Source: an uncultured Sterolibacterium sp. (lineage in GTDB: Bacteria; Pseudomonadota; Gammaproteobacteria; Burkholderiales; Rhodocyclaceae). Taken from it: DNA of 64,000 nucleotides. Every line of letters starts with the position of its first letter. The first letter of the stretch is position 1. Under the pieces are notes generated by a model that was given only the letters and a program-made list of their open reading frames with translations, made no database searches and was not told the DNA's origin. Location: NCBI GenBank assembly GCA_903930535.1, contig CAIYYX010000051.1:1-64000 (forward strand), in the 5' to 3' direction. Shown one piece after another: positions 1 through 64,000 of this stretch. The position numbers and the translations under genes are program-made.

Positions 1-138
1 CACGCCCTGTTCCGCGTGCCGCTGCCGCAGATCTATCGGGGTGTGCTGCCCTTCATAGGCGTCTATCTCATCGCCTTGTTGCTCATCACCTTCATCCCCG
101 CCATCTCGCTCGCCCCGCTCGCCCTGCTCAAGAACTGA
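1..138 (+). CDS. TRAP transporter large permease subunit, C-terminal fragment
   Basis: The window opens inside a reading frame of 46 codons ending at a TGA. The visible tail is a hydrophobic segment (about residues 19-45) ending in Leu-Leu-Lys-Asn, preceded by a short amphipathic stretch with the pattern FRVPLPQIYRGVLPF. This matches the last membrane helix of DctM-type TRAP permeases, where the equivalent text is usually 'I-x-x-G-x-x-P-F'. The assignment rests only on this tail and could be another permease of the same superfamily. It lies 39 bases before UbiD 1 on the same strand, so the transporter and the decarboxylase may be co-transcribed. Start and main body are outside the window. Confidence 0.6.
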   Translation, partial: HALFRVPLPQIYRGVLPFIGVYLIALLLITFIPAISLAPLALLKN

Positions 139-177
139 AGCCCGAGCCCGCGCGAAACAAATTCATAGGAGTTAAAA

Positions 178-1623
178 ATGACCCATAAGACCATGAGAGA
201 CTTTCTCACCGCCCTGGAAAAAAAGGGCCTGCTGCGCCGGATTTCCAGACCCGTCGACCGTACGTGGGAACCCGCAGCCCTGGCGAAATGGATGTATCAG
301 GCGGTGCCCGCAGAGAAATGCTTCGGCATGTATTTCGAAAATGTCAAAGGCTCGGACATCCCCATCGTCACCGCTGCGCTGGGCGCCAATACGGCTGCCT
401 ATGCGGTTGCCCTGGACGTCGAGATCGATGACATCAACGCTGCCTGGGTCAAGGCCTGCCGCAACCCCATCAAACCGAAGATTGTCGATAAGGCGATGTG
501 CCAGGAAGTGGTATTCACCGGCAAGGACGTACGCCTGTCCTCCCTGCCGATTCCCGTATGGACGCCGGGCAAGGACGTCGGTCCCTATCTCACGACCAAT
601 ACCGTCACCAAGGATTTCGACACGGGCATCCAGAACATGGGCGTCTATCGCACCATGGTTCGCGATGAGACGAGCGTCATTCCGAATCTCGCGCCGGGGC
701 GTCAGGGCCATCAAAACATGCTCACCTGGAGCGACAAGGGCAAGGTCGCGCCCATCGCCTGGGTGATTGCCGCCCCACCCGCCGTGCATTTTGCCACCGT
801 GGCCAACCTGCCCTACGGCGCCGACGAGATCGAAATCGCCGGCGGCATGATGGGTCAGCCTGTGAACATGGTGAAGGCGAAGACGGTTGACCTCATGGTT
901 CCGGCTGACGCCGAAATCATCATCGAAGGCGAGATCCATCCGGGCGAGACCGACATGGAGGGACCGTTCGGCGAATTCGCCGGCTATATGGGACCGATAG
1001 ACCGCCGCCCCGTGGTGCGCATCACCGCCATCACCCACCGCAAGAATCCAATCTTTTATGGCTATACCAGCCAGATGCCGCCTTCAGAGAGCACCACCAT
1101 TCAGAGCCTGACCAACGCCGGGGTCATGCTGAAGATGCTGCGTTATGACCTGGGCGAACCCAGCGTATCAGATGTGTTCATCGACCTCACCTTCGGCGGC
1201 CTGCTCGCCCATGCCATCATCGCCATGAAGCCCGGCTACCCGGCGCATTCGAAGAAGGTGGGACGCCTGGTCGCCGCCATGTCGCCCATCAAGCGCGTGA
1301 CCGTCGTCGACGACGACGTCGATATCCGCGACCACAGCCATGTCGAATGGGCGATGAATTCGCGCTACAACCCGGCCCGCGACACCGTTCTGATTGATGA
1401 CGTCTATTTCCCGATCAACATGGACCCTTCTGTCCGCTCCCAGACCTCGCAAAGCACCATGGGCAGCAAGGTCGTCTGCGACGCCACGCAGAAGATAGAC
1501 GCCGGCACCTTCTCGCTGCCGTCCAAGGAAATCATGATGAAGGCGCTGGAATTGTGGAAGGAAATCGGCCTGCCCGAGTTCGAGATTCCGAAGCGCGCGA
1601 AACTGCGCATCGATCGTTCCTGA
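178..1623 (+). CDS. UbiD family (de)carboxylase 1
   Basis: A 481-residue protein of the UbiD family, which use prenylated FMN to decarboxylate, or reversibly carboxylate, unsaturated and aromatic acids. The diagnostic MEGPFGE motif is present, with the two catalytic glutamates at about residues 261 and 266. The substrate- and cofactor-contacting arginine is in NMGVYR (about R158). The start is supported by AGGAG a few bases upstream. The gene is 30 bases before livH, so it probably forms one operon with a Liv-type importer, pointing to an imported aromatic acid or a product made from it. No ubiX-like prenyltransferase, needed to make the cofactor, is in this window. The true substrate cannot be read from sequence; UbiD-type ubiquinone biosynthesis is less likely given the catabolic context. 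Confidence 0.9.
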   Translation: MTHKTMRDFLTALEKKGLLRRISRPVDRTWEPAALAKWMYQAVPAEKCFGMYFENVKGSDIPIVTAALGANTAAYAVALDVEIDDINAAWVKACRNPIKPKIVDKAMCQEVVFTGKDVRLSSLPIPVWTPGKDVGPYLTTNTVTKDFDTGIQNMGVYRTMVRDETSVIPNLAPGRQGHQNMLTWSDKGKVAPIAWVIAAPPAVHFATVANLPYGADEIEIAGGMMGQPVNMVKAKTVDLMVPADAEIIIEGEIHPGETDMEGPFGEFAGYMGPIDRRPVVRITAITHRKNPIFYGYTSQMPPSESTTIQSLTNAGVMLKMLRYDLGEPSVSDVFIDLTFGGLLAHAIIAMKPGYPAHSKKVGRLVAAMSPIKRVTVVDDDVDIRDHSHVEWAMNSRYNPARDTVLIDDVYFPINMDPSVRSQTSQSTMGSKVVCDATQKIDAGTFSLPSKEIMMKALELWKEIGLPEFEIPKRAKLRIDRS

Positions 1624-1653
1624 GCAGGGGCCACTGAGTCGGGATAGGGCAAG

Positions 1654-2532
1654 ATGCTGCTGCTTCAGCAAATCATCAATGGGCTGATGATGGGCGGCAT
1701 CTATGTGCTCGTTGCCGTTTCGTTCACCCTGACCATAGGCGTCCTCAACTTTCTCAACTTCAGCATTCCGGGCATTTTCATGCTCAGCGCCATCATGGCC
1801 TGGCGCGCCCTGGAGAATGGCTGGCACTGGGGCCTGGCGATCCCCTTCGGTCTCTTGGTCGCCATTTGCGCCTCCTTTGTGGTTGAGCGTTTCACTTATC
1901 GTTTCATGAAAAACGTTGACCACGAAATCCCGCTGGTCAGTTCCATCGGCTTCCTGATTCTGTTCGAAAATCTGGTGCTCGTCGCCTGGGGCTCTGACCA
2001 GCAGAAGTTTCCTTCGCTAATCCCCGACCTCAACATCCGCGCGGGGGGACTCATCATCGGCATCGGCCAGATGTTGAGCCTGGCACTGGCACTGCTCTTG
2101 GTCATAGGAATTTCCTTGCTGTTGAAGCGCACGCAACTGGGACGGGGCATTCGCGCGCTTGCCGAAAACGCCGAGACAGCCACACTTCTTGGCATCGAGG
2201 TGCACCGCATCGTTCCCGTCCTGTTCGTCGTCACCGGCCTCCTGACCGGCATCAGCGGCATCCTCTTCGCCATGAACTACCAGCAGGTATCGGCAGCCAT
2301 GGGCGACGTCGTCGGCCTCAAGGGAATCGCCGCCATGGTCATCGGCGGCATGGGCAACATCTGGGGAGCAATCATAGGCGGCCTGTTGATCGGGTTGACC
2401 GAAGTGTTGTCGATTTATTTCTTCGGCGCCGACAAGGTCGACTTCTATGTCTATGGCCTGTTTCTGGTCCTCATCATCCTGCGACCACAGGGCATTCTCG
2501 GCAGTTCGGCAGCAACCGGAGTGAAGCTATGA
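1654..2532 (+). CDS. livH: branched-chain amino acid type ABC transporter permease LivH
   Basis: A 292-residue integral membrane protein with eight or so hydrophobic segments and the LivH-type opening 'QQIINGLMMGGIYVLVAVSFTL'-like pattern. A glycine-rich conserved loop, GLKGIAAMVIGGMGNIWGA, lies near residues 223-241 and contacts the ATPase subunits. It is the first of two permease subunits of a high-affinity ABC importer. Its stop overlaps the start of livM (ATGA). In aromatic degraders, Liv-type systems often carry benzoate-like acids rather than amino acids, and the operon with UbiD and aryl-CoA ligase genes favours that role here. The substrate is inferred from context only. Confidence 0.92.
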   Translation: MLLLQQIINGLMMGGIYVLVAVSFTLTIGVLNFLNFSIPGIFMLSAIMAWRALENGWHWGLAIPFGLLVAICASFVVERFTYRFMKNVDHEIPLVSSIGFLILFENLVLVAWGSDQQKFPSLIPDLNIRAGGLIIGIGQMLSLALALLLVIGISLLLKRTQLGRGIRALAENAETATLLGIEVHRIVPVLFVVTGLLTGISGILFAMNYQQVSAAMGDVVGLKGIAAMVIGGMGNIWGAIIGGLLIGLTEVLSIYFFGADKVDFYVYGLFLVLIILRPQGILGSSAATGVKL

Positions 2533-3368
2533 GCGGCTACGCCGAAGCCATACTCCTGATGCTGGCGATCAATGTCGTGGTTGCCCAGGCCGGCTATCTG
2601 CCGCTGGCTGCCGGCCAGCTCAATCTTGGCGTGGCCGGTTTCATGGCGATTGGCGCCTATGTCTCGGCGTTTGTCACCAACACATACGACCTGCCCATCG
2701 TGCTGGGCATCGTCAGCGGCGCCTTCGCCGCATGGCTGGTGGCTGTCCTGCTGGCCGTGCCACTGTTGCGGGCCAGCGGCATCTATCTGGCACTCGCCAC
2801 TTTCGCCCTCGGCCAGGTGATCCAGGCGGTATTTCTCAACCTGGAAGTGGTCGGCGCAGCGGCCGGATATGCGGTCAAGAAACACGCCAGTTTCTCGCTC
2901 ATCATGACTACCACGGCCACGGTGCTTGCCCTCGTGTTCCTGCTCTCGCGCACGCGCTTCGCCCTTTACCTGACGGCAGTGAAGAATGATCCTGTCGTCT
3001 CGGATCTCTTCGGCATCAATGTCCGCATGATCAAGGTGCAGGCCTTTTCCCTGGGTGCCCTCATCGCCGGCGTCGGCGGTGCGCTCTATGCGCACCAGTA
3101 CAGCTACCTCGAGCCGCAAAACTTCAATATTCTGCTCAGTGTCTATATCGTTCTTTACGTCCTGCTTGGCGGCACCCAGACCGTGCTCGGACCTATCCTC
3201 GGCGCCTTCTTCTTCACCCTGCTGCCGGAACTGCTGCGCGGCAGCGAGCAATGGCGTTATGTCGTTTTCGCGCTGTTCATCATCGCCTTGATGGCATTGA
3301 GACCGCAAGGTCTGATCACCACCGAGTTGTTGCGGCGGCTGACTCTGCGCCGGGAGAGCAAGGGATGA
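2529..3368 (+). CDS. livM: branched-chain amino acid type ABC transporter permease LivM
   Basis: A 279-residue second permease of the Liv importer, with multiple transmembrane helices. The family signature around 'LALATFALGQVIQAVFLN' (residues about 88-105) and the 'LGGTQTVLGPILGAFFFTLLPE' region near residues 216-237 correspond to the LivM coupling helix. The start ATG overlaps the livH stop by four bases and the stop overlaps the livG start, so translation is coupled through the whole set. It is slightly short compared with typical 300-350-residue LivM proteins, which often have a longer N-terminus. No frameshift is evident. Confidence 0.92.
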   Translation: MSGYAEAILLMLAINVVVAQAGYLPLAAGQLNLGVAGFMAIGAYVSAFVTNTYDLPIVLGIVSGAFAAWLVAVLLAVPLLRASGIYLALATFALGQVIQAVFLNLEVVGAAAGYAVKKHASFSLIMTTTATVLALVFLLSRTRFALYLTAVKNDPVVSDLFGINVRMIKVQAFSLGALIAGVGGALYAHQYSYLEPQNFNILLSVYIVLYVLLGGTQTVLGPILGAFFFTLLPELLRGSEQWRYVVFALFIIALMALRPQGLITTELLRRLTLRRESKG

Positions 3369-4150
3369 GTAAGCCTGCGCTGCTCGAATTCGCCGAAGTC
3401 AGCAAGCTCTTCGGCGGCCTCGCGGTCATCACGCAGCTGAGCTTCAAGGTCGACGCCGGCGAGCGTCTTGCGCTCATCGGTCCGAACGGTGCTGGCAAGA
3501 GCACGGTATTCAACTTGATCAGCGGCGTCTATCCTCTCTCCGCCGGCCGCATCCTGATTGAAGGGAAGGACATCACTCAAATGGCTTCGCGGCGACGCAT
3601 CTATCACGGCGTATCGCGCAGCTTTCAGAATATCAGGCTGATGGAGCACCAGACGGCCATCGAGAACATCATGCTGGGCCAGCATCCGACCGCCAGTTCG
3701 CTCTCCGATCTACTGACGCCCTATCGCTTGCAAAGGCGAAGCCCCTGGGTCGAAGAAGCGAAGGAAGCTCTGGCGCGGGCAAAGCTCGCGCAATATGCCG
3801 AGCGGCCGGTCAATACCCTGCCCTACGGTGTCAGGAAGCGCATTGACTTGCTGCGGGCAGTGATGGCTCGCCCGAAATTGTTGCTGCTGGACGAACCGGC
3901 TGCCGGGCTCAACCCGGTGGAAACCGAAGAACTGCACGAGCAGTTGATGGCCATACACGACAGCGGCATTACGCTCCTGGTCGTCGAACACGACATGCAT
4001 TTCGTGGACAGGTTGTGCACCCGCGTCGTCGTCATCAACTTCGGCGAGAAAATCGCCGAGGGCACCATGGATGAGGTGAGGCGGGACGCCAAGGTCCGCG
4101 AGGCTTATCTGGGTGCCGAAGTGGCGACGGAGGCCAGCGATGCTTCTTGA
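3365..4150 (+). CDS. livG: ABC transporter ATP-binding protein LivG
   Basis: A 261-residue cytoplasmic ATPase of the Liv importer. The Walker A motif GPNGAGKST is at about residues 39-47, and the Walker B region LLLLDEPAAGLNP follows the LivG-type signature LPYGVRKR, which replaces the usual LSGGQ. The switch histidine is in VVEHDMHFV. An upstream extension of the frame exists, but the ATG at 3365 is chosen because it overlaps the livM stop as ATGA and gives the normal LivG N-terminus. Its end overlaps livF by 11 bases. It works with LivF to energise the two permeases. Confidence 0.93.
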   Translation: MSKPALLEFAEVSKLFGGLAVITQLSFKVDAGERLALIGPNGAGKSTVFNLISGVYPLSAGRILIEGKDITQMASRRRIYHGVSRSFQNIRLMEHQTAIENIMLGQHPTASSLSDLLTPYRLQRRSPWVEEAKEALARAKLAQYAERPVNTLPYGVRKRIDLLRAVMARPKLLLLDEPAAGLNPVETEELHEQLMAIHDSGITLLVVEHDMHFVDRLCTRVVVINFGEKIAEGTMDEVRRDAKVREAYLGAEVATEASDAS

Positions 4151-4847
4151 GGCGAAGGGATTGAATGTCCGCTATGGCCGCATCACCGCGGTCAAGGATC
4201 TCGACATCACGGTGGCAGAAGGGCAGATCGTCACCGTACTTGGCGCCAACGGCGCCGGCAAGAGCAGTCTGCTCAAGGCGCTGATTGGCTTGGTCAAGCC
4301 GGCCTCAGGCCACATCCACTTCAATGGCCAGGATATAACTCACTGCTCACCCAGCGAACGCGTCAAGGCGGGTCTGGCGCTGGTCCCCGAAGGAAGGCGC
4401 ATACTCATCAGCCTCACGGTCGAGGAGAATCTGCTGCTGGGCGCCTATCACCGCCATGACAAGGCTGCAGTGGCCAGGGAGATAGACGCCCTCTATCAGC
4501 GCTTTCCCAATCTCGGCGAACGACGTTACGCCAAGGCGGCATGTCTTTCCGGCGGCGAGCAGCAGATGCTGGCGATCGGTCGCGCCTTGGTGGGCGCGCC
4601 GCGCCTGATGATGCTCGATGAACCCTCGCTGGGTCTGAGCCCCTTGTTCATCTCCCGTCTTTTCGATCTGCTCTCTGATCTTAATCGCAACGGTCTGACG
4701 GTGCTTCTGGTCGAGCAGAACACCGGCATGGCACTGAGGGTGGCGCACGCGTGCCATGTCCTCGAACTGGGACGGGAAATCACCCACGGAACGCCGCAGC
4801 AGTTGAAAGCCGACAAAAAACTGCAGGAAGCCTATCTCGGCGCATGA
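4140..4847 (+). CDS. livF: ABC transporter ATP-binding protein LivF
   Basis: A 235-residue second ATPase of the Liv importer. Walker A (GANGAGKSS) begins near residue 35, the signature is LSGGEQQMLAIGRAL, and Walker B is LMMLDEPSLGLSP followed by the VEQN switch. The ATG at 4140 lies inside the end of livG (11-base overlap), giving the standard LivF start 'LLEAKGLNVRYG'. Together with livH, livM, livG and the receptor gene downstream this is a complete importer. A gap of 111 bases separates it from the receptor gene, the largest gap in this run of genes. Confidence 0.93.
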   Translation: MLLEAKGLNVRYGRITAVKDLDITVAEGQIVTVLGANGAGKSSLLKALIGLVKPASGHIHFNGQDITHCSPSERVKAGLALVPEGRRILISLTVEENLLLGAYHRHDKAAVAREIDALYQRFPNLGERRYAKAACLSGGEQQMLAIGRALVGAPRLMMLDEPSLGLSPLFISRLFDLLSDLNRNGLTVLLVEQNTGMALRVAHACHVLELGREITHGTPQQLKADKKLQEAYLGA

Positions 4848-4958
4848 GTCGATGATAGGGGTCACAGATGGAAGAAATAACGGAGCAGCGCAGTTCCGCT
4901 GCAGGTGAAAGGTTTCTCTCGCATCCCGACTGAGGAACCGCTGTAAAAGGAGAAAGCG

Positions 4959-6137
4959 ATGAAATACACGAACAGACTTTTCGCCGCAACGATTCTTGCG
5001 ACGCTGATGCTGCAGCCTTCCGCGCAGGCACAGAGCCAGCTGGTCATCGGTTATTCCATGGCCAAGACCGGCCCATTTGTCAGCCTGGCCAACGGCAATG
5101 AGATTGCCGCCGACATGGCTGTGGATGAGATCAATGCCAAGGGCGGCATCAATGGCAAGAAACTGAAACTGGTCAAGTTCGACACCGGCGGCAATCCCAA
5201 GGACGCGGTGATAGCGATCCGGCGTTTTGCCCAGGACGATAAGGCGCTTGCCGTCATCGGTCCGTTCAGTTCCAGCGAATGCAAGGTCGCCTTCCCTGCC
5301 GGCGAACCCGATGGCATCGTGCAGATGAGCATGGCGTCGTCGGCGCCGGGACTGACCGCAGGATTCTCCTACGCTTTCCGCAATACCGTGGATGAGGGCA
5401 AGGTGATCGAGGATGTGATGGAGACGCTGGCCGCCAAGAAGTTCCCCACCCAGACCGCCTCCATCGCCTATGCCACCGACGACGCTGTTTCCAAATCCGT
5501 CGGCACCGCCGTCCTGCCTGCCGTATTCAAGAAATTCAATGCGACGGTAAAGCAGACCGTAGATTTCCAATTCAAGGCTTTTGATCTGTCGCCGCAGGTA
5601 TCGCAACTGGTTCAGGCAAAACCCGACCTCATCGGCGTCGGCGCGCCGCCCGAGTCTGCCATCAAGCTGGCGACCGAGCTTCACCGCCAGGGATACAAAG
5701 GCCGGATGATCGCCGGTACGACGATTGCCGATCCTGACCTGCCCAAGCGGATGGCACCGGCCGGGGAGAACATGACCATAGGGACCACCTACTTCAAGAA
5801 TCTCAACCCCAGAACAAAAGCATTCGCGGCCGAGTTCGAGAAACGCGCCAAGGCGGCCGGCCTGTCTCGCTCGGAGTCCAACCAGTTCGACGCGGCCACC
5901 TACGATATCGTCCTCATGTACGCCGAGGCGATGACCAAGACCCGCACCACGGGAGATGCGGCGAGTCTCGCCAAAGAACGGACGGCGATACGCGACTATC
6001 TTGCCAGCCTGAAAAATTTGAAGGGTCTGGAGGGTGACATCTCCTTCGACAAGGATCGCGAATCGCTCAAGCCCGTCTATGTCATCGAGGCCAAAAGTGG
6101 CGCCTGGACATTGCTCGATACGCGCAACCCGAAATAA
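4959..6137 (+). CDS. Liv-type ABC transporter substrate-binding protein
   Basis: A 392-residue periplasmic receptor. It has a clear signal peptide: a basic start, a hydrophobic core LFAATILATLMLQ and a probable cleavage after AQA near residue 25. The mature part starts with LVIGYSMAKTGPF, typical of periplasmic binding protein type 1 domains that bind branched-chain amino acids, amides or aromatic acids. AAAGGAG supports the start. It is the fifth gene of the Liv set. The binding-pocket motif GPFSSSE (about residue 104) is in the position where LivK-like proteins hold the ligand carboxylate. The ligand is unknown; an aromatic acid is likely from neighbours. Confidence 0.92.
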   Translation: MKYTNRLFAATILATLMLQPSAQAQSQLVIGYSMAKTGPFVSLANGNEIAADMAVDEINAKGGINGKKLKLVKFDTGGNPKDAVIAIRRFAQDDKALAVIGPFSSSECKVAFPAGEPDGIVQMSMASSAPGLTAGFSYAFRNTVDEGKVIEDVMETLAAKKFPTQTASIAYATDDAVSKSVGTAVLPAVFKKFNATVKQTVDFQFKAFDLSPQVSQLVQAKPDLIGVGAPPESAIKLATELHRQGYKGRMIAGTTIADPDLPKRMAPAGENMTIGTTYFKNLNPRTKAFAAEFEKRAKAAGLSRSESNQFDAATYDIVLMYAEAMTKTRTTGDAASLAKERTAIRDYLASLKNLKGLEGDISFDKDRESLKPVYVIEAKSGAWTLLDTRNPK

Positions 6138-6174
6138 TCACGATGACGCTGCCAGCAGAAAGGGGGAATTCCCG

Positions 6175-7332
6175 ATGAGCTTCTTCGCCAGTCAGTCGCG
6201 ACATGTAGCGCATCCCACGTCTGAAATCGTCGGAACCATTCCTCCTTTCGATCAGCGCGAGCAGCAGCATACCCGGGCCGCGACAGGCGCCCTCGGCGAG
6301 ATGATACAGAAGCGCTGGACAACGGAATCCGTCGACCCTTTCCGGCGCGTGTTCTATCCCGAGAATCGCCCTTTCAATTCGCCGCTGCGCTCCCTGCTCG
6401 CGGTGGCCGAGGGGCCGGTCAATCCCGTCGCCGCTCCGGTCAAGGATCCTGCCAAAATGGCGGCGCACGTGAAGGAGGTCACGAAGTTCTTCGGCGCCCA
6501 TCTCGTCGGCGTCTGCGAACTCCAACCATGGATGGTGTACTCCCATCGCGGTCTGCGCATAGACGCCCGCAAGGGGCGCTTTGGCGAGCCCATAGAGCTT
6601 AGCCACCGTTTTGCCATCTCGATCGGCCACGAGATGAATTATCAGCGCCTGCGCTATTCGCCGGGATTCATCGATGGCGCCGAGGTCGGCTTCGGTTATC
6701 TCGAGTCGGCGAAAATCGCCACCGCGCTGGCCTGCTATATCCGAGAACTGGGCTACCCGGCGATGGCACACTTCCATGTCTCGGAACGGGTGCTGCATGT
6801 CCCCATCGCCGTCCAGGCCGGACTGGGCGAACTGGCGCGCAACAACTGCCTGATCACGAAGAAGTTCGGTCCGCGATTGAGGCTGGCGACCGTGACCACG
6901 GATCTGCCGCTCGCCATCGACTTGCCGATCGACATCGGCGTCCAGGCATTGTGCGAAGACTGCGACAAGTGCGCGGCACTGTGCCCGTCACAGAGCATCC
7001 CCAAAGGAGCGAAACAAGTCGAGCGTGGTTACTCCCACTGGGTGACGAACAACGACACCTGCATCGGATACTGGAACGCCAACCCTGACCGCTGGAACGA
7101 TTGCGCCCGCTGCATCACCGTCTGCCCCTGGAACAAGCCGGACAAATGGTGGTTCCGACTGGCCATCTGGGCCATCCCCAGGGGCAGGGTCTTCCGCAAG
7201 ACGGTACTGTGGCTGGACGATATGATCTGGAACAAGAAATTCCACCTGAAGAGCGGTGCCGGCTGGCTGATGTACGACCGCTCCACTTCCGCCAAGAAGT
7301 ACGAGAACGGCCAGATTCATCCGCGAGCATGA
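6175..7332 (+). CDS. reductive dehalogenase-like corrinoid/iron-sulfur protein without TAT signal
   Basis: A 385-residue protein that resembles the core of RdhA reductive dehalogenases and the related QueG family. Near residues 180-255 it shows the RdhA-like corrinoid-domain sequence YIRELGYPA, AGLGELARNNCLIT, GPRLRLATVTTDLPL and PIDIG. Two [4Fe-4S] sites follow: C260-x2-C263-x2-C266-x3-C270-P, and C296 with C310-x2-C313-x3-C317-P-W. Respiratory RdhA proteins are about 450-550 residues with a twin-arginine signal and an RdhB anchor gene. Here there is no signal peptide and no RdhB, so it should be cytoplasmic. The start at 6175 has an AAGGGG-type ribosome site. Its stop overlaps the start of the next aryl-CoA ligase gene (ATGA), tying the two functions together. 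The reaction is unknown: reductive dehalogenation of an aryl acid or aryl-CoA is possible, as is another corrinoid-dependent reduction. Confidence 0.8.
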   Translation: MSFFASQSRHVAHPTSEIVGTIPPFDQREQQHTRAATGALGEMIQKRWTTESVDPFRRVFYPENRPFNSPLRSLLAVAEGPVNPVAAPVKDPAKMAAHVKEVTKFFGAHLVGVCELQPWMVYSHRGLRIDARKGRFGEPIELSHRFAISIGHEMNYQRLRYSPGFIDGAEVGFGYLESAKIATALACYIRELGYPAMAHFHVSERVLHVPIAVQAGLGELARNNCLITKKFGPRLRLATVTTDLPLAIDLPIDIGVQALCEDCDKCAALCPSQSIPKGAKQVERGYSHWVTNNDTCIGYWNANPDRWNDCARCITVCPWNKPDKWWFRLAIWAIPRGRVFRKTVLWLDDMIWNKKFHLKSGAGWLMYDRSTSAKKYENGQIHPRA

Positions 7333-8990
7333 ATTTAGCAGCGACGCCACCGCCCGGGATCAGCATACAGTCGCTGCCCGCCGCCTATCTGCCTCCGCTG
7401 CAGCACCGGCCCGAACTGGTATTTTCCCTGCCTGAACTGCACTATCCGTTGCGGCTCAATGCGGCTTTCGAGTTCGTCGATCGCGCCCTTGCCCGGGGTT
7501 GGGGCGATAGCACCATTTACCTCTTCGGCGACCGTCGCGTGACCTATGACGAGCTGGCCCGCGAGGTCAATCGCTTCGGCAATGCCTTAGCCGCTCTCGG
7601 AATTCAACCTGGCGACCGCGTACTGCTGAGGATTCCGGACCGACCCGAGCACATCGTCTGCATCCTCGCCCTGCTGAAGATTGGCGCGGTGGCGGTGCCG
7701 ACATTCACGCTGCTGCGCGCCAAGGACATCCTCTATCGGGAGCAAGATTCCGAGGCGGTCGCGCTGATTGTTGACTCACGCCACATGAAGGAGGTCGAGA
7801 GCGCCCGGCCATCCTTCAGCTTCGTCCGGCAGATTATTGTGATCGGCGAAGGTGGAAACGACTGCAGCCTTTCCTATGAGGCGCTTGTCGCGGCAGCTTC
7901 CGACGAACTCGCGCCCGCACCGACGCTGAAGGACGACCTCGCGCTGCTGCTTTATACTTCCGGCAGTACGGGCGAAGCGAAGGGCTGTTGCGAGAGCCAC
8001 AGCGATCTCCTGGCAATCGCCGACGGCTTTTGCAACTACCAGCTGCCGCTGCAGCCTGGCGATGTCATTGCCGGGCAACCGCCGCTCGCGTTCTCGATGG
8101 GCGTCGGTTTCTTTCTCTCCTATCCCCTGCGCTTCGGCGTACCCGCGGTACTGATGGAGGACAAGAGTCCGGAGGCCATGTTGCACGCAATCGAGCGCTA
8201 TCGCGCCACCATCTTCGGTGCCGTCCCGACCTATTACAACATGCTGGCGCTTGCCGAGGAAAGAGTCCACGCCGACATGTCCTCCCTGCGCGATCTGAGA
8301 AGCGCCGGCGAGACGCTCTCGGCCGCCGTCGCCGCCCGCGTTCTGGATCAGTTGGGCTCCCCCGTGCGCAACTCGATGGGCTCGACCGAATCCCTGCATA
8401 TCATCTCTTCGACCCGGCACGGCGACCCCGTCCGCGAGGGCTCATGCGGTCAGGCCATACAAGGTTTTGAAATCGTTGTCCGCGATCCCGATAGCTTCGA
8501 GGAAATGCCGCGCGGCCACCCCGGTCTGCTCACGTTCAGGGGTCCCACCGGCACCAAGTACTGGCGCAAACCGGAAGTGCAGGCGAAATCCGTGCGCAAT
8601 GGCTGGTCCATCCTGCAAGACTCGGTCTGGATGGACGAGGAAGGCTTCCTCTTTTATCTCGGCCGCCAGGACGACATGATAGTCACCTCGGGCTATAACA
8701 TCGCACCCACCGAGGTCGAAGCCGTCCTCGCCAGCCACGCGGCGGTTCTCGAATCTGCCTGCGTCCCATCGCCCGACCCGGAGGGTGAGCGCTCCCAGGT
8801 GGTCAAAGCCTGGATCGTCCTGCGCGAAGGATTTTCTGCATCGGGCGAGCTCGCACAAGAGATCCAGGCATTCTTCAAGCAGCACGGGGCACCGCACATG
8901 TATCCTCGTGTGATCGAGTTCGCCTCTGCTTTACCGAAAACGCCGACAGGGAAAATACGCCGTGCCGACTTAAGGACACTGGCGAAATAA
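7329..8990 (+). CDS. AMP-forming aryl-CoA ligase (benzoate-CoA ligase family)
   Basis: A 553-residue adenylate-forming ligase that would convert a carboxylic acid, ATP and CoA to an acyl-CoA. The phosphate-binding loop LLYTSGSTGEAKG lies near residue 213. The family hinge region is GRQDDMIVTSGYNIAPTEVE, and the C-terminal catalytic lysine is in PKTPTGKIRR. The overall text resembles benzoate/4-hydroxybenzoate-CoA ligases. Its ATG overlaps the stop of the reductive-dehalogenase-like gene, so the frame upstream of 7329 is not used. It is one of five such ligases in the window. The aromatic substrate cannot be deduced safely; context suggests a benzoate derivative. Confidence 0.9.
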   Translation: MNLAATPPPGISIQSLPAAYLPPLQHRPELVFSLPELHYPLRLNAAFEFVDRALARGWGDSTIYLFGDRRVTYDELAREVNRFGNALAALGIQPGDRVLLRIPDRPEHIVCILALLKIGAVAVPTFTLLRAKDILYREQDSEAVALIVDSRHMKEVESARPSFSFVRQIIVIGEGGNDCSLSYEALVAAASDELAPAPTLKDDLALLLYTSGSTGEAKGCCESHSDLLAIADGFCNYQLPLQPGDVIAGQPPLAFSMGVGFFLSYPLRFGVPAVLMEDKSPEAMLHAIERYRATIFGAVPTYYNMLALAEERVHADMSSLRDLRSAGETLSAAVAARVLDQLGSPVRNSMGSTESLHIISSTRHGDPVREGSCGQAIQGFEIVVRDPDSFEEMPRGHPGLLTFRGPTGTKYWRKPEVQAKSVRNGWSILQDSVWMDEEGFLFYLGRQDDMIVTSGYNIAPTEVEAVLASHAAVLESACVPSPDPEGERSQVVKAWIVLREGFSASGELAQEIQAFFKQHGAPHMYPRVIEFASALPKTPTGKIRRADLRTLAK

Positions 8991-9030
8991 GACTGCAACC
9001 ATTTTGTATAACTTTGAAAAAGGAACAGCA

Positions 9031-9726
9031 ATGAGCGGTGCAAATCTGGTATTCAATCTGATCACCAAACATGGGGAGAGCTCCCGTCCGACGATAGTGT
9101 CCACGGCCATCATTGCGGGCTGGACCGGCCGCGACAAGGAAGCCATGGAAAAACACATCGTCGAACTGGAGGCGATAGGGGTGAAACGTCCCGCCAAGAC
9201 GCCAACTTATTACCGCGTGGCTGCCGCGCACCTGACGACATCCAGCGAGATCCAGGTCGCGGGAGATGACTCCAGCGGCGAGGCAGAGTTCATACTGACG
9301 ACCATAGACGGCCGACTCTGGGTCGGTGTGGGCTCGGACCACACCGATCGCAAGGTGGAAACAACTGGCGTGACCATATCCAAGCAGATGTGTGAAAAGC
9401 CCGTCAGCTCACAATTGTGGCCCTATGACGAAGTCGCCGACCACTGGGACAAATTGATATTGCGCTCCTATGTGGTCGAGGACGGCCAGACCAAGCTTTA
9501 TCAGGAGGGACCGGTCACGACCATGATGGACCCCCTCTTGCTGATCGCCGGCTATCCTGCCGCCAAGGCAGGGCTGACCGAGGGCTCCCTGATGTTCTGT
9601 GGCACGCTCGCGGCGAAGGGAGGCATCCGGCCAGCACCGCGATTCATATTCGAACTGGAAGACCCTGTATTGAAGCGTAAGATTGGCAATGGCTACGACA
9701 TCGTCTGTCTGCCGGTGGAAGGCTGA
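9031..9726 (+). CDS. DUF2848 family protein
   Basis: A 231-residue protein matching the DUF2848 family, cytoplasmic enzymes with a fold related to fumarylacetoacetate hydrolases. Visible family features are the central GVGSDHTDR segment (about residues 102-110), SKQMCEKP, and the C-terminal FCGTLAAKGGIRPAPRFIFELEDP. The start at ATG 9031 follows AAAAAGGAACA; an in-frame ATG at 9004 lacks a good ribosome site. It sits between the aryl-CoA ligase and the biotin carrier gene, as part of the same run. DUF2848 genes are often near amidases and biotin-dependent carboxylase parts. The reaction is not established; a C-C or C-N bond hydrolase is plausible. Confidence 0.8.
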   Translation: MSGANLVFNLITKHGESSRPTIVSTAIIAGWTGRDKEAMEKHIVELEAIGVKRPAKTPTYYRVAAAHLTTSSEIQVAGDDSSGEAEFILTTIDGRLWVGVGSDHTDRKVETTGVTISKQMCEKPVSSQLWPYDEVADHWDKLILRSYVVEDGQTKLYQEGPVTTMMDPLLLIAGYPAAKAGLTEGSLMFCGTLAAKGGIRPAPRFIFELEDPVLKRKIGNGYDIVCLPVEG

Positions 9727-9775
9727 AAACGGCTGCTCTTGAACTATTTGCAATTGATCTTGCGGAGATAAATGT

Positions 9776-10273
9776 ATGAGTCCGTCCATTGAGGAAATCA
9801 AGGAAGTCCTGGCGATATTTCTCGATTCAGAATTACAGGATTTGCGGCTTGAGATCGGCAATGTCAGGCTGGCCGTCGCCAAGGGAGGCGGTCTGTCGAC
9901 CCAGCCCTTCAGTTCTCCGGCGCCGAATCATCCAATTGCGCCTCCTCCCGCGCCGGCGACAGCTGCCGTGACACAGGCGCCTGCGGCCTCTCCGGTCGCC
10001 ATAGCGCCTGCCCCGGCTCCAGTTCGCGAGGGTTGGGTGCTGGTCAACTCGCCCTCGATCGGCACCTTTTATCGCCGCCCGGCACCGGACCAGCAACCCT
10101 TCGTCCAGATAGACAGCCAGGTCAATGCCAATGATCCGCTCTGCCTGATAGAGGTGATGAAAATGTTCACCGGGGTTTCCGCCCCATGCACTGGCCGCAT
10201 CGCCGAGATCCTGATAGCCGATGCCACGGTGGTGGAGTATGGTCAGCCCTTGATGTATATCGAACCGGCCTGA
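9776..10273 (+). CDS. biotin carboxyl carrier protein
   Basis: A 165-residue AccB-like carrier. The N-terminal 35 residues resemble the AccB start region, followed by an Ala/Pro-rich flexible linker (about residues 45-85) and a C-terminal biotinyl domain (about 90-165). The biotin-accepting lysine is in EVMKM at about residue 129, 36 residues from the C-terminus as usual; the common Ala before Met is Val here. GGAGAT precedes the ATG. It is four bases before a carboxyltransferase gene, so the two very likely form one enzyme. No biotin carboxylase gene is in the window, so the carrier either uses the housekeeping AccC or is loaded by a decarboxylation or transcarboxylation reaction. Confidence 0.9.
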   Translation: MSPSIEEIKEVLAIFLDSELQDLRLEIGNVRLAVAKGGGLSTQPFSSPAPNHPIAPPPAPATAAVTQAPAASPVAIAPAPAPVREGWVLVNSPSIGTFYRRPAPDQQPFVQIDSQVNANDPLCLIEVMKMFTGVSAPCTGRIAEILIADATVVEYGQPLMYIEPA

Positions 10274-10277
10274 AGCC

Positions 10278-11714
10278 ATGTCAAGAAAAGTTAACCTCAT
10301 AGAGACCACATTGCGCGACGGCCAGCAGTCGCTGTGGGCGACGCGCATGACTACCGCCATGATGCTGCCCATACTGCCGGTGATGGACAAAGTCGGCTTC
10401 GATGCCATCGAGTGCATGGGCACGGCGGCCATGGACTCCTGTGTGCGCTACCTGAAGGAGAATCCCTGGGAACGCATGCGCCTGATCAGGGAAAGGGTCA
10501 AGCATACCCCCCTGCAGATGATCAGCATCTGCATCGGCTTTTCCGTCGGCAAGGCGCTGTTTCCCGACGACATGCTCGAACTCTTCTTCAGCCGCTGCGC
10601 CGCTGCCGGCATAGACCGTTTCTTCCTGATGGATGGACTCAACGACATCCGCAACTTCGAGGTACCGATCCGGGCCGCACACAAGGCCGGTGCGAAGGTG
10701 CTGGGCAGCGTTGTCTATTCCATCAGCCCGGTGCATACCGATGCCCACTTCGTGGAAAAGACCCGCGAACTCGTCGCACTCGGCGCCGACATCCTGGTGC
10801 TGAAGGATCCGAACGGCATCCTCACCCCCGAGCGGGTGCGCACCCTGTTGCCGGCGATGAAGGCGGTCTCCAAAGGCCGTCCCTTCTACTGCCACTCCCA
10901 CTGCATGACGGGTCTGGGCCCGGCCACCAACCTCGAGGCCATAGCGCAGGGAGCCGACGTCGTGTGGACTGCGTCACGCGCCCTGGCCAATGGCTCATCG
11001 CTGCCGGCCACCAGTTCGATGCTAAGGCATCTGAAGCGCGCAGGCTATGACATAGCTCTCGATCAGGAGGGCGTCCAGACAATAGAGGATCATTTCTTCT
11101 CGGTGGCGAAACGCCACAACATGCCCGTCGGCAAGCCCGTGGAGTACGATCCCTCATTCTATGAACACCAGGTGCCCGGCGGCATGATTTCCAACTTCAG
11201 ATCGCAGATGGCGCAACTGGGGCTTGAGCACAGAATGGATGAAGTCTTCGAGGAGATCCCGTCGGTGCGCAAGGATCTCGGCTGGGCCCTGATGGTCACG
11301 CCCTTCTCGCAGGTAATAAGCACGCAGGCAGCGCTCAATGTCCTTTATGGCCGCTACAAGGTGACCCTGGCCGAGGTGGACCGCCTGGTGCTGGGCTACT
11401 ATGGTTTGACGCCGGCGCCGGTGAGCCAGAACCTGCTCGACCAGATCTGCAAACGCACCGGCGAGAAACCCATCACGGAGCGCCCGGGGCTCACCGTGGA
11501 ACCGGTGATTGAACGCTTCCGCAGGGAAAGCGGACCCTTCGCCTCGGACGAGGAAATGCTTCTCGAATACCTGTTCATGCCGGAACACATCCGCACGCTG
11601 CGCGCAGCCGGCCCCATGCAGCAAGAGGACAAGATTTCAACCGGACCCCTGGCGGATCTCATCCGCGAAGTGGCCAAACACAAGGATGTCACCCGCTTCC
11701 ACCTGACAATGTAA
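10278..11714 (+). CDS. pyruvate carboxylase-type biotin-dependent carboxyltransferase subunit
   Basis: A 478-residue TIM-barrel carboxyltransferase of the pyruvate carboxylase B / oxaloacetate decarboxylase alpha / transcarboxylase 5S family, without a fused biotin domain. The opening ETTLRDGQQSLWATRM (residues about 7-22) is the family hallmark. LVLKDPNG holds the lysine that is carbamylated in homologues, and CHSHCMTGLGPA supplies the metal-binding histidines. The usual 'DTSG' text is altered to 'CMTG', so the keto-acid substrate may differ from pyruvate. It directly follows the biotin carrier gene (4-base gap). The acceptor or donor of the carboxyl group is unknown; possibilities are pyruvate, an acyl-CoA or a ring-cleavage product. 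Confidence 0.85.
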   Translation: MSRKVNLIETTLRDGQQSLWATRMTTAMMLPILPVMDKVGFDAIECMGTAAMDSCVRYLKENPWERMRLIRERVKHTPLQMISICIGFSVGKALFPDDMLELFFSRCAAAGIDRFFLMDGLNDIRNFEVPIRAAHKAGAKVLGSVVYSISPVHTDAHFVEKTRELVALGADILVLKDPNGILTPERVRTLLPAMKAVSKGRPFYCHSHCMTGLGPATNLEAIAQGADVVWTASRALANGSSLPATSSMLRHLKRAGYDIALDQEGVQTIEDHFFSVAKRHNMPVGKPVEYDPSFYEHQVPGGMISNFRSQMAQLGLEHRMDEVFEEIPSVRKDLGWALMVTPFSQVISTQAALNVLYGRYKVTLAEVDRLVLGYYGLTPAPVSQNLLDQICKRTGEKPITERPGLTVEPVIERFRRESGPFASDEEMLLEYLFMPEHIRTLRAAGPMQQEDKISTGPLADLIREVAKHKDVTRFHLTM

Positions 11715-11746
11715 TGTCCTTTGGAAAACAACAATTGAGGAGCCCC

Positions 11747-12721
11747 ATGATGATTTCACTTTCAAGAACTTTGCTTTTCCTGCTTGCCTTCGGACTCACG
11801 GAACAAGCTGTTGCGCAAGCCGACTACCCGTCAAAACCGATCAAGTTGATCGTCCCTTACGCACCCGGCGGCCCGGACGATCTGGTCGCCCGTATTTTAA
11901 GCAAGCCGCTTGCTGATATCCTGGGTCAGCCGGTCCTTGTCGAAAACCATCCCGGCGTGGGCGGCACCATCGCCATGAGCTTCACCGCCAAGTCAGCTCC
12001 CGATGGCTATACTCTGGCGGTGGCCGATACCGGACAACTCGCCATTGCGCCCGGCCTCTATGCCAAGCTCCAGTACACCCCTCTGATCGACCTAATCCCC
12101 GTATCCAACGTCGCATTGCTGCCCTACACGCTCGCCATCAACGCGAAAGTACCTGCCAACAATGTTCGGGAATTGATCACGCTGGCCAAATCAAGAAAGG
12201 ATCCCATGAGCTGCGGCTCCACCGGCCCAGGTGGGTCATCCAACCTCGGCTGCATCCTGTTCGCGTCCATGGCCGGGCTCGATATCCTGCAAGTACCCTA
12301 CAAGGGTTTGGCACCTTCGGTGATGGCCGTACTGACGGGCGAGGTCGACATGACGGTCTCCGACCTCGCATCCGTGGCGCGACACGCAAAAGATGGCAAG
12401 CTGCGCCTGCTTGCCTCAACCAGTGCCAAGCGAGCTCCCGCCGCACCGGAGTTGCCAACCGTCGATGAGGCAGGAGTCAAGGGTTACTCGTTGGATATCT
12501 GGATCGGGGTTATCGCTCCGGCGGCCACCCCCAGGGCGATCGTGGAAAAGCTCAACGCCGCAATCGTCAAGGCAACCAAGACCGCCGAGGTCCAGCAGCG
12601 CTTCAGGGACATCGGCTATGCCTTGGTTGGCGATACACCCGAGCAATTCGGCGAAAAGATCCGGGCCGATATCGAAAAATTCGGACAAATAATAAAGAGC
12701 GCCAACCTCCCGAGGCAATAG
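11747..12721 (+). CDS. Bug family tripartite tricarboxylate transporter receptor
   Basis: A 324-residue periplasmic binding protein of the Bug/TctC family. A signal peptide with hydrophobic core LLFLLAFGLTE ends in AVAQA. The mature part begins with YPSKPIKLIVPYAPGGPDD and continues with VENHPGVGGTI, both hallmark Bug motifs that bind ligand carboxylates. The start at 11747 follows GAGGAG; an ATG 33 bases upstream is in frame but has no ribosome site. No tctA or tctB membrane genes are adjacent, so it is an orphan receptor, common in betaproteobacteria, that must share a permease elsewhere or act as a sensor. The ligand is probably a carboxylic acid of this pathway. Confidence 0.92.
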   Translation: MMISLSRTLLFLLAFGLTEQAVAQADYPSKPIKLIVPYAPGGPDDLVARILSKPLADILGQPVLVENHPGVGGTIAMSFTAKSAPDGYTLAVADTGQLAIAPGLYAKLQYTPLIDLIPVSNVALLPYTLAINAKVPANNVRELITLAKSRKDPMSCGSTGPGGSSNLGCILFASMAGLDILQVPYKGLAPSVMAVLTGEVDMTVSDLASVARHAKDGKLRLLASTSAKRAPAAPELPTVDEAGVKGYSLDIWIGVIAPAATPRAIVEKLNAAIVKATKTAEVQQRFRDIGYALVGDTPEQFGEKIRADIEKFGQIIKSANLPRQ

Positions 12722-12723
12722 CC

Positions 12724-13395
12724 ATGCACAAGTTCGAGATGCCGCAGGAATATGTAAAACGCGTCGTTGGCCGCCAGGGACGGGCTCATCTCTGCGAGAC
12801 CTTCGACGCTTCGAAAACCGCCTTGATCGTGGTCGACATGCAGAATTTTTTCATGACCGCGCCTTATCTCGCCGCCTGTCCAATCGCGCAGGAAGTCGTG
12901 CCCAACGTCAACCGGCTGGCAAAGGCGATGCGTAAGGCCGGCGGCAAGGTCGTCTGGCTGCAGAACCTGGCACCCTGGGAGTCAGAGGAGAGTTGGTCGG
13001 TCGCCAGGCAGATGTACACCGCGGAGAAGGCGAAACAGCGCTGGGAGGCGATGCAGCGTGACGCCCACGGCTTTCAACTCTGGCCGGATCTGGAGGTCAG
13101 GGAAGAGGATGAGCGGGTCGTCAAACGCCGCTACAGCGCCTTCATCCAGGGCTCGTCGAATATCGAGAATGTGCTCGGAGACAGTGGCATCGATACGCTC
13201 ATCGTCACCGGTGTAGCCACCAACGTCTGCTGCGAATCGACTGCGCGCGACGCCATGATGCTCAACTATCGCGCCCTCATGGTCGCGGATGCCTGCGCCA
13301 CGGCAACCGACGCCGAGCATGCCGCGACCCTGGGAAATTTCTATCTCTATTTCGGCGACGTGCAAACGACAGACGAGGTTATCGCGCGACTCTAA
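12724..13395 (+). CDS. isochorismatase family cysteine hydrolase
   Basis: A 223-residue hydrolase of the isochorismatase-like superfamily, which includes nicotinamidase, N-carbamoylsarcosine amidase, maleamate amidase and ureidoacrylate amidase. The catalytic triad is visible: Asp in VVDMQNFF (about residue 39), Lys in VVKRRYSAF (about 136) and Cys in VATNVCCESTARD (about 170). A double cysteine (CC) is at the nucleophile position. It starts two bases after the Bug gene and ends the plus-strand run. With an amidase gene 3.5 kb away, release of an amide nitrogen from the substrate is a reasonable guess. The precise substrate is unknown. Confidence 0.88.
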   Translation: MHKFEMPQEYVKRVVGRQGRAHLCETFDASKTALIVVDMQNFFMTAPYLAACPIAQEVVPNVNRLAKAMRKAGGKVVWLQNLAPWESEESWSVARQMYTAEKAKQRWEAMQRDAHGFQLWPDLEVREEDERVVKRRYSAFIQGSSNIENVLGDSGIDTLIVTGVATNVCCESTARDAMMLNYRALMVADACATATDAEHAATLGNFYLYFGDVQTTDEVIARL

Positions 13396-13409
13396 GCCCT
13401 AAGCCCGGG

Positions 13410-14684
13410 CTATTTCATCACCAGGTTGGGCAGATACAGAGACAGTATCGGCACATAGGTGACAATGGCCAGGGCGATCGCATAGGCGGCGAAGAAAGGC
13501 CACAGCCCGCTCACGATCTTCGATGACGACACCTTGAAAATGCTGCAACTGACGAATATGTTCAGGCCGAAGGGCGGCGAGAACATGCCGATGGCCAGGT
13601 TCACCGTAAAAATGATGCCGAAGTGAATGAGGTCGACCCCGGCGTGCTGTGCCAGCGGCCAGAGCAAGGGGGTGAACAGCACGACGGCGGAGTTCGGATC
13701 CATGAACATGCCGACGATGAGCAGGACTATGTTAATCATCAACAGCACCATCATCGGCGACAACTGGTAGGCTTCTATCAACCCGACCATTTTCTGCGGC
13801 ACCGCCTCAGCCGTGAGTATCCAGGAAAACACGCCGGAAGCGGCAACTATGATGAACACCTTGGCGGAGAGCAAGGCCGTCTCGCGGGTGATGGCCCAGA
13901 TGTCGGTCCAGTTGAGTTCCTTGTAAATGTAGACGCTGACGAATACCGCATAGGCGGACACCGCCATGGAGGCCTCGGTGGGGGTCATGAACCCGCCGTA
14001 GATGCCGATGAATATCACAGCCGGTGCGCCCAGGGTCCATACCACTTCGCGCGAGGTGCGCACAATTTCCGTAAGGCTCCAGGTGCGGCCCGAAGTGATC
14101 TTGTTCTTCCAGGCATACCAGACGCAGTAGATGGCCGCGCAAATCCCGACCGTGATGCCCGGCAGAAAGCCGGCGAGATAAAGCCTGCCGACGGAAGCAT
14201 TGGTCATCACCGCGAACAGAATCATGGTGATGGAAGGCGGAATGATGATGGCGATGGCGCCCGAAGAGGTGATCAGGCCCAGGGAGAAGCGCTCGCTGAA
14301 GCCTTCCTTGAGCAGGGCCGGGTAGAGGATCTTGCCCAGAGCGGCGACGGTCGCAGAACTCGAACCGGAAATGGCGCCGAAGGTCTCTGCAGCGGCCACC
14401 GTGGTGAGCGCCATGCCGCCGGGCACCCGGCCCAGGAAGGCCGACAGCCAGGCGATCAGGCGGGCTGACATGCCGCCCTCGCCCATCACGCCGCCGGCAA
14501 AAATGAAGCCTGGCACCGCCAGAAGCGCGAGCTTGTTGATGGTGCCGGTCAGTCCCTGCACCACCACTTCCATGGAGACTCCCTGCCAGGTCATCGAGGT
14601 GATGGCCAGGAACATGAAAATCATCCACATGGGGATGCCCAAAACCAGGAGCACGAAGGATGATATTGCAATCGCCGTCAACAT
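13410..14684 (-). CDS. dctM: TRAP transporter large permease subunit DctM
   Basis: A 424-residue membrane protein with about 12 hydrophobic segments, the ion-coupled transport subunit of a TRAP system. Family features are VPGFIFAGGVMGEGG near residues 57-71, AAAETFGAISGSSSATVAALG near residue 105, and the C-terminal half IFTVNLAIGMFSPPFGLNIFVSC. Its start is two bases after the stop of the small permease gene on the same strand. It is convergent with the cysteine hydrolase gene (14 bases between stops). The three TRAP genes are complete and contiguous in the order receptor, small, large. Confidence 0.94.
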   Translation of the reverse strand: MLTAIAISSFVLLVLGIPMWMIFMFLAITSMTWQGVSMEVVVQGLTGTINKLALLAVPGFIFAGGVMGEGGMSARLIAWLSAFLGRVPGGMALTTVAAAETFGAISGSSSATVAALGKILYPALLKEGFSERFSLGLITSSGAIAIIIPPSITMILFAVMTNASVGRLYLAGFLPGITVGICAAIYCVWYAWKNKITSGRTWSLTEIVRTSREVVWTLGAPAVIFIGIYGGFMTPTEASMAVSAYAVFVSVYIYKELNWTDIWAITRETALLSAKVFIIVAASGVFSWILTAEAVPQKMVGLIEAYQLSPMMVLLMINIVLLIVGMFMDPNSAVVLFTPLLWPLAQHAGVDLIHFGIIFTVNLAIGMFSPPFGLNIFVSCSIFKVSSSKIVSGLWPFFAAYAIALAIVTYVPILSLYLPNLVMK

Positions 14685-14685
14685 C

Positions 14686-15258
14686 CTACAAACCCTCGGC
14701 CATTCTTTGTTCCTCAGAAAGATGGCGTCTCCGCCTTCCGGTAAATATGGAAAGCAGGTAGCTGATATAAGCCACCGCCATCAGGGCAAAGCACAAAGGA
14801 ATCGCCAGGGTTTGCGGCCAGGAGGGAAGATAGCCGCTGGCCAGAAGCGTGTCGTAGGCGATCTCCTGCCTCATGCTGTCATAGCCTATCTTGGCGATGT
14901 ACGAGCACAAGCCGATGCCCAGGAAGGCAATGATGATGTCCATGACTCTGCGCATCCGCGGCGGCATATGCAGATACACCGCGTCCATGGAGATATGGTC
15001 GTTGTCGAGGCACAGGGAAACCGTGCCGAGATAGACCAGCCAGATCAAGAGCATGCGCAAGAGGTCGTCGAGCCAGACGATGGCGATGCCCAACTGGTAG
15101 ACAATGACGGCAATGGTGGTGACCACGATCAGGAAGGCGCAGATGATGGCCGAGAGTTGATCGGCCAGCATCGCCACCTTATTGATGGCATTGTCGAAGG
15201 CGACTAACAAGCCGGCGTATTTCGGGTCCTCTGCCCCCGAGCCTCCTTCAGAACTCAC
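14686..15258 (-). CDS. dctQ: TRAP transporter small permease subunit DctQ
   Basis: A 190-residue membrane protein with four predicted helices, including AIICAFLIVVTTIAVIVYQLG and MRRVMDIIIAFLGIGLCSYIA. The DctQ-type loop YLGTVSLCLDNDHISMDAVY is near residues 76-95. Its soluble N-terminus of about 25 residues is a little longer than normal. The gene is 12 bases downstream of the receptor gene and two bases before dctM. It pairs with DctM to bind the loaded receptor. Confidence 0.9.
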   Translation of the reverse strand: MSSEGGSGAEDPKYAGLLVAFDNAINKVAMLADQLSAIICAFLIVVTTIAVIVYQLGIAIVWLDDLLRMLLIWLVYLGTVSLCLDNDHISMDAVYLHMPPRMRRVMDIIIAFLGIGLCSYIAKIGYDSMRQEIAYDTLLASGYLPSWPQTLAIPLCFALMAVAYISYLLSIFTGRRRRHLSEEQRMAEGL

Positions 15259-15270
15259 GCGGCATCTCTC

Positions 15271-16284
15271 CTACTTCTTCTTCTCGTAATTGGCCGCATC
15301 TTCCTCGAGAAGCTTCACAACGGGACCCTTCACCGGGTCCGCCTTCATTCTTTCCCAGATGCCCTTGCGCACCAGATCCTTCATCTTCTGGAGCTCGGCG
15401 GCGGGCATATTGGTGACGGTGATGACCTTCCTCATGGCTTCCAGGCTGTCATGCTGCGACTTGGTATAGGCGCTGTCAGCAAAGGCGATGGTGTCACGAC
15501 CGGCCTTGGTCACCACGTCCTGCAGGTCCTTGGGCAGCGCGTCATACCACTTCTTGCTGACGATGACATTGGAGACGAAAGAGAAGTGCTCGGAAACGGT
15601 GTAGTACTTGGCCACTTCGTGCAGCTTCATCTTGTAGATGACATCGGGCGGGTTCTCCATGCCGTCGAGGGTACCCTGTTCCAGCGCCGTATAGACCTCA
15701 CCCAATTCCATCGGCCGGGCAACTGCGCCCCAGTCCTGATAGGCGCCCACGCGCGGCGGCGAGGGAATGACACGGAACTTCTTGCCCTGGATATCCGCCA
15801 GTTTGCTCACAGGGAACTTGGTCAGAAAACTTTGTGGACCGATGCCGTGAAAGCCGATGACATGGATGCCCTTCTTCTCGGCCTGCTCCATCATTTTCGC
15901 CGCGGCCTTGCTCTGGGCTGTGAAGGCGGTGATCTTCGCCGGCTCGCCGGGAAGCAGGAAAGCCAGGTCGAAGAGCGACATCTCGGGAACCACCGTCGAC
16001 AGAAAGCCTGCCGGGTAAATCATTCCCTGCACCGATCCGGCCTGCAGTGCCCCCAGCATCTGGGCATTGTTGCCCAGGGATTCGCCGTGGCGGGCGCTGG
16101 CCTTCATGCGGCCGTTGGAGTATTTGGTGAGAAGCTCGGCGAACTTGTCGTTGGCCGACGCCTGGGTATCGTTGGCGGTCGCGTTGCCTATCAGCACCGT
16201 CATGGGCGTTTGCCCGAACGCTGCATCTGCAGCTAACCCCGCCGCTAACGCGGCAATCAAAAATACGCTGGATAAGGCTCTCAT
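15271..16284 (-). CDS. dctP: TRAP transporter substrate-binding protein DctP
   Basis: A 337-residue periplasmic receptor with signal peptide (core VFLIAALAAGLAADAAFG). The TRAP hallmark arginine that clamps a substrate carboxylate is in GKKFRVIPSPP at about residue 168-170. LEQGTLDGMENPP near residue 206 is the other conserved ligand-pocket segment. A strong GAGGAGG ribosome site precedes the ATG. It is first in the three-gene TRAP operon and diverges from a cupin gene. The ligand is likely a carboxylate made or consumed by the neighbouring catabolic enzymes; the identity is not evident. Confidence 0.93.
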   Translation of the reverse strand: MRALSSVFLIAALAAGLAADAAFGQTPMTVLIGNATANDTQASANDKFAELLTKYSNGRMKASARHGESLGNNAQMLGALQAGSVQGMIYPAGFLSTVVPEMSLFDLAFLLPGEPAKITAFTAQSKAAAKMMEQAEKKGIHVIGFHGIGPQSFLTKFPVSKLADIQGKKFRVIPSPPRVGAYQDWGAVARPMELGEVYTALEQGTLDGMENPPDVIYKMKLHEVAKYYTVSEHFSFVSNVIVSKKWYDALPKDLQDVVTKAGRDTIAFADSAYTKSQHDSLEAMRKVITVTNMPAAELQKMKDLVRKGIWERMKADPVKGPVVKLLEEDAANYEKKK

Positions 16285-16472
16285 GACTTTCCTCCTCAGT
16301 TGGGTTATTAGAGCAGATTCCTTTTTTGATCGAGCTTAGCATACGTATGAACACATACACAAAAGAATTTCCCCGGCTGGCGCAAGGTCCAGTAACCATG
16401 GACTTCCTGCATTCTGATATTATTGAGATGTTTCACAAGACTCACCCACAACCGACTGCGGAAAGGATTAGC

Positions 16473-16853
16473 ATGGCCATAAACAAATTGCACGACGAAT
16501 TCCATACCCTGGACCTAAAAAGCGGATGGGAAGTCCCAGAAGGCTATCCCGCCGGCATCGAGCAGAAGATATTGTCCGGCGCCTTGGACGAGGTTAACAA
16601 GCGCGGCAGCCGCACGAGATTATTGCGCTTCCTGCCTGGCATTTTTACCACGGCGCCCTTCGTCCATGAATATTGGGAGGAGGTCTATCAGGTCTCGGGC
16701 GATCTGACGGTGGGCAACGACATCAATGGCAAGGGCGGCGTTGCCTTCAAACCGAACACCTACGCCTGCCGTCCACCCGGGGCACCGCATGGACCTTTCA
16801 AATCCGAACAGGGATGCATGTTGCTGGAAATCCATTACTTCGATCCGGCCTGA
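16473..16853 (+). CDS. cupin domain protein
   Basis: A 126-residue single-domain cupin. The first cupin motif is seen in FVHEYWEEVYQVSGDL, with metal-ligand candidates His and Glu followed by the conserved Gly. The second is CRPPGAPHGPFKSEQGC, with the conserved Pro-x-x-His. AAAGGA precedes the ATG at 16473; two upstream in-frame ATGs (16326, 16347) lie across the promoter region of the divergent TRAP operon and are judged unlikely. It ends 17 bases before the amidase gene. It resembles small ChrR-like cupins. Possible roles are a metal-dependent isomerase, decarboxylase or dioxygenase on a pathway intermediate. Confidence 0.75.
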   Translation: MAINKLHDEFHTLDLKSGWEVPEGYPAGIEQKILSGALDEVNKRGSRTRLLRFLPGIFTTAPFVHEYWEEVYQVSGDLTVGNDINGKGGVAFKPNTYACRPPGAPHGPFKSEQGCMLLEIHYFDPA

Positions 16854-16870
16854 AGCGAGACGATGCCTCG

Positions 16871-18220
16871 ATGAACCGCCCCTTATTACACCTCGCGGCC
16901 GAGCTTAGCCAAGGACGCACCACCAGCAGAGCCCTGGTCGAGGACTGTCTTGCCAGAATCTCAGACCCGCGCGGCGAAGGGGCGAGAACTTTCATCAAGA
17001 CCTATGATGTGTCGGCACGCGCCGCAGCCGACGCCGCCGACAAGATGCGTGGAGCCGGCATTGCCGCCTCACCCTATGCCGGCATTCCGGTATCCATCAA
17101 GGATTTGTTCGACGTCGCGGGGGAGATCACCACCGCGGGATCGAGAGTGCTTGCCACTGCATCACCGGCAATTTCAGACGCGCCAGTGATCGCCCGCCTG
17201 CGTGCAGCGGGGTTGGTCATCGTCGGACGGACAAACATGACGGAGTTCGCCTACTCCGGCCTTGGACTCAATCCGCATTACGGCACGCCACGCAATCCCT
17301 ACGACCGTGACGCAGGACGTATCCCAGGCGGCTCATCCTCGGGAGCCGCGATCTCTGTCTGCGATGGCATGGCGGCCGCCGGTCTCGGCACAGATACCGG
17401 TGGCTCCTGCCGCATTCCGGCGGCACTGACCGGCACGGTCGGATGGAAGCCGACGGCTAAGAGGATTCCTCTGGTCGGCGCACTGCCGCTGGCGACCAGC
17501 CTCGACTCCATAGGCGGCATAGCGCCTTCGGTTTCATGCTGCGCCATCATGGACGCCATCCTCGCCGGAGAACCTTTACTTGCGCCGCAAGCATTCCCGC
17601 TCAAAGGCCTGCGCCTCGCCGTCCCGCAGTCGCTGGTCATGGAGGATGTCGACAGCACGGTCGCGACCGCCTTCGCGCGGGCACTCGCCACGCTCTCCAG
17701 CGGCGGCGCACTGGTGCAGGATATCGCCTTGAAGGAATTGCTGGAACTGCCGGCCATCAACGCCAAGGGCGGCTTCCCTGCGGCCGAGGCCTATGCCTGG
17801 CATCGCCATCTGCTGGCGAGCAAGGGCGCTGACTATGACCCCAGGGTGAAGGTCAGAATAGAGAAAGGCGTTCAGCAAAGCGCCGCCGACTACATCGATC
17901 TTTGCGCGGCGAGAAAGGATTTCATGCGTCGCGTCGATGCTCTGTGCTCGCCGTTCGACGCCCTCATTCTGCCGACCGTACCGATCGTGGCGCCGACCAT
18001 TGGCGAATTGGCCGACGATCAGGAGTACGGCAGAGTCAATCTGCTGATGCTGCGCAATCCCACGGTGGTGAATTTCCTTGATGGCTGCGCCATCTCCATC
18101 CCCTGCCATGTTCCTGGCGAAGCACCCGTGGGTCTGATGCTGGTCGGCCGGCATGGCGCCGACCATCGCCTGTTCTCCATCGCCCTGGCCATGGAGAAAC
18201 TGCTCTCCGAATATCGGTAA
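16871..18220 (+). CDS. amidase signature family enzyme
   Basis: A 449-residue amidase-signature hydrolase. The Ser-cisSer-Lys triad is visible: Lys in VSIKDLFDV (about residue 78), the Gly/Ser-rich loop GGSSSGAAIS with the cis-serine, and the nucleophile in GTDTGGSCRIPAAL. The start at 16871 follows the cupin gene closely; longer frames overlap the cupin and lack a ribosome site. It would cleave an amide to acid plus ammonia, or act on a carbamate. GatA is unlikely because no gatB or gatC is present. With the cysteine hydrolase upstream, it suggests amide-containing substrates. Confidence 0.88.
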   Translation: MNRPLLHLAAELSQGRTTSRALVEDCLARISDPRGEGARTFIKTYDVSARAAADAADKMRGAGIAASPYAGIPVSIKDLFDVAGEITTAGSRVLATASPAISDAPVIARLRAAGLVIVGRTNMTEFAYSGLGLNPHYGTPRNPYDRDAGRIPGGSSSGAAISVCDGMAAAGLGTDTGGSCRIPAALTGTVGWKPTAKRIPLVGALPLATSLDSIGGIAPSVSCCAIMDAILAGEPLLAPQAFPLKGLRLAVPQSLVMEDVDSTVATAFARALATLSSGGALVQDIALKELLELPAINAKGGFPAAEAYAWHRHLLASKGADYDPRVKVRIEKGVQQSAADYIDLCAARKDFMRRVDALCSPFDALILPTVPIVAPTIGELADDQEYGRVNLLMLRNPTVVNFLDGCAISIPCHVPGEAPVGLMLVGRHGADHRLFSIALAMEKLLSEYR

Positions 18221-18267
18221 GTCGGGCTTTCGATGGAGACACCCGGACGGCTGCAGCCCGACCTACG
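18221..18267. repeat. REP-like palindromic element, copy A
   Basis: A 47-base element starting right after the amidase stop codon. Its outer arms GTCGGGCT and AGCCCGAC are perfect inverted repeats, followed by CCTACG. The core matches copy B at 49792-49838 in inverted orientation with 39 of 42 bases identical. It overlaps the stop codon of the converging GntR gene and may help terminate transcription. Confidence 0.8.
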
Positions 18268-18994
18268 TTCCGTAAGAAACCTGGCCAGCAAGGTGCTGCA
18301 TGATGTGGCTGCGGAACGATTCGATGTGATTGCGCACGGCATTGCTGGCGGCATCGGGAGAGGATCTCTTGATCGCCTCCAGGATGGCCCGATGCTGTTC
18401 CTTGACGGCGATGTGATGCACCGGATCGCGCAGGGAGATGAACCAGAAGCGCAGCGAAGAGTCGTGCAGGGTGCGCACGAAGTCGGTGAGCACCGCATTT
18501 CCCGCCGCCCGCGACAGGGCATTATGGAAGTCGCGATCGAGAAGCATCTGTCTATCGGTATCCGAGTCCGTAGCGGTTTTTTCCGCCTCGTCGAGGATTC
18601 TTTCCATTTCGGCGATATCGCTTTCGCCGGCGCGTGCCGCCGCCAGCCTGGCGCAGTAGGACTCATTGATGATGCGGACATCAATCATCTCCAGGATGTC
18701 GTTGAGACTGACCGCCTTGACGATGACGCCCTTGCGCGGAATCACCTCGACCATGCCTTCCAGCATCAACCGGTTCAGGGCCTGATGCACAGGGGTGCGG
18801 CCGATCTTGAGCAGCTTGCTGACCTGGGCCTCGTTCAGATATTCGCCGGGGCGAAAGCGCAAGGTGATGATCTCGTGCTTGATCTGCTCGTAGGCCTGAG
18901 TATGCAATGCCGTCTTGGGCGCGCGCTCCTTGGCCGCAACTGAAATCCTCGCCGCGGCCTTGACCGCATGCCTTGCGCCGCCATTTCCACTCAT
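18263..18994 (-). CDS. GntR family transcriptional regulator (FCD subfamily)
   Basis: A 243-residue regulator. An N-terminal winged helix (about residues 30-95) includes EAQVSKLLKIGRTPVHQALNRLMLEGMVEV. The C-terminal all-helical FCD ligand domain (about 105-235) has the metal-site pattern D...H...H seen in LDRDFHNAL, EQHRAI and RNHIES. The start at 18994 overlaps the stop of the upstream ligase gene (ATGA), so the two are one operon. FCD regulators usually respond to carboxylic acids or CoA esters of the pathway they control. Likely targets are its own operon, the divergent molybdenum hydroxylase operon, and perhaps the promoters with shared palindromes. Whether it represses or activates is not visible. 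Confidence 0.92.
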   Translation of the reverse strand: MSGNGGARHAVKAAARISVAAKERAPKTALHTQAYEQIKHEIITLRFRPGEYLNEAQVSKLLKIGRTPVHQALNRLMLEGMVEVIPRKGVIVKAVSLNDILEMIDVRIINESYCARLAAARAGESDIAEMERILDEAEKTATDSDTDRQMLLDRDFHNALSRAAGNAVLTDFVRTLHDSSLRFWFISLRDPVHHIAVKEQHRAILEAIKRSSPDAASNAVRNHIESFRSHIMQHLAGQVSYGT

Positions 18995-20583
18995 AGCTTG
19001 TCCAATTGCCGCAGCTTGAATCGCTGGATCTTGCCCGTGACGGTCTTTGGCAACTGCTCCACAAAGGCAAACCAGCGCGGGTACTTGTAACCCGCCAGGT
19101 TGGACTTGCAAAACTGCTTCAACTCCTCGACTGTCGCATCACACGCGTCAGCGGCATTTTTCGCCACAATGTAAGCCGCCGGCTTGATCAGTCCGTCCTC
19201 GTCTGCACGTCCCACCACTGCGGCCTCGCGCACCTTGGGATGTTCCAGAAGCTTGCTTTCGATCTCCACGGGAGAACACCACATGGCACCGACCTTCAAC
19301 ATGTCGTCGCCGCGACCGGCATTGGTGTAATAGCCCATCGCGTCGTATGTATACATGTCGCCGGTATTGATCCATTCCCCGCACATGGTCTGCGCCGTCT
19401 TCTCGGGATTGTTCCAGTAGCAGCGCGCGTTTGACTGTCCCTTGACCATCAGTATTCCGACTTCTCCCGGGGCCACGACGTTTCCCATATCGTCCACCAC
19501 CTTCACCTCATAGCCCGGCACTGCCCGGCCCGAAGACCCGGGCTTGATGTCGCCGTGGCGGTTGGAGATGAAAATGTGCAAGACCTCGGTCGAGCCGATG
19601 CCGTCGAGAATGGCAATGCCGGTTTTCTCCTGCCACCTTTGGAAAATCGGTGCGGGCAGAGCCTCGCCGGCGGAAGCGGCCACCCTGATGGAACCAAGAT
19701 CGTGCGAGGCGCTTTCGAGCGCATGAAGCTGTTGACCATAAAGGGTCGGCACGGCGAAATAGATGGAGGGGCGATATTTTTCTATCATCCTGAAGGCCAT
19801 CTCGGCGGAGGGCAGTTCTTCGCAGAGCGCTATCGTCGCGCCGGCCCAGAGCGGAAAAGTCATGCCGCCACCGAAGCCATAGGAGAAGAACAGCTTGCTG
19901 GCGCAAAACACCGTGTCACTCTGCTCGATGCCAAGGATGCCGACGCCGTATCTGGCGCTGGTGACCACCATATCGCGGTGAACATGGACCACGCCTTTGG
20001 GCTTGCCTGTCGATCCCGAGGAATAGAGCCAGAAGCAGTCTTCGTCCGGACGCGTCTGCGCCGGAAGAAGGCTGTCAGAAGCCGTCTCCATCAGCGCGGC
20101 GATGGCATCTGTCGACAGCATATGAGCGGGTTTATGCGAGGCGGTGTTGGCAGCGGCAACAACCTCCTCGGCCAACTCAGTGGAATAGATCACCCCGACA
20201 CACGCGGAATCCTCTATCAGATGCCGGTAGTCAGGCGCCTTGAGAAGCGTATTGACCACGACGGGAACGAAGCCGGCTTTGATCGCTCCCCAGAAGGCAT
20301 AGAAAAACAACGGCGAGTCCTTGACCGCCATGAGTATCCGCTCGCCGCGCCCAATGCCTTGCGACTGCAGGGCATTGCCGCAACGCGCCACCCTCCTGGC
20401 CAGTTGGCCGTAGCTCACCTCCTCGCGATCGCTCCTTAATGCGATCGTATCGCTGCGCCCTTCAGTCACATGGCGATCGATAAACGAAACGGCCACATTG
20501 AACACCGAAGGGAAACGAATCGCCGCCGGTGATTCACTGTTGTCTATAATGACTTCATGCGCTTTTGTCGCCAATTCTGCCAT
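18991..20583 (-). CDS. AMP-forming aryl-CoA ligase (benzoate-CoA ligase family)
   Basis: A 530-residue adenylate-forming ligase. The phosphate loop is LYSSGSTGKPKGVVHVHRD (about residue 190) and the hinge is GRGDDMLKVGAMWCSPVEIE. The C-terminal lysine is in PKTVTGKIQR. The segment IGSTEVLHIFISNRHGDIKPG is very close in style to benzoate/aminobenzoate-CoA ligases. The ATG at 20583 has GAGAGGAG just upstream. The frame stays open far beyond it, but that extension is antisense to the molybdenum hydroxylase gene. It is co-transcribed with the GntR gene and divergent from the hydroxylase operon, so ligase and hydroxylase probably serve the same pathway. Confidence 0.92.
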   Translation of the reverse strand: MAELATKAHEVIIDNSESPAAIRFPSVFNVAVSFIDRHVTEGRSDTIALRSDREEVSYGQLARRVARCGNALQSQGIGRGERILMAVKDSPLFFYAFWGAIKAGFVPVVVNTLLKAPDYRHLIEDSACVGVIYSTELAEEVVAAANTASHKPAHMLSTDAIAALMETASDSLLPAQTRPDEDCFWLYSSGSTGKPKGVVHVHRDMVVTSARYGVGILGIEQSDTVFCASKLFFSYGFGGGMTFPLWAGATIALCEELPSAEMAFRMIEKYRPSIYFAVPTLYGQQLHALESASHDLGSIRVAASAGEALPAPIFQRWQEKTGIAILDGIGSTEVLHIFISNRHGDIKPGSSGRAVPGYEVKVVDDMGNVVAPGEVGILMVKGQSNARCYWNNPEKTAQTMCGEWINTGDMYTYDAMGYYTNAGRGDDMLKVGAMWCSPVEIESKLLEHPKVREAAVVGRADEDGLIKPAAYIVAKNAADACDATVEELKQFCKSNLAGYKYPRWFAFVEQLPKTVTGKIQRFKLRQLDKL

Positions 20584-20627
20584 CCGATTTTCTCCTCTCG
20601 CGCCATTGCCGCATGCACAGCAAGCAA

Positions 20628-20667
20628 CAAGAGTGCTCTTGACAGCCTCCGGGCGGCGGCTGATAAT
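20628..20667 (+). promoter_or_regulatory. sigma-70-type promoter with palindromic operator upstream of the Mo-hydroxylase operon
   Basis: TTGACA at 20639-20644 and GATAAT at 20662-20667 with a 17-base spacer form a near-consensus promoter reading towards the gene at 20767. The palindrome CAAGAG-TG-CTCTTG (20628-20641) overlaps the -35 box, a good site for a repressor. The GntR regulator of the divergent operon is the obvious candidate; this link is inferred. Confidence 0.65.
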
Positions 20668-20766
20668 GTAGAATATCACAAGCGTTTCAGATGAAGCAAG
20701 GCTGCGGAAAATGCCGCGGTAACCCCCATATATCTCCCGTCTTCGGGGCAGAAGAGGAAATCCTTC

Positions 20767-23739
20767 ATGAAGCATGAAGTCCATGTCGGCAAACACGTCG
20801 GCCGGCCCATGGAGCGCGTCGAAGATGCGCAGTTGCTTGCCGGTCAGGCCTTGTTTTGCGGCGACATGCCCGAGCGCGACGGCACCCTGCAGGCGGCGAT
20901 TCTGCGCTCCCCCCATGCCCATGCCGAAATCCTTTCCATCGACACCTCTGAGGCGCTCCTGCAGCCGGGAGTCGAGGCCATACTCACCGGCAAGGAAATC
21001 AAGGAGGACTCCGATCCTTTCCTGATCGTCCTGCGCCAACCGATGGATCAGTGGTCTCTTGCCACCGATCGCGTCCGCTTCGTCGGCGAAGCGGTGGCCG
21101 TGGTGGTGGCCAAGGATCGCTATCTCGCCGAGGACGCGCTGGATTACATCAAAGTCGTCTACAAGCCCTTGCCCATTGCCCTCCACCCCCTGGAAGCGGC
21201 CAAGGACGGTGCGCCTCTGGTGCATCCAGCAGTCGGTTCCAACGTCGTATCGACGCGTCACTTCAGCTATGGCGAGCCCGACAAGGCCTTTGCCGAAGCA
21301 GACCGGGTGGTGGAACTGACCATAGACTATCCGCGCAACTCGCAGACGCCACTCGAAGGCTATGTGGTGCTGGCAGACTACCGGCGCGAAGAGCAGGTCT
21401 ATGATGTACAGTCGAATTTCCAGGGGCCATTCACCGTACACCCGGTGATGTCCAAGGCCTTGCGGGTCAAGGGGCCGCAGCTGCGCATGCGCTCGCCGGC
21501 CTTCTCGGGCGGCGGATTCGGCGTCAAGCAGGCGATGTTTCCCTATGTCGTTCTGATGTGCATCGCTTCGCGCCGCGTCGGCCGTCCGGTGAAATGGGTC
21601 GAGGACAGGCTGGAGCATCTGACCGCGGCCATCGCCGCCCCCAACCGGATCATCCGCGGCCAGGCTGCAGTGATGAACGACGGCAAGGTGATCGGCTTCC
21701 GCTTCGAGCAGCTCGACGATTACGGTGCCTACCTGCGCCCGCCAATGCCGGGGCCGCTCTATCGCCAGCACGGCATCATGACCGGCGGCTACGATGTCAA
21801 GCACATGACCATCACCAACCGTCTGGTCATGACCAACAAGACGCCCTCGGGCATGGTTCGCGGCTTCGGCGGACCGCAGATTTACTATGCCATCGAGCGG
21901 CTGATGCAAACAGTGGCGGTCGAGCTGGGCATGGATCATCTGGACCTGATCCGGAAGAATCTCATACCCGCGGGCTCCTTCCCTTATCGGGCCGCGGCAG
22001 GTGCGTTGATTGACTCCGGCGATTACCAGATGGCCCTGGAAATTGCCACCCGCGACGGCAAGCTCGACGAGCTGAAAGGCCGCCGAGAAAAAGCGCGTGC
22101 CGAGGGCAGGCTTTACGGCATCGGTTATGCCGTGGTGGTCGAGCCGGCGCAATCGAACATGGGTTACCTCAGCACCATCAATACCGTCGAAGAGCGCCAC
22201 AAGGCCGGCCCCAAGGGCGGCAACGTCGCCTATTGCACGGTCAATGTCGATGCCCTGGGGGGAGTGAGTCTCACCGCCGACAGCCTGCCCCAGGGGCAAG
22301 GTCATGCCACGGTGCTCAGCCAGATTGTTGCCGATGAGTTGGGCATCGAGCCCCACGACATCGTCTGCAATATGGAACGCGACACACAGCGGGATCCCTG
22401 GTCGATTGCCACCGGCAACTATTCCAGCCGCTTCAGTTCTGCTACGGCACCGGCAGCGAGGCTCGCTGCGCGAAAAATTCGCGCAAAGATGGCAAAAATC
22501 GCCGCGCACTTCCTCAAGGTCTCCCCCGACAAGATCGACTTTTCCGAGGGCAAGATTTTCGCCATCGAAGATCCCCAGAAGACGCTGCGTTTTTCGCGCG
22601 TCGCCGGCACAGCGCACTGGTCGCCTGGCGAGTTGCCGCCCGACATGGAACCGGGGATGTGCGAGATCGGTGTCTGGTCGGCGCCTGAGCTCGAGCCCCC
22701 GAACGATGCTGACCAGATCAACACCTCGCTGACCTATGGCTTCGTCTTCGACTATTGCGGCGTCGAAATCGACAGGGATACCGGCGAAGTGAATATCGAC
22801 CGCTATGTCACCATGCACGACTCTGGCAAACTGCTCAATCCACTTCTGGCCGACGGCCAGGTCTATGGCGGCTTCGCCTGGGGCGTGGGCGCGGCCTTGC
22901 GCGAGGAATTTGTCTATGGCGAGGACGGCAGCTTTCTCTCGGGCACTTTCGCGGACTATCTCTGCCCCACCGCCTGCGAAGTGCCGGAACCCCTGATTCT
23001 GCACATGGAGTCACCCTCACCCTTCACCCCTCTGGGGGCGAAAGGCATCGCCGAAGGCAATGTCATGAGCACCCCGGTATGCATCGCCAATGCCGTCGCT
23101 GACGCCACCGGCATCAGGGATTTGCGCCTGCCACTGACCCCGGCCAAGGTCGCCGCCCTGATCCAGGGGCAGGAACCTGCGCGGCCTAAAGGAAATCAAG
23201 CTACGCCACCCATGGAGTTAAGCGACAGAGGCATCCGCGGACAAGGCACGGCATTCGTCGCCGCGGCACCTGAACTGGTCTGGCAGACCCTTGTCGATCC
23301 AGACCAGTTGGCCCGCGTGATCCCGGGCTGCCACAAAATGGAACTCGTCGGCCCCGGCAGCTATCGCGCCGAAATGTCTCTGGGCGTGGGCATCGTGCGC
23401 GGGAGATTCGAGGCCAGGGTCAGCCTGACCGATCTCAATCCGCCAAAGTCAGCCGTCATCTCGGGCAGCCTCGAAGGCCCGCTCGGCTCCTCCAGCGGCA
23501 GCGGCAACGTCAGGCTTGTGGCCGTCGAAGGCGGCACAAGGATTTCCTACGATTACGGCTTCGACATCAGCGGCAAGGTCGCAGCCGTCGGCGGGCGCAT
23601 GCTCGACGGCGCCGCAAGGGTCTTGATGAGCCAGTTTTTTCAGAGGCTGGGCTCCTTGACTGAAGGGCCTGGAAAAATATCCGCCGCGCCGCCCTCCTGG
23701 TGGCAGCGCCTTCTCAAGCTGTTGGGGATTGCCCGATGA
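20767..23739 (+). CDS. molybdenum hydroxylase large subunit fused to a CoxG-like domain
   Basis: A 990-residue protein. Residues 1 to about 800 are a xanthine dehydrogenase / CO dehydrogenase type molybdopterin subunit: the opening HVGRPMERVEDAQLLAGQA, SGGGFGVKQAMFPY, GMVRGFGGPQ, and the catalytic glutamate in GAKGIAEGN (about E763). From the internal methionine near residue 816 a complete CoxG-like SRPBCC domain follows, with ELVWQTLVDPDQLARVIPGC and SGKVAAVGGRM. In most organisms CoxG is a separate protein that tethers CoxDE maturation factors to the membrane. A fusion could localise or mature the enzyme. AGAGGAAA precedes the start. The four-base overlap with the next gene shows an L-M-S operon. 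The CO dehydrogenase loop (AYRCSFR) is absent, so CO is not the substrate; an aromatic ring or N-heterocycle hydroxylation is likely. Confidence 0.9.
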   Translation: MKHEVHVGKHVGRPMERVEDAQLLAGQALFCGDMPERDGTLQAAILRSPHAHAEILSIDTSEALLQPGVEAILTGKEIKEDSDPFLIVLRQPMDQWSLATDRVRFVGEAVAVVVAKDRYLAEDALDYIKVVYKPLPIALHPLEAAKDGAPLVHPAVGSNVVSTRHFSYGEPDKAFAEADRVVELTIDYPRNSQTPLEGYVVLADYRREEQVYDVQSNFQGPFTVHPVMSKALRVKGPQLRMRSPAFSGGGFGVKQAMFPYVVLMCIASRRVGRPVKWVEDRLEHLTAAIAAPNRIIRGQAAVMNDGKVIGFRFEQLDDYGAYLRPPMPGPLYRQHGIMTGGYDVKHMTITNRLVMTNKTPSGMVRGFGGPQIYYAIERLMQTVAVELGMDHLDLIRKNLIPAGSFPYRAAAGALIDSGDYQMALEIATRDGKLDELKGRREKARAEGRLYGIGYAVVVEPAQSNMGYLSTINTVEERHKAGPKGGNVAYCTVNVDALGGVSLTADSLPQGQGHATVLSQIVADELGIEPHDIVCNMERDTQRDPWSIATGNYSSRFSSATAPAARLAARKIRAKMAKIAAHFLKVSPDKIDFSEGKIFAIEDPQKTLRFSRVAGTAHWSPGELPPDMEPGMCEIGVWSAPELEPPNDADQINTSLTYGFVFDYCGVEIDRDTGEVNIDRYVTMHDSGKLLNPLLADGQVYGGFAWGVGAALREEFVYGEDGSFLSGTFADYLCPTACEVPEPLILHMESPSPFTPLGAKGIAEGNVMSTPVCIANAVADATGIRDLRLPLTPAKVAALIQGQEPARPKGNQATPPMELSDRGIRGQGTAFVAAAPELVWQTLVDPDQLARVIPGCHKMELVGPGSYRAEMSLGVGIVRGRFEARVSLTDLNPPKSAVISGSLEGPLGSSSGSGNVRLVAVEGGTRISYDYGFDISGKVAAVGGRMLDGAARVLMSQFFQRLGSLTEGPGKISAAPPSWWQRLLKLLGIAR

Positions 23740-24563
23740 AGCCGCACAGTTTCGAATACCTCCGTCCCGCCAGCATCGAGGAAACCGTCGCTTGTCTCGC
23801 GCGTCATAGCGAGGATGCGCGCATCATCGCCGGCGGCCTGTCCCTGGTCGCCATGATGAATTTCCGCCTGGTCGAAACCAAGTTTCTGGTCGACGTCGCC
23901 AACATCAAGGCCTTGAACTATATCCGCGTCGATGCTGACCACATCGAGGTAGGGGCGGCGACCACGCAGGCGCAACTCTTGGCCTGGCCGGAACTGGCAA
24001 GCCTGTCTCCCCTGCTCGCCAAAGGCATGCCATTCATCGGCCATTTCCAGACGCGGGCCCGCGGTACCGTGGGCGGCAGCATCGCCCACAGCGACCCCAG
24101 TTCCGAGTTGCCGCTATGCCTGATTACACTGGGCGGATCGGTGATGCTGCGCTCCAAGGCCGGCTCGCGCGAAGTCACGGCGGAGGATTTCCAGGTCGGC
24201 CTGATGCAGACCTCACGCCGCCCCGACGAGATGGTCGTCGCAGTCAGATTCCCGATTCGCAAAAAGGGTGCGGGTTACTCCTTCCTGGAGATGGCTATGA
24301 GGAAGGGCGACCTGGCAATTTGCGCAGTCGCGGCAGAGGTCAGGGATGGCAGCATTCGCCTGGGCGTGGGCGGCGTCGCCGACAAGCCGGCGGTGCGCGA
24401 GTGGAAAGATCTCGGCGATGCTGCACTCGATGAGGCACTCAATGAATTCGCCTGGGACCTGGGCGGCAGCGACGACGTTCATGCGACGGCCACGTTCCGG
24501 CGGCAACTCATCCGGCGCCTGGGTCGTCGGGCAATTTTGGAGGCAAGAGAATGTCGCAACTGA
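23736..24563 (+). CDS. molybdenum hydroxylase FAD-binding subunit
   Basis: A 275-residue CoxM/XdhB-like subunit that passes electrons from the iron-sulfur subunit to the acceptor. The FAD pyrophosphate site is ARIIAGGLSLVAMMNFRL (about residues 29-46). The second FAD motif is RARGTVGGSIAHSDPSSELP (about 105-124). It lacks the 40-residue insertion carrying an extra [4Fe-4S] cluster that marks 4-hydroxybenzoyl-CoA reductase HcrB, which argues against that enzyme. The usual AGGQSL motif is AGGLSL here. The start overlaps the large-subunit stop by four bases (ATGA). Confidence 0.93.
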   Translation: MKPHSFEYLRPASIEETVACLARHSEDARIIAGGLSLVAMMNFRLVETKFLVDVANIKALNYIRVDADHIEVGAATTQAQLLAWPELASLSPLLAKGMPFIGHFQTRARGTVGGSIAHSDPSSELPLCLITLGGSVMLRSKAGSREVTAEDFQVGLMQTSRRPDEMVVAVRFPIRKKGAGYSFLEMAMRKGDLAICAVAAEVRDGSIRLGVGGVADKPAVREWKDLGDAALDEALNEFAWDLGGSDDVHATATFRRQLIRRLGRRAILEARECRN

Positions 24564-25048
24564 ACAACGACGGCCGCAGTTCCGTCAGCTTCATCCTCAA
24601 CGGCAACCCGGTCACAGGCTATGCCGAGCCGCGCATGCTGCTCACCGATTTCCTGCGCGAGGAAATGGGACTGACGGAAATCCATGTCGGCTGCGAGCAC
24701 GGCGTCTGCGGCGCCTGCACCATACGCATGGATGGATTGCCGGCGCGCGCCTGCCTCACATTCGCCATTCAGGCCGAAGGCCATCGCATCGACACGGTGC
24801 AAAGCCTGGCGCAGCCGAGCGGTGTTTTGTCCGACCTGCAACTCGCCTTCCGCAAGCACCACGCGCTGCAGTGCGGCTATTGCACGCCGGGCATCCTGAT
24901 GTCTTCCTCAGCCTTTCTGGAAATCAATCACGATCCCAGCGAGGAAGAAGTGCGCGACATGCTGAGCGGCCATCTCTGCCGTTGCACAGGCTATGTCGGC
25001 ATGGTCCGGGCCATTCTTGAAGTGGCCAGGAACCGCATCTCCGCTTAA
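24551..25048 (+). CDS. molybdenum hydroxylase [2Fe-2S] subunit
   Basis: A 165-residue CoxS/XdhC-type small subunit with two [2Fe-2S] clusters. The plant-ferredoxin-type N-terminal cluster uses the cysteines of GCEHGVCGACTIRMDG plus the downstream cysteine in PARAC. The C-terminal four-helix domain uses QCGYCTPG and HLCRCTGY. The start lies 13 bases inside the end of the FAD subunit gene. It completes a three-subunit hydroxylase. A hairpin terminator follows at 25057-25080. No genes for cofactor sulfuration or insertion are nearby. Confidence 0.95.
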   Translation: MSQLNNDGRSSVSFILNGNPVTGYAEPRMLLTDFLREEMGLTEIHVGCEHGVCGACTIRMDGLPARACLTFAIQAEGHRIDTVQSLAQPSGVLSDLQLAFRKHHALQCGYCTPGILMSSSAFLEINHDPSEEEVRDMLSGHLCRCTGYVGMVRAILEVARNRISA

Positions 25049-25056
25049 GGCTGTTC

Positions 25057-25085
25057 TGCCGGAGCCTGTCGGCTCCGGCACTTCC
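25057..25085 (+). terminator. hairpin terminator after the Mo-hydroxylase operon
   Basis: A perfect 10-base stem TGCCGGAGCC / GGCTCCGGCA with a TGTC loop lies nine bases after the small-subunit stop. It is followed by a pyrimidine-rich stretch rather than a pure T tract. It separates the hydroxylase operon from UbiD 2. Confidence 0.65.
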
Positions 25086-25130
25086 CTCCCCGCCCAAGTC
25101 CTGGGCAGAATCCCCGTTTTCAAAGTGGGC

Positions 25131-25185
25131 TTGACAGTCCTTCCCGGATGTTCTATCTTTGCAACAACATCTACAGATGTCTGAT
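25131..25185 (+). promoter_or_regulatory. promoter and operator upstream of UbiD 2
   Basis: TTGACA at 25131-25136 and TATCTT at 25154-25159 with a 17-base spacer. The sequence TACAGATGTCTGAT at 25172-25185 lies just downstream of the expected start point. The same 14 bases occur in the promoter of the ligase gene at 28460, so a common regulator is likely. ACATCT-AC-AGATGT (25167-25180) is an overlapping perfect inverted repeat. Confidence 0.65.
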
Positions 25186-25263
25186 CAATTGGTGTAGAAA
25201 CCGATAGAATGCAGCATCTTCTAGCGGCTCACGGATTTGCAATCAACGACGAAGGGGTATCGT

Positions 25264-26754
25264 ATGTCATTTGGTGATTTGCGCGGCTGGATCGACCATC
25301 TCCGCAAGGAAGGCGAACTGCAGGAGATCAACGCCGAGGTAAACTGGGATTGCGAGCTTGGCACCGTCGCCCGCAAGGCCTTCGGCACGGGCAACGGCCC
25401 GGCGCTGCTGTTCAACAACATCACGGGCTACAATAAAAAGGACGCCCGTTGCAGCCAGGTATTCACCGGCGGCCTGTCGAAATATTCGCGCGTGGCGATG
25501 ATGTTCGGCCTGCCGAAAGACGCCTCCATCACCGAACTCGTCAAGGCCGCGCGCAAGGCCTACTCCGGCCGCATCCCGCCGCGAATCGTCAAGGACGGTC
25601 CGGTCAAGGAGAACATCCTCAAGGGCGACGACATCAACCTGTTCGACTTCCCGATTCCAAAATGGCACAGGGAGGACGGCGGCCGCTACATCAACACCAT
25701 GCAGGGCAACGTCACCATGGACCCGGACACGGGCCGCATGAACGTCGGCATGTACCGCGGCATGATAGGGACCAAAAACACTCTGCCGGTGCTGCTGTGG
25801 CGGGCGCAAAACTGGGGCGGCGACTTCCAGAAGTGGGTCGATCGCGGCGAGGAAATGCCCGTGGCCTGCGTCTACGGCTGGGAGCCCTCCCTGCCCTTCT
25901 GTGCCTCCTCACCCATTCCGCCCGACGTCTCGGAATACGACGTCATGGGGGCGATGCGCGGCGAGCCGGTTGATCTGGTGAAGTGCGAAACCGTGCCGCT
26001 GATGGTCCCGGCTTCTGCCGAAATGGTGGTTGAGGGCTATATCTCCAACGACCCCTCGACCTTCGAGATGGAAGGACCCTTCGGCGAATACACCGGTTAT
26101 TTCGGCGGCGACCAGGGGCCCAAGCACAAGATCCGCATCACGGCCATCACCCACCGCAACAATCCGATATTCCGCGGCACCCTGGAAGGCACGCTGCCCA
26201 AGATGTTGAACGAGAACAGCATCATGAGTTCCGTGCAGCGCGCAGCACTCGCCTGGAACATCCTCGAGCGCTCCGGCGTTCCAGGCATCACCGATGTTCA
26301 TTGCCCGGCCGCCAACAACGGCACGACGTTGATCATCCAGATGCGCCAGCGCTACCGCGGCCAGGCCAAGCAGGCGGCCATGGCGATCTGGGGCTCAAAC
26401 GCCTCGCACCTGCGCTACAAGCATGTCTGGGTGGTGGATGAGGACATCGACATCCATGATTACGCTTCGCTTGATTGGGCATTCGCCTATCGCGTCAATG
26501 CCGCCGAGGACGACATCATTTTCGTGCCGGGTACCTTCGGTTCCGCGCTCGATCCCAGCACGAGGCTGCAGTACCGCGACACGCTGAAATTCGGCACCGG
26601 CAAGTGGGCCCGGGTACTGATCGATGCGACGGTGAACATGGACTTCGAACCGCAGGAGCAGTATGGCGGCGAGCGTTACCCCCCGACCGTGCGCCCCCAC
26701 CAGCAGGATCTGGACATGGTCAATCGGCGCTGGAAGGAATACGGCTTCAAGTAA
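25264..26754 (+). CDS. UbiD family (de)carboxylase 2
   Basis: A 496-residue prenyl-FMN-dependent decarboxylase/carboxylase. The motif MEGPFGEYTGY carries catalytic glutamates at about residues 270 and 275, and the arginine is in NVGMYRG (about R165). It is more similar in layout to UbiD 1 than to UbiD 3. The ATG at 25264 is chosen over an in-frame upstream ATG (25237), because the family N-terminus 'FGDLRGWIDHLRKEGELQEI' starts there. It is a single-gene unit with its own promoter and a strong bidirectional terminator after it. The shared operator with the convergent ligase gene suggests the pair act in one pathway: activation plus (de)carboxylation. Confidence 0.92.
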   Translation: MSFGDLRGWIDHLRKEGELQEINAEVNWDCELGTVARKAFGTGNGPALLFNNITGYNKKDARCSQVFTGGLSKYSRVAMMFGLPKDASITELVKAARKAYSGRIPPRIVKDGPVKENILKGDDINLFDFPIPKWHREDGGRYINTMQGNVTMDPDTGRMNVGMYRGMIGTKNTLPVLLWRAQNWGGDFQKWVDRGEEMPVACVYGWEPSLPFCASSPIPPDVSEYDVMGAMRGEPVDLVKCETVPLMVPASAEMVVEGYISNDPSTFEMEGPFGEYTGYFGGDQGPKHKIRITAITHRNNPIFRGTLEGTLPKMLNENSIMSSVQRAALAWNILERSGVPGITDVHCPAANNGTTLIIQMRQRYRGQAKQAAMAIWGSNASHLRYKHVWVVDEDIDIHDYASLDWAFAYRVNAAEDDIIFVPGTFGSALDPSTRLQYRDTLKFGTGKWARVLIDATVNMDFEPQEQYGGERYPPTVRPHQQDLDMVNRRWKEYGFK

Positions 26755-26772
26755 TAACCGTCTCATCGAGTA

Positions 26773-26804
26773 AAAACAAGGGCCCTGAACAGGGCCCTTG
26801 TTTT
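26773..26804. terminator. bidirectional hairpin terminator between UbiD 2 and the ligase gene
   Basis: A perfect 15-base stem, AAAACAAGGGCCCTG paired with CAGGGCCCTTGTTTT, with the A and T runs acting as the T tract on each strand. It lies between the converging stops at 26754 and 26814. Confidence 0.92.
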
Positions 26805-26813
26805 ATTTAAAGT

Positions 26814-28460
26814 CTAATCCTTCTGTTCATCCCGCAATGCGCGGCGGCTGATTTTCATCAGCGGCGTGCGCGGCAACGAATCCACGAACACGACCCGGTC
26901 CGGCACCTTGTAGCCGCCGATCTTGCTGCGAATCAGTTCGCAGAGTTCTGTCTCCAGCGACTTCTGCGCTACTTGATCGAGCGCCTGATTTTTCAGCACC
27001 ACGAAGGCCCGCGGCACCGTCAAGCCATCCTTCGCATCGACGCCTATCACCGCAGCCTCCAGCACCTCGGGATGGCTGGTGATCACCGCCTCGACCTCGA
27101 TCGGTGAAACCCAAAGCCCTTTCACCTTGAATACGTCATCACCGCGACCGGCGAACCAGAAATAACCATCCTCGTCAAAATAAAGCTGGTCTCCCGTGCG
27201 CGTCCAGGGACCATTGAAGGTGCTCTGGGTCTGCTCAAGCTTGCGCCAGTAAAACAGGCAGCGGGTGACACTTTTCACCCAGACGTCGCCGACCTGGTTC
27301 GGTTCGAGGATTTCCCGCCCCTGGTCATCGGTGAGTTTGATCTCAACGCCGAACACCGGCTTGCCGAGGCTGCCGCGGCGGAACTCCTTCTGCCGATTGG
27401 CGATCCACTCATAAGTGACTTCCGAACTGCCGATGGAGTCCATCAGTTCGATGCCGAATACTTGATGGAAGCGCTCGAAGAGCTCAGGAGCCATTTTTTC
27501 CGAGGCCGCGACGACGAACTCGAGCGAGCCGAAGTCTGGCTTGCTGTCCCTCTTCGAGACTTCGAGAAGCAGCAGCTTGACAAGTGTGGGCACGGTCACG
27601 AGTTTGGTGGGGCGATGCTTCTCGATCCATTTGACGAGCGCTTCTCCGGAAAACTGCTCGCGCGAAAGCAGGCAGGTCGCGCCCCAGTAAAGTGGGATCA
27701 GCAAACCGGGCCAGAGGCCGTGGGTGAAGTATTTCTTCGAGGTGGCAAGAACGATGTCGTCCTGACGGTATTCCCAGAATGCACCGTGGCGCTCCGGCAC
27801 GATAAGGAAATCGTGCGTCAAGTGGATGATGCCCTTTGGCGTGCCGGTGGTACCTCCCGAATAGAACATATAGCAGATGTCGTGGCGGTGGCGCAGCAGA
27901 CCTTTGAAGCTCGCAGTGCCTTTCGCCCTCAGCTCACTCAGTTCGACGATTTCGACGCCCTTCACTATTCCCCGCAGTTGTCCGGCCGAGCCGCGCACCA
28001 TTATCCGGGAAAGCGTCGTCGGCAGTTCTGCCGCGATGCAGAGGAGCTTGGGCAGTTGCTCCTCGTCGATGTAGAGTGTTGCCGCCGCAGTGTCTTCGAG
28101 GAAATACTTCAGGTGGTGATCCTTGTGGGCGTCGGACACCACGACCGGAACCAGTCCTGCACGCACCGCACCAAGCCAAGTGGCGGCATACTCGACGCTG
28201 TCGGTGGCGAAAAACAGCATGCGCGACTCGCGCGCACAGCCCTGTGCTGTCAGTCCACCGGCGAAGCGGCAGGTCTCGGCGAGCAGTTCGCTATAGGAAA
28301 GACGCCTGTCGTCGCAGACGAGTGCCGTCTTCTCGCCGAGCACACCCGACGCCTGGCGGTCCAGCAGCCAGTGGGTCGGATCGATGAACTCAGGGCACTC
28401 CGGCTCTTTCCAGGAGCGCCAGTCTTCCGAATAAAAGAAGGGTAGATCGTCGCTGCTCAT
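26814..28460 (-). CDS. AMP-forming aryl-CoA ligase
   Basis: A 548-residue adenylate-forming ligase with phosphate loop FYSGGTTGTPKGIIHLTHD (about residue 200) and hinge GRGDDVFKVKGLWVSPIEVE. The C-terminal active-site segment is PRTPLMKISRRAL, where the usual Gly before the catalytic Lys is Met. The lysine itself is kept, so activity is still expected. Compared with the other ligases its N-terminus is longer (DLPFFYSEDWRSWKEPECPEFIDP), as in benzoate-CoA-ligase-like proteins of anaerobic degraders. It shares a promoter palindrome with UbiD 2, towards which it is transcribed. Confidence 0.9.
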   Translation of the reverse strand: MSSDDLPFFYSEDWRSWKEPECPEFIDPTHWLLDRQASGVLGEKTALVCDDRRLSYSELLAETCRFAGGLTAQGCARESRMLFFATDSVEYAATWLGAVRAGLVPVVVSDAHKDHHLKYFLEDTAAATLYIDEEQLPKLLCIAAELPTTLSRIMVRGSAGQLRGIVKGVEIVELSELRAKGTASFKGLLRHRHDICYMFYSGGTTGTPKGIIHLTHDFLIVPERHGAFWEYRQDDIVLATSKKYFTHGLWPGLLIPLYWGATCLLSREQFSGEALVKWIEKHRPTKLVTVPTLVKLLLLEVSKRDSKPDFGSLEFVVAASEKMAPELFERFHQVFGIELMDSIGSSEVTYEWIANRQKEFRRGSLGKPVFGVEIKLTDDQGREILEPNQVGDVWVKSVTRCLFYWRKLEQTQSTFNGPWTRTGDQLYFDEDGYFWFAGRGDDVFKVKGLWVSPIEVEAVITSHPEVLEAAVIGVDAKDGLTVPRAFVVLKNQALDQVAQKSLETELCELIRSKIGGYKVPDRVVFVDSLPRTPLMKISRRALRDEQKD

Positions 28461-28489
28461 GTCAGTCTTCCTAAATTAGCGCCTGAGGA

Positions 28490-28519
28490 ACTATACAGAT
28501 GTCTGATTAACGCCGTCAA
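28490..28519 (-). promoter_or_regulatory. promoter and operator of the aryl-CoA ligase gene
   Basis: On the minus strand TTGACG (28519-28514) and TATAGT (28495-28490) are separated by 18 bases. The sequence TACAGATGTCTGAT (plus-strand 28494-28507) sits between and over these boxes and is identical to the site near UbiD 2. Confidence 0.6.
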
Positions 28520-28671
28520 AATTTTACCTGTCCTTATATCCGGCCGCAAGAGCGACAGAGCGACGGCCTCTTGCCGAATGGCGCGAGGCTTCTATGCCAG
28601 AGGCTCGAGTTCAAGTATCCTAAGCCTAGGCCGATATTACTGGCGTGGAAGTCAATAGCCAAAGGATTTAC

Positions 28672-29451
28672 TTGAACGAGCCTACAGAAAAACCCGCTGA
28701 AGAACACCACGGCCGGCAACGAGAAGATGATCCTGCCAAAGAGGAGGCATCCGCTCGGCCACGCTGGTATGCGCGCCTCGTGCAAGGAATCAAGGCCGGG
28801 ATCGTGGTCGTTCTTGATGCCGGGATTCGCTTGCTGGAGCGCCTTAAGCCCCGTGCCGATAGCCAGATGCGGGAAGAGTCACGCGAAGAGCGGGCTGGCA
28901 GCAAACATCCGTCAGAAGCAAAACACTCCGCTGAGCCTAGACACCCGCCCGAGCAGAAAAAGACCGTCGAGCCGGCCTTGCCCTTGCCCATGAGCCGCCT
29001 GCGACGAACCCTAACGGATGTGATGCTGATGCTCATGGTGGCAATTGTCGGCATGGGCTTGGCGTATTTGCTGCTAGCGAAAGTCCTCTCCGAGCAGTCC
29101 AGTAAAATAAGAACCCAGTCGGAGGAAATCAGCGCTTACAGCCAGGAAAATCAGGAGAAGGCAACGCGCATCGCCGAACTCATGAGAGAGCTCGACAAAC
29201 AGCGAGCAAATCTCACGGAAATCGAGAAACGCCTGAGCGAAACTGTCGTGAAGCTGCCCGAGCCCGAGATACGCGCCGCCGAGCTCAAGAATCCGGTGCC
29301 GAAAAGTGCAACGGCCAGGACAGGCCAGCCCTCGCAGTCCAGCACATTCACCTCACCCATCCCGGCCAAGAGCGGCAATTGCGATCTATTGGTCGGCGAG
29401 AAAAGCGCAGAAGAATTAAAGCGCTGCATCGACAACTACAACCGCAAATAG
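28672..29451 (+). CDS. hypothetical membrane-anchored coiled-coil protein
   Basis: About 259 residues, not assigned to a known family. The N-terminal 120 residues are hydrophilic and rich in Glu, Lys and His. One transmembrane helix (VMLMLMVAIVGMGLAYLLLA) is near residues 120-140. It is followed by a heptad-like coiled coil (about 145-200) with many Glu, Gln and Lys. A Ser/Thr/Pro-rich linker and a short C-terminal segment with two cysteines (NCDLLVGEKSAEELKRC) complete it. A TTG at 28672 with AAAGGA five bases upstream is chosen; GTG at 28645 is an alternative start. It faces msrA convergently, five bases apart. The two C-terminal cysteines could form a periplasmic disulfide. Confidence 0.65.
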   Translation: MNEPTEKPAEEHHGRQREDDPAKEEASARPRWYARLVQGIKAGIVVVLDAGIRLLERLKPRADSQMREESREERAGSKHPSEAKHSAEPRHPPEQKKTVEPALPLPMSRLRRTLTDVMLMLMVAIVGMGLAYLLLAKVLSEQSSKIRTQSEEISAYSQENQEKATRIAELMRELDKQRANLTEIEKRLSETVVKLPEPEIRAAELKNPVPKSATARTGQPSQSSTFTSPIPAKSGNCDLLVGEKSAEELKRCIDNYNRK

Positions 29452-29456
29452 CAGAA

Positions 29457-30149
29457 TCAGTCAGGCGTTTCTCTCCTATAGAGTGAGGGAAATTGCGCCT
29501 TGAGCCCCGCCAGCTTGGGCAGGTCATTCATGACGATATACATCTCGTCGGGATGCCGCGCCACATAATTCTGATGATAGGCTTCGGCGGGATAGAAGGC
29601 CTGCAGAGGCGCCAGTTTTGTCACGATGCGCCCGGCAAAGACCTTGGCGCGGCCCAACTGCTCGATATAGGCATTCGCGACCCGTTTTTGTCCGTCATTC
29701 GCGTAGAAAATCTCAGAACGGTATTGCGTCCCGGTATCGGGCCCCTGCCGATTGAGTTGGGTCGGATCGTGCGCGACAGAAAAGAATACCTTCAACAACT
29801 GCCCGTAAGAGACCTTGGAGGGATCAAAAACAATCTTGACGGATTCCGCATGGCCGGTTTTCCCTGAACTCACCGCTGCGTATTGAGCGTTTCCGGCAGC
29901 GCCTCCGGAGTAGCCGGAGATCGCCGAACCCACCCCCCTGACGTGCAGGAAGACGGCCTGGATGCCCCAAAAACAGCCTCCGGCAAAAACCGCTGTCTGC
30001 TCGCCAGAAACTTTCATAAGAGGCTCGTCGGCGACAGGATCGGGGAGCATGCGGCCCTCTGCCAGACAGCATCCGGAGCAGAAAATAAAGAGTGCTAGAG
30101 CGAGCGGATAGAAGGAGTTTTTGGCTGCCGTGCAGCCAGACATCGTCAT
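29457..30149 (-). CDS. msrA: peptide methionine sulfoxide reductase MsrA, exported
   Basis: A 230-residue MsrA, which reduces methionine-S-sulfoxide in proteins. The catalytic motif is AGGCFWGIQAVF, with the nucleophilic Cys near residue 57. It is followed by VGSAISGYSGG and the conserved GHAESVKIVFDPSKVSY segment. An N-terminal hydrophobic stretch (FYPLALALFIFCSGCCLAEG) indicates export, so the enzyme likely repairs envelope proteins. Cys residues at the end of that stretch could be a lipobox, though it is not canonical. The start overlaps the stop of the small lipoprotein gene upstream (ATGA), so the two are co-transcribed. Confidence 0.93.
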   Translation of the reverse strand: MTMSGCTAAKNSFYPLALALFIFCSGCCLAEGRMLPDPVADEPLMKVSGEQTAVFAGGCFWGIQAVFLHVRGVGSAISGYSGGAAGNAQYAAVSSGKTGHAESVKIVFDPSKVSYGQLLKVFFSVAHDPTQLNRQGPDTGTQYRSEIFYANDGQKRVANAYIEQLGRAKVFAGRIVTKLAPLQAFYPAEAYHQNYVARHPDEMYIVMNDLPKLAGLKAQFPSLYRRETPD

Positions 30150-30331
30150 TTCTTGGAATTGCCCCCGGGCGTGACAGCCTTGACGCCGGCAACAGCGACA
30201 TCAACCGTCGTTTCCACTACCGTCGCCGCCACACTCACGGCGGCATCAGCAACGGCCACCACCGCACAACCGCTCAGCAATGAGCCGAGAATCAGCACGA
30301 CCATAGTGATTCTCAACTTGCAAAAACCCAT
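30146..30331 (-). CDS. small Val/Ala-rich lipoprotein
   Basis: A 61-residue predicted lipoprotein: a short basic N-terminus, hydrophobic core ITMVVLILGS and lipobox LLSGC, cleaved before the cysteine near residue 22. The mature part is dominated by Val, Ala and Thr and ends in a basic tail. Similar tiny proteins with repeated V-A-D-A-A-V patterns are common in Rhodocyclales, without known function. Its stop overlaps the msrA start. An envelope location next to exported MsrA suggests an envelope-related role, but no activity can be inferred. Confidence 0.7.
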   Translation of the reverse strand: MGFCKLRITMVVLILGSLLSGCAVVAVADAAVSVAATVVETTVDVAVAGVKAVTPGGNSKK

Positions 30332-30371
30332 GTCAGCTCCAGTGCCCGGCGCGAGAGCAGAATTATTGCGA

Positions 30372-30629
30372 TTAAGCCGTGGTATTCACGCGGGTGCCGG
30401 TCATTTGACCCTGGGTATTCACAACGGGCTTCTTGGGCGACGGCTCTTCGGCCTGTTGTGCCTGCTGGGCTTGCTGATTTTGCGCTTGCTGTGCGCGTTG
30501 CGCTTGCTGTGCCTGCTGGGTTTGCTGTGCCTGTTGAGCTTGCTGCGCCTGCTGGGTCTGGTCAGCCTGCGGACGTTGGCTCTGCGGATTGGAGGATACG
30601 GTACTGGAGGTTACTGAATTGATCGCCAT
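30372..30629 (-). CDS. small Gln/Ala-repeat protein
   Basis: An 85-residue, low-complexity hydrophilic protein. The central 45 residues are almost only Gln and Ala in three-residue units (QQA, TQQ), flanked by a Ser/Asn-rich start (MAINSVTSSTVSS) and a Lys/Pro tail (PSPKKPVVNTQGQ). A strong GAAAGGAG site precedes the ATG at 30629; a longer frame to 30668 has no ribosome site. The clear ribosome site and defined ends argue that it is expressed. No enzyme domain is visible. It may be a disordered, aggregation-prone or surface-associated protein. Confidence 0.6.
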   Translation of the reverse strand: MAINSVTSSTVSSNPQSQRPQADQTQQAQQAQQAQQTQQAQQAQRAQQAQNQQAQQAQQAEEPSPKKPVVNTQGQMTGTRVNTTA

Positions 30630-30780
30630 TTTTCTACTCCTTTCAAGCAACAGAGTACATTTATACACCCTCTTCCCCGCTTCTTCAAGACAGGAGCCTG
30701 ACTCTGCTATCCTTCATGAGGAACACGGTGAAAATTGAGCCCCGCAAAAGAATTGGACATGCATTGGAAGAATTGTACTC

Positions 30781-31989
30781 ATGAAGGATACCCTCGCTCC
30801 ACTGCTGGCAACCCTTGCCATCCAGGTGATGACCACACTTTCAATGCTGACGGTACCTGTGCTGGCAACCACCGCAGCGGCCGATGTCGGCATATCTGCG
30901 ACATACGTGGGCGTGTTCGTCGCAATTCTCTCTTTTGCGGCAATGATCTCCTGTGTCGTCGGCAGTACGCTCGTTCTTCGCTTCGGCGCCATCCGCGTCA
31001 GCCAAGCCGGACTGCTGCTTTGTGCCATCGGCCTGGTCACCACCATGCTGGCCGCGCCAACGGCGCTGGTCATCGGGGCGATACTGATAGGCTTAGGCGG
31101 TGGTCCGATCACCCCGGCCAGTTCGCATATCCTGGCGAAGAGCACACCAGCTCATCTCATCGGGCTGGTATTCTCGCTCAAGCAGACCGGCGTGCCACTT
31201 GGCGGTGCGCTGGCCGGAGTGCTGGTGCCGCCGCTGGTGGTGGCAGCAAGCTGGCAGGCTGCACTCATCACAGTGGCTCTGATCTGCCTCGCCGTGGCAG
31301 CGCTGTCGCAGCCGGTGCGATTCACCCTCGATGCCGATCGCGAACCACGCCGGCGCATGAGCTTCGATGCTGCCGTCGCCCCGCTCAAGCTGGTTTTTGG
31401 CACTGCCCAGATCAGAGCGCTGGCCGTAGCCTCGCTGTTCTATGCCGCAATGCAGGGTTGCCTGACGAGCTATCTGGTCACCTACCTGGTGAGCGACCTC
31501 GGCCAGTCTCTGGTGCAGGCAGGCATCATGCTGGCTGTAGCACAAGCCGGCGGCATCGTCGGGCGAATCTGCTGGGGCACCATGGCTGATCGCTGGATCG
31601 CTTCGAACCGTGCGTTCGGGCTTCTCGGTTTGTTGATGACCATGGGTGCAGCCATCACCGCGACATTCTCGGCGGCCTGGTCAAGCCCGGCCTTGCTGGC
31701 TGCATGCTCCTTGTTCGGAGCCTCTGCACTGGGCTGGAATGGCGTGCATCTGGCGCAGGTGGCGCGCCTGGCGCCGCCTGGCAAGGCCGCCCTGGCAACG
31801 GGGGGCTCGGTATTTTTCTTCTTCTTCGGCGTGGTTGCAGGCCCACCGCTGTTTGGCGCGATTGTCGGCGCAGGATTTGGCTATCCCGCGGCATTTCTGG
31901 TGATTGCCCTGCCGACGCTGATCATAGGGCTGCGCTTCACCTTCGCGTCAAGCTCCCATGCACCAGCACCGAGTCCTGATCGCGCTTAG
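30781..31989 (+). CDS. major facilitator superfamily transporter
   Basis: A 402-residue membrane protein with about 12 hydrophobic segments in two halves. The MFS motif-A-like loop between helices 2 and 3 is degenerate. Text such as SLKQTGVPLGGALAGVLVPPLV (helix 5) and GRICWGTMADRW in the second half resembles CynX/NimT-type and organic-acid carriers. A GGAAG precedes the ATG. It stands alone between divergent and unrelated genes. The substrate is unknown; an organic anion is plausible in this organism. Confidence 0.85.
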   Translation: MKDTLAPLLATLAIQVMTTLSMLTVPVLATTAAADVGISATYVGVFVAILSFAAMISCVVGSTLVLRFGAIRVSQAGLLLCAIGLVTTMLAAPTALVIGAILIGLGGGPITPASSHILAKSTPAHLIGLVFSLKQTGVPLGGALAGVLVPPLVVAASWQAALITVALICLAVAALSQPVRFTLDADREPRRRMSFDAAVAPLKLVFGTAQIRALAVASLFYAAMQGCLTSYLVTYLVSDLGQSLVQAGIMLAVAQAGGIVGRICWGTMADRWIASNRAFGLLGLLMTMGAAITATFSAAWSSPALLAACSLFGASALGWNGVHLAQVARLAPPGKAALATGGSVFFFFFGVVAGPPLFGAIVGAGFGYPAAFLVIALPTLIIGLRFTFASSSHAPAPSPDRA

Positions 31990-32100
31990 GACGGTTAGCG
32001 CCAGCACAGTATGTCATTGCCATTATTATTTACCCGGGCTACAATGCTTTCGTCATTTATTTCGGCAGATTGACTCCTAACCATCTCATGGGGCGCCAAA

Positions 32101-32478
32101 ATGGAAACTGACTTTGATTTTCATGAATGGGCATGCTTGGCAAAGACCGACCCCGAAGCCTTCGAGCAACTCCGGGCGAAATGTATCGATCAATTCATAT
32201 GCGCGTCAGGCAAGCACAAGAGAAGACTGGAAGGCCTGCAATTCAAGATAGACGCCAAACGAAAGCTCTCGCATACGGCAGATAAAGCTCTTGTCGTCAT
32301 TTCCCAAATGATGGTCAAATCTCTGAACGAACTGGGCGACGAGCTTAAAAGTCTGAGCCATGACGCAAAGAATCCGTCTGTCATCAGACATGTCTACACT
32401 GCTGTCGAATCGCCCTCCTGCAAAGTATTACCCCTATTGCCCCGACACGATAGATCCCCCGACAGGGTTCGACTCTGA
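32101..32478 (+). CDS. DUF3135 family protein
   Basis: A 125-residue cytoplasmic protein. Its first 85 residues match DUF3135: FDFHEWACLAKTDPEAFEQLRAKCID near residues 4-29, then a basic region KHKRRLEGLQFKIDAKR, then a helical segment with Leu spacing. Family members are usually near 100 residues, and the last 30 residues here have no clear relatives. Function is not known. It is flanked by an MFS gene and a hydrolase gene, with no operon link to either. Confidence 0.7.
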   Translation: METDFDFHEWACLAKTDPEAFEQLRAKCIDQFICASGKHKRRLEGLQFKIDAKRKLSHTADKALVVISQMMVKSLNELGDELKSLSHDAKNPSVIRHVYTAVESPSCKVLPLLPRHDRSPDRVRL

Positions 32479-32613
32479 GCGCTGCCAATGCCACAGCCTC
32501 GAAGTTGGATTTGACAGCAACTTGTGTGGCCAATTCTGGGTTAGAGTTCCTTTCTTTGGGTGCTATCCTTAGCATCTGCTGGCCAGAGATGGCTTATTCA
32601 GGAAGGGAATTCG

Positions 32614-33822
32614 ATGAAAATCTCAAAGAATCTTGATCTACTCGTGCTCGTCGGGCTTGCCCTGTTCAACAGCGTTGCTTTTTCGCAAGTTCCTGAAAGA
32701 ACGATTGAGGAAATCAAGGTCGAAGCGCAAGCCCGCGCTGAGCGTGGCGCCTATCCCTTGGGTGGACTGGATCCCAGTGATGTCCGCGAAGCCCTCTCGC
32801 TGATCAAGACGCGCGACCGCGACGAATGGGCAAAAGGCTGGGGTACAGTCGCCGGCCGCTATATGGCTGCTGCAGAAAACGCCAAGACGCCTGCGGAAGC
32901 GAGTGCCGCCTATAAACGCGCCTGGCGACTTTATTATTTCGCACAGTGGCCTGTTCCTGCGTCGGCTGGCAAGAAGGAGGCATATGCAAAAGGCATCGAT
33001 GCCTACCTGAAATATGCAAAGGCTTTTGACCCTCCCCTGGAGGTCGTCAATATTCCTTTTGAAGGGACGAAAATCGTTGGCTATCTGCGCCTGCCCAAAG
33101 CCGGCAAGCAACCTGTGCCACTGGCGCTTGCCATCAGTGGTCTGGATAGCCGCAAGGAAACCGTCGCTGAAACCTATGAGGCTCTGCTTAAACACAACAT
33201 CGCCTTCTTCGCGGTGGATAGCCCAGGCACCGGCCAGGCTCCGCTAAAGGTGAGCCCCACCGCAGAGCGGATGTTTAGCGCAATCCTGGACTATCTTGAA
33301 AAAAGACCGGAAATCGACAAGACGAGAATATTCACCCATGGCGTCAGTTTCGGCGGCTATTGGGCTGCCAAGATAGCCATCACTGAACAAAAGCGTCTCC
33401 TGGGTGCGGTGGTGCAATCGCCGCCGGTCGATGTCTTTTTTACGGAAAAATTCTTGCGTGAAGGGACTCTTGGCAACCGCGAATATCTTTTCGACCTCGC
33501 CCCCGCTTTCATGAACGTCATCGAGGGAGCGAATTCGATTGATGACTTGGCCCGCCTGCTGCCGGAGATGTCACTGGCCAAACTCAGTCTGCTGAACAAG
33601 CCCTCGGCCCCCACGCTGATTGTCGGAGGGGCGAAAGATACCCAGGTTCCCATGTCCGACCTTGACCTTCTCTTGCGCAGCGGCAATACGCCCAAGGAGG
33701 CCTGGATCAATCCCATAGGGGGGCATCTTGGCCGCGAAGCCCGCGGTTGGACGGATCCGGTCATATTTTCAAAAGTCATACTGCCCTGGGAACTCCGCCT
33801 GGTCCAGCAATCCTATAAGTAA
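32614..33822 (+). CDS. exported alpha/beta hydrolase (FrsA/pseudooxynicotine hydrolase-like)
   Basis: A 402-residue hydrolase. An N-terminal hydrophobic stretch (LDLLVLVGLALFNSVAFS) looks like a signal peptide. A helical domain (about 30-135) precedes the alpha/beta domain. The nucleophile elbow is HGVSFGGYW with Ser near residue 249, the acid is in GGAKDTQVP, and the histidine is in IGGHLGREARG. This layout is seen in FrsA-like esterases and 2,6-dihydropseudooxynicotine hydrolase, which cleave esters or C-C bonds. GGAAGG supports the ATG at 32614. It stands alone, with a hairpin after it. Confidence 0.85.
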   Translation: MKISKNLDLLVLVGLALFNSVAFSQVPERTIEEIKVEAQARAERGAYPLGGLDPSDVREALSLIKTRDRDEWAKGWGTVAGRYMAAAENAKTPAEASAAYKRAWRLYYFAQWPVPASAGKKEAYAKGIDAYLKYAKAFDPPLEVVNIPFEGTKIVGYLRLPKAGKQPVPLALAISGLDSRKETVAETYEALLKHNIAFFAVDSPGTGQAPLKVSPTAERMFSAILDYLEKRPEIDKTRIFTHGVSFGGYWAAKIAITEQKRLLGAVVQSPPVDVFFTEKFLREGTLGNREYLFDLAPAFMNVIEGANSIDDLARLLPEMSLAKLSLLNKPSAPTLIVGGAKDTQVPMSDLDLLLRSGNTPKEAWINPIGGHLGREARGWTDPVIFSKVILPWELRLVQQSYK

Positions 33823-33868
33823 GTAGAAAAGCTTCCGTGGCAGGGAAAAGCGCCAGTACCTCACAGGC

Positions 33869-33909
33869 ACAAGTGCCCGTAGTTCTCTTCGACAACTACG
33901 GGCACTTGT
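33869..33909. terminator. hairpin between converging hydrolase and MetE-like genes
   Basis: A perfect 16-base stem, ACAAGTGCCCGTAGTT paired with AACTACGGGCACTTGT, with a nine-base loop. It lies between the stops at 33822 and 33937. There is no long T run, so it may be a bidirectional terminator or an RNA-stabilising structure. Confidence 0.7.
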
Positions 33910-33936
33910 CAAATTGACCTGGCGCTGAACCGTCTA

Positions 33937-35064
33937 TCAGCCCCAGACCTCTCTTGCCGTCTCCACGACCAATGCCAATTTGGCGCGCTGGGCTTCCACG
34001 GCGATATCGTTGCCATGAACCGTGCTTGAGAAACCGCATTGCGGCGAAAGAGCCAACTGTTCAAGCGGCACATATTTCGCGGCTTCGTCGATGCGCCGTT
34101 TGAGGTCATCCTTCGATTCGAGTTCACCTAGCTTTGTGGTGACCAGCCCCAGAACAACGATTTTCCCCTTGGGCAAGAAGCGCAGAGGCCTGAAGTCGCC
34201 GCTGCGGGAATTGTCGTATTCAAGAAAATAGGCATCGACATTCATCTCGGACAGCAGCGCCTCGGCCACCGGTTCGTAGCTGCCGGACGCGGCCCAGGTG
34301 CTCTTGAAGTTGCCGCGGCAAAGATGCACGGCGAGAATCATGCCCTCCGGCTTCTGGGCAACGACGCGATTGATGAAACTGGCGTAACGGTGCGGCAGTT
34401 CATCGGGATCATCGCCACGCTGACGCGCCGCCTCGCGCATCTTGTCGTCGCACAAGTAGGCCAGGTTGGTATCGTCCATCTGCACATAGCGCGAGCCGGC
34501 GGCAGCCATGGAGCGTAACTCGTCACCATAAGCGTTGGCCACGTCCTGATAAAAGGCGGGATCGAGTTCAGGGTAGTGCGTCTTGCTGATGCCATCGCGC
34601 CCGCCGCGGAAATGCAGCATGGTGGGCGATGGAATACTGACCTTCGGCGTGTTGCCGACGGAAACCTGGCTCTTCAGGTATTTGAAGTCGGCGAGTTGGA
34701 TATCTTTGACATGCCTAACCTTGTCGATGACGCGCATCACCGGTGGGGCAAGCTCCTGGCTGCCGTCGGGCTTGATGACGGTGACCGGAATTTCGGTCTT
34801 GACGCCGCCCAACTGCTCGAGGAAGTCGATATGGAAATAGGTGCGACGGAACTCCCCATCGGTAATCGCTTTCAGACCCACGTCTTCCTGGAAACGCACG
34901 ATTTCGCTGATGGCTTTGTCTTCCACGGCGCGCAATTGCGCCTGGGTAATCTCCCCCTTCTCTGCCTGCTCGCGGGCGGAGAGCAGATATTTCGGGCGCA
35001 AAAAGCTGCCCACGTGGTCTGCACGGGATGGCAGCGGGAAAGGTGATTTATTGCCTAAGACCAT
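33937..35064 (-). CDS. MetE C-terminal domain-like methyltransferase
   Basis: A 375-residue protein similar to the catalytic C-terminal barrel of cobalamin-independent methionine synthase, lacking the N-terminal half of full MetE (about 750 residues). Features: RADHVGSFLRPKYLL near the start; YVQMDDTNLAYLC near residue 190; ILAVHLCRGNFKSTW with the zinc-ligand pattern H-x-C; and a second cysteine in SPQCGFSS near the C-terminus. These zinc ligands are as in MetE. The ATG at 35064 follows GGAGG; a TTG 12 bases upstream overlaps that site and is rejected. Such short MetE-like proteins may take methyl groups from alternative donors. The donor here is unknown. Confidence 0.85.
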   Translation of the reverse strand: MVLGNKSPFPLPSRADHVGSFLRPKYLLSAREQAEKGEITQAQLRAVEDKAISEIVRFQEDVGLKAITDGEFRRTYFHIDFLEQLGGVKTEIPVTVIKPDGSQELAPPVMRVIDKVRHVKDIQLADFKYLKSQVSVGNTPKVSIPSPTMLHFRGGRDGISKTHYPELDPAFYQDVANAYGDELRSMAAAGSRYVQMDDTNLAYLCDDKMREAARQRGDDPDELPHRYASFINRVVAQKPEGMILAVHLCRGNFKSTWAASGSYEPVAEALLSEMNVDAYFLEYDNSRSGDFRPLRFLPKGKIVVLGLVTTKLGELESKDDLKRRIDEAAKYVPLEQLALSPQCGFSSTVHGNDIAVEAQRAKLALVVETAREVWG

Positions 35065-35219
35065 ATATTCCTCCAAGTGTGGCGTCTCAGTGAATTGGAA
35101 TCAAGCGGGTTCCGAGGTCTTTGACCTCGTGAAGAGTAATTGTAGCAGCGCGGCAATGGTGGGAGTGGGTGGAGTGGTTTAAAATCTATGGAGTCAAAAG
35201 TTCAAGAAGGAAATAATTC

Positions 35220-35750
35220 ATGAACAAGTTGTTTTTTTCGTTTTTCCTGTTCGCCTGCCTCGCCTCTGCGGCGCCCGTATCGCCTTATGCAGGACAGGAA
35301 GGCCGCGAGATCAAGGCGCTCGCAGCCGATGAGATCGAGGGATATCTCTCCGGCAAGGGTATGGGTTTTGCCAAGGCAGCCGAACTCAATGGCTACCCCG
35401 GTCCGTCCCATGTCATGGCGCTCGCATCCGAGTTGGCCCTGTCGCCGGAGCAAAAGCGGCGCACGGAGGCCTTATTCAGGCAGATGGAGGCAGAGGCGAT
35501 CGCCCTGGGGAGCCGACTGATCGAGCAGGAGAGAATACTTGACCAGCAGTTTGCGGCAAAAACCGTCAGCAACGAGTCTCTGGCGACGCTGATGAAGAAC
35601 ATAGGCGAAACTCAGGGTCAGATCCGCAGAGCCCACCTGGCCGCCCATCTGGAGCAGACGAGCATTCTCACCTCAGTCCAGGTGGTTAAATACATGGAGA
35701 TGCGCGGTTACTCCGGTACGATGTCACACAACCATCAGCACATGCACTGA
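35220..35750 (+). CDS. Spy/CpxP-like exported helical protein
   Basis: A 176-residue secreted protein with a signal peptide (LFFSFFLFACLASAAPV). The mature part is mostly alpha-helical and charged. The segment LALSPEQKRRTEALFRQMEAEAIALGSRLI resembles the LTxEQ-type helix of Spy/CpxP/ZraP periplasmic chaperones and metal sensors. The C-terminus ends HNHQHMH, a His/Met-rich tail that could bind a metal such as copper. AGAAGGAA precedes the ATG. It lies 35 bases before a small conserved gene on the same strand. Confidence 0.7.
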   Translation: MNKLFFSFFLFACLASAAPVSPYAGQEGREIKALAADEIEGYLSGKGMGFAKAAELNGYPGPSHVMALASELALSPEQKRRTEALFRQMEAEAIALGSRLIEQERILDQQFAAKTVSNESLATLMKNIGETQGQIRRAHLAAHLEQTSILTSVQVVKYMEMRGYSGTMSHNHQHMH

Positions 35751-35785
35751 ATCTGCCGACACATCAATCAATACGAGGACGCGCC

Positions 35786-36022
35786 ATGCCCTATACTCCA
35801 GACTTGGTCGAAGAGTTGAACACCCTGATACGCTACGACCTGGCAACCAACCAGCAGGGCGTCAAAGTGCACAAGAATGCGGAACCGGCGGTGATCGCGG
35901 CAACCAGGCGTTTGCATGACAAAGGCCTGGTAACCCTGGAGGACGGCGGCTATTTAACCCATTTGGGGCGGGAAGCGGCCGAGCACGCCCAGGCGGCCCT
36001 GACCATTCTCACATCCGCCTAA
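35786..36022 (+). CDS. TIGR02647 family small protein
   Basis: A 78-residue cytoplasmic protein that matches the TIGR02647 conserved family of proteobacteria. The characteristic text is YTPDLVEELNTLIRYDLATNQQGVKVHKNA followed by RLHDKGLVTLEDGGYLTHLGREAAEHAQ. The fold looks like a small winged-helix (helices then a beta-hairpin DGGYLT). A DNA-binding or regulatory role has been suggested from such features, without proof. Its stop is six bases from the converging dehydrogenase gene. The full family length is present. Confidence 0.8.
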   Translation: MPYTPDLVEELNTLIRYDLATNQQGVKVHKNAEPAVIAATRRLHDKGLVTLEDGGYLTHLGREAAEHAQAALTILTSA

Positions 36023-36028
36023 ATCCGC

Positions 36029-37534
36029 CTAATTCGTCGGCATGACGAAAGTGTTTCCACTCGCCATGCCGCTCGGCCAGCGTGCCGTCACGGTCTTTAG
36101 CTTGGTGTAGAAACGCACGCCCTCCGGACCATGCACCGAGTGGTCGCCAAACAGCGAGCGTTTCCAGCCGCCGAAGCTGTGAAAGGCCATGGGCACCGGG
36201 ATGGGCACGTTGATGCCGACCATGCCGACCTGGATGCGGCGGGCGAATTCACGCGCGGCGTTGCCGTTGCGGGTGAAGATCGCCGTGCCGTTGCCAAATT
36301 CATGGGCATTGACGAGTTCCACGGCAGCATCGAAGTCGGGCACTCGCACCACGCACAGCACCGGTCCGAAGATCTCTTCCTTGTAGATGCGCATAGCCGG
36401 CAGCACCTTGTCGAACAGGCAGCCGCCGAGGAAAAAACCCTTTTCATGTTTGGCGAGTTTGAACCCGCGTCCATCGACCACCAGTTCCGCGCCTTCGGCC
36501 ACACCCAGATCCACGAAGCCCTTCACCTTGTCGTAATGCGTCCGGGTCACCAAGGGCCCCATCTCGGCCTCGGGATTCGTGCCGGGCCCGATTTTTAGCG
36601 AACGCGCACGTTCGGCCAGGCGCTTCACCAACTCATCGGCGATCTCTCCAACGGCGACCGCCACCGAAATCGCCATGCAGCGCTCTCCGGCTGAGCCGTA
36701 AGCGGCGCCGACGAGGTTGTCCACGGTCTGATCCATGTCGGCGTCGGGTAGCACCACCATGTGGTTCTTGGCGCCGCCCAAGGCCTGGACGCGCTTGCCG
36801 TGGGCGGCGCCGGTCGCATAGATATATTCGGCGACAGGCGTCGAGCCGACGAAGCTCACCGCCGCCACGCGGGGATCGGTGAGCAGGGTATCCACCGCCT
36901 CCTTGTCGCCATTGACGACATTGAACACCCCCGGCGGCAGCCCCGCCTCGTGCAGCAGTTCTGCGAGTCTCAGGGCGGTCGAAGGATCGCGTTCCGAGGG
37001 CTTCAGCACGAAGGTGTTGCCGCTGGCGATGGCCACAGGAAACATCCACATCGGCACCATGGCCGGGAAATTGAACGGCGTGATGCCAGCGCAGACGCCC
37101 AGGGGCTGACGCATGGACCAACTGTCTATGCCGTTGCCTATCTGTTCGGCGAACTCCCCCTTCAAAAGTTGCGGGATGCCGCAGACGAATTCGACGACTT
37201 CCAGACCCCGGATCAGTTCGCCCTTTGCGTCGGAAAATACCTTGCCATGCTCGCTGCTGATAAGTGTCGACAGTTCGTCTGCATGCTGCTCTATGAGTGC
37301 CTTGAACTTGAACATGATCCGGGCACGGTGCAAGGGCGGCGTCTCCGCCCATTTTGGAAAGGCAGCGGCGGCAGCGGCAATCGCTCGCGCGGTTTCTTGC
37401 TGGCTAGCCAGGGGGACGCGCGCCGTGATGTCACCCGTGGCAGGGTCAAAGACATCCCCCCAGCGCCCGCTCTCGCCAGCCACCAGGGTGCCGTTCACGA
37501 AATGGGCAAGGGTGTTCGCAGAGGTTGAATTCAT
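36029..37534 (-). CDS. mmsA: methylmalonate-semialdehyde dehydrogenase (CoA-acylating)
   Basis: A 501-residue aldehyde dehydrogenase with the family length of MmsA. It converts methylmalonate semialdehyde to propionyl-CoA, and malonate semialdehyde to acetyl-CoA, with NAD and CoA. Diagnostic segments are [12 protein letters not shown]-like [18 protein letters not shown] (about residue 140), [13 protein letters not shown], and the catalytic Cys in GSAGERCMA (near residue 285). The typical aldehyde dehydrogenase Glu is replaced in the stretch [11 protein letters not shown], as in true MmsA enzymes. The ATG at 37534 gives the standard start; a GTG ten codons upstream is weaker. It could serve valine, beta-alanine or ring-cleavage product catabolism. 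Confidence 0.92.
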
Positions 37535-37591
37535 CGCAGTTTTCTCGCTATAGGAAGGTGGCACTTAGGGAAACGCTGATCAAGCACAACT

Positions 37592-37650
37592 TCGTCATTG
37601 CGATTGCCACGGCCCTGCAGGACTCGCAATGAGATAAGCAAAGCAATCTG
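37592..37650. repeat. short interspersed inverted repeat, copy 1
   Basis: TCATTGCGA (37595-37603) and TCGCAATGA (37624-37632) form a 9-base inverted repeat. The internal CGATTGCCACGGCC is repeated in reverse complement in the element at 38968-39043. It lies in the 5' region between mmsA and the flavoprotein gene. Confidence 0.65.
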
Positions 37651-37758
37651 AGAGCCATGCAAGATGACGGACTCAGGCATTCCTCATATTTAGACGACAT
37701 GGTAGAGTATGCATGAGGATCGTCTCTTGCGGCAACTGAAGCCGCACAACCCTATATC

Positions 37759-38961
37759 TTGAATTTCGATGTCATCGTGATCGGTGCCGGCGCCGCAGGC
37801 ATGATGTGCGCCATGGAGGCGAGTGGCCGCGGCCGCCGCGTGCTGATCATAGATCATGTGGAAATAATCGGTGAGCGCATCCGTATTTCCGGTGGCGGGC
37901 GCTGCAATTTCACCAACCGCGAAGTCTCCGCGGCAAACTATCTGTCGCAGAACCCGCATTTCTGCCGCTCGGCGCTCGCCAGATTCTCCTCGCGCGACTT
38001 TCTCGCCATGGTCGAGCGCCGCCGCATCCCATACCACGAGCGGGAGCATGGCCAACTGTTCTGCGACGACTCGGCACAGGACATTATCGAGATGCTGCGC
38101 ACCGGCTGCGACGACGGCGGCGTGCAATGGGCGTTTCCCTGCAAGGTTCATGGCATAGAGCGCAGCGTGGAGGGACAAGGCTTTGCTGTCAGTTCCGACC
38201 AGGGGTTATTCCATTGCCAGTCGCTGGTGATCGCCTGCGGCGGCTTGGCCGCCCCGAAAATCGGTGCGAGCCCATTCGGCTATCAGGTCGCAAAGCAATT
38301 TGGCATCGGCGTCGTGGCGCCCAAGCCGGCATTGGTGCCACTGGCGCTGGCTCCGGAAACCCTGGGGCCCCTGCAGCCGCTTTCCGGCTCCTCGCTCACC
38401 GCCGCCACGCGTTGCGGCACGGGCAATCCCGAGTTCCGCGAGCAGGTGCTGATCACCCACCGCGGACTTTCCGGGCCAGCCATACTGCAGATTTCAAGCT
38501 ACTGGCAGATGCAGGAATACGGAGGAATGCGCGGACCTGTGGAAATCGACCTTCTGCCCGGCATCGACCCGGCCACTTGGCTGGCCGAGGCAAGGCAGAG
38601 CAAGATGCTGCTGCCCAACCTGCTCGCCCTCTATCTGCCCCGCCGTTTCGCGCTGGAATGGTGTGCGCTCCAGGGCTGGCAACTGCGGCCCGTCAGCGAT
38701 TTCTCCAGGCGCGATCTCGAGGGAGTCGCGCATGCCCTGAAGGGCTGGGCGCTGATGCCTTCGGGAACCCTGGGCTTTGCCAAGGCCGAAGTCACGCTGG
38801 GAGGCGTATCAACCGACGAACTCTCGTCGAAGACCATGGAAGCGAAGCGGCTGCCGGGCCTCTACTTCATCGGCGAAGTGGTCGATGTCACCGGCTGGCT
38901 GGGCGGCTACAATTTCCAGTGGGCCTGGTCGTCTGGCTGGGTGGCGGGGCAGTTTGCCTGA
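37759..38961 (+). CDS. HI0933/BaiN-like FAD-dependent oxidoreductase
   Basis: A 400-residue flavoprotein. The N-terminal FAD-binding motif is VIVIGAGAAGMMCAMEA, followed by the family signature ISGGGRCNFTNRE near residue 48. The C-terminal motif FIGEVVDVTGWLGGYNFQWAWSSGW is the second FAD contact and is diagnostic of the HI0933 family. A TTG start at 37759 is chosen because no ATG or GTG lies between the upstream stop and the Rossmann motif. Members of this group include bile-acid-modifying BaiN and proteins of unknown role. It is flanked on both sides by related short repeats, suggesting a mobile or recently inserted segment. Confidence 0.88.
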   Translation: MNFDVIVIGAGAAGMMCAMEASGRGRRVLIIDHVEIIGERIRISGGGRCNFTNREVSAANYLSQNPHFCRSALARFSSRDFLAMVERRRIPYHEREHGQLFCDDSAQDIIEMLRTGCDDGGVQWAFPCKVHGIERSVEGQGFAVSSDQGLFHCQSLVIACGGLAAPKIGASPFGYQVAKQFGIGVVAPKPALVPLALAPETLGPLQPLSGSSLTAATRCGTGNPEFREQVLITHRGLSGPAILQISSYWQMQEYGGMRGPVEIDLLPGIDPATWLAEARQSKMLLPNLLALYLPRRFALEWCALQGWQLRPVSDFSRRDLEGVAHALKGWALMPSGTLGFAKAEVTLGGVSTDELSSKTMEAKRLPGLYFIGEVVDVTGWLGGYNFQWAWSSGWVAGQFA

Positions 38962-38967
38962 GGGGGG

Positions 38968-39043
38968 AGATTGCTTCGCCATCGGCACGCAATGACACAC
39001 CACCTCATCATTGCGAGGCCCAAACGGCCGTGGCAATCGTCAG
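38968..39043. repeat. short interspersed inverted repeat, copy 2
   Basis: GATTGCTTCGCC and CACGCAATGAC are followed by TCATTGCGAGGCC and GGCCGTGGCAATCG (39026-39039). The last 14 bases are the exact reverse complement of a segment in copy 1. It fills the space between the flavoprotein gene and the converging MgtE-like gene. Confidence 0.65.
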
Positions 39044-40287
39044 TCAAGTCTAGGCTTGATGCCCTTGATGTCGTGGTAGGAGACGACGCCTAATAGCCTT
39101 TCCTCGCTGTCCGTGACGGGGATTGCCCGGAAACTGTAGCGGCAGAAGATTTCCACCGCATCGCTCAATGATTCATCCGGATTGAGACTGATGACATTGT
39201 CCATCATGATTTCTCCCAGTGTCCTTTCCGGCTCCGCGGCGAGCAGTTCGCGCAGATCGACGACGCCTTGCAGGGTGTCGTTGCCGTCGCTCACATAGAC
39301 GTACATGATGACGTCCATGCCGCGGGCGAACTTCCGGTAATCGGCCATGAAGTCCTTCGCCGGCATCGCTGCCGGCATTTTCATGTACTTCTGGGTGGTA
39401 AACAGCATGATATTCTCGTCGTGCTGATCAATGATTTTTTGCACCTTGGTCGCGCTTTCCTTGTCGATCAGCATCAGGATCTCGTCAGCCTCGGCAGTCG
39501 GCAGGATGGCGAGGATATCCGCAGCCTGGGCCGGACTCATCGCATTGATGAGTTGAGCGGCGCGTTCCTTCTTCATCGCGTTGATGAGTTCGCGTTGGAC
39601 ACGCGGCTCGACCTCCTCGAGCGTGTCCGAGGCATGCTCCGGGTCGATCTCGTTGAAGACCGCCAGGCGCTGATCGCCGTCCAGTTCTTCCAGTATGTCC
39701 GCCAGATCGACCGGATGGATGTCGCGGATGTTTTCCTTCAGCACGCTCAACTTGACATGTCCCTTGAAAGTGCCGATATGCTCGGGCAAGGTCTGGACAT
39801 ACATCCAGGAAACCGTGGCGTCCTCGGAGTGATCTGCCATCCAGTTCGCCAGCTTCTTCAACCCCATCCTGCGCAGCAAACGATGCCGGCTGAAATCCAC
39901 TTCACTGACGTAGAGTTTGCCACTCTGGTAGACGAGCTTCACGTCATAAACGACCTCCACTTCGTGATCATCCATGTCGAGGATTTTCTTGTCGAGAATA
40001 TGATCCTTGAGCAATATCGACCCTTCCGGCGGCGGTCGTTCATAGTCATAGGGCTCGACGATGTCGAAGACGATCTCGGTATTGGAAATCAGGGAAACCT
40101 TGTCCCAGGGCAGCAGCAAGGACGGGTAGCCGTAGGAACGGCCCACGACCAGATGGCTGACCTCGGGAACCTTGCCGGTTTCGATGATCACCAGGTCGCT
40201 CAGGCGGCCGATTCGCTGGTTTTTCAGAAAGACCTTGCGGCCCAGGATTTCACTCAGAAAGAATTTGTGTTCGAGAACGGCGATCAC
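39040..40287 (-). CDS. soluble PRC-barrel / MgtE_N / CBS domain protein
   Basis: A 415-residue protein without membrane segments. Two PRC-barrel-like halves occupy about residues 1-150, with GRKVFLKNQRIGRLSDLVI at the start. A MgtE N-terminal superhelical domain covers about 175-275 (IHPVDLADILEELDGDQRLAVFNEI). A CBS pair covers about 285-410 (SFRAIPVTDSEERLLGVVSYHDI). In MgtE magnesium channels these cytosolic domains sense Mg2+ and gate the pore, but the pore domain is missing here. It is the last gene of an operon with an Nramp-like permease and a 57-residue membrane protein, so it probably regulates that permease. Confidence 0.85.
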   Translation of the reverse strand: MIAVLEHKFFLSEILGRKVFLKNQRIGRLSDLVIIETGKVPEVSHLVVGRSYGYPSLLLPWDKVSLISNTEIVFDIVEPYDYERPPPEGSILLKDHILDKKILDMDDHEVEVVYDVKLVYQSGKLYVSEVDFSRHRLLRRMGLKKLANWMADHSEDATVSWMYVQTLPEHIGTFKGHVKLSVLKENIRDIHPVDLADILEELDGDQRLAVFNEIDPEHASDTLEEVEPRVQRELINAMKKERAAQLINAMSPAQAADILAILPTAEADEILMLIDKESATKVQKIIDQHDENIMLFTTQKYMKMPAAMPAKDFMADYRKFARGMDVIMYVYVSDGNDTLQGVVDLRELLAAEPERTLGEIMMDNVISLNPDESLSDAVEIFCRYSFRAIPVTDSEERLLGVVSYHDIKGIKPRLD

Positions 40288-40297
40288 GGCTCTCTCC

Positions 40298-40471
40298 TCA
40301 CTTCAGCAGCAAGACGAATTTGTAAACCATCACGCTGACCAGGAAGAGCAGATAAAAGCGCAGAGCCATCAGGGAGATTTTGACCCCGCTGGACATCGCT
40401 ATCCTGGGTGTGCGGTAGCGATGGTTGATTTCGCCGATCTTGCGAACGAGACGCATCAGGCTGTTACTCAT
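40298..40471 (-). CDS. 57-residue membrane protein in the Nramp operon
   Basis: A short gene encoding 57 residues. The first half is basic (MSNSLMRLVRKIGEINHRY) and the second half is one transmembrane helix (SLMALRFYLLFLVSVMVYKFVLLL). AGGGAG lies nine bases before the ATG. It starts ten bases after the Nramp stop and ends ten bases before the PRC/MgtE_N/CBS gene, so the three are tightly packed. No family is recognised. The orientation would leave the basic part in the cytoplasm. A small subunit bridging permease and regulator is a plausible role. Confidence 0.7.
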   Translation of the reverse strand: MSNSLMRLVRKIGEINHRYRTPRIAMSSGVKISLMALRFYLLFLVSVMVYKFVLLLK

Positions 40472-40481
40472 GAAAAACTCC

Positions 40482-41753
40482 CTATGATTGGAAAAGACTC
40501 GGGAACATCACGCTGATCCCATAGAGCGAGGAAAGAACCACAATGCTGAGCACAATGAAGCCGCCAACCCAATTCTGCCAGGGCTTGTTGCAATACTCGC
40601 CCATGGTGCGCCGGTCGTTGAGCAGAAGAATCAGGAAGACCAGGGCAGCGGGCAGCAGCGTGACCGCAATCACCTGGACAAACAGGGTGATCAATATCAA
40701 CGGGGCGCCGGGAATAAGCACGACTAGGCCGGCGGTGATCAGGGTGAAAAAATAGCTGGCGTAGAACCAGCGTGCTTCCTTGATCTTCTGGTTGAGCGAG
40801 TGGGCCCAGCCGAAGATTTCGCCGAAGGCCCAGGAACTCGCCAGGGAAATGCAGATGGCGCCGAGCAGACCGGCATCGAACAGGCCGATGGCCATGAAGG
40901 TGCCGACCCAGTGATTGCTTTTCATCAAGAGTTCCGCGGCCTGGGAAGCGCTGTCGATGTCCACACCCTTCAGAACGGTGCCGGTCACGATGACAATGAA
41001 TACCGCCACCAGGATGGTGAGCGCAGAACCGAGCAATGTATCAAACTTGCCCCAGGGAATGTCCTTCTCCAGCATGCCCTTGTCGACCACTGCGCTTTGC
41101 TGGAAGAACAACATCCAGGGCGCGATGGTGGTGCCTATATTGGCCATCAGGAAAAAGAACAGTTCGCCGTTCATGCCGCCCGGGAAATTGGGGACAAAGC
41201 CCTCCCTGAAAATATCGGAGACCGAAGGATGGACCATGAAGGCGCCCGGAATATAGATCAGGTTCAGGGCGCAGAACAACAGTGCGATCTTCTCCCAGGT
41301 CCAGTAGCGGCCGTTGAGCACGATGACCGCCAGCAAGGCACAGACGCCCAGGACAGTGAGCCAGGGCGGCACGCCGAAAATGGCCAGCGCAGAAGTCATG
41401 CCTATGAATTCGGTGACCAACGTCAGCCAGTCCACAATCATCAGGTCGATCAGTGAGAACCAGCCCCAGAAGGCGCCGAAACCGTCGAAAATGGCTTCGG
41501 CGTGACCCCGCTTGGTGACTGCTCCCAGGCGCACCGTCATTTCCTGAACATAGTAGGCGACAGGAATCAGGATGAGCAGAAACCAGATCAAGCTATAACC
41601 GTACTTGGCACCCGTTGCCGCATAGGTGGTGATGCCACCGGCATCATTGTCGGCAACCATGACCACGATTCCCGGGCCGGCGATGATCAGGTAGAGCCGG
41701 ATCGCCTTCCACATCTTGCGGAACCGGTAATACAGTTTTGAAAAGAAATTCAT
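40482..41753 (-). CDS. Nramp-related divalent metal transporter with non-canonical motifs
   Basis: A 423-residue transporter of the Nramp/LeuT fold with about 11 membrane helices. The helix-1 metal motif DPGN of manganese/iron Nramps is replaced by DNDAGG (about residue 36). In helix 6 the usual MPH is replaced by APW in IGTTIAPWMLFFQQ. Loss of the soft Met ligand is a known feature of Nramp relatives that carry hard ions such as Mg2+ or Al3+ rather than Mn2+. This, together with the MgtE-like sensor in the same operon, suggests magnesium or a similar cation. It is the first gene of the operon and diverges from the AI-2E family gene. Confidence 0.88.
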   Translation of the reverse strand: MNFFSKLYYRFRKMWKAIRLYLIIAGPGIVVMVADNDAGGITTYAATGAKYGYSLIWFLLILIPVAYYVQEMTVRLGAVTKRGHAEAIFDGFGAFWGWFSLIDLMIVDWLTLVTEFIGMTSALAIFGVPPWLTVLGVCALLAVIVLNGRYWTWEKIALLFCALNLIYIPGAFMVHPSVSDIFREGFVPNFPGGMNGELFFFLMANIGTTIAPWMLFFQQSAVVDKGMLEKDIPWGKFDTLLGSALTILVAVFIVIVTGTVLKGVDIDSASQAAELLMKSNHWVGTFMAIGLFDAGLLGAICISLASSWAFGEIFGWAHSLNQKIKEARWFYASYFFTLITAGLVVLIPGAPLILITLFVQVIAVTLLPAALVFLILLLNDRRTMGEYCNKPWQNWVGGFIVLSIVVLSSLYGISVMFPSLFQS

Positions 41754-41889
41754 TCGAGGCCCTCGATGTTCCCTGCTCCCGACTGCGCCTAATCATACCC
41801 TGCAATGGATAGCCGGAAGCCTCTCCGGTAAGCTGCGGCGTTGATTTTATAGATGGCATCATCTGGCGGCTTAAGGCAAAATCGCCGCC

Positions 41890-42897
41890 ATGCCCATGAA
41901 AATCACCGACACCGGCCCCAGGCGCATTGCCTGGGTGATCGCGCTCGCTGCACCGATTGCGGCGATCAGCCTCCACCTCCTTCCCGCCCTGCTCTCAGGA
42001 CTCCTGATCCACGCCCTGGTCCGCACCCTGGCGCCCTATCTCGAACGGCGCCTGTCTACCCGCAGCGCCCGCGTGACGGTGGTAGCGCTGCTCGCCGCCG
42101 TCATCGTCGCTGTATTCGCTGCGCTGGTCATCGGAGTGCTTGCCTTCTTCCATGGCGATGTCGGCAGCCTCTCTGCCCTGATGACCAAGATGGCCGAGGT
42201 GATCGACTCTTCACGCCCCTGGCTGCCTGACTGGATAGACGCCTACCTGCCGGCAGACCGGATCGAACTGCAAGCAGCGGCCGCCGTCTGGCTGCGCGAG
42301 CATGCAGGGGAAATTCAGCTTTTTGGCAGGGAAAGCGTGCGCGGCCTGGTCCATGCTGGACTCGGCATGGTCATCGGCGCCCTGCTGGCACTGCGCGAAA
42401 GCGACGGGAAAAGAGTGACCGGCCCGCTGGTGAGCGATCTGGCTGGCTATGCAGCCAGCTTTGACAATGCCTTCCGCCAGATCGTGTTCGCCCAGGTTCA
42501 GATCGCCGCGATCAATGCCGTCATCACCGGCCTGTATCTGTTTGTTGCCCTTCCCTGGTTCGGCATTCATCTGCCTCTGGCGAAAACCATGGTGGTGCTC
42601 ACCTTCGTCGCCGGCTTGCTGCCCATCGCCGGCAACCTCGTCTCCAACCTGGTCATCGTGGTGATTTCTCTGGCGCACTCACCAGCCCTGGCGCTGGTTT
42701 CCCTGGCATTTCTGGTCAGCATCCACAAGATTGAGTACTTCCTCAACGCACGCATCGTCGGCCGGCGCATCAATGCGGCTGCCTGGGAACTCCTGGTGGC
42801 GATGCTGGTGATGGAAGCGACTTTCGGTCTCCCCGGATTGATACTGGCGCCGATTTACTATGCCTATCTCAAGGTCGAGATCGAGCGCTGGCAGTAG
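41890..42897 (+). CDS. AI-2E transporter family (PerM-like) membrane protein
   Basis: A 335-residue membrane protein with the family pattern of clustered N-terminal helices, a soluble middle part (about 90-160, with AEVIDSSRPWLPDW) and C-terminal helices. The conserved LVIVVISLAHSPALALVSLAFL and NARIVGRRINAAAWELLVAMLV (about residues 285-306) fit the AI-2E/PerM family. The second ATG at 41896 is an equally possible start. Members export small molecules or act in sodium/proton exchange. The role here is not defined, and it is not in an operon. Confidence 0.85.
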   Translation: MPMKITDTGPRRIAWVIALAAPIAAISLHLLPALLSGLLIHALVRTLAPYLERRLSTRSARVTVVALLAAVIVAVFAALVIGVLAFFHGDVGSLSALMTKMAEVIDSSRPWLPDWIDAYLPADRIELQAAAAVWLREHAGEIQLFGRESVRGLVHAGLGMVIGALLALRESDGKRVTGPLVSDLAGYAASFDNAFRQIVFAQVQIAAINAVITGLYLFVALPWFGIHLPLAKTMVVLTFVAGLLPIAGNLVSNLVIVVISLAHSPALALVSLAFLVSIHKIEYFLNARIVGRRINAAAWELLVAMLVMEATFGLPGLILAPIYYAYLKVEIERWQ

Positions 42898-42905
42898 TTA
42901 TCACA

Positions 42906-43654
42906 CTAGCGCAAGCCTCTGCGGGCGAGCCACTTGCGCAACTCCTCCAGGAGAACCATCCCGATGGCAAAAGGGATGACGAAAAGCCAGACCTCCCCTG
43001 GAATGGGTGCGGTTCCCAGAAGGCTGTTACCCCATGGTGTGTAATCTATCAGCAGTATCAACGCGATTTCCAGCACCACGCCCCAGAGGATCAGGCGGTT
43101 GCCGAAGAGACCCGTCGAGAATACCGAGCGGATCGAGCTCCGGCAGACAAACACATTGACCACCTGCATGAGGATGATAGCGCACAGGGTCGCCGTGATC
43201 GCCTGCAGATAAAGCGGATGATTGGCCGCAAGCATCTGGCCATACCTCCAGCCGGCTCCGTAGAGCACATAGAGGAATGCCGCCATCGCGGCCGCAGCCT
43301 CCATTAGCCCCAGGAACAGATAGGCGCGCAGCGCCAGGGAAAGGTTTAACAACCGCTCGCCCTGGGGTCGTGGCGGCCGCCTCATGAGCTCGGCATCGGC
43401 TCTTTCCACGCCAGACCGAGAGCGGTGCGCATTTTCTGGTCGGCTGCGACACGGGCAAAAATGATTTCCGGTGCATCGAGGGCTAACTGGAGCTGGGTGC
43501 TGGAAAGCCTTTGCAACTGCTCACCGGTGACTTGTTCGACCCGGTTTGGATCGAACTCGCGCAGGCGATGGCTGGCCTCATCCGCGGACAACCCCGCTGC
43601 ACTGCTGCGGATGCTGGCGAGTGCATCTGCGACTGAGAGTTGGTGGATCCTCAT
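42906..43654 (-). pseudogene. cation-transporting P-type ATPase, internally deleted remnant
   Basis: Three pieces of one P-type ATPase remain in order on the minus strand. From 43654 comes the N-terminus (VADALASIRSSAAGLSADEASHRL), which then jumps to a phosphorylation-domain scrap (LALDAPEIIFARVAADQKMRTA). After a frameshift near 43400 comes the C-terminal membrane part (MRRPPRPQGERLLNLSLALRAYLF to the end). The DKTGT phosphorylation site, ATP-binding domain and first membrane helices are missing, so it cannot work. Intact relatives are about 900 residues. An intact Mg-type P-ATPase (mgtA) lies 2.3 kb away, which may have made this copy dispensable. Confidence 0.85.
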
Positions 43655-43712
43655 TTGCGCCGGCCAAGCCGGATCACTTCAGAAGAAACAATCCTACCCC
43701 CTCCAAAGCAAA

Positions 43713-43742
43713 AGGGGCGACGCGGAAAACCGCGTCGCCCCT
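43713..43742 (-). terminator. rho-independent terminator after the metallo-hydrolase gene
   Basis: A perfect 13-base stem, AGGGGCGACGCGG paired with CCGCGTCGCCCCT, with an AAAA loop on the plus strand. On the minus strand it is followed by TTTTGCTTT. It lies 26 bases after the stop of the gene at 43768-44739. Confidence 0.9.
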
Positions 43743-43767
43743 CGGCGAAATTCAATACGAGGCTAGC

Positions 43768-44739
43768 TCAGCATCCTGCGACGCATTTTCCACCGCTGTT
43801 GAATTCCATCGTCTTGCCGCTCAACGGAATATGGACTGGCACCTTGACGGCTTTGATGAAAGTCTCGGTCTTGCTCCCCGGCCGTACCTTGCCGCCAACG
43901 GTCCCGACTTCATTCGCGTGCGAGGCGATCACCGCACTGGGCTTGACCAGGTCGTTGATGACATAAGCCGCCTCCTTCGGGCCTGTGGAAAAGCCGTCGC
44001 CCATATTCATCACGGCGAGCTGGGCCTTGTAATAGCCCCGCACGACCTTGTCCTGCTCGGCCGTGATGCCCGTATCACCGGAGAGATAGAGCACGAGGCC
44101 GTTGCTGAACTGGAGCACATAGCCCGTAGCGTCGCCGACATAGCCGGCGATTCCCGCTGCCGCCATGCTCTTGCCCAGCTCGCCGTCGATGTAGTCAGGG
44201 TCGAGGCCATTGCTGTGGAAAGCGGGCACCGTCGCAATCTTCACGCCGCCGACCGTCACGCTGCCACCAAAGCGCGCAAGGATTGCATCGCTCGGATTGC
44301 CGCCGTTCGCCTTCAGCTTGTTGGCGAAGAAAGGCGGCATTTCGCTGCCGGTCACGATCTTCGCTTTCTTGGCCAGCGCGATATTCACCGTGTTCGAATT
44401 CGGCACCGCCGAGACCGAAACGTCGGGCTTGTCACAGCTGCCGGAATTGGGCGCCTTGTTGTGCGCATTGCCCAGATGGTCGCCATGCATGTGGCTGACG
44501 AGGATGATGTCAATCTTGCCCAGGCGGGGGTCGTTTGCTCCGGCGACCGTTCGACCGGCGTCGTAAAGAATGCGCGTGCCGTTTGGATCCTCGAAGATCA
44601 TCGCCCGGTCTTGCGGGCAAAACTCGCCCTCCTGGCCGCCAAGCGGCGTCACTTTCACATTGTCCGCCAAGGCTGGCTGCGCAATCACTGCAGCCATGCA
44701 GCCAACGGCTATTGTCCAAACCAGGAAATTCATTCTCAT
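43768..44739 (-). CDS. exported MBL-fold metallo-hydrolase
   Basis: A 323-residue protein with a signal peptide (LVWTIAVGCMAAVIAQPALA). The metal-binding motif VSHMHGDHLGN near residue 80 is the MBL-fold H-x-H-x-D-H. Later metal ligands are seen in PAFHSNGLD, YLSGDTG and IASHANEVG. This layout resembles the UlaG/YycJ-like L-ascorbate-6-P lactonase and N-acyl-phosphatidylethanolamine phospholipase-like group. The physiological substrate is unknown, but it should act in the periplasm. It is a single-gene unit with its own terminator. Confidence 0.85.
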   Translation of the reverse strand: MRMNFLVWTIAVGCMAAVIAQPALADNVKVTPLGGQEGEFCPQDRAMIFEDPNGTRILYDAGRTVAGANDPRLGKIDIILVSHMHGDHLGNAHNKAPNSGSCDKPDVSVSAVPNSNTVNIALAKKAKIVTGSEMPPFFANKLKANGGNPSDAILARFGGSVTVGGVKIATVPAFHSNGLDPDYIDGELGKSMAAAGIAGYVGDATGYVLQFSNGLVLYLSGDTGITAEQDKVVRGYYKAQLAVMNMGDGFSTGPKEAAYVINDLVKPSAVIASHANEVGTVGGKVRPGSKTETFIKAVKVPVHIPLSGKTMEFNSGGKCVAGC

Positions 44740-44894
44740 GCGGCTGTCCCCTGTCTCGTTTTCAAGAAAACCCTGAATTTCGATTGTCTCATATCGGCAT
44801 CTCGTTTAGGGTTGAAGCATCTATCGTACGCTAGGACCAGACCACCGGAGCAAGGCATAATCGTCGCCTCCTTGATGATTGCCAAGAACCCGAC

Positions 44895-45899
44895 ATGAGC
44901 AAACTCGCCAAACTGTCCGTCCTCGACCAGACCCCGGTCATCCATGGCCATTCGGTCGCCGATGCCATCGCGGCGACCATTGACCTCGCCCAGGCGGCGG
45001 ACCAGCTAGGCTATACCCGCTACTGGTGCGCCGAGCACCATGGTCTTCAGGCGGTGGCCAACCCCTGCCCCGAGGTCATGCTGGCTCGCCTGGGCAGCAT
45101 CACGAAGCGCATGCGCATCGGCTCCGGCGGCGTGATGCTGCCCTATTACAGCGCATTCAAGGTCGCCGAACAATTCCTCATGCTCGAAGCCTTGTTCCCC
45201 GGCCGCATCGATCTTGGCGTCGGCCGCGCCCCCGGCGGCACCATGAGCACGACGCGGGCCGTAGCCGGCGGGCGTTACGACAGCGATGTTTTCCCGCAGC
45301 AGGTCGCGGAACTCGCGGCCCTGTTTTCCGGCCAGCTGCCCGAGTCCCATCACGCCTATGGCGTGCTCCTGCAACCGGCCGTCGGCACGAGGCCACAACT
45401 GTGGATGCTCGGGTCCTCGGACTTTGGCGGTGCCCTGGCGGCGCAAACAGGCATACGCTTCGCCTTCGCTCACTTCATCAATGCCCAGTACGGCGATCAG
45501 GTGGCGCAGCTATACCGCCAGCAGTTCGCTGCGGGCCATGAGCAGGAGCCCTACTGCGCCGTGGCGCTGTTCGTGATTTGCGCCGACAGTGAAGCAGAAG
45601 CGAAGGATCTTGCCGCCGCTGTGGACCTGCGTCGCGTCCAGATGGCCTACGGCATCGACGAACCTATCCCGACGGTGGACCAGGCGCGCGGTCTGCAATA
45701 CACAGAGCGCGACCGGCAAATCATCGAGAAGGAGCGGCCAAGAAGCATCGTCGGCACGCCAGGTCAGGTGGCCGAGCGCATGCTGGAAATCCAGGCGCGC
45801 TTTGCCGCCGACGAGATCATAGTCCTGACGGTGGCGGCGAGCTACAGCGCCCGTCTGCGCTCCTACGAACTTCTGGCCGCGGCCTTCGAACTAAACTAA
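44895..45899 (+). CDS. LLM class flavin-dependent oxidoreductase
   Basis: A 334-residue protein of the bacterial luciferase-like monooxygenase group. The N-terminal pattern LSVLDQTPVIHGHSVADAIAATIDLAQAAD and the segment YWCAEHHGLQAVANPCPEVMLARLG fit the MsnO8/YhbW type. GRIDLGVGRAPGG near residue 110 is the conserved loop. Such enzymes use reduced flavin (FMNH2 or F420) and O2; many are of unknown substrate. It is six bases from the converging mgtA gene. Confidence 0.9.
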   Translation: MSKLAKLSVLDQTPVIHGHSVADAIAATIDLAQAADQLGYTRYWCAEHHGLQAVANPCPEVMLARLGSITKRMRIGSGGVMLPYYSAFKVAEQFLMLEALFPGRIDLGVGRAPGGTMSTTRAVAGGRYDSDVFPQQVAELAALFSGQLPESHHAYGVLLQPAVGTRPQLWMLGSSDFGGALAAQTGIRFAFAHFINAQYGDQVAQLYRQQFAAGHEQEPYCAVALFVICADSEAEAKDLAAAVDLRRVQMAYGIDEPIPTVDQARGLQYTERDRQIIEKERPRSIVGTPGQVAERMLEIQARFAADEIIVLTVAASYSARLRSYELLAAAFELN

Positions 45900-45904
45900 C
45901 TTCG

Positions 45905-48604
45905 TCAGCCCAGGCCGAAGCGGCGGATCAGCCAGGTCTTCACCCATTGGGTCAGACTCATGTAGGTGAGCAGGATGGCCGTGAGTGCGAACCAGTATTG
46001 ATGCGGCAAGGCAACCAGGTTCAGGGCATGGGCGAACTGCGAGTAAGGCAGCGTCACACCGATGACGCAGATGGTCAGGGTCATCATCATCAGGGGAAGA
46101 CTGGCCTTGCTTTCCAGGAAGGGAATCTTGCCGGTGCGGATGACATGCACGATCAGCGTCTGGGACAGCAGAGACTCGACGAACCAGCCGGTCTGGAAGA
46201 GTTCAGGCTTGTCCCAGGCGCCGAACACATAAAGCAGGGTGAAGAAGGTCGCATAGTCGAATATCGAACTGATCGGTCCGATGAAGAACATGAAACGCGC
46301 GATGTTGCCGATATCCCATTGGCGCGGCAGGCTGACGTACTCTTCATCGACGGTATCGGTGGCCACCGCCGTCTGCGAGAAGTCGTAGAGCAGGTTGTTG
46401 AAAAGAATCTGTACCGGCGCCATGGGAAGGAAAGGCAGGAAGGCCGAGGCACCCAGCACGCTGAACATATTTCCAAAATTGGAGGAGGCGCCCATCTTGA
46501 TGTACTTCACGATGTTGCCGAACACCTTTCTGCCCTCTATCACCCCCTCCTCCAGAACCATCAGGCTTTTTTCGAGCAGGATGATGTCCGCGGACTCCTT
46601 GGCGATGTCCACCGCAGTATCGACCGAGATGCCGACATCGGCGGCCTTCAATGCCGGGCCGTCGTTGATGCCGTCGCCCAGGAAGCCGACGACGTGGCCT
46701 TTCAGGTGCAGCGCCTTGATGACCCGCGCCTTCTGCTGCGGCGAGAGCTTGGCGAAGACCGAGACCCGCTCCGCCAGTTCGGCCAGCGCCAGGTCGGTGA
46801 GTTTCTCTATTTCGCTGCCCAAGACCACATGCTCAACTTCCAATCCCACTTCGCGGCAGACCTTGCGCGTCACCACTTCATTGTCTCCGGTCAGGATCTT
46901 CACGGCGACGCCATGCTTGCGCAGCATGCTGATGGCCGCCGCTGCACTCTCCTTTGGCGGATCCAGGAAGGCGATGTAGCCGGTCAGGATCAGGTCTGAT
47001 TCGTCCGCCAGGGTGTAGATCTTCTGGCCGACTGGAATCTCCTTGTAGGCCACGGCAATGACCCGGAAGCCGTCCTCGTTGAGGTCATTCACCACATAGC
47101 GCAGATCCTCGAGGTGGCCTGACTCCGCAGGAACGACGTTGCCGGCGAGTTCCGTCCGATTGCAGACATTGAATACCTCCTCAACCGCGCCCTTGCAGAT
47201 GAGGATGTGCTTGCCGCCATTCTCCTCGACGACCACAGACATGCGGCGCCTCTGGAAGTCGAAGGGAATCTCATCCACCTTGGCGAAGCTCTCGGCGACA
47301 TGAAGCTTCTCGCGGACCTCGGCATGCTCCAGCACCGCCACGTCGAGCAGATTCTTGAGGCCAGACTGGTAATGGCTGTTGAGGTAGGCGTATTCGAGCA
47401 CATGCTCGCTCTCGTTGCCGGCGATATCGACATGTCTTTCGAGAAACACCTTGTCCTGGGTGAGGGTGCCGGTCTTGTCTGTGCACAGCACATCCATCGC
47501 GCCGAAGTTCTGGATGGAGTTGAGCCTTTTCACGATGACCTTCTTGCGCGACATGGCGATGGCGCCCTTGGCAAGATTGATGGTGACTATCATCGGCAAC
47601 ATCTCGGGCGTGAGTCCGACCGCCACGGCCACTGCGAACAGCAAGGCCTCCATCCAGTCGCCCTTGGAGAAACCGTTGATCAGGAAGACAAGAGGCACCA
47701 TCACCAGCATGAAACGTATCATCAGCCAGGTGAACTTCTCGATGCCGAGGTCGAAGCTGGTCTGCAGGCGCAGGCCTGCGACCGTCTGGGCAATGGAGCC
47801 GAAATAGGTCGAGGCTCCGGTGGCGACGACGACCGCAACCGAGGTCCCGGAAACCACATTGGTGCCCATGAAGCAGATGTTGGGCATTTCCAGCACTGAC
47901 TTGATGTCAGGACTCGCAGCGCCGGGGAATTTTTCCTTTGGCATGGCCTCGCCGGTGAGCGCCGCCTCGTTTACGAACAAGTCTTTCGCCGAAAGAATGC
48001 GAAGGTCCGCCGGAACCATGTCGCCGGCCGAGAGATGGATGATGTCGCCCGGCACGACATGAGAGAGCGGGATTTCAGTGGTATGCGAAGGCCGGATATT
48101 GAGCTTGACCTGAAAATGGCGATTCACCTCTTCCGGAACCCCTGCGGTCACATCCTTCCTCAGCACGGAGGCAGTCGTTCTCACCATTTCGCGCAGTTTC
48201 TCGGCGGCCTTGTTGGAGCGGAACTCCTGGATGAAGGACAACAGTCCGGAGAGCAGCACCATGATGGAGATCACGACGGCACCCTTGATCTCACCGGTGA
48301 GGAAGGAAACGGTGGCCAGGCCCAGGAGCAGCAGAGACAGGGGCGTAGCGAAGTGCCCCAGCAATTGGCGCGGCGCACTCCTGGCCTGCTCGTGGGCAAC
48401 CTCGTTCTTGCCGTAATTTTCCAGCCTTGCCAGGGCATCACGCTCCAGCAGTCCTTCAAAGGAGGCGTCGAGTTGGCTCAGCACAGCGTCGCTATCGAGA
48501 CAGGCAATTCTCAGAATTTCGGCCTGCCCAGGCCGAGACTGCTCGCGTCCGCTGCCTGCCGATCCCGTAAAGGAACCCAACCGTCCAGGTATTTTCAGCG
48601 CCAT
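45905..48604 (-). CDS. mgtA: magnesium-translocating P-type ATPase
   Basis: An 899-residue P3B-type ATPase that imports Mg2+. The phosphorylation site is CTDKTGTLTQD near residue 376. The actuator-domain loop is NEAALTGEAMPKEK, the hinge motif is GFLGDGINDGPALK, and the C-terminal helices include PVQILFNNLLYDFSQTAVATDTVD, typical of MgtA. The N-terminal 50 residues are hydrophilic. It stands alone upstream of a 506-base non-coding stretch that also holds the hsp20 promoter. No recognised Mg2+ riboswitch was seen in its leader. It complements the Nramp/MgtE-like operon in a metal-handling region. Confidence 0.93.
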   Translation of the reverse strand: MALKIPGRLGSFTGSAGSGREQSRPGQAEILRIACLDSDAVLSQLDASFEGLLERDALARLENYGKNEVAHEQARSAPRQLLGHFATPLSLLLLGLATVSFLTGEIKGAVVISIMVLLSGLLSFIQEFRSNKAAEKLREMVRTTASVLRKDVTAGVPEEVNRHFQVKLNIRPSHTTEIPLSHVVPGDIIHLSAGDMVPADLRILSAKDLFVNEAALTGEAMPKEKFPGAASPDIKSVLEMPNICFMGTNVVSGTSVAVVVATGASTYFGSIAQTVAGLRLQTSFDLGIEKFTWLMIRFMLVMVPLVFLINGFSKGDWMEALLFAVAVAVGLTPEMLPMIVTINLAKGAIAMSRKKVIVKRLNSIQNFGAMDVLCTDKTGTLTQDKVFLERHVDIAGNESEHVLEYAYLNSHYQSGLKNLLDVAVLEHAEVREKLHVAESFAKVDEIPFDFQRRRMSVVVEENGGKHILICKGAVEEVFNVCNRTELAGNVVPAESGHLEDLRYVVNDLNEDGFRVIAVAYKEIPVGQKIYTLADESDLILTGYIAFLDPPKESAAAAISMLRKHGVAVKILTGDNEVVTRKVCREVGLEVEHVVLGSEIEKLTDLALAELAERVSVFAKLSPQQKARVIKALHLKGHVVGFLGDGINDGPALKAADVGISVDTAVDIAKESADIILLEKSLMVLEEGVIEGRKVFGNIVKYIKMGASSNFGNMFSVLGASAFLPFLPMAPVQILFNNLLYDFSQTAVATDTVDEEYVSLPRQWDIGNIARFMFFIGPISSIFDYATFFTLLYVFGAWDKPELFQTGWFVESLLSQTLIVHVIRTGKIPFLESKASLPLMMMTLTICVIGVTLPYSQFAHALNLVALPHQYWFALTAILLTYMSLTQWVKTWLIRRFGLG

Positions 48605-48979
48605 GCCCTTCTCCTAATCCTGGAAATGTGAGCGGACGCATGACCCGGCAGACGAAACACCCTCTGCACGGTCATACGTTCAACAATAATATTGGGCTGA
48701 AACCCACGGCAAGACACCGCGGATGACTGCTCCGATCTTCCCCAGCCTCTTCGCCCGGCAGGAAAGCCCCGTGAGCAGTATATGAATACCGTGTTACGAG
48801 AACTTTAAAGCGCTAGGCGTCGAAGCATTTACAACAGCTACTGTCCAAGGCAATTGCCCCCTGAAATGAAGACGCGCGAAATCTACGCCGCGCGTCTGCC
48901 CCTGTCAACGCTTTATTGCATTCATCCTTGAGCCTGAATCCAGCCTCAAGAAACCCGGCCCATTGACCTTGGTCGGCAT

Positions 48980-49008
48980 TTGACTTTTTTGCAGGTGAAA
49001 TCTATATT
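48980..49008 (+). promoter_or_regulatory. sigma-70-type promoter of hsp20
   Basis: TTGACT at 48980-48985 and TATATT at 49003-49008 with a 17-base spacer. The expected start point near 49015 gives a leader of about 95 bases before the ATG. No heat-shock sigma-32 box was recognised. Confidence 0.65.
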
Positions 49009-49043
49009 AATTGCATGACATCGACGTAATATGATAACGCATC

Positions 49044-49075
49044 GTCGGCAGCAACAGATGTCTGTTGGCGCCGAC
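49044..49075 (+). promoter_or_regulatory. large hairpin in the hsp20 leader
   Basis: GTCGGC (49044-49049) pairs with GCCGAC (49070-49075). The inner CAACAGA (49052-49058) pairs with TCTGTTG (49061-49067) around a TG centre, with a 2x2 internal mismatch. It ends about 20 bases before the AAGAGGAG ribosome site. It may be an operator or an RNA structure affecting translation. Confidence 0.5.
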
Positions 49076-49110
49076 AGAGTCCGACACTTTCTTTCAAGAG
49101 GAGAATCATC

Positions 49111-49554
49111 ATGGCAAACATCACCCGTTTCGATCCCTTCAACGAACTCACCCGCCTCGATCCCTTCAATATGGATGACTTCCTCAAGGGTTTCATGCTC
49201 AGGCCCGTTTTCCGTGGGCTTGAGGCAGAACCGCAAATCAAGGTGGACGTCACGGAAGAGGACAAGGCCTATCTGGTCAAGGCGGAAATTCCCGGCGTAA
49301 AGAAAGAGGATATCCACGTCTCCATAGAAGGCAACCAAGTCTCCATCAGCGCCGAAGTCAAGCAGGAAAAGGAAGAAAAGGAAGGCAAGAAACTACTTCG
49401 CAGCGAGCGCTATTACGGCAAGGTCTATCGCAGCTTCAGCCTTGACCAGGAAGTCGATCAGGGCGGCGCCCAGGCAAAGTACTCCGACGGCGTGCTCGAG
49501 GTGACGCTGCCCAAGAAACCCGGGACCGCAGCCAAGCAAATCACCGTTTCATGA
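49111..49554 (+). CDS. Hsp20/alpha-crystallin family small heat shock protein
   Basis: A 147-residue small heat shock protein that holds unfolded proteins. The alpha-crystallin domain (about residues 42-135) includes PQIKVDVTEEDKAYLVKAEIPGV and the conserved KYSDGVLEVTLPKK, equivalent to the A-x-x-x-x-G-V-L motif. The N-terminal arm has a repeated RFDPFNEL/RLDPFNMD pattern. The C-terminal anchoring I-x-I/V is weakly represented by KQITVS. AAGAGGAG precedes the ATG. It is followed by a groES remnant, so a former chaperone cluster may have been here. Confidence 0.93.
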   Translation: MANITRFDPFNELTRLDPFNMDDFLKGFMLRPVFRGLEAEPQIKVDVTEEDKAYLVKAEIPGVKKEDIHVSIEGNQVSISAEVKQEKEEKEGKKLLRSERYYGKVYRSFSLDQEVDQGGAQAKYSDGVLEVTLPKKPGTAAKQITVS

Positions 49555-49615
49555 GCGACACCTCACCCTTCCATCAGGCACCGTGGAGGGGTGAGTTCAT
49601 CGAGGAGCGAGGACC

Positions 49616-49742
49616 ATGAGCATTCGCCCGCTGCATGACCGCCTCCTGGTGAAGGGCGGAAGCAGGACTTCAGTCCGCTTCAAGCACCGTCATCCCGGAT
49701 AAGGCCGCGGAAGAGTCAGACCAGGGCGAGGTCGTCGCGGTG
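49616..49742 (+). pseudogene. groES (co-chaperonin) remnant
   Basis: The ATG at 49616 has an AGGAG ribosome site. The first 13 codons read MSIRPLHDRLLVK, the normal GroES start. An unrelated 27-base stretch and a +1 frameshift follow. GroES text then resumes in another frame from 49683 (VIPDKAAEESDQGEVVAV). The first frame stops at 49702, and the rest of GroES is gone. The functional groES must be elsewhere. Confidence 0.85.
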
Positions 49743-49791
49743 ATCCGGGTCAGCGCCGCCATCGCGACCGGAATGAAGGAAAAGTGCCGTT

Positions 49792-49838
49792 GTCGGGCTG
49801 CACCCGTCTGGGTGTCCCCATCGAAAGCCCGACCTACG
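49792..49838. repeat. REP-like palindromic element, copy B
   Basis: A 47-base element with GTCGGGCT and AGCCCGAC ends, followed by CCTACG. An inner CACCC / GGGTG stem gives it a cruciform look. Its 42-base core is 39/42 identical to the reverse complement of copy A at 18221-18267. It lies between the groES remnant and the end of the flavoprotein gene. Confidence 0.8.
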
Positions 49839-49862
49839 CATCAACGGCAGCATGACTGACCA

Positions 49863-51119
49863 CTAGTCCGGCAATGCAACTTTCTGATCGGTGCTGAATT
49901 GGTAATCCCGGAACACATGTTCAGCGCTCAAGATCTGGTAGCTGCCGTCTTCCAGGCGGCGGGTGGTGTCCTTGAGGCGGTAGGTGTATTGGCCGCAGGT
50001 CCAGCAGTCGAAATTGCGCATGTGGGTACACAGGCAGGTCTTGTCCAACACGGAGATGTGCTTGGTCTTTTTCTTGGCCTTGGCATGGGCTCCAACCTCG
50101 CGATTGTAGGCTATGACGTAGGCGCAGCTTCCTGTGCCATCGAGCAGATAGCCATAGGCTTCGCAGTTGGGGCGGATGCCGGAGCCGATCGCCGGGCTGT
50201 TCTTCAGCATGCGCATCGGATAACCGGTCGGGGAGATGGTGTTGACCTCGATGTCATCCTCGCTCGCCTTGAAATACTCCTGCTGCACCTCCGCCGGCAG
50301 GCCGCATTCTTGCGCCACGGTAAAGCGAGTCGCCACCTGCACCGCCGCGGCACCCTTCTCGAGGAATGAAACGGCATCGCTGCCGGTGAAAATGCCGCCA
50401 GCCGGGATAAGAGGAATGGCCAATTGTTCGGACTGCAGATACTGCTGGATTTCGCTGACAATGAGGAGCAGGTCATACTTCGCCCAGTCCATGCCGAAAC
50501 CCAGGTGACCGCCGGCCAGAGGCCCCTCCACCACAATGTAGTCTGGAAGTCGATTGAGTTTGGCGTTCTTGCGCAGGAATAGCTGCAGCGCACGCAATGA
50601 TGAAACGATGATGCCGAGCTTGGCATCGCGAAAGCGCGGATGATCCGCAATCAATGCGAAAGAACCGAGATGCAACCCGGCGGAAAGCGTGATGCCGTCG
50701 ATACCCGCATCCAGGGCAGAACTAAGACGCACGCGCAGTGTTTCGCGGGGTGCGTTCATGGTCAGTTTCTCCATGCAGTTGACGAAAATCATGCCCTCGC
50801 CAATCTTTGCCTCCATGGTTCGGCCGACATGGTTATGCGTCGCCTCGGAGAGCCGTCCGAGATCGAAATGAACTGGGGACTTGTCCGCACTGGCGACATT
50901 GAATTTGTAAAGTTTGAGCTTTTCCTTTACAAAATGCGTCTTGAATCGCCGGTCGGAAACAGTGGGCACCATGGCGTCAGAAATATGACCTATGCCGCCC
51001 AAACGCGCTGCCTCTAACGCAAGCTCTGCCGTCGAGATATCAACACCCATGCCGCCGATCATGATAGGCACCAGTTCCTGCTTGCCGAACCGCAGGCGAA
51101 AATCATCCACACATTTCAT
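49863..51119 (-). CDS. nitronate monooxygenase-like flavoprotein with C-terminal Cys cluster
   Basis: A 418-residue FMN-dependent TIM-barrel protein of the nitronate monooxygenase / 2-nitropropane dioxygenase / FabK superfamily. The opening PIMIGGMGVDISTAELALEAARLGGIGHIS, the central VEGPLAGGHLGFG with the catalytic-type His, and the FMN phosphate loop IPAGGIFTGSDAVSFLEKGAAAVQVATRF are clear. An extra C-terminal part of about 100 residues carries several cysteines in KTCLCTHMRNFDCWTCGQY, possibly a metal or iron-sulfur site. It lies 111 bases after two CoA-ligase genes on the same strand, so it may be the third gene of that operon. It could be a monooxygenase or a double-bond reductase for an acyl-CoA. 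Confidence 0.85.
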   Translation of the reverse strand: MKCVDDFRLRFGKQELVPIMIGGMGVDISTAELALEAARLGGIGHISDAMVPTVSDRRFKTHFVKEKLKLYKFNVASADKSPVHFDLGRLSEATHNHVGRTMEAKIGEGMIFVNCMEKLTMNAPRETLRVRLSSALDAGIDGITLSAGLHLGSFALIADHPRFRDAKLGIIVSSLRALQLFLRKNAKLNRLPDYIVVEGPLAGGHLGFGMDWAKYDLLLIVSEIQQYLQSEQLAIPLIPAGGIFTGSDAVSFLEKGAAAVQVATRFTVAQECGLPAEVQQEYFKASEDDIEVNTISPTGYPMRMLKNSPAIGSGIRPNCEAYGYLLDGTGSCAYVIAYNREVGAHAKAKKKTKHISVLDKTCLCTHMRNFDCWTCGQYTYRLKDTTRRLEDGSYQILSAEHVFRDYQFSTDQKVALPD

Positions 51120-51229
51120 TGCTATCCTTCGGCTGCCTTCGACTCTATAAAGGGATTTCCAGCGCAGCGCCTACAAAATCAGGCACAGTCATGGGAAAGA
51201 ATTCTACTCCATAGCTGCGGGGTCATCGC

Positions 51230-52795
51230 TCACGCTGTCTTTTCACTGCTCGGGTTGACATGCTCCTGCCAGTATTTCAGCAGGCCATCCTTGGAGACCT
51301 TGGCGCGGTCGGTCTTGGGCAGGGACGCCATGAAGCTCACAGACTTCGGCATCTTAAACTCGGAGAGCCGCGGCTTCAGATGCTCCATGATGGCTTCGGT
51401 CGTGAGCACCAGACCGGGCTTGGGCACGACGAAACAGGCTACCGCCTCGCCGTAAATCCTGTCCGGAACGCCTATGGTGGCCGCTTCGAGAACGCCCGTA
51501 TGCTCGCAGAGAATGGTGGTGATTTCCATGGGTGCGATGTTCACGCCACCGTGAATGATCAGGTCTTTCATGCGACCGGTGAGGAAGGCATAGCCATCCT
51601 CGTCGAGATGCCCAAGGTCGCCGCTGCGAAAGCCTTCGGCAGGGATGGACTGCATCTCTCCGCGTCCGAGCAGGTAGGCCACAAACATCTGCGGCCCAGC
51701 CAGCATCAATTCGCCCTCGACGCCGACCGGCCTGTCCCTACCCTGCTCATCGACGAAGCGGGCGACGATGTTGCGCAAAGGCTTGCCCACCGTGCCTCGC
51801 CGCGGGCCCTTGGGATCATTCGAGAAAATGAAACCCGCCTCCGACATTCCCATGCCTTGCAACAGCGTGATGCCGTAACGCTTCTGGAAAGCCTCGTAGG
51901 TTTCCGGCGCGATAGGCGCACTGCTCGTGGTCATGTAGCGCAGGGTCGGCAGGTCATCCTTGGTGATCTCGTGCGGGCGCTCCAGCAGCATCGTGATCGC
52001 CGTCGGAACCCCTGCGGAAATGGTCACGCCATACTTCCGGATCCAGTCGAAGAAATGGCTGCCGGAGAATTTTTTCGCCAGCACGAAGCTCGCCCCGACT
52101 TGCAGCGTCGAGGTCATCGAGAGAAGCTGCGGCGAGCACCAGGTCAGGGCCCGATATTCAAGCAGCCGGTCGTTTTCGCTGATTTCGAAACCGGCAACGA
52201 CCGAGTCTGTCGCGTGGAAGTAGCCGGCGTTGGTGCAGCACACGCCCTTGGGGTTTGCGGTCGTCCCCGAAGTGTAGTTGATCAGCGTCAGATCATCCGG
52301 CCCGCCAACGAGATGGTCGCAATGCGTCTCGGGCAGTTTCGCCACCAGGCTGAAGAATTCGTTCTCGACCCCGGCCTTGGGAAGATCATCGAAGCTGTGA
52401 TTCTCAACCCCCGCTTCTTTGGCAATAACCTGCAGTTCTGGCGCGAGGGCGCAGTGCCAGAGAACGATCTTCGGTTCCACGTCATAGAGAATCTGCTTGA
52501 CGTTCATGGCATTCACATCGCAGTTGACCAGGCAAACGGTTGCGCCATAGCGCTGCACGCCTTGGTACAGGACCATTTGCGACAGACAGTTGTCCGACAG
52601 CACGGCGATTCTCTCGTTGGCCTTGATGTCGCGCGATGCGAGAAAATGGCAGATGCGGTTGGTGGCTGCGGAAAGCTCTGCATAGCTGATTTCGACGCCG
52701 CTCTCGGCGCTGATGGCATAAGCCTTGTCACCGCGCTCGCTGGCGTGCCGACTGATGATCTGGTCTATGCTTTGATACGGGACGCTGGGTTTCAT
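51230..52795 (-). CDS. AMP-forming acyl/aryl-CoA ligase, tandem copy 1
   Basis: A 521-residue adenylate-forming ligase. The phosphate loop is INYTSGTTANPKGVCC (about residue 173), the hinge is GRMKDLIIHGGVNIAPMEIT, and the C-terminal Lys is in LPKTDRAKVSKDGLL. The N-terminus SVPYQSIDQIISRHASERGDKAYAIS differs from the benzoate-ligase group and is closer to general long-chain/aryl-CoA ligases. It is about 85% identical over its length, judged by eye, to the gene just upstream, from which it is separated by 31 bases. The ATG at 52795 is chosen because it aligns with the start of its twin; a GTG 21 bases upstream is weaker. Confidence 0.9.
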   Translation of the reverse strand: MKPSVPYQSIDQIISRHASERGDKAYAISAESGVEISYAELSAATNRICHFLASRDIKANERIAVLSDNCLSQMVLYQGVQRYGATVCLVNCDVNAMNVKQILYDVEPKIVLWHCALAPELQVIAKEAGVENHSFDDLPKAGVENEFFSLVAKLPETHCDHLVGGPDDLTLINYTSGTTANPKGVCCTNAGYFHATDSVVAGFEISENDRLLEYRALTWCSPQLLSMTSTLQVGASFVLAKKFSGSHFFDWIRKYGVTISAGVPTAITMLLERPHEITKDDLPTLRYMTTSSAPIAPETYEAFQKRYGITLLQGMGMSEAGFIFSNDPKGPRRGTVGKPLRNIVARFVDEQGRDRPVGVEGELMLAGPQMFVAYLLGRGEMQSIPAEGFRSGDLGHLDEDGYAFLTGRMKDLIIHGGVNIAPMEITTILCEHTGVLEAATIGVPDRIYGEAVACFVVPKPGLVLTTEAIMEHLKPRLSEFKMPKSVSFMASLPKTDRAKVSKDGLLKYWQEHVNPSSEKTA

Positions 52796-52826
52796 ATTGT
52801 TTCTCGTGATTTGCACTTAGTGGTGA

Positions 52827-54377
52827 TTAGTGCGCTTGAACATGTTCCTGCCAGTACTTCAGCAGGCCTTCCTTGGAGACCTTGGCGCGGTCGGTCTTGG
52901 GCAAGGACTCAATGAAGCTCACCGACTTCGGTATTTTGAATTCGGAGAGCCGCGGTTTAAGATGCGCCATAATGGCTTCGACTGTGAGCGTATGGCCTGG
53001 CTTGGGCACGACGAAGCAGGCCGCCGCCTCGCCGTAAATGCTGTCCGGCACGCCTATGGTGGCGGCTTCGAGAACGCCAGGATGCTCGCAAAGCATGGCG
53101 GTAATTTCCAGGGGTGCGATGTTCACACCGCCGCGGATGATCAGGTCCTTCTTGCGCCCGGTGAGAAAGACATAGCCTTCCTTGTCCATGTAGCCCAGAT
53201 CGCCGCTGCGGAATCCTCCGGGCGGATGGGGCTGGATCTCGCCGCGGCCGAGCAGGTAGCCGGCGAACATTTGCGGACCATCGACCATCAGTTCGCCCTC
53301 GACACCGGCAGGGGTATCCTTGCCATCCTCGTCTACGAAGCGGGCGATCAGGTTGCGCAAAGGTTTGCCCACCGTGCCGCGCCGCGGCGCCTCGGGGTCG
53401 TTCGAGAACATGGTGCCGGCCTCAGACATGCCGCAACTCTGCGATAGCGTGATGCCGTAGCGTTTCTGGAAAGCCTCGTAGGTTTCCGGCGCGATGGGCG
53501 CGCTGCTTGTGGTCATGTAGCGCAGGGTCGGCAGGTCATCCTTTGTGATGTCGTGCGGGCGCTCCAGCAGCATCGTGATCGTGGTTGGCACCCCTGCGCA
53601 AATGGTCACACCATACTTCCGGATCCAGTCGAAGAAATGGCTGACTGAAAATTTCTTTGCCAGCACGGAGGTCGCACCCACCAACAGCGTCGAGGTCATC
53701 GTCAGGAGTTGCGGCGAGCACCAGGTCAGGGCTCGATAGTCGAGCACCCGATCGCTCTCGGTAAAGCCGAAGCCCACAGCCTCGGAGTCTGTCGCATAGA
53801 AATAGCCGGCACTGGTGCAGCACACGCCCTTTGGCTTTGAGGTCGTGCCTGAAGTGTAGTTGATCAGCGTCACATCATCCGGCCCGCCGACGAGTTGGTC
53901 GCAATGCGTTATTGGCAGTTTCGCCACCAGGCTGAAGAATTCGTTCTCGGCCCCGGCCACGGGCAGATCGTCGAAGCGGTGGTTCTCGACCCCCGCCGCC
54001 TTGGCGATGAGCTGCAACTCAGAAGCCAACGAACGGTGCCAGAGCACGATCTTCGGCTCCACGTCATAGAGGATCTGCCCGACGTTCATGGCGTTCACAT
54101 CGCAGTTGACCAGACAGACGGCTGCACCATAGCGCTGTACGCCCTGGTACAGGACCATCTGCGACAGGCAGTTGTCCGATAGCACGGCGATTCTTTCGTT
54201 GGCCTTGATGCCGCGCGACGCGAGGAAATGGCAGATGCGGTTGGTGACAGCAGAAAGTTCTGCGTAGCTGATTTCGTCGCCCGTCTCGGCGCTGATGGCA
54301 TAGGCCTTATCGCCGCGCTCGCTGGCGTGCCGGCTGATGATCTGGTCTATGCTTTGATAGGGGATGCGAGGGTTCAT
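52827..54377 (-). CDS. AMP-forming acyl/aryl-CoA ligase, tandem copy 2
   Basis: A 516-residue paralogue of the ligase downstream. The phosphate loop is INYTSGTTSKPKGVCC, the hinge GRKKDLIIRGGVNIAPLEIT, and the C-terminal Lys is in LPKTDRAKVSKEGLL. Differences from its twin cluster in the substrate-side segments: for example ITLSQSCGMSEAGTMFSN here against ITLLQGMGMSEAGFIFSN there. The two may therefore prefer different acids. It ends at GCTC-like ...EHVQAH, without the 8-residue tail of its twin. GAGAGAAA precedes the ATG at 54377; an upstream TTG is not needed. It diverges from UbiD 3 across about 170 bases, suggesting the ligases activate an acid that UbiD 3 then (de)carboxylates. Confidence 0.9.
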   Translation of the reverse strand: MNPRIPYQSIDQIISRHASERGDKAYAISAETGDEISYAELSAVTNRICHFLASRGIKANERIAVLSDNCLSQMVLYQGVQRYGAAVCLVNCDVNAMNVGQILYDVEPKIVLWHRSLASELQLIAKAAGVENHRFDDLPVAGAENEFFSLVAKLPITHCDQLVGGPDDVTLINYTSGTTSKPKGVCCTSAGYFYATDSEAVGFGFTESDRVLDYRALTWCSPQLLTMTSTLLVGATSVLAKKFSVSHFFDWIRKYGVTICAGVPTTITMLLERPHDITKDDLPTLRYMTTSSAPIAPETYEAFQKRYGITLSQSCGMSEAGTMFSNDPEAPRRGTVGKPLRNLIARFVDEDGKDTPAGVEGELMVDGPQMFAGYLLGRGEIQPHPPGGFRSGDLGYMDKEGYVFLTGRKKDLIIRGGVNIAPLEITAMLCEHPGVLEAATIGVPDSIYGEAAACFVVPKPGHTLTVEAIMAHLKPRLSEFKIPKSVSFIESLPKTDRAKVSKEGLLKYWQEHVQAH

Positions 54378-54550
54378 ACCGGTTTCTCTCGGATTCAAAC
54401 GATAAGGATCGTGACCGCACTATATAGACGCTGCATTCCCATAGGTTAGGGTTAAGGTATAATAATTCATTTTCCGACGCAAGATGCGACGCAGCATCAC
54501 TGCTGCAATTATCCCAAAGTTACGGCTGGACAATACCAGAAAGGAACATC

Positions 54551-56119
54551 ATGAGCGAACCCACGAAGCGCAATCCGGTCAAACCCGACGCCACCAGCCT
54601 GCGCTCCGCCATCGAGTGGATGCGCAGCGAAGGCCTGCTAATGGAGACCGATAAGGAGGTCAATCCTGACCTCGAAATCATCGCATTGCAGAAGCATTTC
54701 GACGGCAGCCTGCCGATGCTGTTCAATCATGTGAAGGGGTACCCGCACGTGCGGGCCATCACCAACCTGTTTGCCGATAGCAGCGTCTCCGACCGGCTGT
54801 TCGGCTTCGCCAATCCGACCGAACGCACCCGCAAGATCGCGAAGGCCATCAACCATCCGATCAAGCCTTTGATCATCGAGCAGAAGGACGCTCCTGTCCA
54901 GGAACACGTCATCACCGAGAACATCGACGTCAACAAATGGATCCTGCCGATCCGGCACACCGAATTTGAATCGGAGATGACCATAGGCTCGGGCATCCGC
55001 TGTATCACCGGAGAGTTATTCGGCGGCGGCAGCGACCTTGGCTACAACCGCATGAATTTCCGTTGGGGTGATGTCGGTACCTTCCAGATTTCTCCCGGCT
55101 CGCACATGTGGCAGGTGTTCACCGAGCATTATGAGGAAAAGAAGATTCCTCTCACGGTGTGCTTCGGTGTGCCTCCTGCCTGCACCCTCTTGGCCGGCGC
55201 GGGGTTCGACTACGTCATTCTCCCCAAGGGTTGCGACGAGATCGGTGTGGCGGGCGCAATCCAGGGATCGCCTGTGCGGCTGGTGAAGGCGCGCACCCAG
55301 GAAGCCTACGCCCTTGCCGATGCTGAATATGTGCTCGAGGGCTATATCATGCCTGGCGACAAGCGCTACGAGACCGAGGAATCTGAAAGACTGGGTGTCC
55401 AGGGCAAGACCTTCTTCCACCCCGAATGGTCGGGCTATCAAGGCAAGGCGTACAAGGCGCCGACCTTCCATGTCACCGCCCTCACCATGAGGAAGCCCGA
55501 ATCACGCCCCATCATTTTCCCGCTGGGCGTGCACATGCTGGACGAGTTGAACATCGACACCACCGTGCGCGAGGCGGCAATTTTCGAACTCTGCGAGCGT
55601 CTGCAACCGGGCATCGTCCAGGACGTGCATATCCCGTATGCCATGACCGACTGGGGCGGCTGCATCATCCAGGTGAAGAAAAGGAACAAGATCGAGGAGG
55701 GCTGGCAAAGGAACTTCCTCGGCGCGATTCTCGCAACCTCTCAAGGCATGCGCCTGGCGATCGCGGTGTCAGAAGACACCGACATCTACTCCATGGACGA
55801 CATCATGTGGTGCCTGACCACAAGGGTGAACCCCCTGACCGACATCCTCAATCCAATTCCCGGCGGCCGCGGCCAGACATTCATGCCGGCAGAGCGGATG
55901 ACTGCGGGCGGCAAGGAGTGGACAGCCTCGAATACCAATTTCGAGGGCGGCATGGGCATAGATGCCACCGTTCCCTACGGCTATGAGCAGGATTTCCATC
56001 GCCCGGTCTATGCGATCCATAAGGTCAAACCCGAGGACTTCTTCGACAAGAAGCAGATCGAAACAATGAAGTCGCGCATGGAAGGTTGGGTATTGTCCCT
56101 GGCACGCACCGGGCGCTGA
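54551..56119 (+). CDS. divergent UbiD family (de)carboxylase 3
   Basis: A 522-residue UbiD-family protein that is clearly different from UbiD 1 and 2. The canonical EGPFGE motif is missing. The aligned region reads GKTFFHPEWSGY, so the second catalytic Glu is kept (about E292) while the first is replaced by Thr (about T287). The RMNFRWGDVG segment supplies the arginine in the usual place. The C-terminal text WTASNTNFEGGMGIDATVPYGYEQDF is typical UbiD. Its size fits UbiD-like aryl-CoA decarboxylases, such as the phthaloyl-CoA type, better than ubiquinone-pathway UbiD. It is divergent from two CoA-ligase genes. AAAGGAAC precedes the start. The substrate is not proven. Confidence 0.88.
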   Translation: MSEPTKRNPVKPDATSLRSAIEWMRSEGLLMETDKEVNPDLEIIALQKHFDGSLPMLFNHVKGYPHVRAITNLFADSSVSDRLFGFANPTERTRKIAKAINHPIKPLIIEQKDAPVQEHVITENIDVNKWILPIRHTEFESEMTIGSGIRCITGELFGGGSDLGYNRMNFRWGDVGTFQISPGSHMWQVFTEHYEEKKIPLTVCFGVPPACTLLAGAGFDYVILPKGCDEIGVAGAIQGSPVRLVKARTQEAYALADAEYVLEGYIMPGDKRYETEESERLGVQGKTFFHPEWSGYQGKAYKAPTFHVTALTMRKPESRPIIFPLGVHMLDELNIDTTVREAAIFELCERLQPGIVQDVHIPYAMTDWGGCIIQVKKRNKIEEGWQRNFLGAILATSQGMRLAIAVSEDTDIYSMDDIMWCLTTRVNPLTDILNPIPGGRGQTFMPAERMTAGGKEWTASNTNFEGGMGIDATVPYGYEQDFHRPVYAIHKVKPEDFFDKKQIETMKSRMEGWVLSLARTGR

Positions 56120-56137
56120 TACCGTTCGCACTTGCCG

Positions 56138-56168
56138 GCCCGCGCGCCTCACGGCCCGCGGGCTTTTT
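56138..56168 (+). terminator. rho-independent terminator after UbiD 3
   Basis: Stem GCCCGCG (56138-56144) / CGCGGGC (56157-56163) followed by TTTTT. It lies 18 bases after the UbiD 3 stop and close to the converging thioredoxin-fold gene. Confidence 0.85.
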
Positions 56169-56180
56169 CATGTCCTCTTT

Positions 56181-56504
56181 TTACGTCCGCTTGATGCTCT
56201 CGTTTAAGAGATAAGCGCGGACCGCTGCGACATCGAGGAAATAGTGGCAAAGCTCGCGGGTCTCCTCGCCGCAGCCGGCCATCAGCACCGGCACCCGCTC
56301 GTCGTAACGTGTCAGGAGTCCGGCGTCGGCGTCATCGGCGTCTATATCGACGACCGTCACCGCGAAATCGAACTCGCCGCGCAGCAGTTCCAGCGCGGCG
56401 AGCATGTCGTGGCAAAGGTGACAATATTCCCGACTGTAGAGTGTCAAATGCGGTGTCAAATGCGGCGTCAGTTGCGGTCGCACCGCAGCATCACTTGCCC
56501 TCAC
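56181..56504 (-). CDS. glutaredoxin/thioredoxin-fold (DUF836) protein
   Basis: A 107-residue protein with a thioredoxin-like fold. The redox motif is YSREYCHLCHDML, with the CxxC pair near residue 28. The cis-proline region is RYDERVPVLMAG, in the pattern R-x-x-V-P-V. The N-terminus has a short duplication TPHLTPHL. A GTG start at 56504, lying inside the last codons of mucD, is used; a second GTG seven codons later is also possible. In many betaproteobacteria this gene follows mucD and precedes lepA. Here lepA does not follow; UbiD 3 does. A role in disulfide or redox control is likely. Confidence 0.8.
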   Translation of the reverse strand: MRASDAAVRPQLTPHLTPHLTLYSREYCHLCHDMLAALELLRGEFDFAVTVVDIDADDADAGLLTRYDERVPVLMAGCGEETRELCHYFLDVAAVRAYLLNESIKRT

Positions 56505-57906
56505 CGATGCCTTTGATGATGATGAAGGTCTGGTTGTCGCCGCGACGCACCAGCAGGGTCATCGTCGCCGACTTGTCCAACGGGGCCAGAAGCCTGTTGA
56601 ACTGCTCGACCGAATTCAGCTCGGTCTGTGTCCCCTTGCTGATGAGGGCGAGAATGATGTCGCCAGCACGCAGATCGGTGCGGCTGGTGCCGTTGCGAAC
56701 GTCTTCCACGAGCAGGCCTTGGCTCAGTTTGAGTTCTTTCTTCTGCTCAGGCGTCAGAGCCGAGAGCACCAGACCAAGGCGATTGGCTGCGGCCTTCTCG
56801 GTCGGCTTGGACTTGCGCTGGACGACCTTCTCGGCAGGAATTTCGCCGACATGAATCGTCAACTCCCGGGGCTCGTTCTTGCGCCAGACCTGCATCGTCA
56901 CCTTGCTGCCTGGCTTGGTCGCGCCGACAATGCGCGGCAGGTCGGCTGACTGATTGATGCTCTTGCCATCGAACTTGAGTATGACGTCACCAGACACGAG
57001 GCCGGCCTTGTCTGCCGGGCCATCCTTCTCCACCGAGTTTACCAGGGCGCCGACCGGCTTGGAGAGGCCAAAGGAGTCGGCCAATTCCTTGGTCACCTCC
57101 TGGATGACCACGCCGATACGGCCTCGACTAACCTTGCCGCTGGTCCTTAACTGGCTCTGCACTTCCATCGCCACGTCGATCGGAATGGCGAAAGCCAGCC
57201 CCATATAGCCACCCGTCCGGCTGTATATCTGCGAGTTGATGCCCACGACCTCGCCCCTCATGTTGAACAAGGGCCCACCCGAATTGCCGGGATTGATGGC
57301 GGCGTCTGTCTGGATGAAGGGAACAAAATTCTCCTGCGGCAACGCACGTCCCTTGGCGCTGACAATGCCCGCGGTGACGCTGCTCTCGAAGCCGAATGGG
57401 GAACCGATGGCGATGACCCATTCTCCGACCTTCAGCTTGGCCGGGTCGCCCAGTTTGACGACAGGCAGGCCCGTGGCCTCGATCTTGATCAATGCCACAT
57501 CGGTGCGCTTGTCTGCTCCCAGCACCTTGGCCTTGAATTCGCGTTTGTCTGTGAGTTTGACCACCACTTCGTCGGCGCCATCGACGACATGGGCATTGGT
57601 CAGAATATGGCCATCGGCGCTGATGATGAAGCCCGAGCCGAGCGACTTGCTTTCTTGTTCCTGTGGGACCCCCGGCTGCTGATGCGGGAAAAAGCGGCGG
57701 AACAGATCGAAAGCGGGATCGTCCTGATCGAAGGGGAATTGCTGACCGAGACGGTTGCCGCGGACGATCTGAGTGGTGCTGACATTGACCACGGCTGATC
57801 CCTGCCTCTCCACGAGGTCGGTGAAATCGGGAAGATCCTTCGCCTGGGCAAAGGCTACCAGGGAAAACAACGCGAGCAAGAGCGGCAGCAGGAATTTACG
57901 AATCAT
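56491..57906 (-). CDS. mucD: Do/MucD family periplasmic serine protease
   Basis: A 471-residue DegP-like protease and chaperone. A signal peptide (FLLPLLLALFSLVAFAQA) is followed by the trypsin-like domain with His in ILTNAHVVDGA, Asp in DKRTDVALIKI and Ser in NPGNSGGPLFN. Two PDZ domains follow (about residues 260-350 and 370-465), the first with LVNSVEKDGPADKAGL. It degrades misfolded envelope proteins and restrains the sigma-E response. The start overlaps the rseC stop (ATGA). Confidence 0.95.
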   Translation of the reverse strand: MIRKFLLPLLLALFSLVAFAQAKDLPDFTDLVERQGSAVVNVSTTQIVRGNRLGQQFPFDQDDPAFDLFRRFFPHQQPGVPQEQESKSLGSGFIISADGHILTNAHVVDGADEVVVKLTDKREFKAKVLGADKRTDVALIKIEATGLPVVKLGDPAKLKVGEWVIAIGSPFGFESSVTAGIVSAKGRALPQENFVPFIQTDAAINPGNSGGPLFNMRGEVVGINSQIYSRTGGYMGLAFAIPIDVAMEVQSQLRTSGKVSRGRIGVVIQEVTKELADSFGLSKPVGALVNSVEKDGPADKAGLVSGDVILKFDGKSINQSADLPRIVGATKPGSKVTMQVWRKNEPRELTIHVGEIPAEKVVQRKSKPTEKAAANRLGLVLSALTPEQKKELKLSQGLLVEDVRNGTSRTDLRAGDIILALISKGTQTELNSVEQFNRLLAPLDKSATMTLLVRRGDNQTFIIIKGIGEGK

Positions 57907-58352
57907 GAGAGAGCATCCTCGGATTGGTTGATGACAGGATATTTGAGACGCATCGACAGCAATGGTTCCCCATGGCCGAAAGTGCGAGATTGCAGCAGAA
58001 GAGTCAGGGCCAGACCGAGGCCGGCGCCTGCCATGGCAGCAGAATCGACCGCATTATCGCTGGACCAAAATGCAGTGCCTGCGGCTGCACCAAGGATTGC
58101 CGCAAGCACGGGTAAGCCGTAGGTTAAAAGAGAAACGCGCAACAGAACACCTTCGCCCACGCTCAGGATGACGCTATCGCCCGCTCTGGCGCCAATAGGG
58201 TTGGGCAAGCGGTAGAGGCGAGGTTTCTGATTCCGCAGACCGCTGCCGCAACCGCCGGCTTCAAAGCAGCGGCCGCAGCCAGAGGCCGCCTGCTGCACCT
58301 CGACGAAAGCCATCTGGCCATCAACCCTGGCGACAATCGCTTCACTTTCCAT
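57903..58352 (-). CDS. rseC: RseC/MucC family regulator
   Basis: A 149-residue inner membrane protein of the RseC/MucC family, which modulates sigma-E and redox control of SoxR. The N-terminal cytoplasmic part carries a conserved cysteine set in SGCGRCFEAGGCGSG (about residues 25-39). Two transmembrane helices follow (LLTYGLPVLAAILGAAAGTAFW and AMAGAGLGLALTLLLQ). It overlaps rseB by 11 bases and mucD by four, so it is in the middle of a coupled operon. Confidence 0.92.
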   Translation of the reverse strand: MESEAIVARVDGQMAFVEVQQAASGCGRCFEAGGCGSGLRNQKPRLYRLPNPIGARAGDSVILSVGEGVLLRVSLLTYGLPVLAAILGAAAGTAFWSSDNAVDSAAMAGAGLGLALTLLLQSRTFGHGEPLLSMRLKYPVINQSEDALS

Positions 58353-59322
58353 GGTTTCTTTTCGGCTCTATGCCATCGCCGAACTTCTTCAGCGTCGCCA
58401 TGGGTACTTCCCCCATGATGACGAGTTGGTGGCCGTTGACGGTGCGGTGATAAACGGTGGTCGCGCCCACCGAGACCCTGTCCAGATCGACCATCTGCGG
58501 ATCGCTGGAAAAAGGCTCGATGAATACTGAAATCGCGGCCAGGCCGTCGGAAAATACGAAATGCAGGCTCTCGGGCGTATCCTTGCCGCCCTGGCGCTTC
58601 ATGCCGGCGAGTTTGCTGAAGCCCGGCAGCCTGAACTTGAACAGCCAGGCATCATCCTCGCCGCGGGCCACAGTGGATTGGATGTTTTGCACCGGCCAAT
58701 CCCTGCTCTGCACAGCGAACTTCGGCTTCAAGGCTTCGCGCTCGATCTGACCGCCTATCTGCAATTGGGTGAAAGTGAAGGATTCAACCGCTTCATTGCG
58801 CTCATTCATCACTTCAGACTTCAACAACAGGCCGGAGTTAACATCGACCCAAAACTGGTGGCCGTAGCGCAAATCATCCTTGGGTTCGAGCAGGATGGAC
58901 TGGGTTTCGTGCCCGGCGACCCTGCCAAAATAGCCCTTGCGGACGACATAGTTCGCGACAAGCCCGTTCAACTCGGCCGGCAGCAAGGAAGGGAAGCTCC
59001 TCTGCTGATTGCGCTTCTCGACGATCAGGATGCGGCTCTCGGGAAGGTAGTACTTCACTTCGTCGTTGTTGCGTATCACCTCGCGTGGGCTGCCGTCGAG
59101 CACCTCTATGCGCTCCAGCACTTTCCCAGACTCGATCAGATGCGTGATGCGGGATGTCTCGGCAATCGCGCCGTTCTGAAAGACGAAAGTGCCGCTGTAA
59201 TTCACCTTGTGCGCCGCGGTGACGACGCGGTCGAGCCAGTGGCGCGCATCCTGGGCCGCCGCAGGGAGGCTGAGGAAAATGCAGCTTAGGCAACTGAGGC
59301 TGCAGACAAGCCAGCGCATCAT
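58342..59322 (-). CDS. rseB: MucB/RseB sigma-E negative regulator
   Basis: A 326-residue periplasmic protein with signal peptide (LVCSLSCLSCIFLSLPAAAQ). It has the MucB/RseB lipoprotein-sensing N-domain with YSGTFVFQNGAIAETSRITH (about residue 40) and the small C-terminal domain with LHFVFSDGLAAISVFIEPF (about 250). It binds the anti-sigma factor RseA and shields it from cleavage until lipids or misfolded proteins signal stress. The start overlaps the rseA stop (ATGA). Confidence 0.93.
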   Translation of the reverse strand: MMRWLVCSLSCLSCIFLSLPAAAQDARHWLDRVVTAAHKVNYSGTFVFQNGAIAETSRITHLIESGKVLERIEVLDGSPREVIRNNDEVKYYLPESRILIVEKRNQQRSFPSLLPAELNGLVANYVVRKGYFGRVAGHETQSILLEPKDDLRYGHQFWVDVNSGLLLKSEVMNERNEAVESFTFTQLQIGGQIEREALKPKFAVQSRDWPVQNIQSTVARGEDDAWLFKFRLPGFSKLAGMKRQGGKDTPESLHFVFSDGLAAISVFIEPFSSDPQMVDLDRVSVGATTVYHRTVNGHQLVIMGEVPMATLKKFGDGIEPKRNHGK

Positions 59323-59810
59323 GGAGCAGCGCTGCCCCTGGTCGCCGAAACGCTGCGGACATAAGCCGTCCCGCCCTGAATGCCGTTGCTCGGCGAGTAC
59401 GCCTGGTGGGCAACGAGATATTTCTGCATGAGCTTGCTTTCGGCATTGCTGACCACGCGCTGCGGCGGTTTCACGAGGGCGATGGTCTCCGCCGGTGGCG
59501 GCGTCAGGGCAAGCCAGGCAACGACAGCGACGCCTGCTGCCGTGGCAGCCAGTGTCAGCGTCGCGCGCAGCAGATGACGCGGCCGCTTGGCCCGGGGCGC
59601 CAGCACCACGGGTTCATTCTGCAGCGAGGACATGATGCGCCCGGTGAGATCGTTGGCCAGGACTGGCGTGCGCCGCAAGGCATCGCCGATGAGGTGGTAA
59701 CCGTCCCATGCACGCCGCAATTCCTCTTCACGATTCATCGCAGCGAGCATGGAGAGATGCTGACGGGCTTCGAGCTCATCGTCGACAAAGGCGGAAAGAT
59801 CTGATTTCAT
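59319..59810 (-). CDS. rseA: sigma-E anti-sigma factor RseA/MucA
   Basis: A 163-residue single-pass inner membrane protein. The N-terminal cytoplasmic anti-sigma domain starts with LSAFVDDELEARQHLSMLAAM and includes RRAWDGYHLIGDALR, as in MucA. One transmembrane helix follows (TLTLAATAAGVAVVAWLALT, about residues 84-103). The periplasmic end binds RseB. It holds RpoE inactive until regulated proteolysis. It begins 22 bases after the rpoE stop. Confidence 0.92.
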   Translation of the reverse strand: MKSDLSAFVDDELEARQHLSMLAAMNREEELRRAWDGYHLIGDALRRTPVLANDLTGRIMSSLQNEPVVLAPRAKRPRHLLRATLTLAATAAGVAVVAWLALTPPPAETIALVKPPQRVVSNAESKLMQKYLVAHQAYSPSNGIQGGTAYVRSVSATRGSAAP

Positions 59811-59832
59811 AGATTCATCACCTGTACTGCTG

Positions 59833-60432
59833 TCACCAGCGTTTATCGGGCGCCGTTTCCAAGAGCGGCTTCAGCTTCTCGGAAATCGCTTCACGGGCGC
59901 GGAAGATGCGCGAGCGGACCGTGCCGATCGGGCAACCCATGATCTGGGCAATCTCTTCATAGCTCAATCCTTCAATCTCGCGCAAGGTGATCGCAGTGCG
60001 CAAATCCTCTGTCAGGGCATTCATGGCCGAATTCACCGTGTTGCCAATCTCCTTGGTCATCAATATCCTCTCAGGGGTATTGAGATCACGCAATTGTTCA
60101 CCCTCTTCAAAGCCTTCCGCCTCCTCGCTGTCCACACCCGTGCTGGTAGGCGCACGACGGCCTTGCGCGGCGAGGTAGTTCTTTGCGGTATTGATGCCAA
60201 TTCGGTACAGCCAAGTGTAAAACGCACTATCTCCACGGAAGCTCGGCAAGGCGCGGTAAGCCTTGATGAAGGCTTCCTGCGCGATGTCCTCGACTTCGGC
60301 GGGGTCGCGGATCCATCGCGACAGCAGGCGTACCAGCTTGCGCTGATACTTCGAGACAAGCAGACCGAAAGCCTGTTTGTCTCCCTGTTGCACGCGCTCG
60401 ACCAGAACCTGGTCAGCTTCGCGATCTCCCAT
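59833..60432 (-). CDS. rpoE: envelope-stress sigma factor RpoE/AlgU
   Basis: A 199-residue ECF sigma factor. Region 2 (about 10-85) includes KYQRKLVRLLSRWIRDPAEVEDIAQEAFIKAYRALPSF-like text. Region 4 (about 130-185) includes LREIEGLSYEEIAQIMGCPIGTVRSRIFRARE. It is first in the rpoE-rseA-rseB-rseC-mucD operon. The start at 60432 gives the usual RpoE N-terminus GDREADQVLVERV. A possible upstream promoter is listed separately. Confidence 0.96.
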   Translation of the reverse strand: MGDREADQVLVERVQQGDKQAFGLLVSKYQRKLVRLLSRWIRDPAEVEDIAQEAFIKAYRALPSFRGDSAFYTWLYRIGINTAKNYLAAQGRRAPTSTGVDSEEAEGFEEGEQLRDLNTPERILMTKEIGNTVNSAMNALTEDLRTAITLREIEGLSYEEIAQIMGCPIGTVRSRIFRAREAISEKLKPLLETAPDKRW

Positions 60433-60484
60433 AGGCGAACTGGTATTGCCTGAGTAAGTCTGAGTCCGGTCACCCGGAATGCCC

Positions 60485-60511
60485 AGTATACCTGAAGCCC
60501 ACCCACATCAA
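60485..60511 (-). promoter_or_regulatory. possible promoter upstream of rpoE
   Basis: On the minus strand TTGATG (60511-60506) and TATACT (60490-60485) are separated by only 15 bases, short for a sigma-70 promoter. No good sigma-E autoregulatory box (GGAACTT) was recognised. Confidence 0.3.
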
Positions 60512-60656
60512 GCCCTCAGGGACCGCCGCCGGTGTCAAACACTATGCAAAAGACAACGCGACCGCGAAATGGTTCAGTGGCTTCAAGTTCTACCCGCAGG
60601 GACGGAGACAAGCGGCCACGTGATATAGTATCGCCTCCCTTCCCGCAAGAAACCAC

Positions 60657-62240
60657 GTGCAACAATTCGATGTCCTGATTCTCGGCAGCGGCCTGGCCGG
60701 CCAGTCCCTGGCGCTTCGCCTGGCAGAACAGCGCCGGGTAGCGCTCGTCACCAAGAGCGGGCTGGAGGATTCGGCTTCGGGCTGGGCCCAGGGCGGCATC
60801 GCCGCGGTGCTCGACAGCACCGACTCGATCGCTTCCCATGTCGCGGACACGCTCACCGCCGGTGCCGGGCTGTGCGACCCGGTGGCGACGCATTTTGTCG
60901 TCGAGCACAGCCGCGCCGCGATAGAGTGGCTGATCAAGGAAGGCGTGCGCTTCACCCGCGACGAGAGCAGCACCCTGGGCTACCATCTGACGCGCGAGGG
61001 GGGCCACAGCCAGCGGCGGGTGATTCATGTAGCCGACGCCACCGGCAATGCCGTTCAGGAAACCCTCACGGAGAAGGTGCGCCGCCATCCCAACATCAGC
61101 GTTTTCGAACGCCATATCGCGGTTGACCTGATCACCGGCGCCAAGATCGGGCAGCCGCAGTATGGCTGTCTTGGCGCCTATGTGTTCGACATCGACGCAA
61201 ACCACGTCATCACCTTCGCGGCGGCTCAGACCGTGCTCGCCACCGGCGGTGCCGGCAAGGTTTACCTCTATACCACCAACCCGGACACGGCCACGGGCGA
61301 TGGCATCGCCATGGCCTGGCGTGCCGGCTGCCGGGTGGCCAATATGGAGTTCATTCAGTTCCACCCGACCTGTCTCTATCATCCGCAAGCCAAGTCATTC
61401 CTGATTTCCGAGGCAGTGCGCGGCGAGGGCGGCATCCTGCGCCTGCCCGACGGTACGCGCTTCATGCCTGAACACGATACGCGCGCCGAACTGGCACCGC
61501 GCGACATCGTCGCCCGCGCTATCGATTTCGAAATGAAGAAGCGCGGCTTGGACTGCGTCTTCCTCGATATCACGCACAAGAGCAAAGATTTCCTGCTCGA
61601 GCATTTTCCGACCATCTACGCCCGCTGCCTGGAGTTTGGCATAGACATCACGTGCGACCCGATTCCTGTGGTGCCGGCCGCGCACTACACCTGCGGCGGC
61701 GTCGTCACCGATCTTTCGGCGAGAAGCGACCTGCCCGGTCTTTATGCCGTTGGAGAAACCGCCTGCACGGGCCTGCACGGCGCCAACAGGCTGGCCAGCA
61801 ATTCCCTGCTGGAATGCCTGGTTTTCAGCGAGGCCGCGGCCAAGGACATCCTGGCAGCCGCACCACGCCAGTTGCCGGAACTCCCGCAGTGGGATGAAAG
61901 CCGCGTCACCGATGCCGACGAGGAAATCGTCATCGCCCACAATTGGGAGGAGTTGCGCCGTTTCATGTGGGACTATGTCGGCATCGTGCGCACCAACAAG
62001 CGCCTGGAACGCGCGCTGCACCGCATCAGGCTGCTGGAGCGGGAGATAGATGAGTACTATGCGAACTTCCGCGTCACCAATGACCTGATCGAACTCAGGA
62101 ATCTGGTGCAAACTGCACATCTGATCGTGAGTTGCGCGCAACGCCGCCGCGAAAGCCGTGGCCTGCACTTCAGCCGCGACTACCCAGAACTCCTGCCTCG
62201 CGCCCGCGACACAAGGCTGAAGCCACCGCGCCGGATGTAG
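60657..62240 (+). CDS. nadB: L-aspartate oxidase
   Basis: A 527-residue flavoprotein that oxidises L-aspartate to iminoaspartate, the first step of NAD synthesis. The FAD motif is [19 protein letters not shown]. The catalytic region is [18 protein letters not shown] (about residue 118), and HPTCLYHP and [22 protein letters not shown] are diagnostic of NadB. A GTG start is used, with no nearby ATG. In betaproteobacteria nadB commonly sits between fabF/ygfX and the rpoE operon, as here. Confidence 0.95.
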
Positions 62241-62297
62241 CCCGACGACCAGAAGAAGTCTCTGTGGAATATTTCAGCCTTAAGCCTTAAGGCCGAC

Positions 62298-62711
62298 CTA
62301 GGTGCGCCAGCGTAGCCACAGGCGCAACAGACGGAAGTCCTCGGCTGCGATGGCATCGGGCAGCAGAACCAGGGCTTCGCTCCTCCCCTCAGTGCACAAC
62401 AGCAATACCGTCATGAGCGGGGTCACCGCTGAGTGTCTGTGGATGCTGGCTTCACCGTGCGAGCCGTCCTTGCGACAGAACTCCAGGATGCCGTCACCGC
62501 GCAGAGTCAGGCTGACAAAGCGGTGAGGCCCGAAGAGGCGCAGCAGATTAAGGCAGGCCGAGGCGAGCACCAGCAGTATCAGGGCGAGCTTGATCCCCAG
62601 TGGAAGGAAAACAAGCGTGACCGCCGCGAGGCCCAAGCCGTGCGCGACGGCGAGGAGGAATGACAGCCGGTAAGAAGGACTGAGTTCTAGGGTTATGGGC
62701 AGCTGCTGCAT
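62298..62711 (-). CDS. ygfX: YgfX-like membrane protein
   Basis: A 137-residue protein with two predicted helices near the N-terminus (LSFLLAVAHGLGLAAVTLVFLP and LALILLVLASACLNLL). A soluble C-terminal part has SLTLRGDGILEFCRKDG and RLLRLWLRWRT. Size and layout fit the YgfX/CptA-type family often found next to nadB and rpoE in betaproteobacteria. In E. coli YgfX is the inner membrane partner of SdhE and has been called a toxin; the role here is uncertain. It is convergent with nadB. Confidence 0.7.
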   Translation of the reverse strand: MQQLPITLELSPSYRLSFLLAVAHGLGLAAVTLVFLPLGIKLALILLVLASACLNLLRLFGPHRFVSLTLRGDGILEFCRKDGSHGEASIHRHSAVTPLMTVLLLCTEGRSEALVLLPDAIAAEDFRLLRLWLRWRT

Positions 62712-62738
62712 GGCCGCCGGGGGAGGGTAACTCGGCAG

Positions 62739-63977
62739 CTACACGCGGCGCAAGGCCAGGGTGCCGTTGGTGCCGCCGAAACCGAAGGAGTTTGACAAGG
62801 CGCCGCGGATCTCCATCTTGCGTGCGGTATTGGCGCAATAGTCTAGATCACATGCCTCATCCTGATTGAAAATGTTGATGGTCGGCGGCGAGATCTGGTG
62901 GTGCAGGGCCAACGTCGAAAAAACAGCCTCCACCCCGCCCGCAGCGCCGAGCAGATGGCCGGTCATGGACTTGGTCGAATTCATCACCAGCTTCCTGGCG
63001 TGATCGTTGAAGCAGCGCTTGACCGCGACGGTTTCGGCCAGGTCGCCCAGAGGCGTTGATGTGCCGTGGGCGTTGATGTAATCGATCTCGTCCAGGTTCA
63101 TGCCGGCGTTCTTCAGTGCATTGACCATGCAGCGTCGCGCACCGTCTCCGTCTTCGGCCGGAGCCGTCATGTGGTGCGCATCCGCACTCATGCCATAACC
63201 TGCGACCTCGGCGTAAATTTTGGCGCCACGCGCCTTGGCATGCTCGTATTCCTCCAGCACCAGAATACCCGCCCCCTCGCCCAATACAAAACCGTCTCTA
63301 TCCTTGTCCCACGGCCGGCTGGCGGTGGCCGGGTCGTCATTGCGCGTAGACAGCGCCCTCGCCGTGGCAAAGCCTCCGACAGTCAGCGGCGTCATCGATG
63401 ATTCGGCACCGCCACAAACCATCACGTCGGCATCTCCGTACTCGATGATCCGCGACGACTCGCCAATGCAATGCGTCGCCGTGGTGCACGCCGTCACCAT
63501 CGCCAGATTCGGCCCCTTGAGCCCGTACATGATGGACAGATTGCCGGAGATCATGTTGATGATGGTGCCGGGGATGAAGAATGGCGAAATCTTGCGCGGG
63601 CCGTGGGCAAGATAGTCGTTGTGCGTCTCCTCTATCATCGGCAGTCCGCCGATGCCCGCTCCGATGTTGACGCCGATGCGCTCGCCATTCTCCGGAGTGA
63701 CCGTCAGCCCGGAATCCTTGAGCGCCTGTATTGCCGCCGCCATGCCGTAATGGATGAAGGTGTCCATGCGACGCGCTTCTTTCACCGAGAGGTAGGCGGT
63801 GACATCGAAACCCTTGACCTCGCCGGCAATCCTAGCCGAAAAAAGGGAAGCGTCGAAGCGCGTGATAGGACCGATGCCGGAGCGCCCGGCAAGGATGTTG
63901 TCCCAGGCTTCAGGGACGGTGTTGCCGACCGGCGAAACAATGCCGAGTCCGGTGACGACTACTCTGCGACGCGACAA
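62739..63977 (-). CDS. fabF: 3-oxoacyl-ACP synthase II (FabF)
   Basis: A 412-residue condensing enzyme of fatty acid synthesis. The active-site cysteine is in [13 protein letters not shown] (about residue 164), with His in [11 protein letters not shown] (about 304) and [14 protein letters not shown] (about 341), and the C-terminal [12 protein letters not shown] loop. It begins [16 protein letters not shown] as usual. Downstream of its stop is the ygfX gene. acpP and the rest of the fab cluster would be expected just beyond the window end. Confidence 0.96.
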
Positions 63978-64000
63978 TGTGGGCTCCAGCGCTAAAGAGG

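Follow-up and report, generated by a model that had tools for sequence, protein, structure and literature searches.

The cobalamin-dependent dehalogenases described in the papers that we compared act on free halogenated compounds. Respiratory RdhA proteins have a twin-arginine (Tat) signal and an RdhB partner. The duplicated RdhAs of the NpRdhA type (Nitratireductor pacificus, structures 4ras and 6zxu) have neither a Tat signal nor a fused reductase, and carry a vestigial N-terminal corrinoid domain. According to the available part of PMC7565698, the proton donor is Y426 in NpRdhA and Y246 in PceA, and S422, K488 and R552 are the positions at which NpRdhA holds the halophenol. Short catabolic RDases, also without a Tat signal, are represented here by A0A2T7UTL8 of Pararhodobacter aggregans and by Ros_A3X954 of Roseobacter sp. 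MED193, which has been expressed and assayed and has its Fe-S motifs at 283-294 and 337-345 (PMC13101508); from the printed kcat and specific activity we compute a mass of ~50 kDa for Ros_A3X954, which is probably single-domain. T7RdhA (partial text of PMC10008544) was left out of this comparison of short relatives.

The window (the whole 64,000-nucleotide stretch of DNA that was analysed) encodes a protein, here called RdhL, which by its sequence is a member of the RdhA family and not of QueG, and whose gene lies between those of a Liv-type importer and an aryl-CoA ligase (Table 1). We give about an even chance to the reading that RdhL is a cytosolic single-domain reductive dehalogenase that forms one unit with the importer and the ligase and serves a haloaromatic acid, either free or as its CoA thioester.

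Table 1. Coordinates of the importer, rdhL and ligase genes
Feature	Position	Strand	Description	Basis
Liv-type ABC importer	1654..6137	+	two permeases, two ATPases and a binding protein (4959-6137)	reading frames
rdhL	6175..7332	+	corrinoid/[4Fe-4S] protein of the RdhA family, 385 aa, with a single domain and no Tat signal; start ATG 6175, stop TGA 7330-7332	reading frame; TIGR02486; NpRdhA match
acl	7329..8990	+	aryl-CoA ligase near the benzoate-CoA ligase family, 553 aa	PF00501; PF13193; TIGR02262

Features of RdhL

The corrinoid-domain text and the two [4Fe-4S] motifs that the first-pass annotation had read in this protein are all present, with AGLGELARNNCLIT at residues 215-228, TTDLPL at 241-246, PIDIG at 251-255, and the cysteine sets C260/C263/C266/C270 and C296/C310/C313/C317. 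All eight cysteines and Y175, which aligns with NpRdhA Y426 (= PceA Y246), are invariant in the 20 rows of alignment A2, and the cysteines and catalytic tyrosine are likewise kept across a 16-row alignment that includes QueG; since the QueG rows keep both features, these residues do not discriminate between RdhA and QueG.

RdhL consists of one corrinoid domain without a reductase domain. Its first 40 residues hold no twin-arginine pair, while the Tat controls L064 and L074 have one there; an RRVF at residues 57-60 occurs, but within the conserved body of the protein. The gaps on either side of rdhL (37 bp upstream, -4 bp downstream) leave no space for rdhB. The missing Tat signal, RdhB and fused reductase had all been correctly described, but the novelty drawn from them has to be given up, because Ros_A3X954, probably of the same short layout, is already published (PMC13101508).

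The best solved relative of RdhL is NpRdhA (E 3.9e-57), aligned over NpRdhA residues 266-607, the catalytic half. Both proteins are without a Tat signal and keep the tyrosine and the eight cysteines, and ahead of the catalytic half RdhL has an RA..G.LG element in common with L005, L026, L068, L024, BhbA and NpRdhA. RdhL differs in having no vestigial N-terminal corrinoid domain, and its two close orthologues (L001 and L002) give one domain match each, versus two in the duplicated relatives. Alignment with NpRdhA and PceA predicts base-off cobalamin binding by RdhL. A mapping of NpRdhA K307 onto RdhL was dropped, as MAFFT and HMMER align that residue differently.

The NpRdhA phenol-binding set S422/K488/R552 corresponds to V171/R236/W300 in RdhL, and because these positions differ the substrate of RdhL need not be a halophenol, nor need it be halogenated. 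Arginine and tryptophan at the K488 and R552 positions occur in Tat-bearing and short RDases too, including L058; both printed motifs of Ros_A3X954 are found letter for letter in L058 and L059. The short RDases appear to form a clade separate from that of RdhL, and the RA..G.LG element is missing in the two short rows checked.

Family assignment

RdhL scores 164.3 bits against TIGR02486 (E 5.9e-48), 4 bits above the cut-off of 160.35, and the orthologues L001 (166.8 bits) and L002 (184.1 bits) pass it as well. The three window-clade proteins have no match to the Pfam RdhA model PF13486 at E <= 5, and L005 and the catalytic half of BhbA miss it as well. Of the others compared, L059 and L074 score over its cut-off, L058 and L018 under it.

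That RdhL might be an epoxyqueuosine reductase (QueG), or a duplicate of one, is suggested by the superfamily that the two have in common, by a weak match to TIGR00276 and by QueG chains found at E 1.5e-8. The TIGR00276 match, however, reaches 55.5 bits where the cut-off is 200, and PF08331, on which the QueG of the same genome scores 73.3 bits, is absent from RdhL. Where QueG has D-Y-H, RdhL has G-Y-L. The QueG C-terminal domain spans residues 258-372 (available part of PMC4646009), whereas just 68 residues follow the last Fe-S cysteine of RdhL. The genome also carries a separate QueG gene (358 aa). With the TIGR00276 score and the lack of PF08331, of D-Y-H and of the C-terminal repeat domain, QueG identity is ruled out, and we leave it a vanishingly small probability. 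The profile search proposed in the first-pass annotation puts RdhL over the RdhA cut-off and far below that of QueG, refuting a placement inside QueG.

A conserved importer, rdhL and ligase unit

The ATG of acl at 7329 overlaps the rdhL stop by 4 bases, as had been noticed from the reading frames. This overlap is not conserved: by the called starts, rdhL and the ligase are 41 bp apart in L001 and 94 bp apart in L002. The order Liv importer, rdhL, ligase is found in all three known loci of the rdhL clade. Both genes are under purifying selection among the three orthologues (dN/dS 0.14-0.17 in rdhL, 0.12-0.17 in the ligase gene), which, with the TIGR02486 and NpRdhA matches, shows that rdhL is no chance reading frame.

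The importer binding protein of the window matches Peripla_BP_6 (E 4.9e-53), and the other four importer genes were assigned by eye. In L002 the importer preceding rdhL matches that of the window (52-62%), and in L001 it is non-orthologous (24-38%, with the binding protein unmatched). The solved structures closest to the L001 binding protein are 4evq (E 8.4e-46) and 4ey3, which we take to be benzoate/4-hydroxybenzoate binding proteins. The binding protein of the window has weak solved relatives at most (best E 1.3e-17), none of which is known to us as an aromatic binder.

The first-pass annotation had also placed UbiD in this run. The Liv importer holds as a partner in 3/3 loci; UbiD is a neighbour that we reject as a member of the unit, because its orthologues (85-87%) are located away from rdhL, near DUF2848. 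In the window the importer-rdhL-ligase unit sits between the UbiD gene and a DUF2848 gene. In none of the three loci did we recognise a halogen-specific neighbour; the neighbours in L001 and L002 were compared with the window genes and otherwise judged by eye. Rfam gave no hit above a family's gathering score in the window, L001 or L002.

The ligase has both expected domains (PF00501, E 3.9e-75; PF13193, E 7e-16), and its nearest solved structures are the benzoate-CoA ligase 2v7b (E 3.1e-74) and the anthranilate-CoA ligase 4wv3 (E 2.5e-70). It shares with the benzoate-CoA ligase family these two domains and the LHI segment following GSTE, and differs in that its score on its best model, TIGR02262, is 327.5 bits (344.5 for the L001 orthologue), beneath the cut-off of 375.25.

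Proposed function

These features suggest that the unit strips halogens from imported aromatic acids en route to benzoyl-CoA breakdown. The importer would take up a benzoate-like and presumably halogenated acid, and RdhL would remove a halogen by means of the predicted base-off cobalamin and its two [4Fe-4S] clusters; Y175 would donate the proton, and a general ferredoxin or flavodoxin might supply the electrons. The ligase would form the CoA thioester, before or after dehalogenation, and the product could then enter the Box and/or benzoyl-CoA reductase routes, key genes of which are present in the same genomes. Points against this reading are the altered phenol-binding positions, the weak relatives of the window's binding protein, a clade of three known members and the lack of a recognised halogen-specific neighbour. 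The corrinoid-dependent reduction of an aromatic acid or aryl-CoA that had been proposed from the reading frames thus retains its footing in the RdhA family, in the ligase pair of 3/3 loci and in the benzoate/anthranilate-type ligase, and loses the arguments from UbiD and from absent parts.

RdhL may act on the free halogenated acid, the ligase then activating the halogen-free product, a version that we hold possible though rather improbable. The catabolic RdhAs characterised by 2023 are specific for ortho-halogenated phenols (available part of PMC10463259) and the substrates of NpRdhA are free halohydroxybenzoates (available part of PMC7565698); the order of rdhL and ligase is compatible with this version, though it says little. 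On the other side, the NpRdhA phenol-binding set is not kept in RdhL, and our results do not tip the balance from the CoA ester towards the free acid.

The bolder version, which we think unlikely, is that the partner ligase first makes a halobenzoyl-CoA, from which RdhL then removes an ortho-halogen. The pairing of rdhL with a ligase in all three loci would suit this, and a basic loop at residues 125-135 (RGLRIDARKGR), invariant in the three clade members and unlike the other A2 rows, could bind CoA. This version is weakened in that we know of no RdhA with such an activity and of no CoA-binding motif in RdhAs. The reaction would be of the same type as that of 2,4-dichlorobenzoyl-CoA reductase (EC 1.21.1.2), which we take to be an NADPH-dependent activity of coryneform bacteria, of another phylum, with no assigned gene; a literature search for dichlorobenzoyl-CoA reductase gave no paper. 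If the CoA-level version were true, rdhL would be a gene for a reaction type that we know only as an activity, and would offer a way round the 2-chlorobenzoyl-CoA block in the benzoyl-CoA pathway. In the available part of PMC5742626, benzoyl-CoA reductase turns 2-chlorobenzoyl-CoA into a chlorinated dienoyl-CoA, which the enzymes that follow leave unconverted. Because this product stalls, a halobenzoyl-CoA dehalogenase would have a use.

RdhL may instead be a class III cobalamin reductase of another kind, for example one that takes an epoxide oxygen or a hydroxyl off an aryl-CoA or aryl acid; we regard this as distinctly unlikely. QueG, of the same superfamily, reduces an epoxide and not a C-halogen bond (available part of PMC4646009), and the substrate positions of RdhL differ from those of NpRdhA. 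BoxB is over its cut-off in 3/3 genomes with rdhL, versus 42/200 in the order; its product is an aryl-CoA epoxide. The family score, however, points to RdhA rather than QueG, and BoxB lies on contigs other than those of rdhL and is found also in those 42 genomes of the order, while rdhL of this clade was seen in no further genome searched.

For the dehalogenase reading, the downstream route could also run through class I benzoyl-CoA reductase, a subunit of which is over cut-off in all three genomes (BzdN in G000 and G1168, BcrC in G1167). Among genus mates in which rdhL of the clade was not detected, G001 has BzdN over cut-off and G002-G004 give weaker hits, so that this co-occurrence may follow lineage. 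With the importer, the aryl-CoA ligase and the single-domain RdhA in one conserved unit, corrinoid dehalogenation would be coupled to the CoA-dependent degradation of aromatics, and such a link could explain how haloaromatic acids serve as carbon for bacteria that do not respire organohalides. Pairing of an RdhA with an aryl-CoA ligase appeared in none of the titles and abstracts of the matches listed by our literature search, which had most subscription journals outside its scope.

Phylogeny and distribution

RdhL makes up a clade of its own together with two close orthologues (76-78%), and these three are its only known members. In the tree this clade groups with the duplicated catabolic RdhAs (support 93/90, not starred, long branches), and we regard it as weakly allied with them. 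Constraining the clade to join nine short rows cost 12.4 log units, with a borderline p-AU of 0.046 for groups that were named after the first tree. None of the other genomes searched yielded an rdhL of this clade, and a scan of viral contigs for RdhL relatives returned 19 pattern matches, none of them a relative.

Ligase pairing as a general trait of short RDases was rejected, a ligase being present in the stretch examined at 2/9 short-clade loci and 0/9 duplicated-type loci. Six of the nine short-clade loci and all nine duplicated-type loci examined had no ligase neighbour and no recognised CoA context; at L058-L060, L062 and L063 the ligase HMM found no ligase in the stretch examined. This HMM was built from eight ligases, six of them found beside RdhA genes, and is not exhaustive: L061 has a second, PaaK-like ligase that it did not pick up. 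The other ligase of that far relative lies 657 bp from its RDase gene (best model TIGR02262, 350.8 bits, below cut-off) with a 4HBT thioesterase nearby, and in the far relative L018 the gene overlaps a ligase gene; these CoA-ester neighbours count in favour of the dehalogenase reading, whereas the loci without a ligase or CoA context count against it.

Among 300 genomes of the order, with at most four candidates scored per genome, the only close ligase (E <= 1e-120) was that of the window itself. The host bacterium is known from a metagenome-type assembly. Against plasmid records, the best 15 of 171 matches to the ligase are all haloarchaeal, at 42-45% identity.

A conserved gene pair

The RdhA-family gene rdhL and the aryl-CoA ligase gene that follows it are a real, conserved gene pair under selection. 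A scan of genome contigs returned seven stretches matching a pattern, two of which (L001 and L002, from Betaproteobacteria metagenome bins) are relatives and form the window clade together with the window, whose genome comprises 4.03 Mb in 289 contigs (~92% complete). Both share the window's order of Liv importer, rdhL and ligase, with 76–78% identity to the window for rdhL and 77–80% for the ligase, and dN/dS over the three pairs of loci (0.14–0.17 and 0.12–0.17 respectively) indicates purifying selection. The stop–start overlap claimed in the first-pass annotation is present in the window, spans 4 bases and occurs at that locus only among the three.

Features of the window discussed here
Feature	Position	Strand	Remark
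UbiD	178-1623		
Liv-type importer	1654-6137		directly upstream of rdhL
rdhL	6175-7332	+	385 residues
aryl-CoA ligase	7329-8990	+	553 residues

The Liv importer reported in the same run precedes rdhL at all three loci. That of L002 is 52–62% identical to the window's, while that of L001 is alike in position and only 24–38% identical, its binding protein being unmatched. The nearest solved structures to the L001 binding protein are 4evq (E 8.4e-46) and 4ey3 (E 1.5e-37), which we take to be benzoate-type binding proteins of Rhodopseudomonas; solved relatives of the window's own binding protein are weak (best E 1.3e-17). Liv importers are probably common in such genomes, which counts against an argument from coupling.

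With RdhL as query (P0001), the number of genomes with a relative was 4 of 101 at E ≤ 1e-20, 8 of 369 at 1e-40, 7 of 399 at 1e-45 and 20 of 398 at 1e-22, counting its own genome each time; the four sets overlap, and the best four to five candidates per genome were scored in the three large ones. Across these sets, so scored, no non-self match exceeded 41% identity. For the ligase, its own match alone reached E ≤ 1e-120 in 300 genomes (at most the best four candidates per genome scored).

RdhL is an RdhA and not a QueG

The placement of RdhL in the RdhA family, proposed earlier with QueG as the check, is firm. RdhL scores above the cut-off of the RDH model TIGR02486 (164.3 against 160.35 bits) and far below that of the QueG model TIGR00276 (55.5 against 200), and a profile search found no QueG domain (PF08331) in it, whereas the genome's own QueG gives 73.3 bits. 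Its nearest solved structure is Nitratireductor pacificus NpRdhA (4ras, E 3.9e-57), followed by two tetrachloroethene RDases, with QueG chains behind (E 1.5e-8). In a 16-row alignment the eight cysteines of the two [4Fe-4S] motifs, as originally described, and Y175 align in every row, QueG included, but the catalytic tyrosine lies in G-Y-L in RdhL and in D-Y-H in QueG. The window clade has no match to PF13486, a model that L059 and L074 pass; this miss decides nothing, because the BhbA catalytic half and L005 also miss it.

Place among the RdhAs

A first tree held 58 RdhA-like rows plus QueG. The second, of 36 rows, was made without QueG, 14 reductase-fused rows, the near-copy L047 and seven highly diverged short rows (five from L065, plus L020 and L066). 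Both trees exclude L070, in which RdhA is divided between two reading frames, and loci repeating the same gene. The window, L001 and L002 form a single clade in each (SH-aLRT 100 in the first; 100/99 in the second). In the 36-row tree this clade joins the duplicated catabolic RdhAs with a support of 93/90, not starred and on long branches. Constraining it with nine short RDases was 12.4 log units worse (p-AU 0.046), a borderline result for groups defined after seeing the first tree. An element RA..G.LG, found ahead of the catalytic half in duplicated RdhAs, is also present in the window clade and is missing from L058 and L061, the two short-clade rows examined, and the window-clade profile aligns to NpRdhA 266–607, its catalytic half. 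From these sequence features we read the window clade as a probable relative of that half without the duplication, by original absence or by loss of the vestigial domain.

The first-pass annotation implied novelty from the missing Tat signal and fused reductase, a view that a published enzyme does not support. RdhAs fall into four subfamilies by domain organisation, the catabolic ones having a vestigial duplication, according to the portion available of PMC10463259. The available text of PMC13101508 describes Ros_A3X954 as a catabolic RDase that lacks a Tat signal and debrominates 2,6-dibromophenol, with Fe-S motifs at 283–294 and 337–345; its published kcat and specific activity give a mass of ~50 kDa, which with the motif positions indicates one domain and no fused reductase. 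In addition, L058 (416 aa) and L059 (391 aa) carry exact copies of its two published motifs. A short layout with no fused reductase is therefore very probably known already.

Active site

Residues were equated by hand count on the printed RdhL–4ras alignment, whose numbering is consistent with residues named in the part of PMC7565698 available. NpRdhA Y426 corresponds to Y175 of RdhL, K488 to R236, R552 to W300, S422 to V171, A419 to G168 and M423 to G172, so that RdhL retains the proton-donor tyrosine and lacks the residue set holding the phenol oxygen in NpRdhA. R and W also occupy the K488 and R552 positions in Tat-bearing RDases (L064, L074) and short ones (L018, L019, L058, L061), and therefore R236/W300 separate RdhL from NpRdhA and not from RDases generally.

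UbiD and the flanking module

UbiD had been assigned to the run of rdhL and the ligase, but its orthologues in the L001 and L002 genomes (87% and 85%) lie on contigs other than that of rdhL and near a DUF2848 gene (72–73%), one reading frame apart in L085 and adjoining in L086. UbiD and DUF2848 being together in both these genomes, the window's Liv–rdhL–ligase unit sits between two genes that are grouped elsewhere. On L085 the pair is followed by cupin, amidase and GntR genes, with an opposite-strand acetate-CoA-ligase-like gene interposed; their counterparts (66–79%) occupy window 16326–19111, and window 178–1623 plus 9031–19111 (UbiD, DUF2848, cupin, amidase, GntR) has 66–87% counterparts on that one contig of the L001 genome. 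From such comparisons, module and unit look to have separate origins.

The UbiD family is multi-copy in the L002 genome (seven places, 70–85%, one partial; e.g. L086, L087, L088, L090), with TctC receptors beside the copies at L087 and L090 and two acyl-CoA-ligase-like genes at L088. Window 9776–11714 encodes, in one run, a biotin carrier protein of 165 aa as a separate polypeptide, together with a carboxyltransferase of 478 aa that resembles PycB/OadA.

Proposed role of the unit

That the unit ties halogen removal to benzoyl-CoA breakdown is a reasonable inference. Substrate would first be imported, its halogen reductively removed at the corrinoid with Y175 as the putative proton donor, the acid activated to its CoA thioester by the ligase, before or after that step, and the product passed to benzoyl-CoA breakdown. 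Coryneforms carry out reductive ortho-dehalogenation of 2,4-dichlorobenzoyl-CoA (EC 1.21.1.2); CoA-level dehalogenation by RdhL is possible but unproved. Reduction of 2-chlorobenzoyl-CoA by benzoyl-CoA reductase yields a chlorinated dienoyl-CoA that the enzymes acting next leave unconverted (PMC5742626, as far as available), and avoiding this dead end would give a dehalogenase that is CoA-level or ortho-specific a use. The basic loop 125–135 of RdhL is invariant across the window clade and, by inference only, a candidate CoA contact. No reductase or ferredoxin gene, a putative electron donor, is among the unit's genes as read.

As for downstream routes, BoxB is above cut-off in all three genomes with the unit; across the order, 42 of 200 genomes (own included) reach this level. 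The bzd-type reductase subunit BzdN is above cut-off in the L002 genome and in the window's genome, where it has two copies and one also appears with BzdO, and Bcr-type subunit C in the L001 genome; of the 200, only the window's own has BzdN above cut-off, with eight more below. The co-occurrence of rdhL and benzoyl-CoA reductase subunits may reflect lineage only, since the genus mate G001 (80% complete) has BzdN above cut-off and window-clade rdhL was not found there, and three others (G002–G004) have weaker matches, similar in size to that of the L001 genome's BcrC.

Ligases and neighbours of other RdhA genes

Ligase neighbours were counted at 26 loci with an HMM built here that included the positive ligases themselves, on flanks of ~3 kb or less for L072–L075. 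The RdhA gene has a ligase neighbour at 3/3 window-clade loci and 2/9 short-clade loci (L018, overlapping on the same strand; L061, 657 bp away on the opposite strand), and that of L020 has one 22 bp away on the opposite strand; none was detected in the flanks examined of nine duplicated-type loci or of L064, L065, L066 and L074.

Among the matches listed, the plasmid genes most similar to the ligase (L104, L105, L106; ~45%) are haloarchaeal and lie close to ABC importers; a kynureninase gene ~7 kb away in Haladaptatus hints at anthranilate as substrate. At L061 (4609–13725, genome G1115), a 444-aa short RdhA neighbours a 4HBT thioesterase, two CoA-ligase-like genes, an acyl-CoA dehydrogenase, an enoyl-CoA hydratase and a double-cupin gene, gentisate-dioxygenase-like by our own reading. 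At L019 (8106–17294, G356), a 454-aa short RdhA adjoins a cyclase and indolepyruvate:ferredoxin oxidoreductase-like genes (TIGR03336 below cut-off), which might supply electrons through ferredoxin from within the locus; thiolase and acyl-CoA dehydrogenase genes were recognized there by eye. The RdhA region of L070 (6761–10028, Yoonia sp. SS1-5 plasmid), across two reading frames with no listed gene, is possibly a broken gene. L065 (6455–12546, G1163) carries a tandem of five RdhA-like genes (343–392 aa) of a far-diverged short group, with a TonB-receptor-like gene, identified by eye, downstream.
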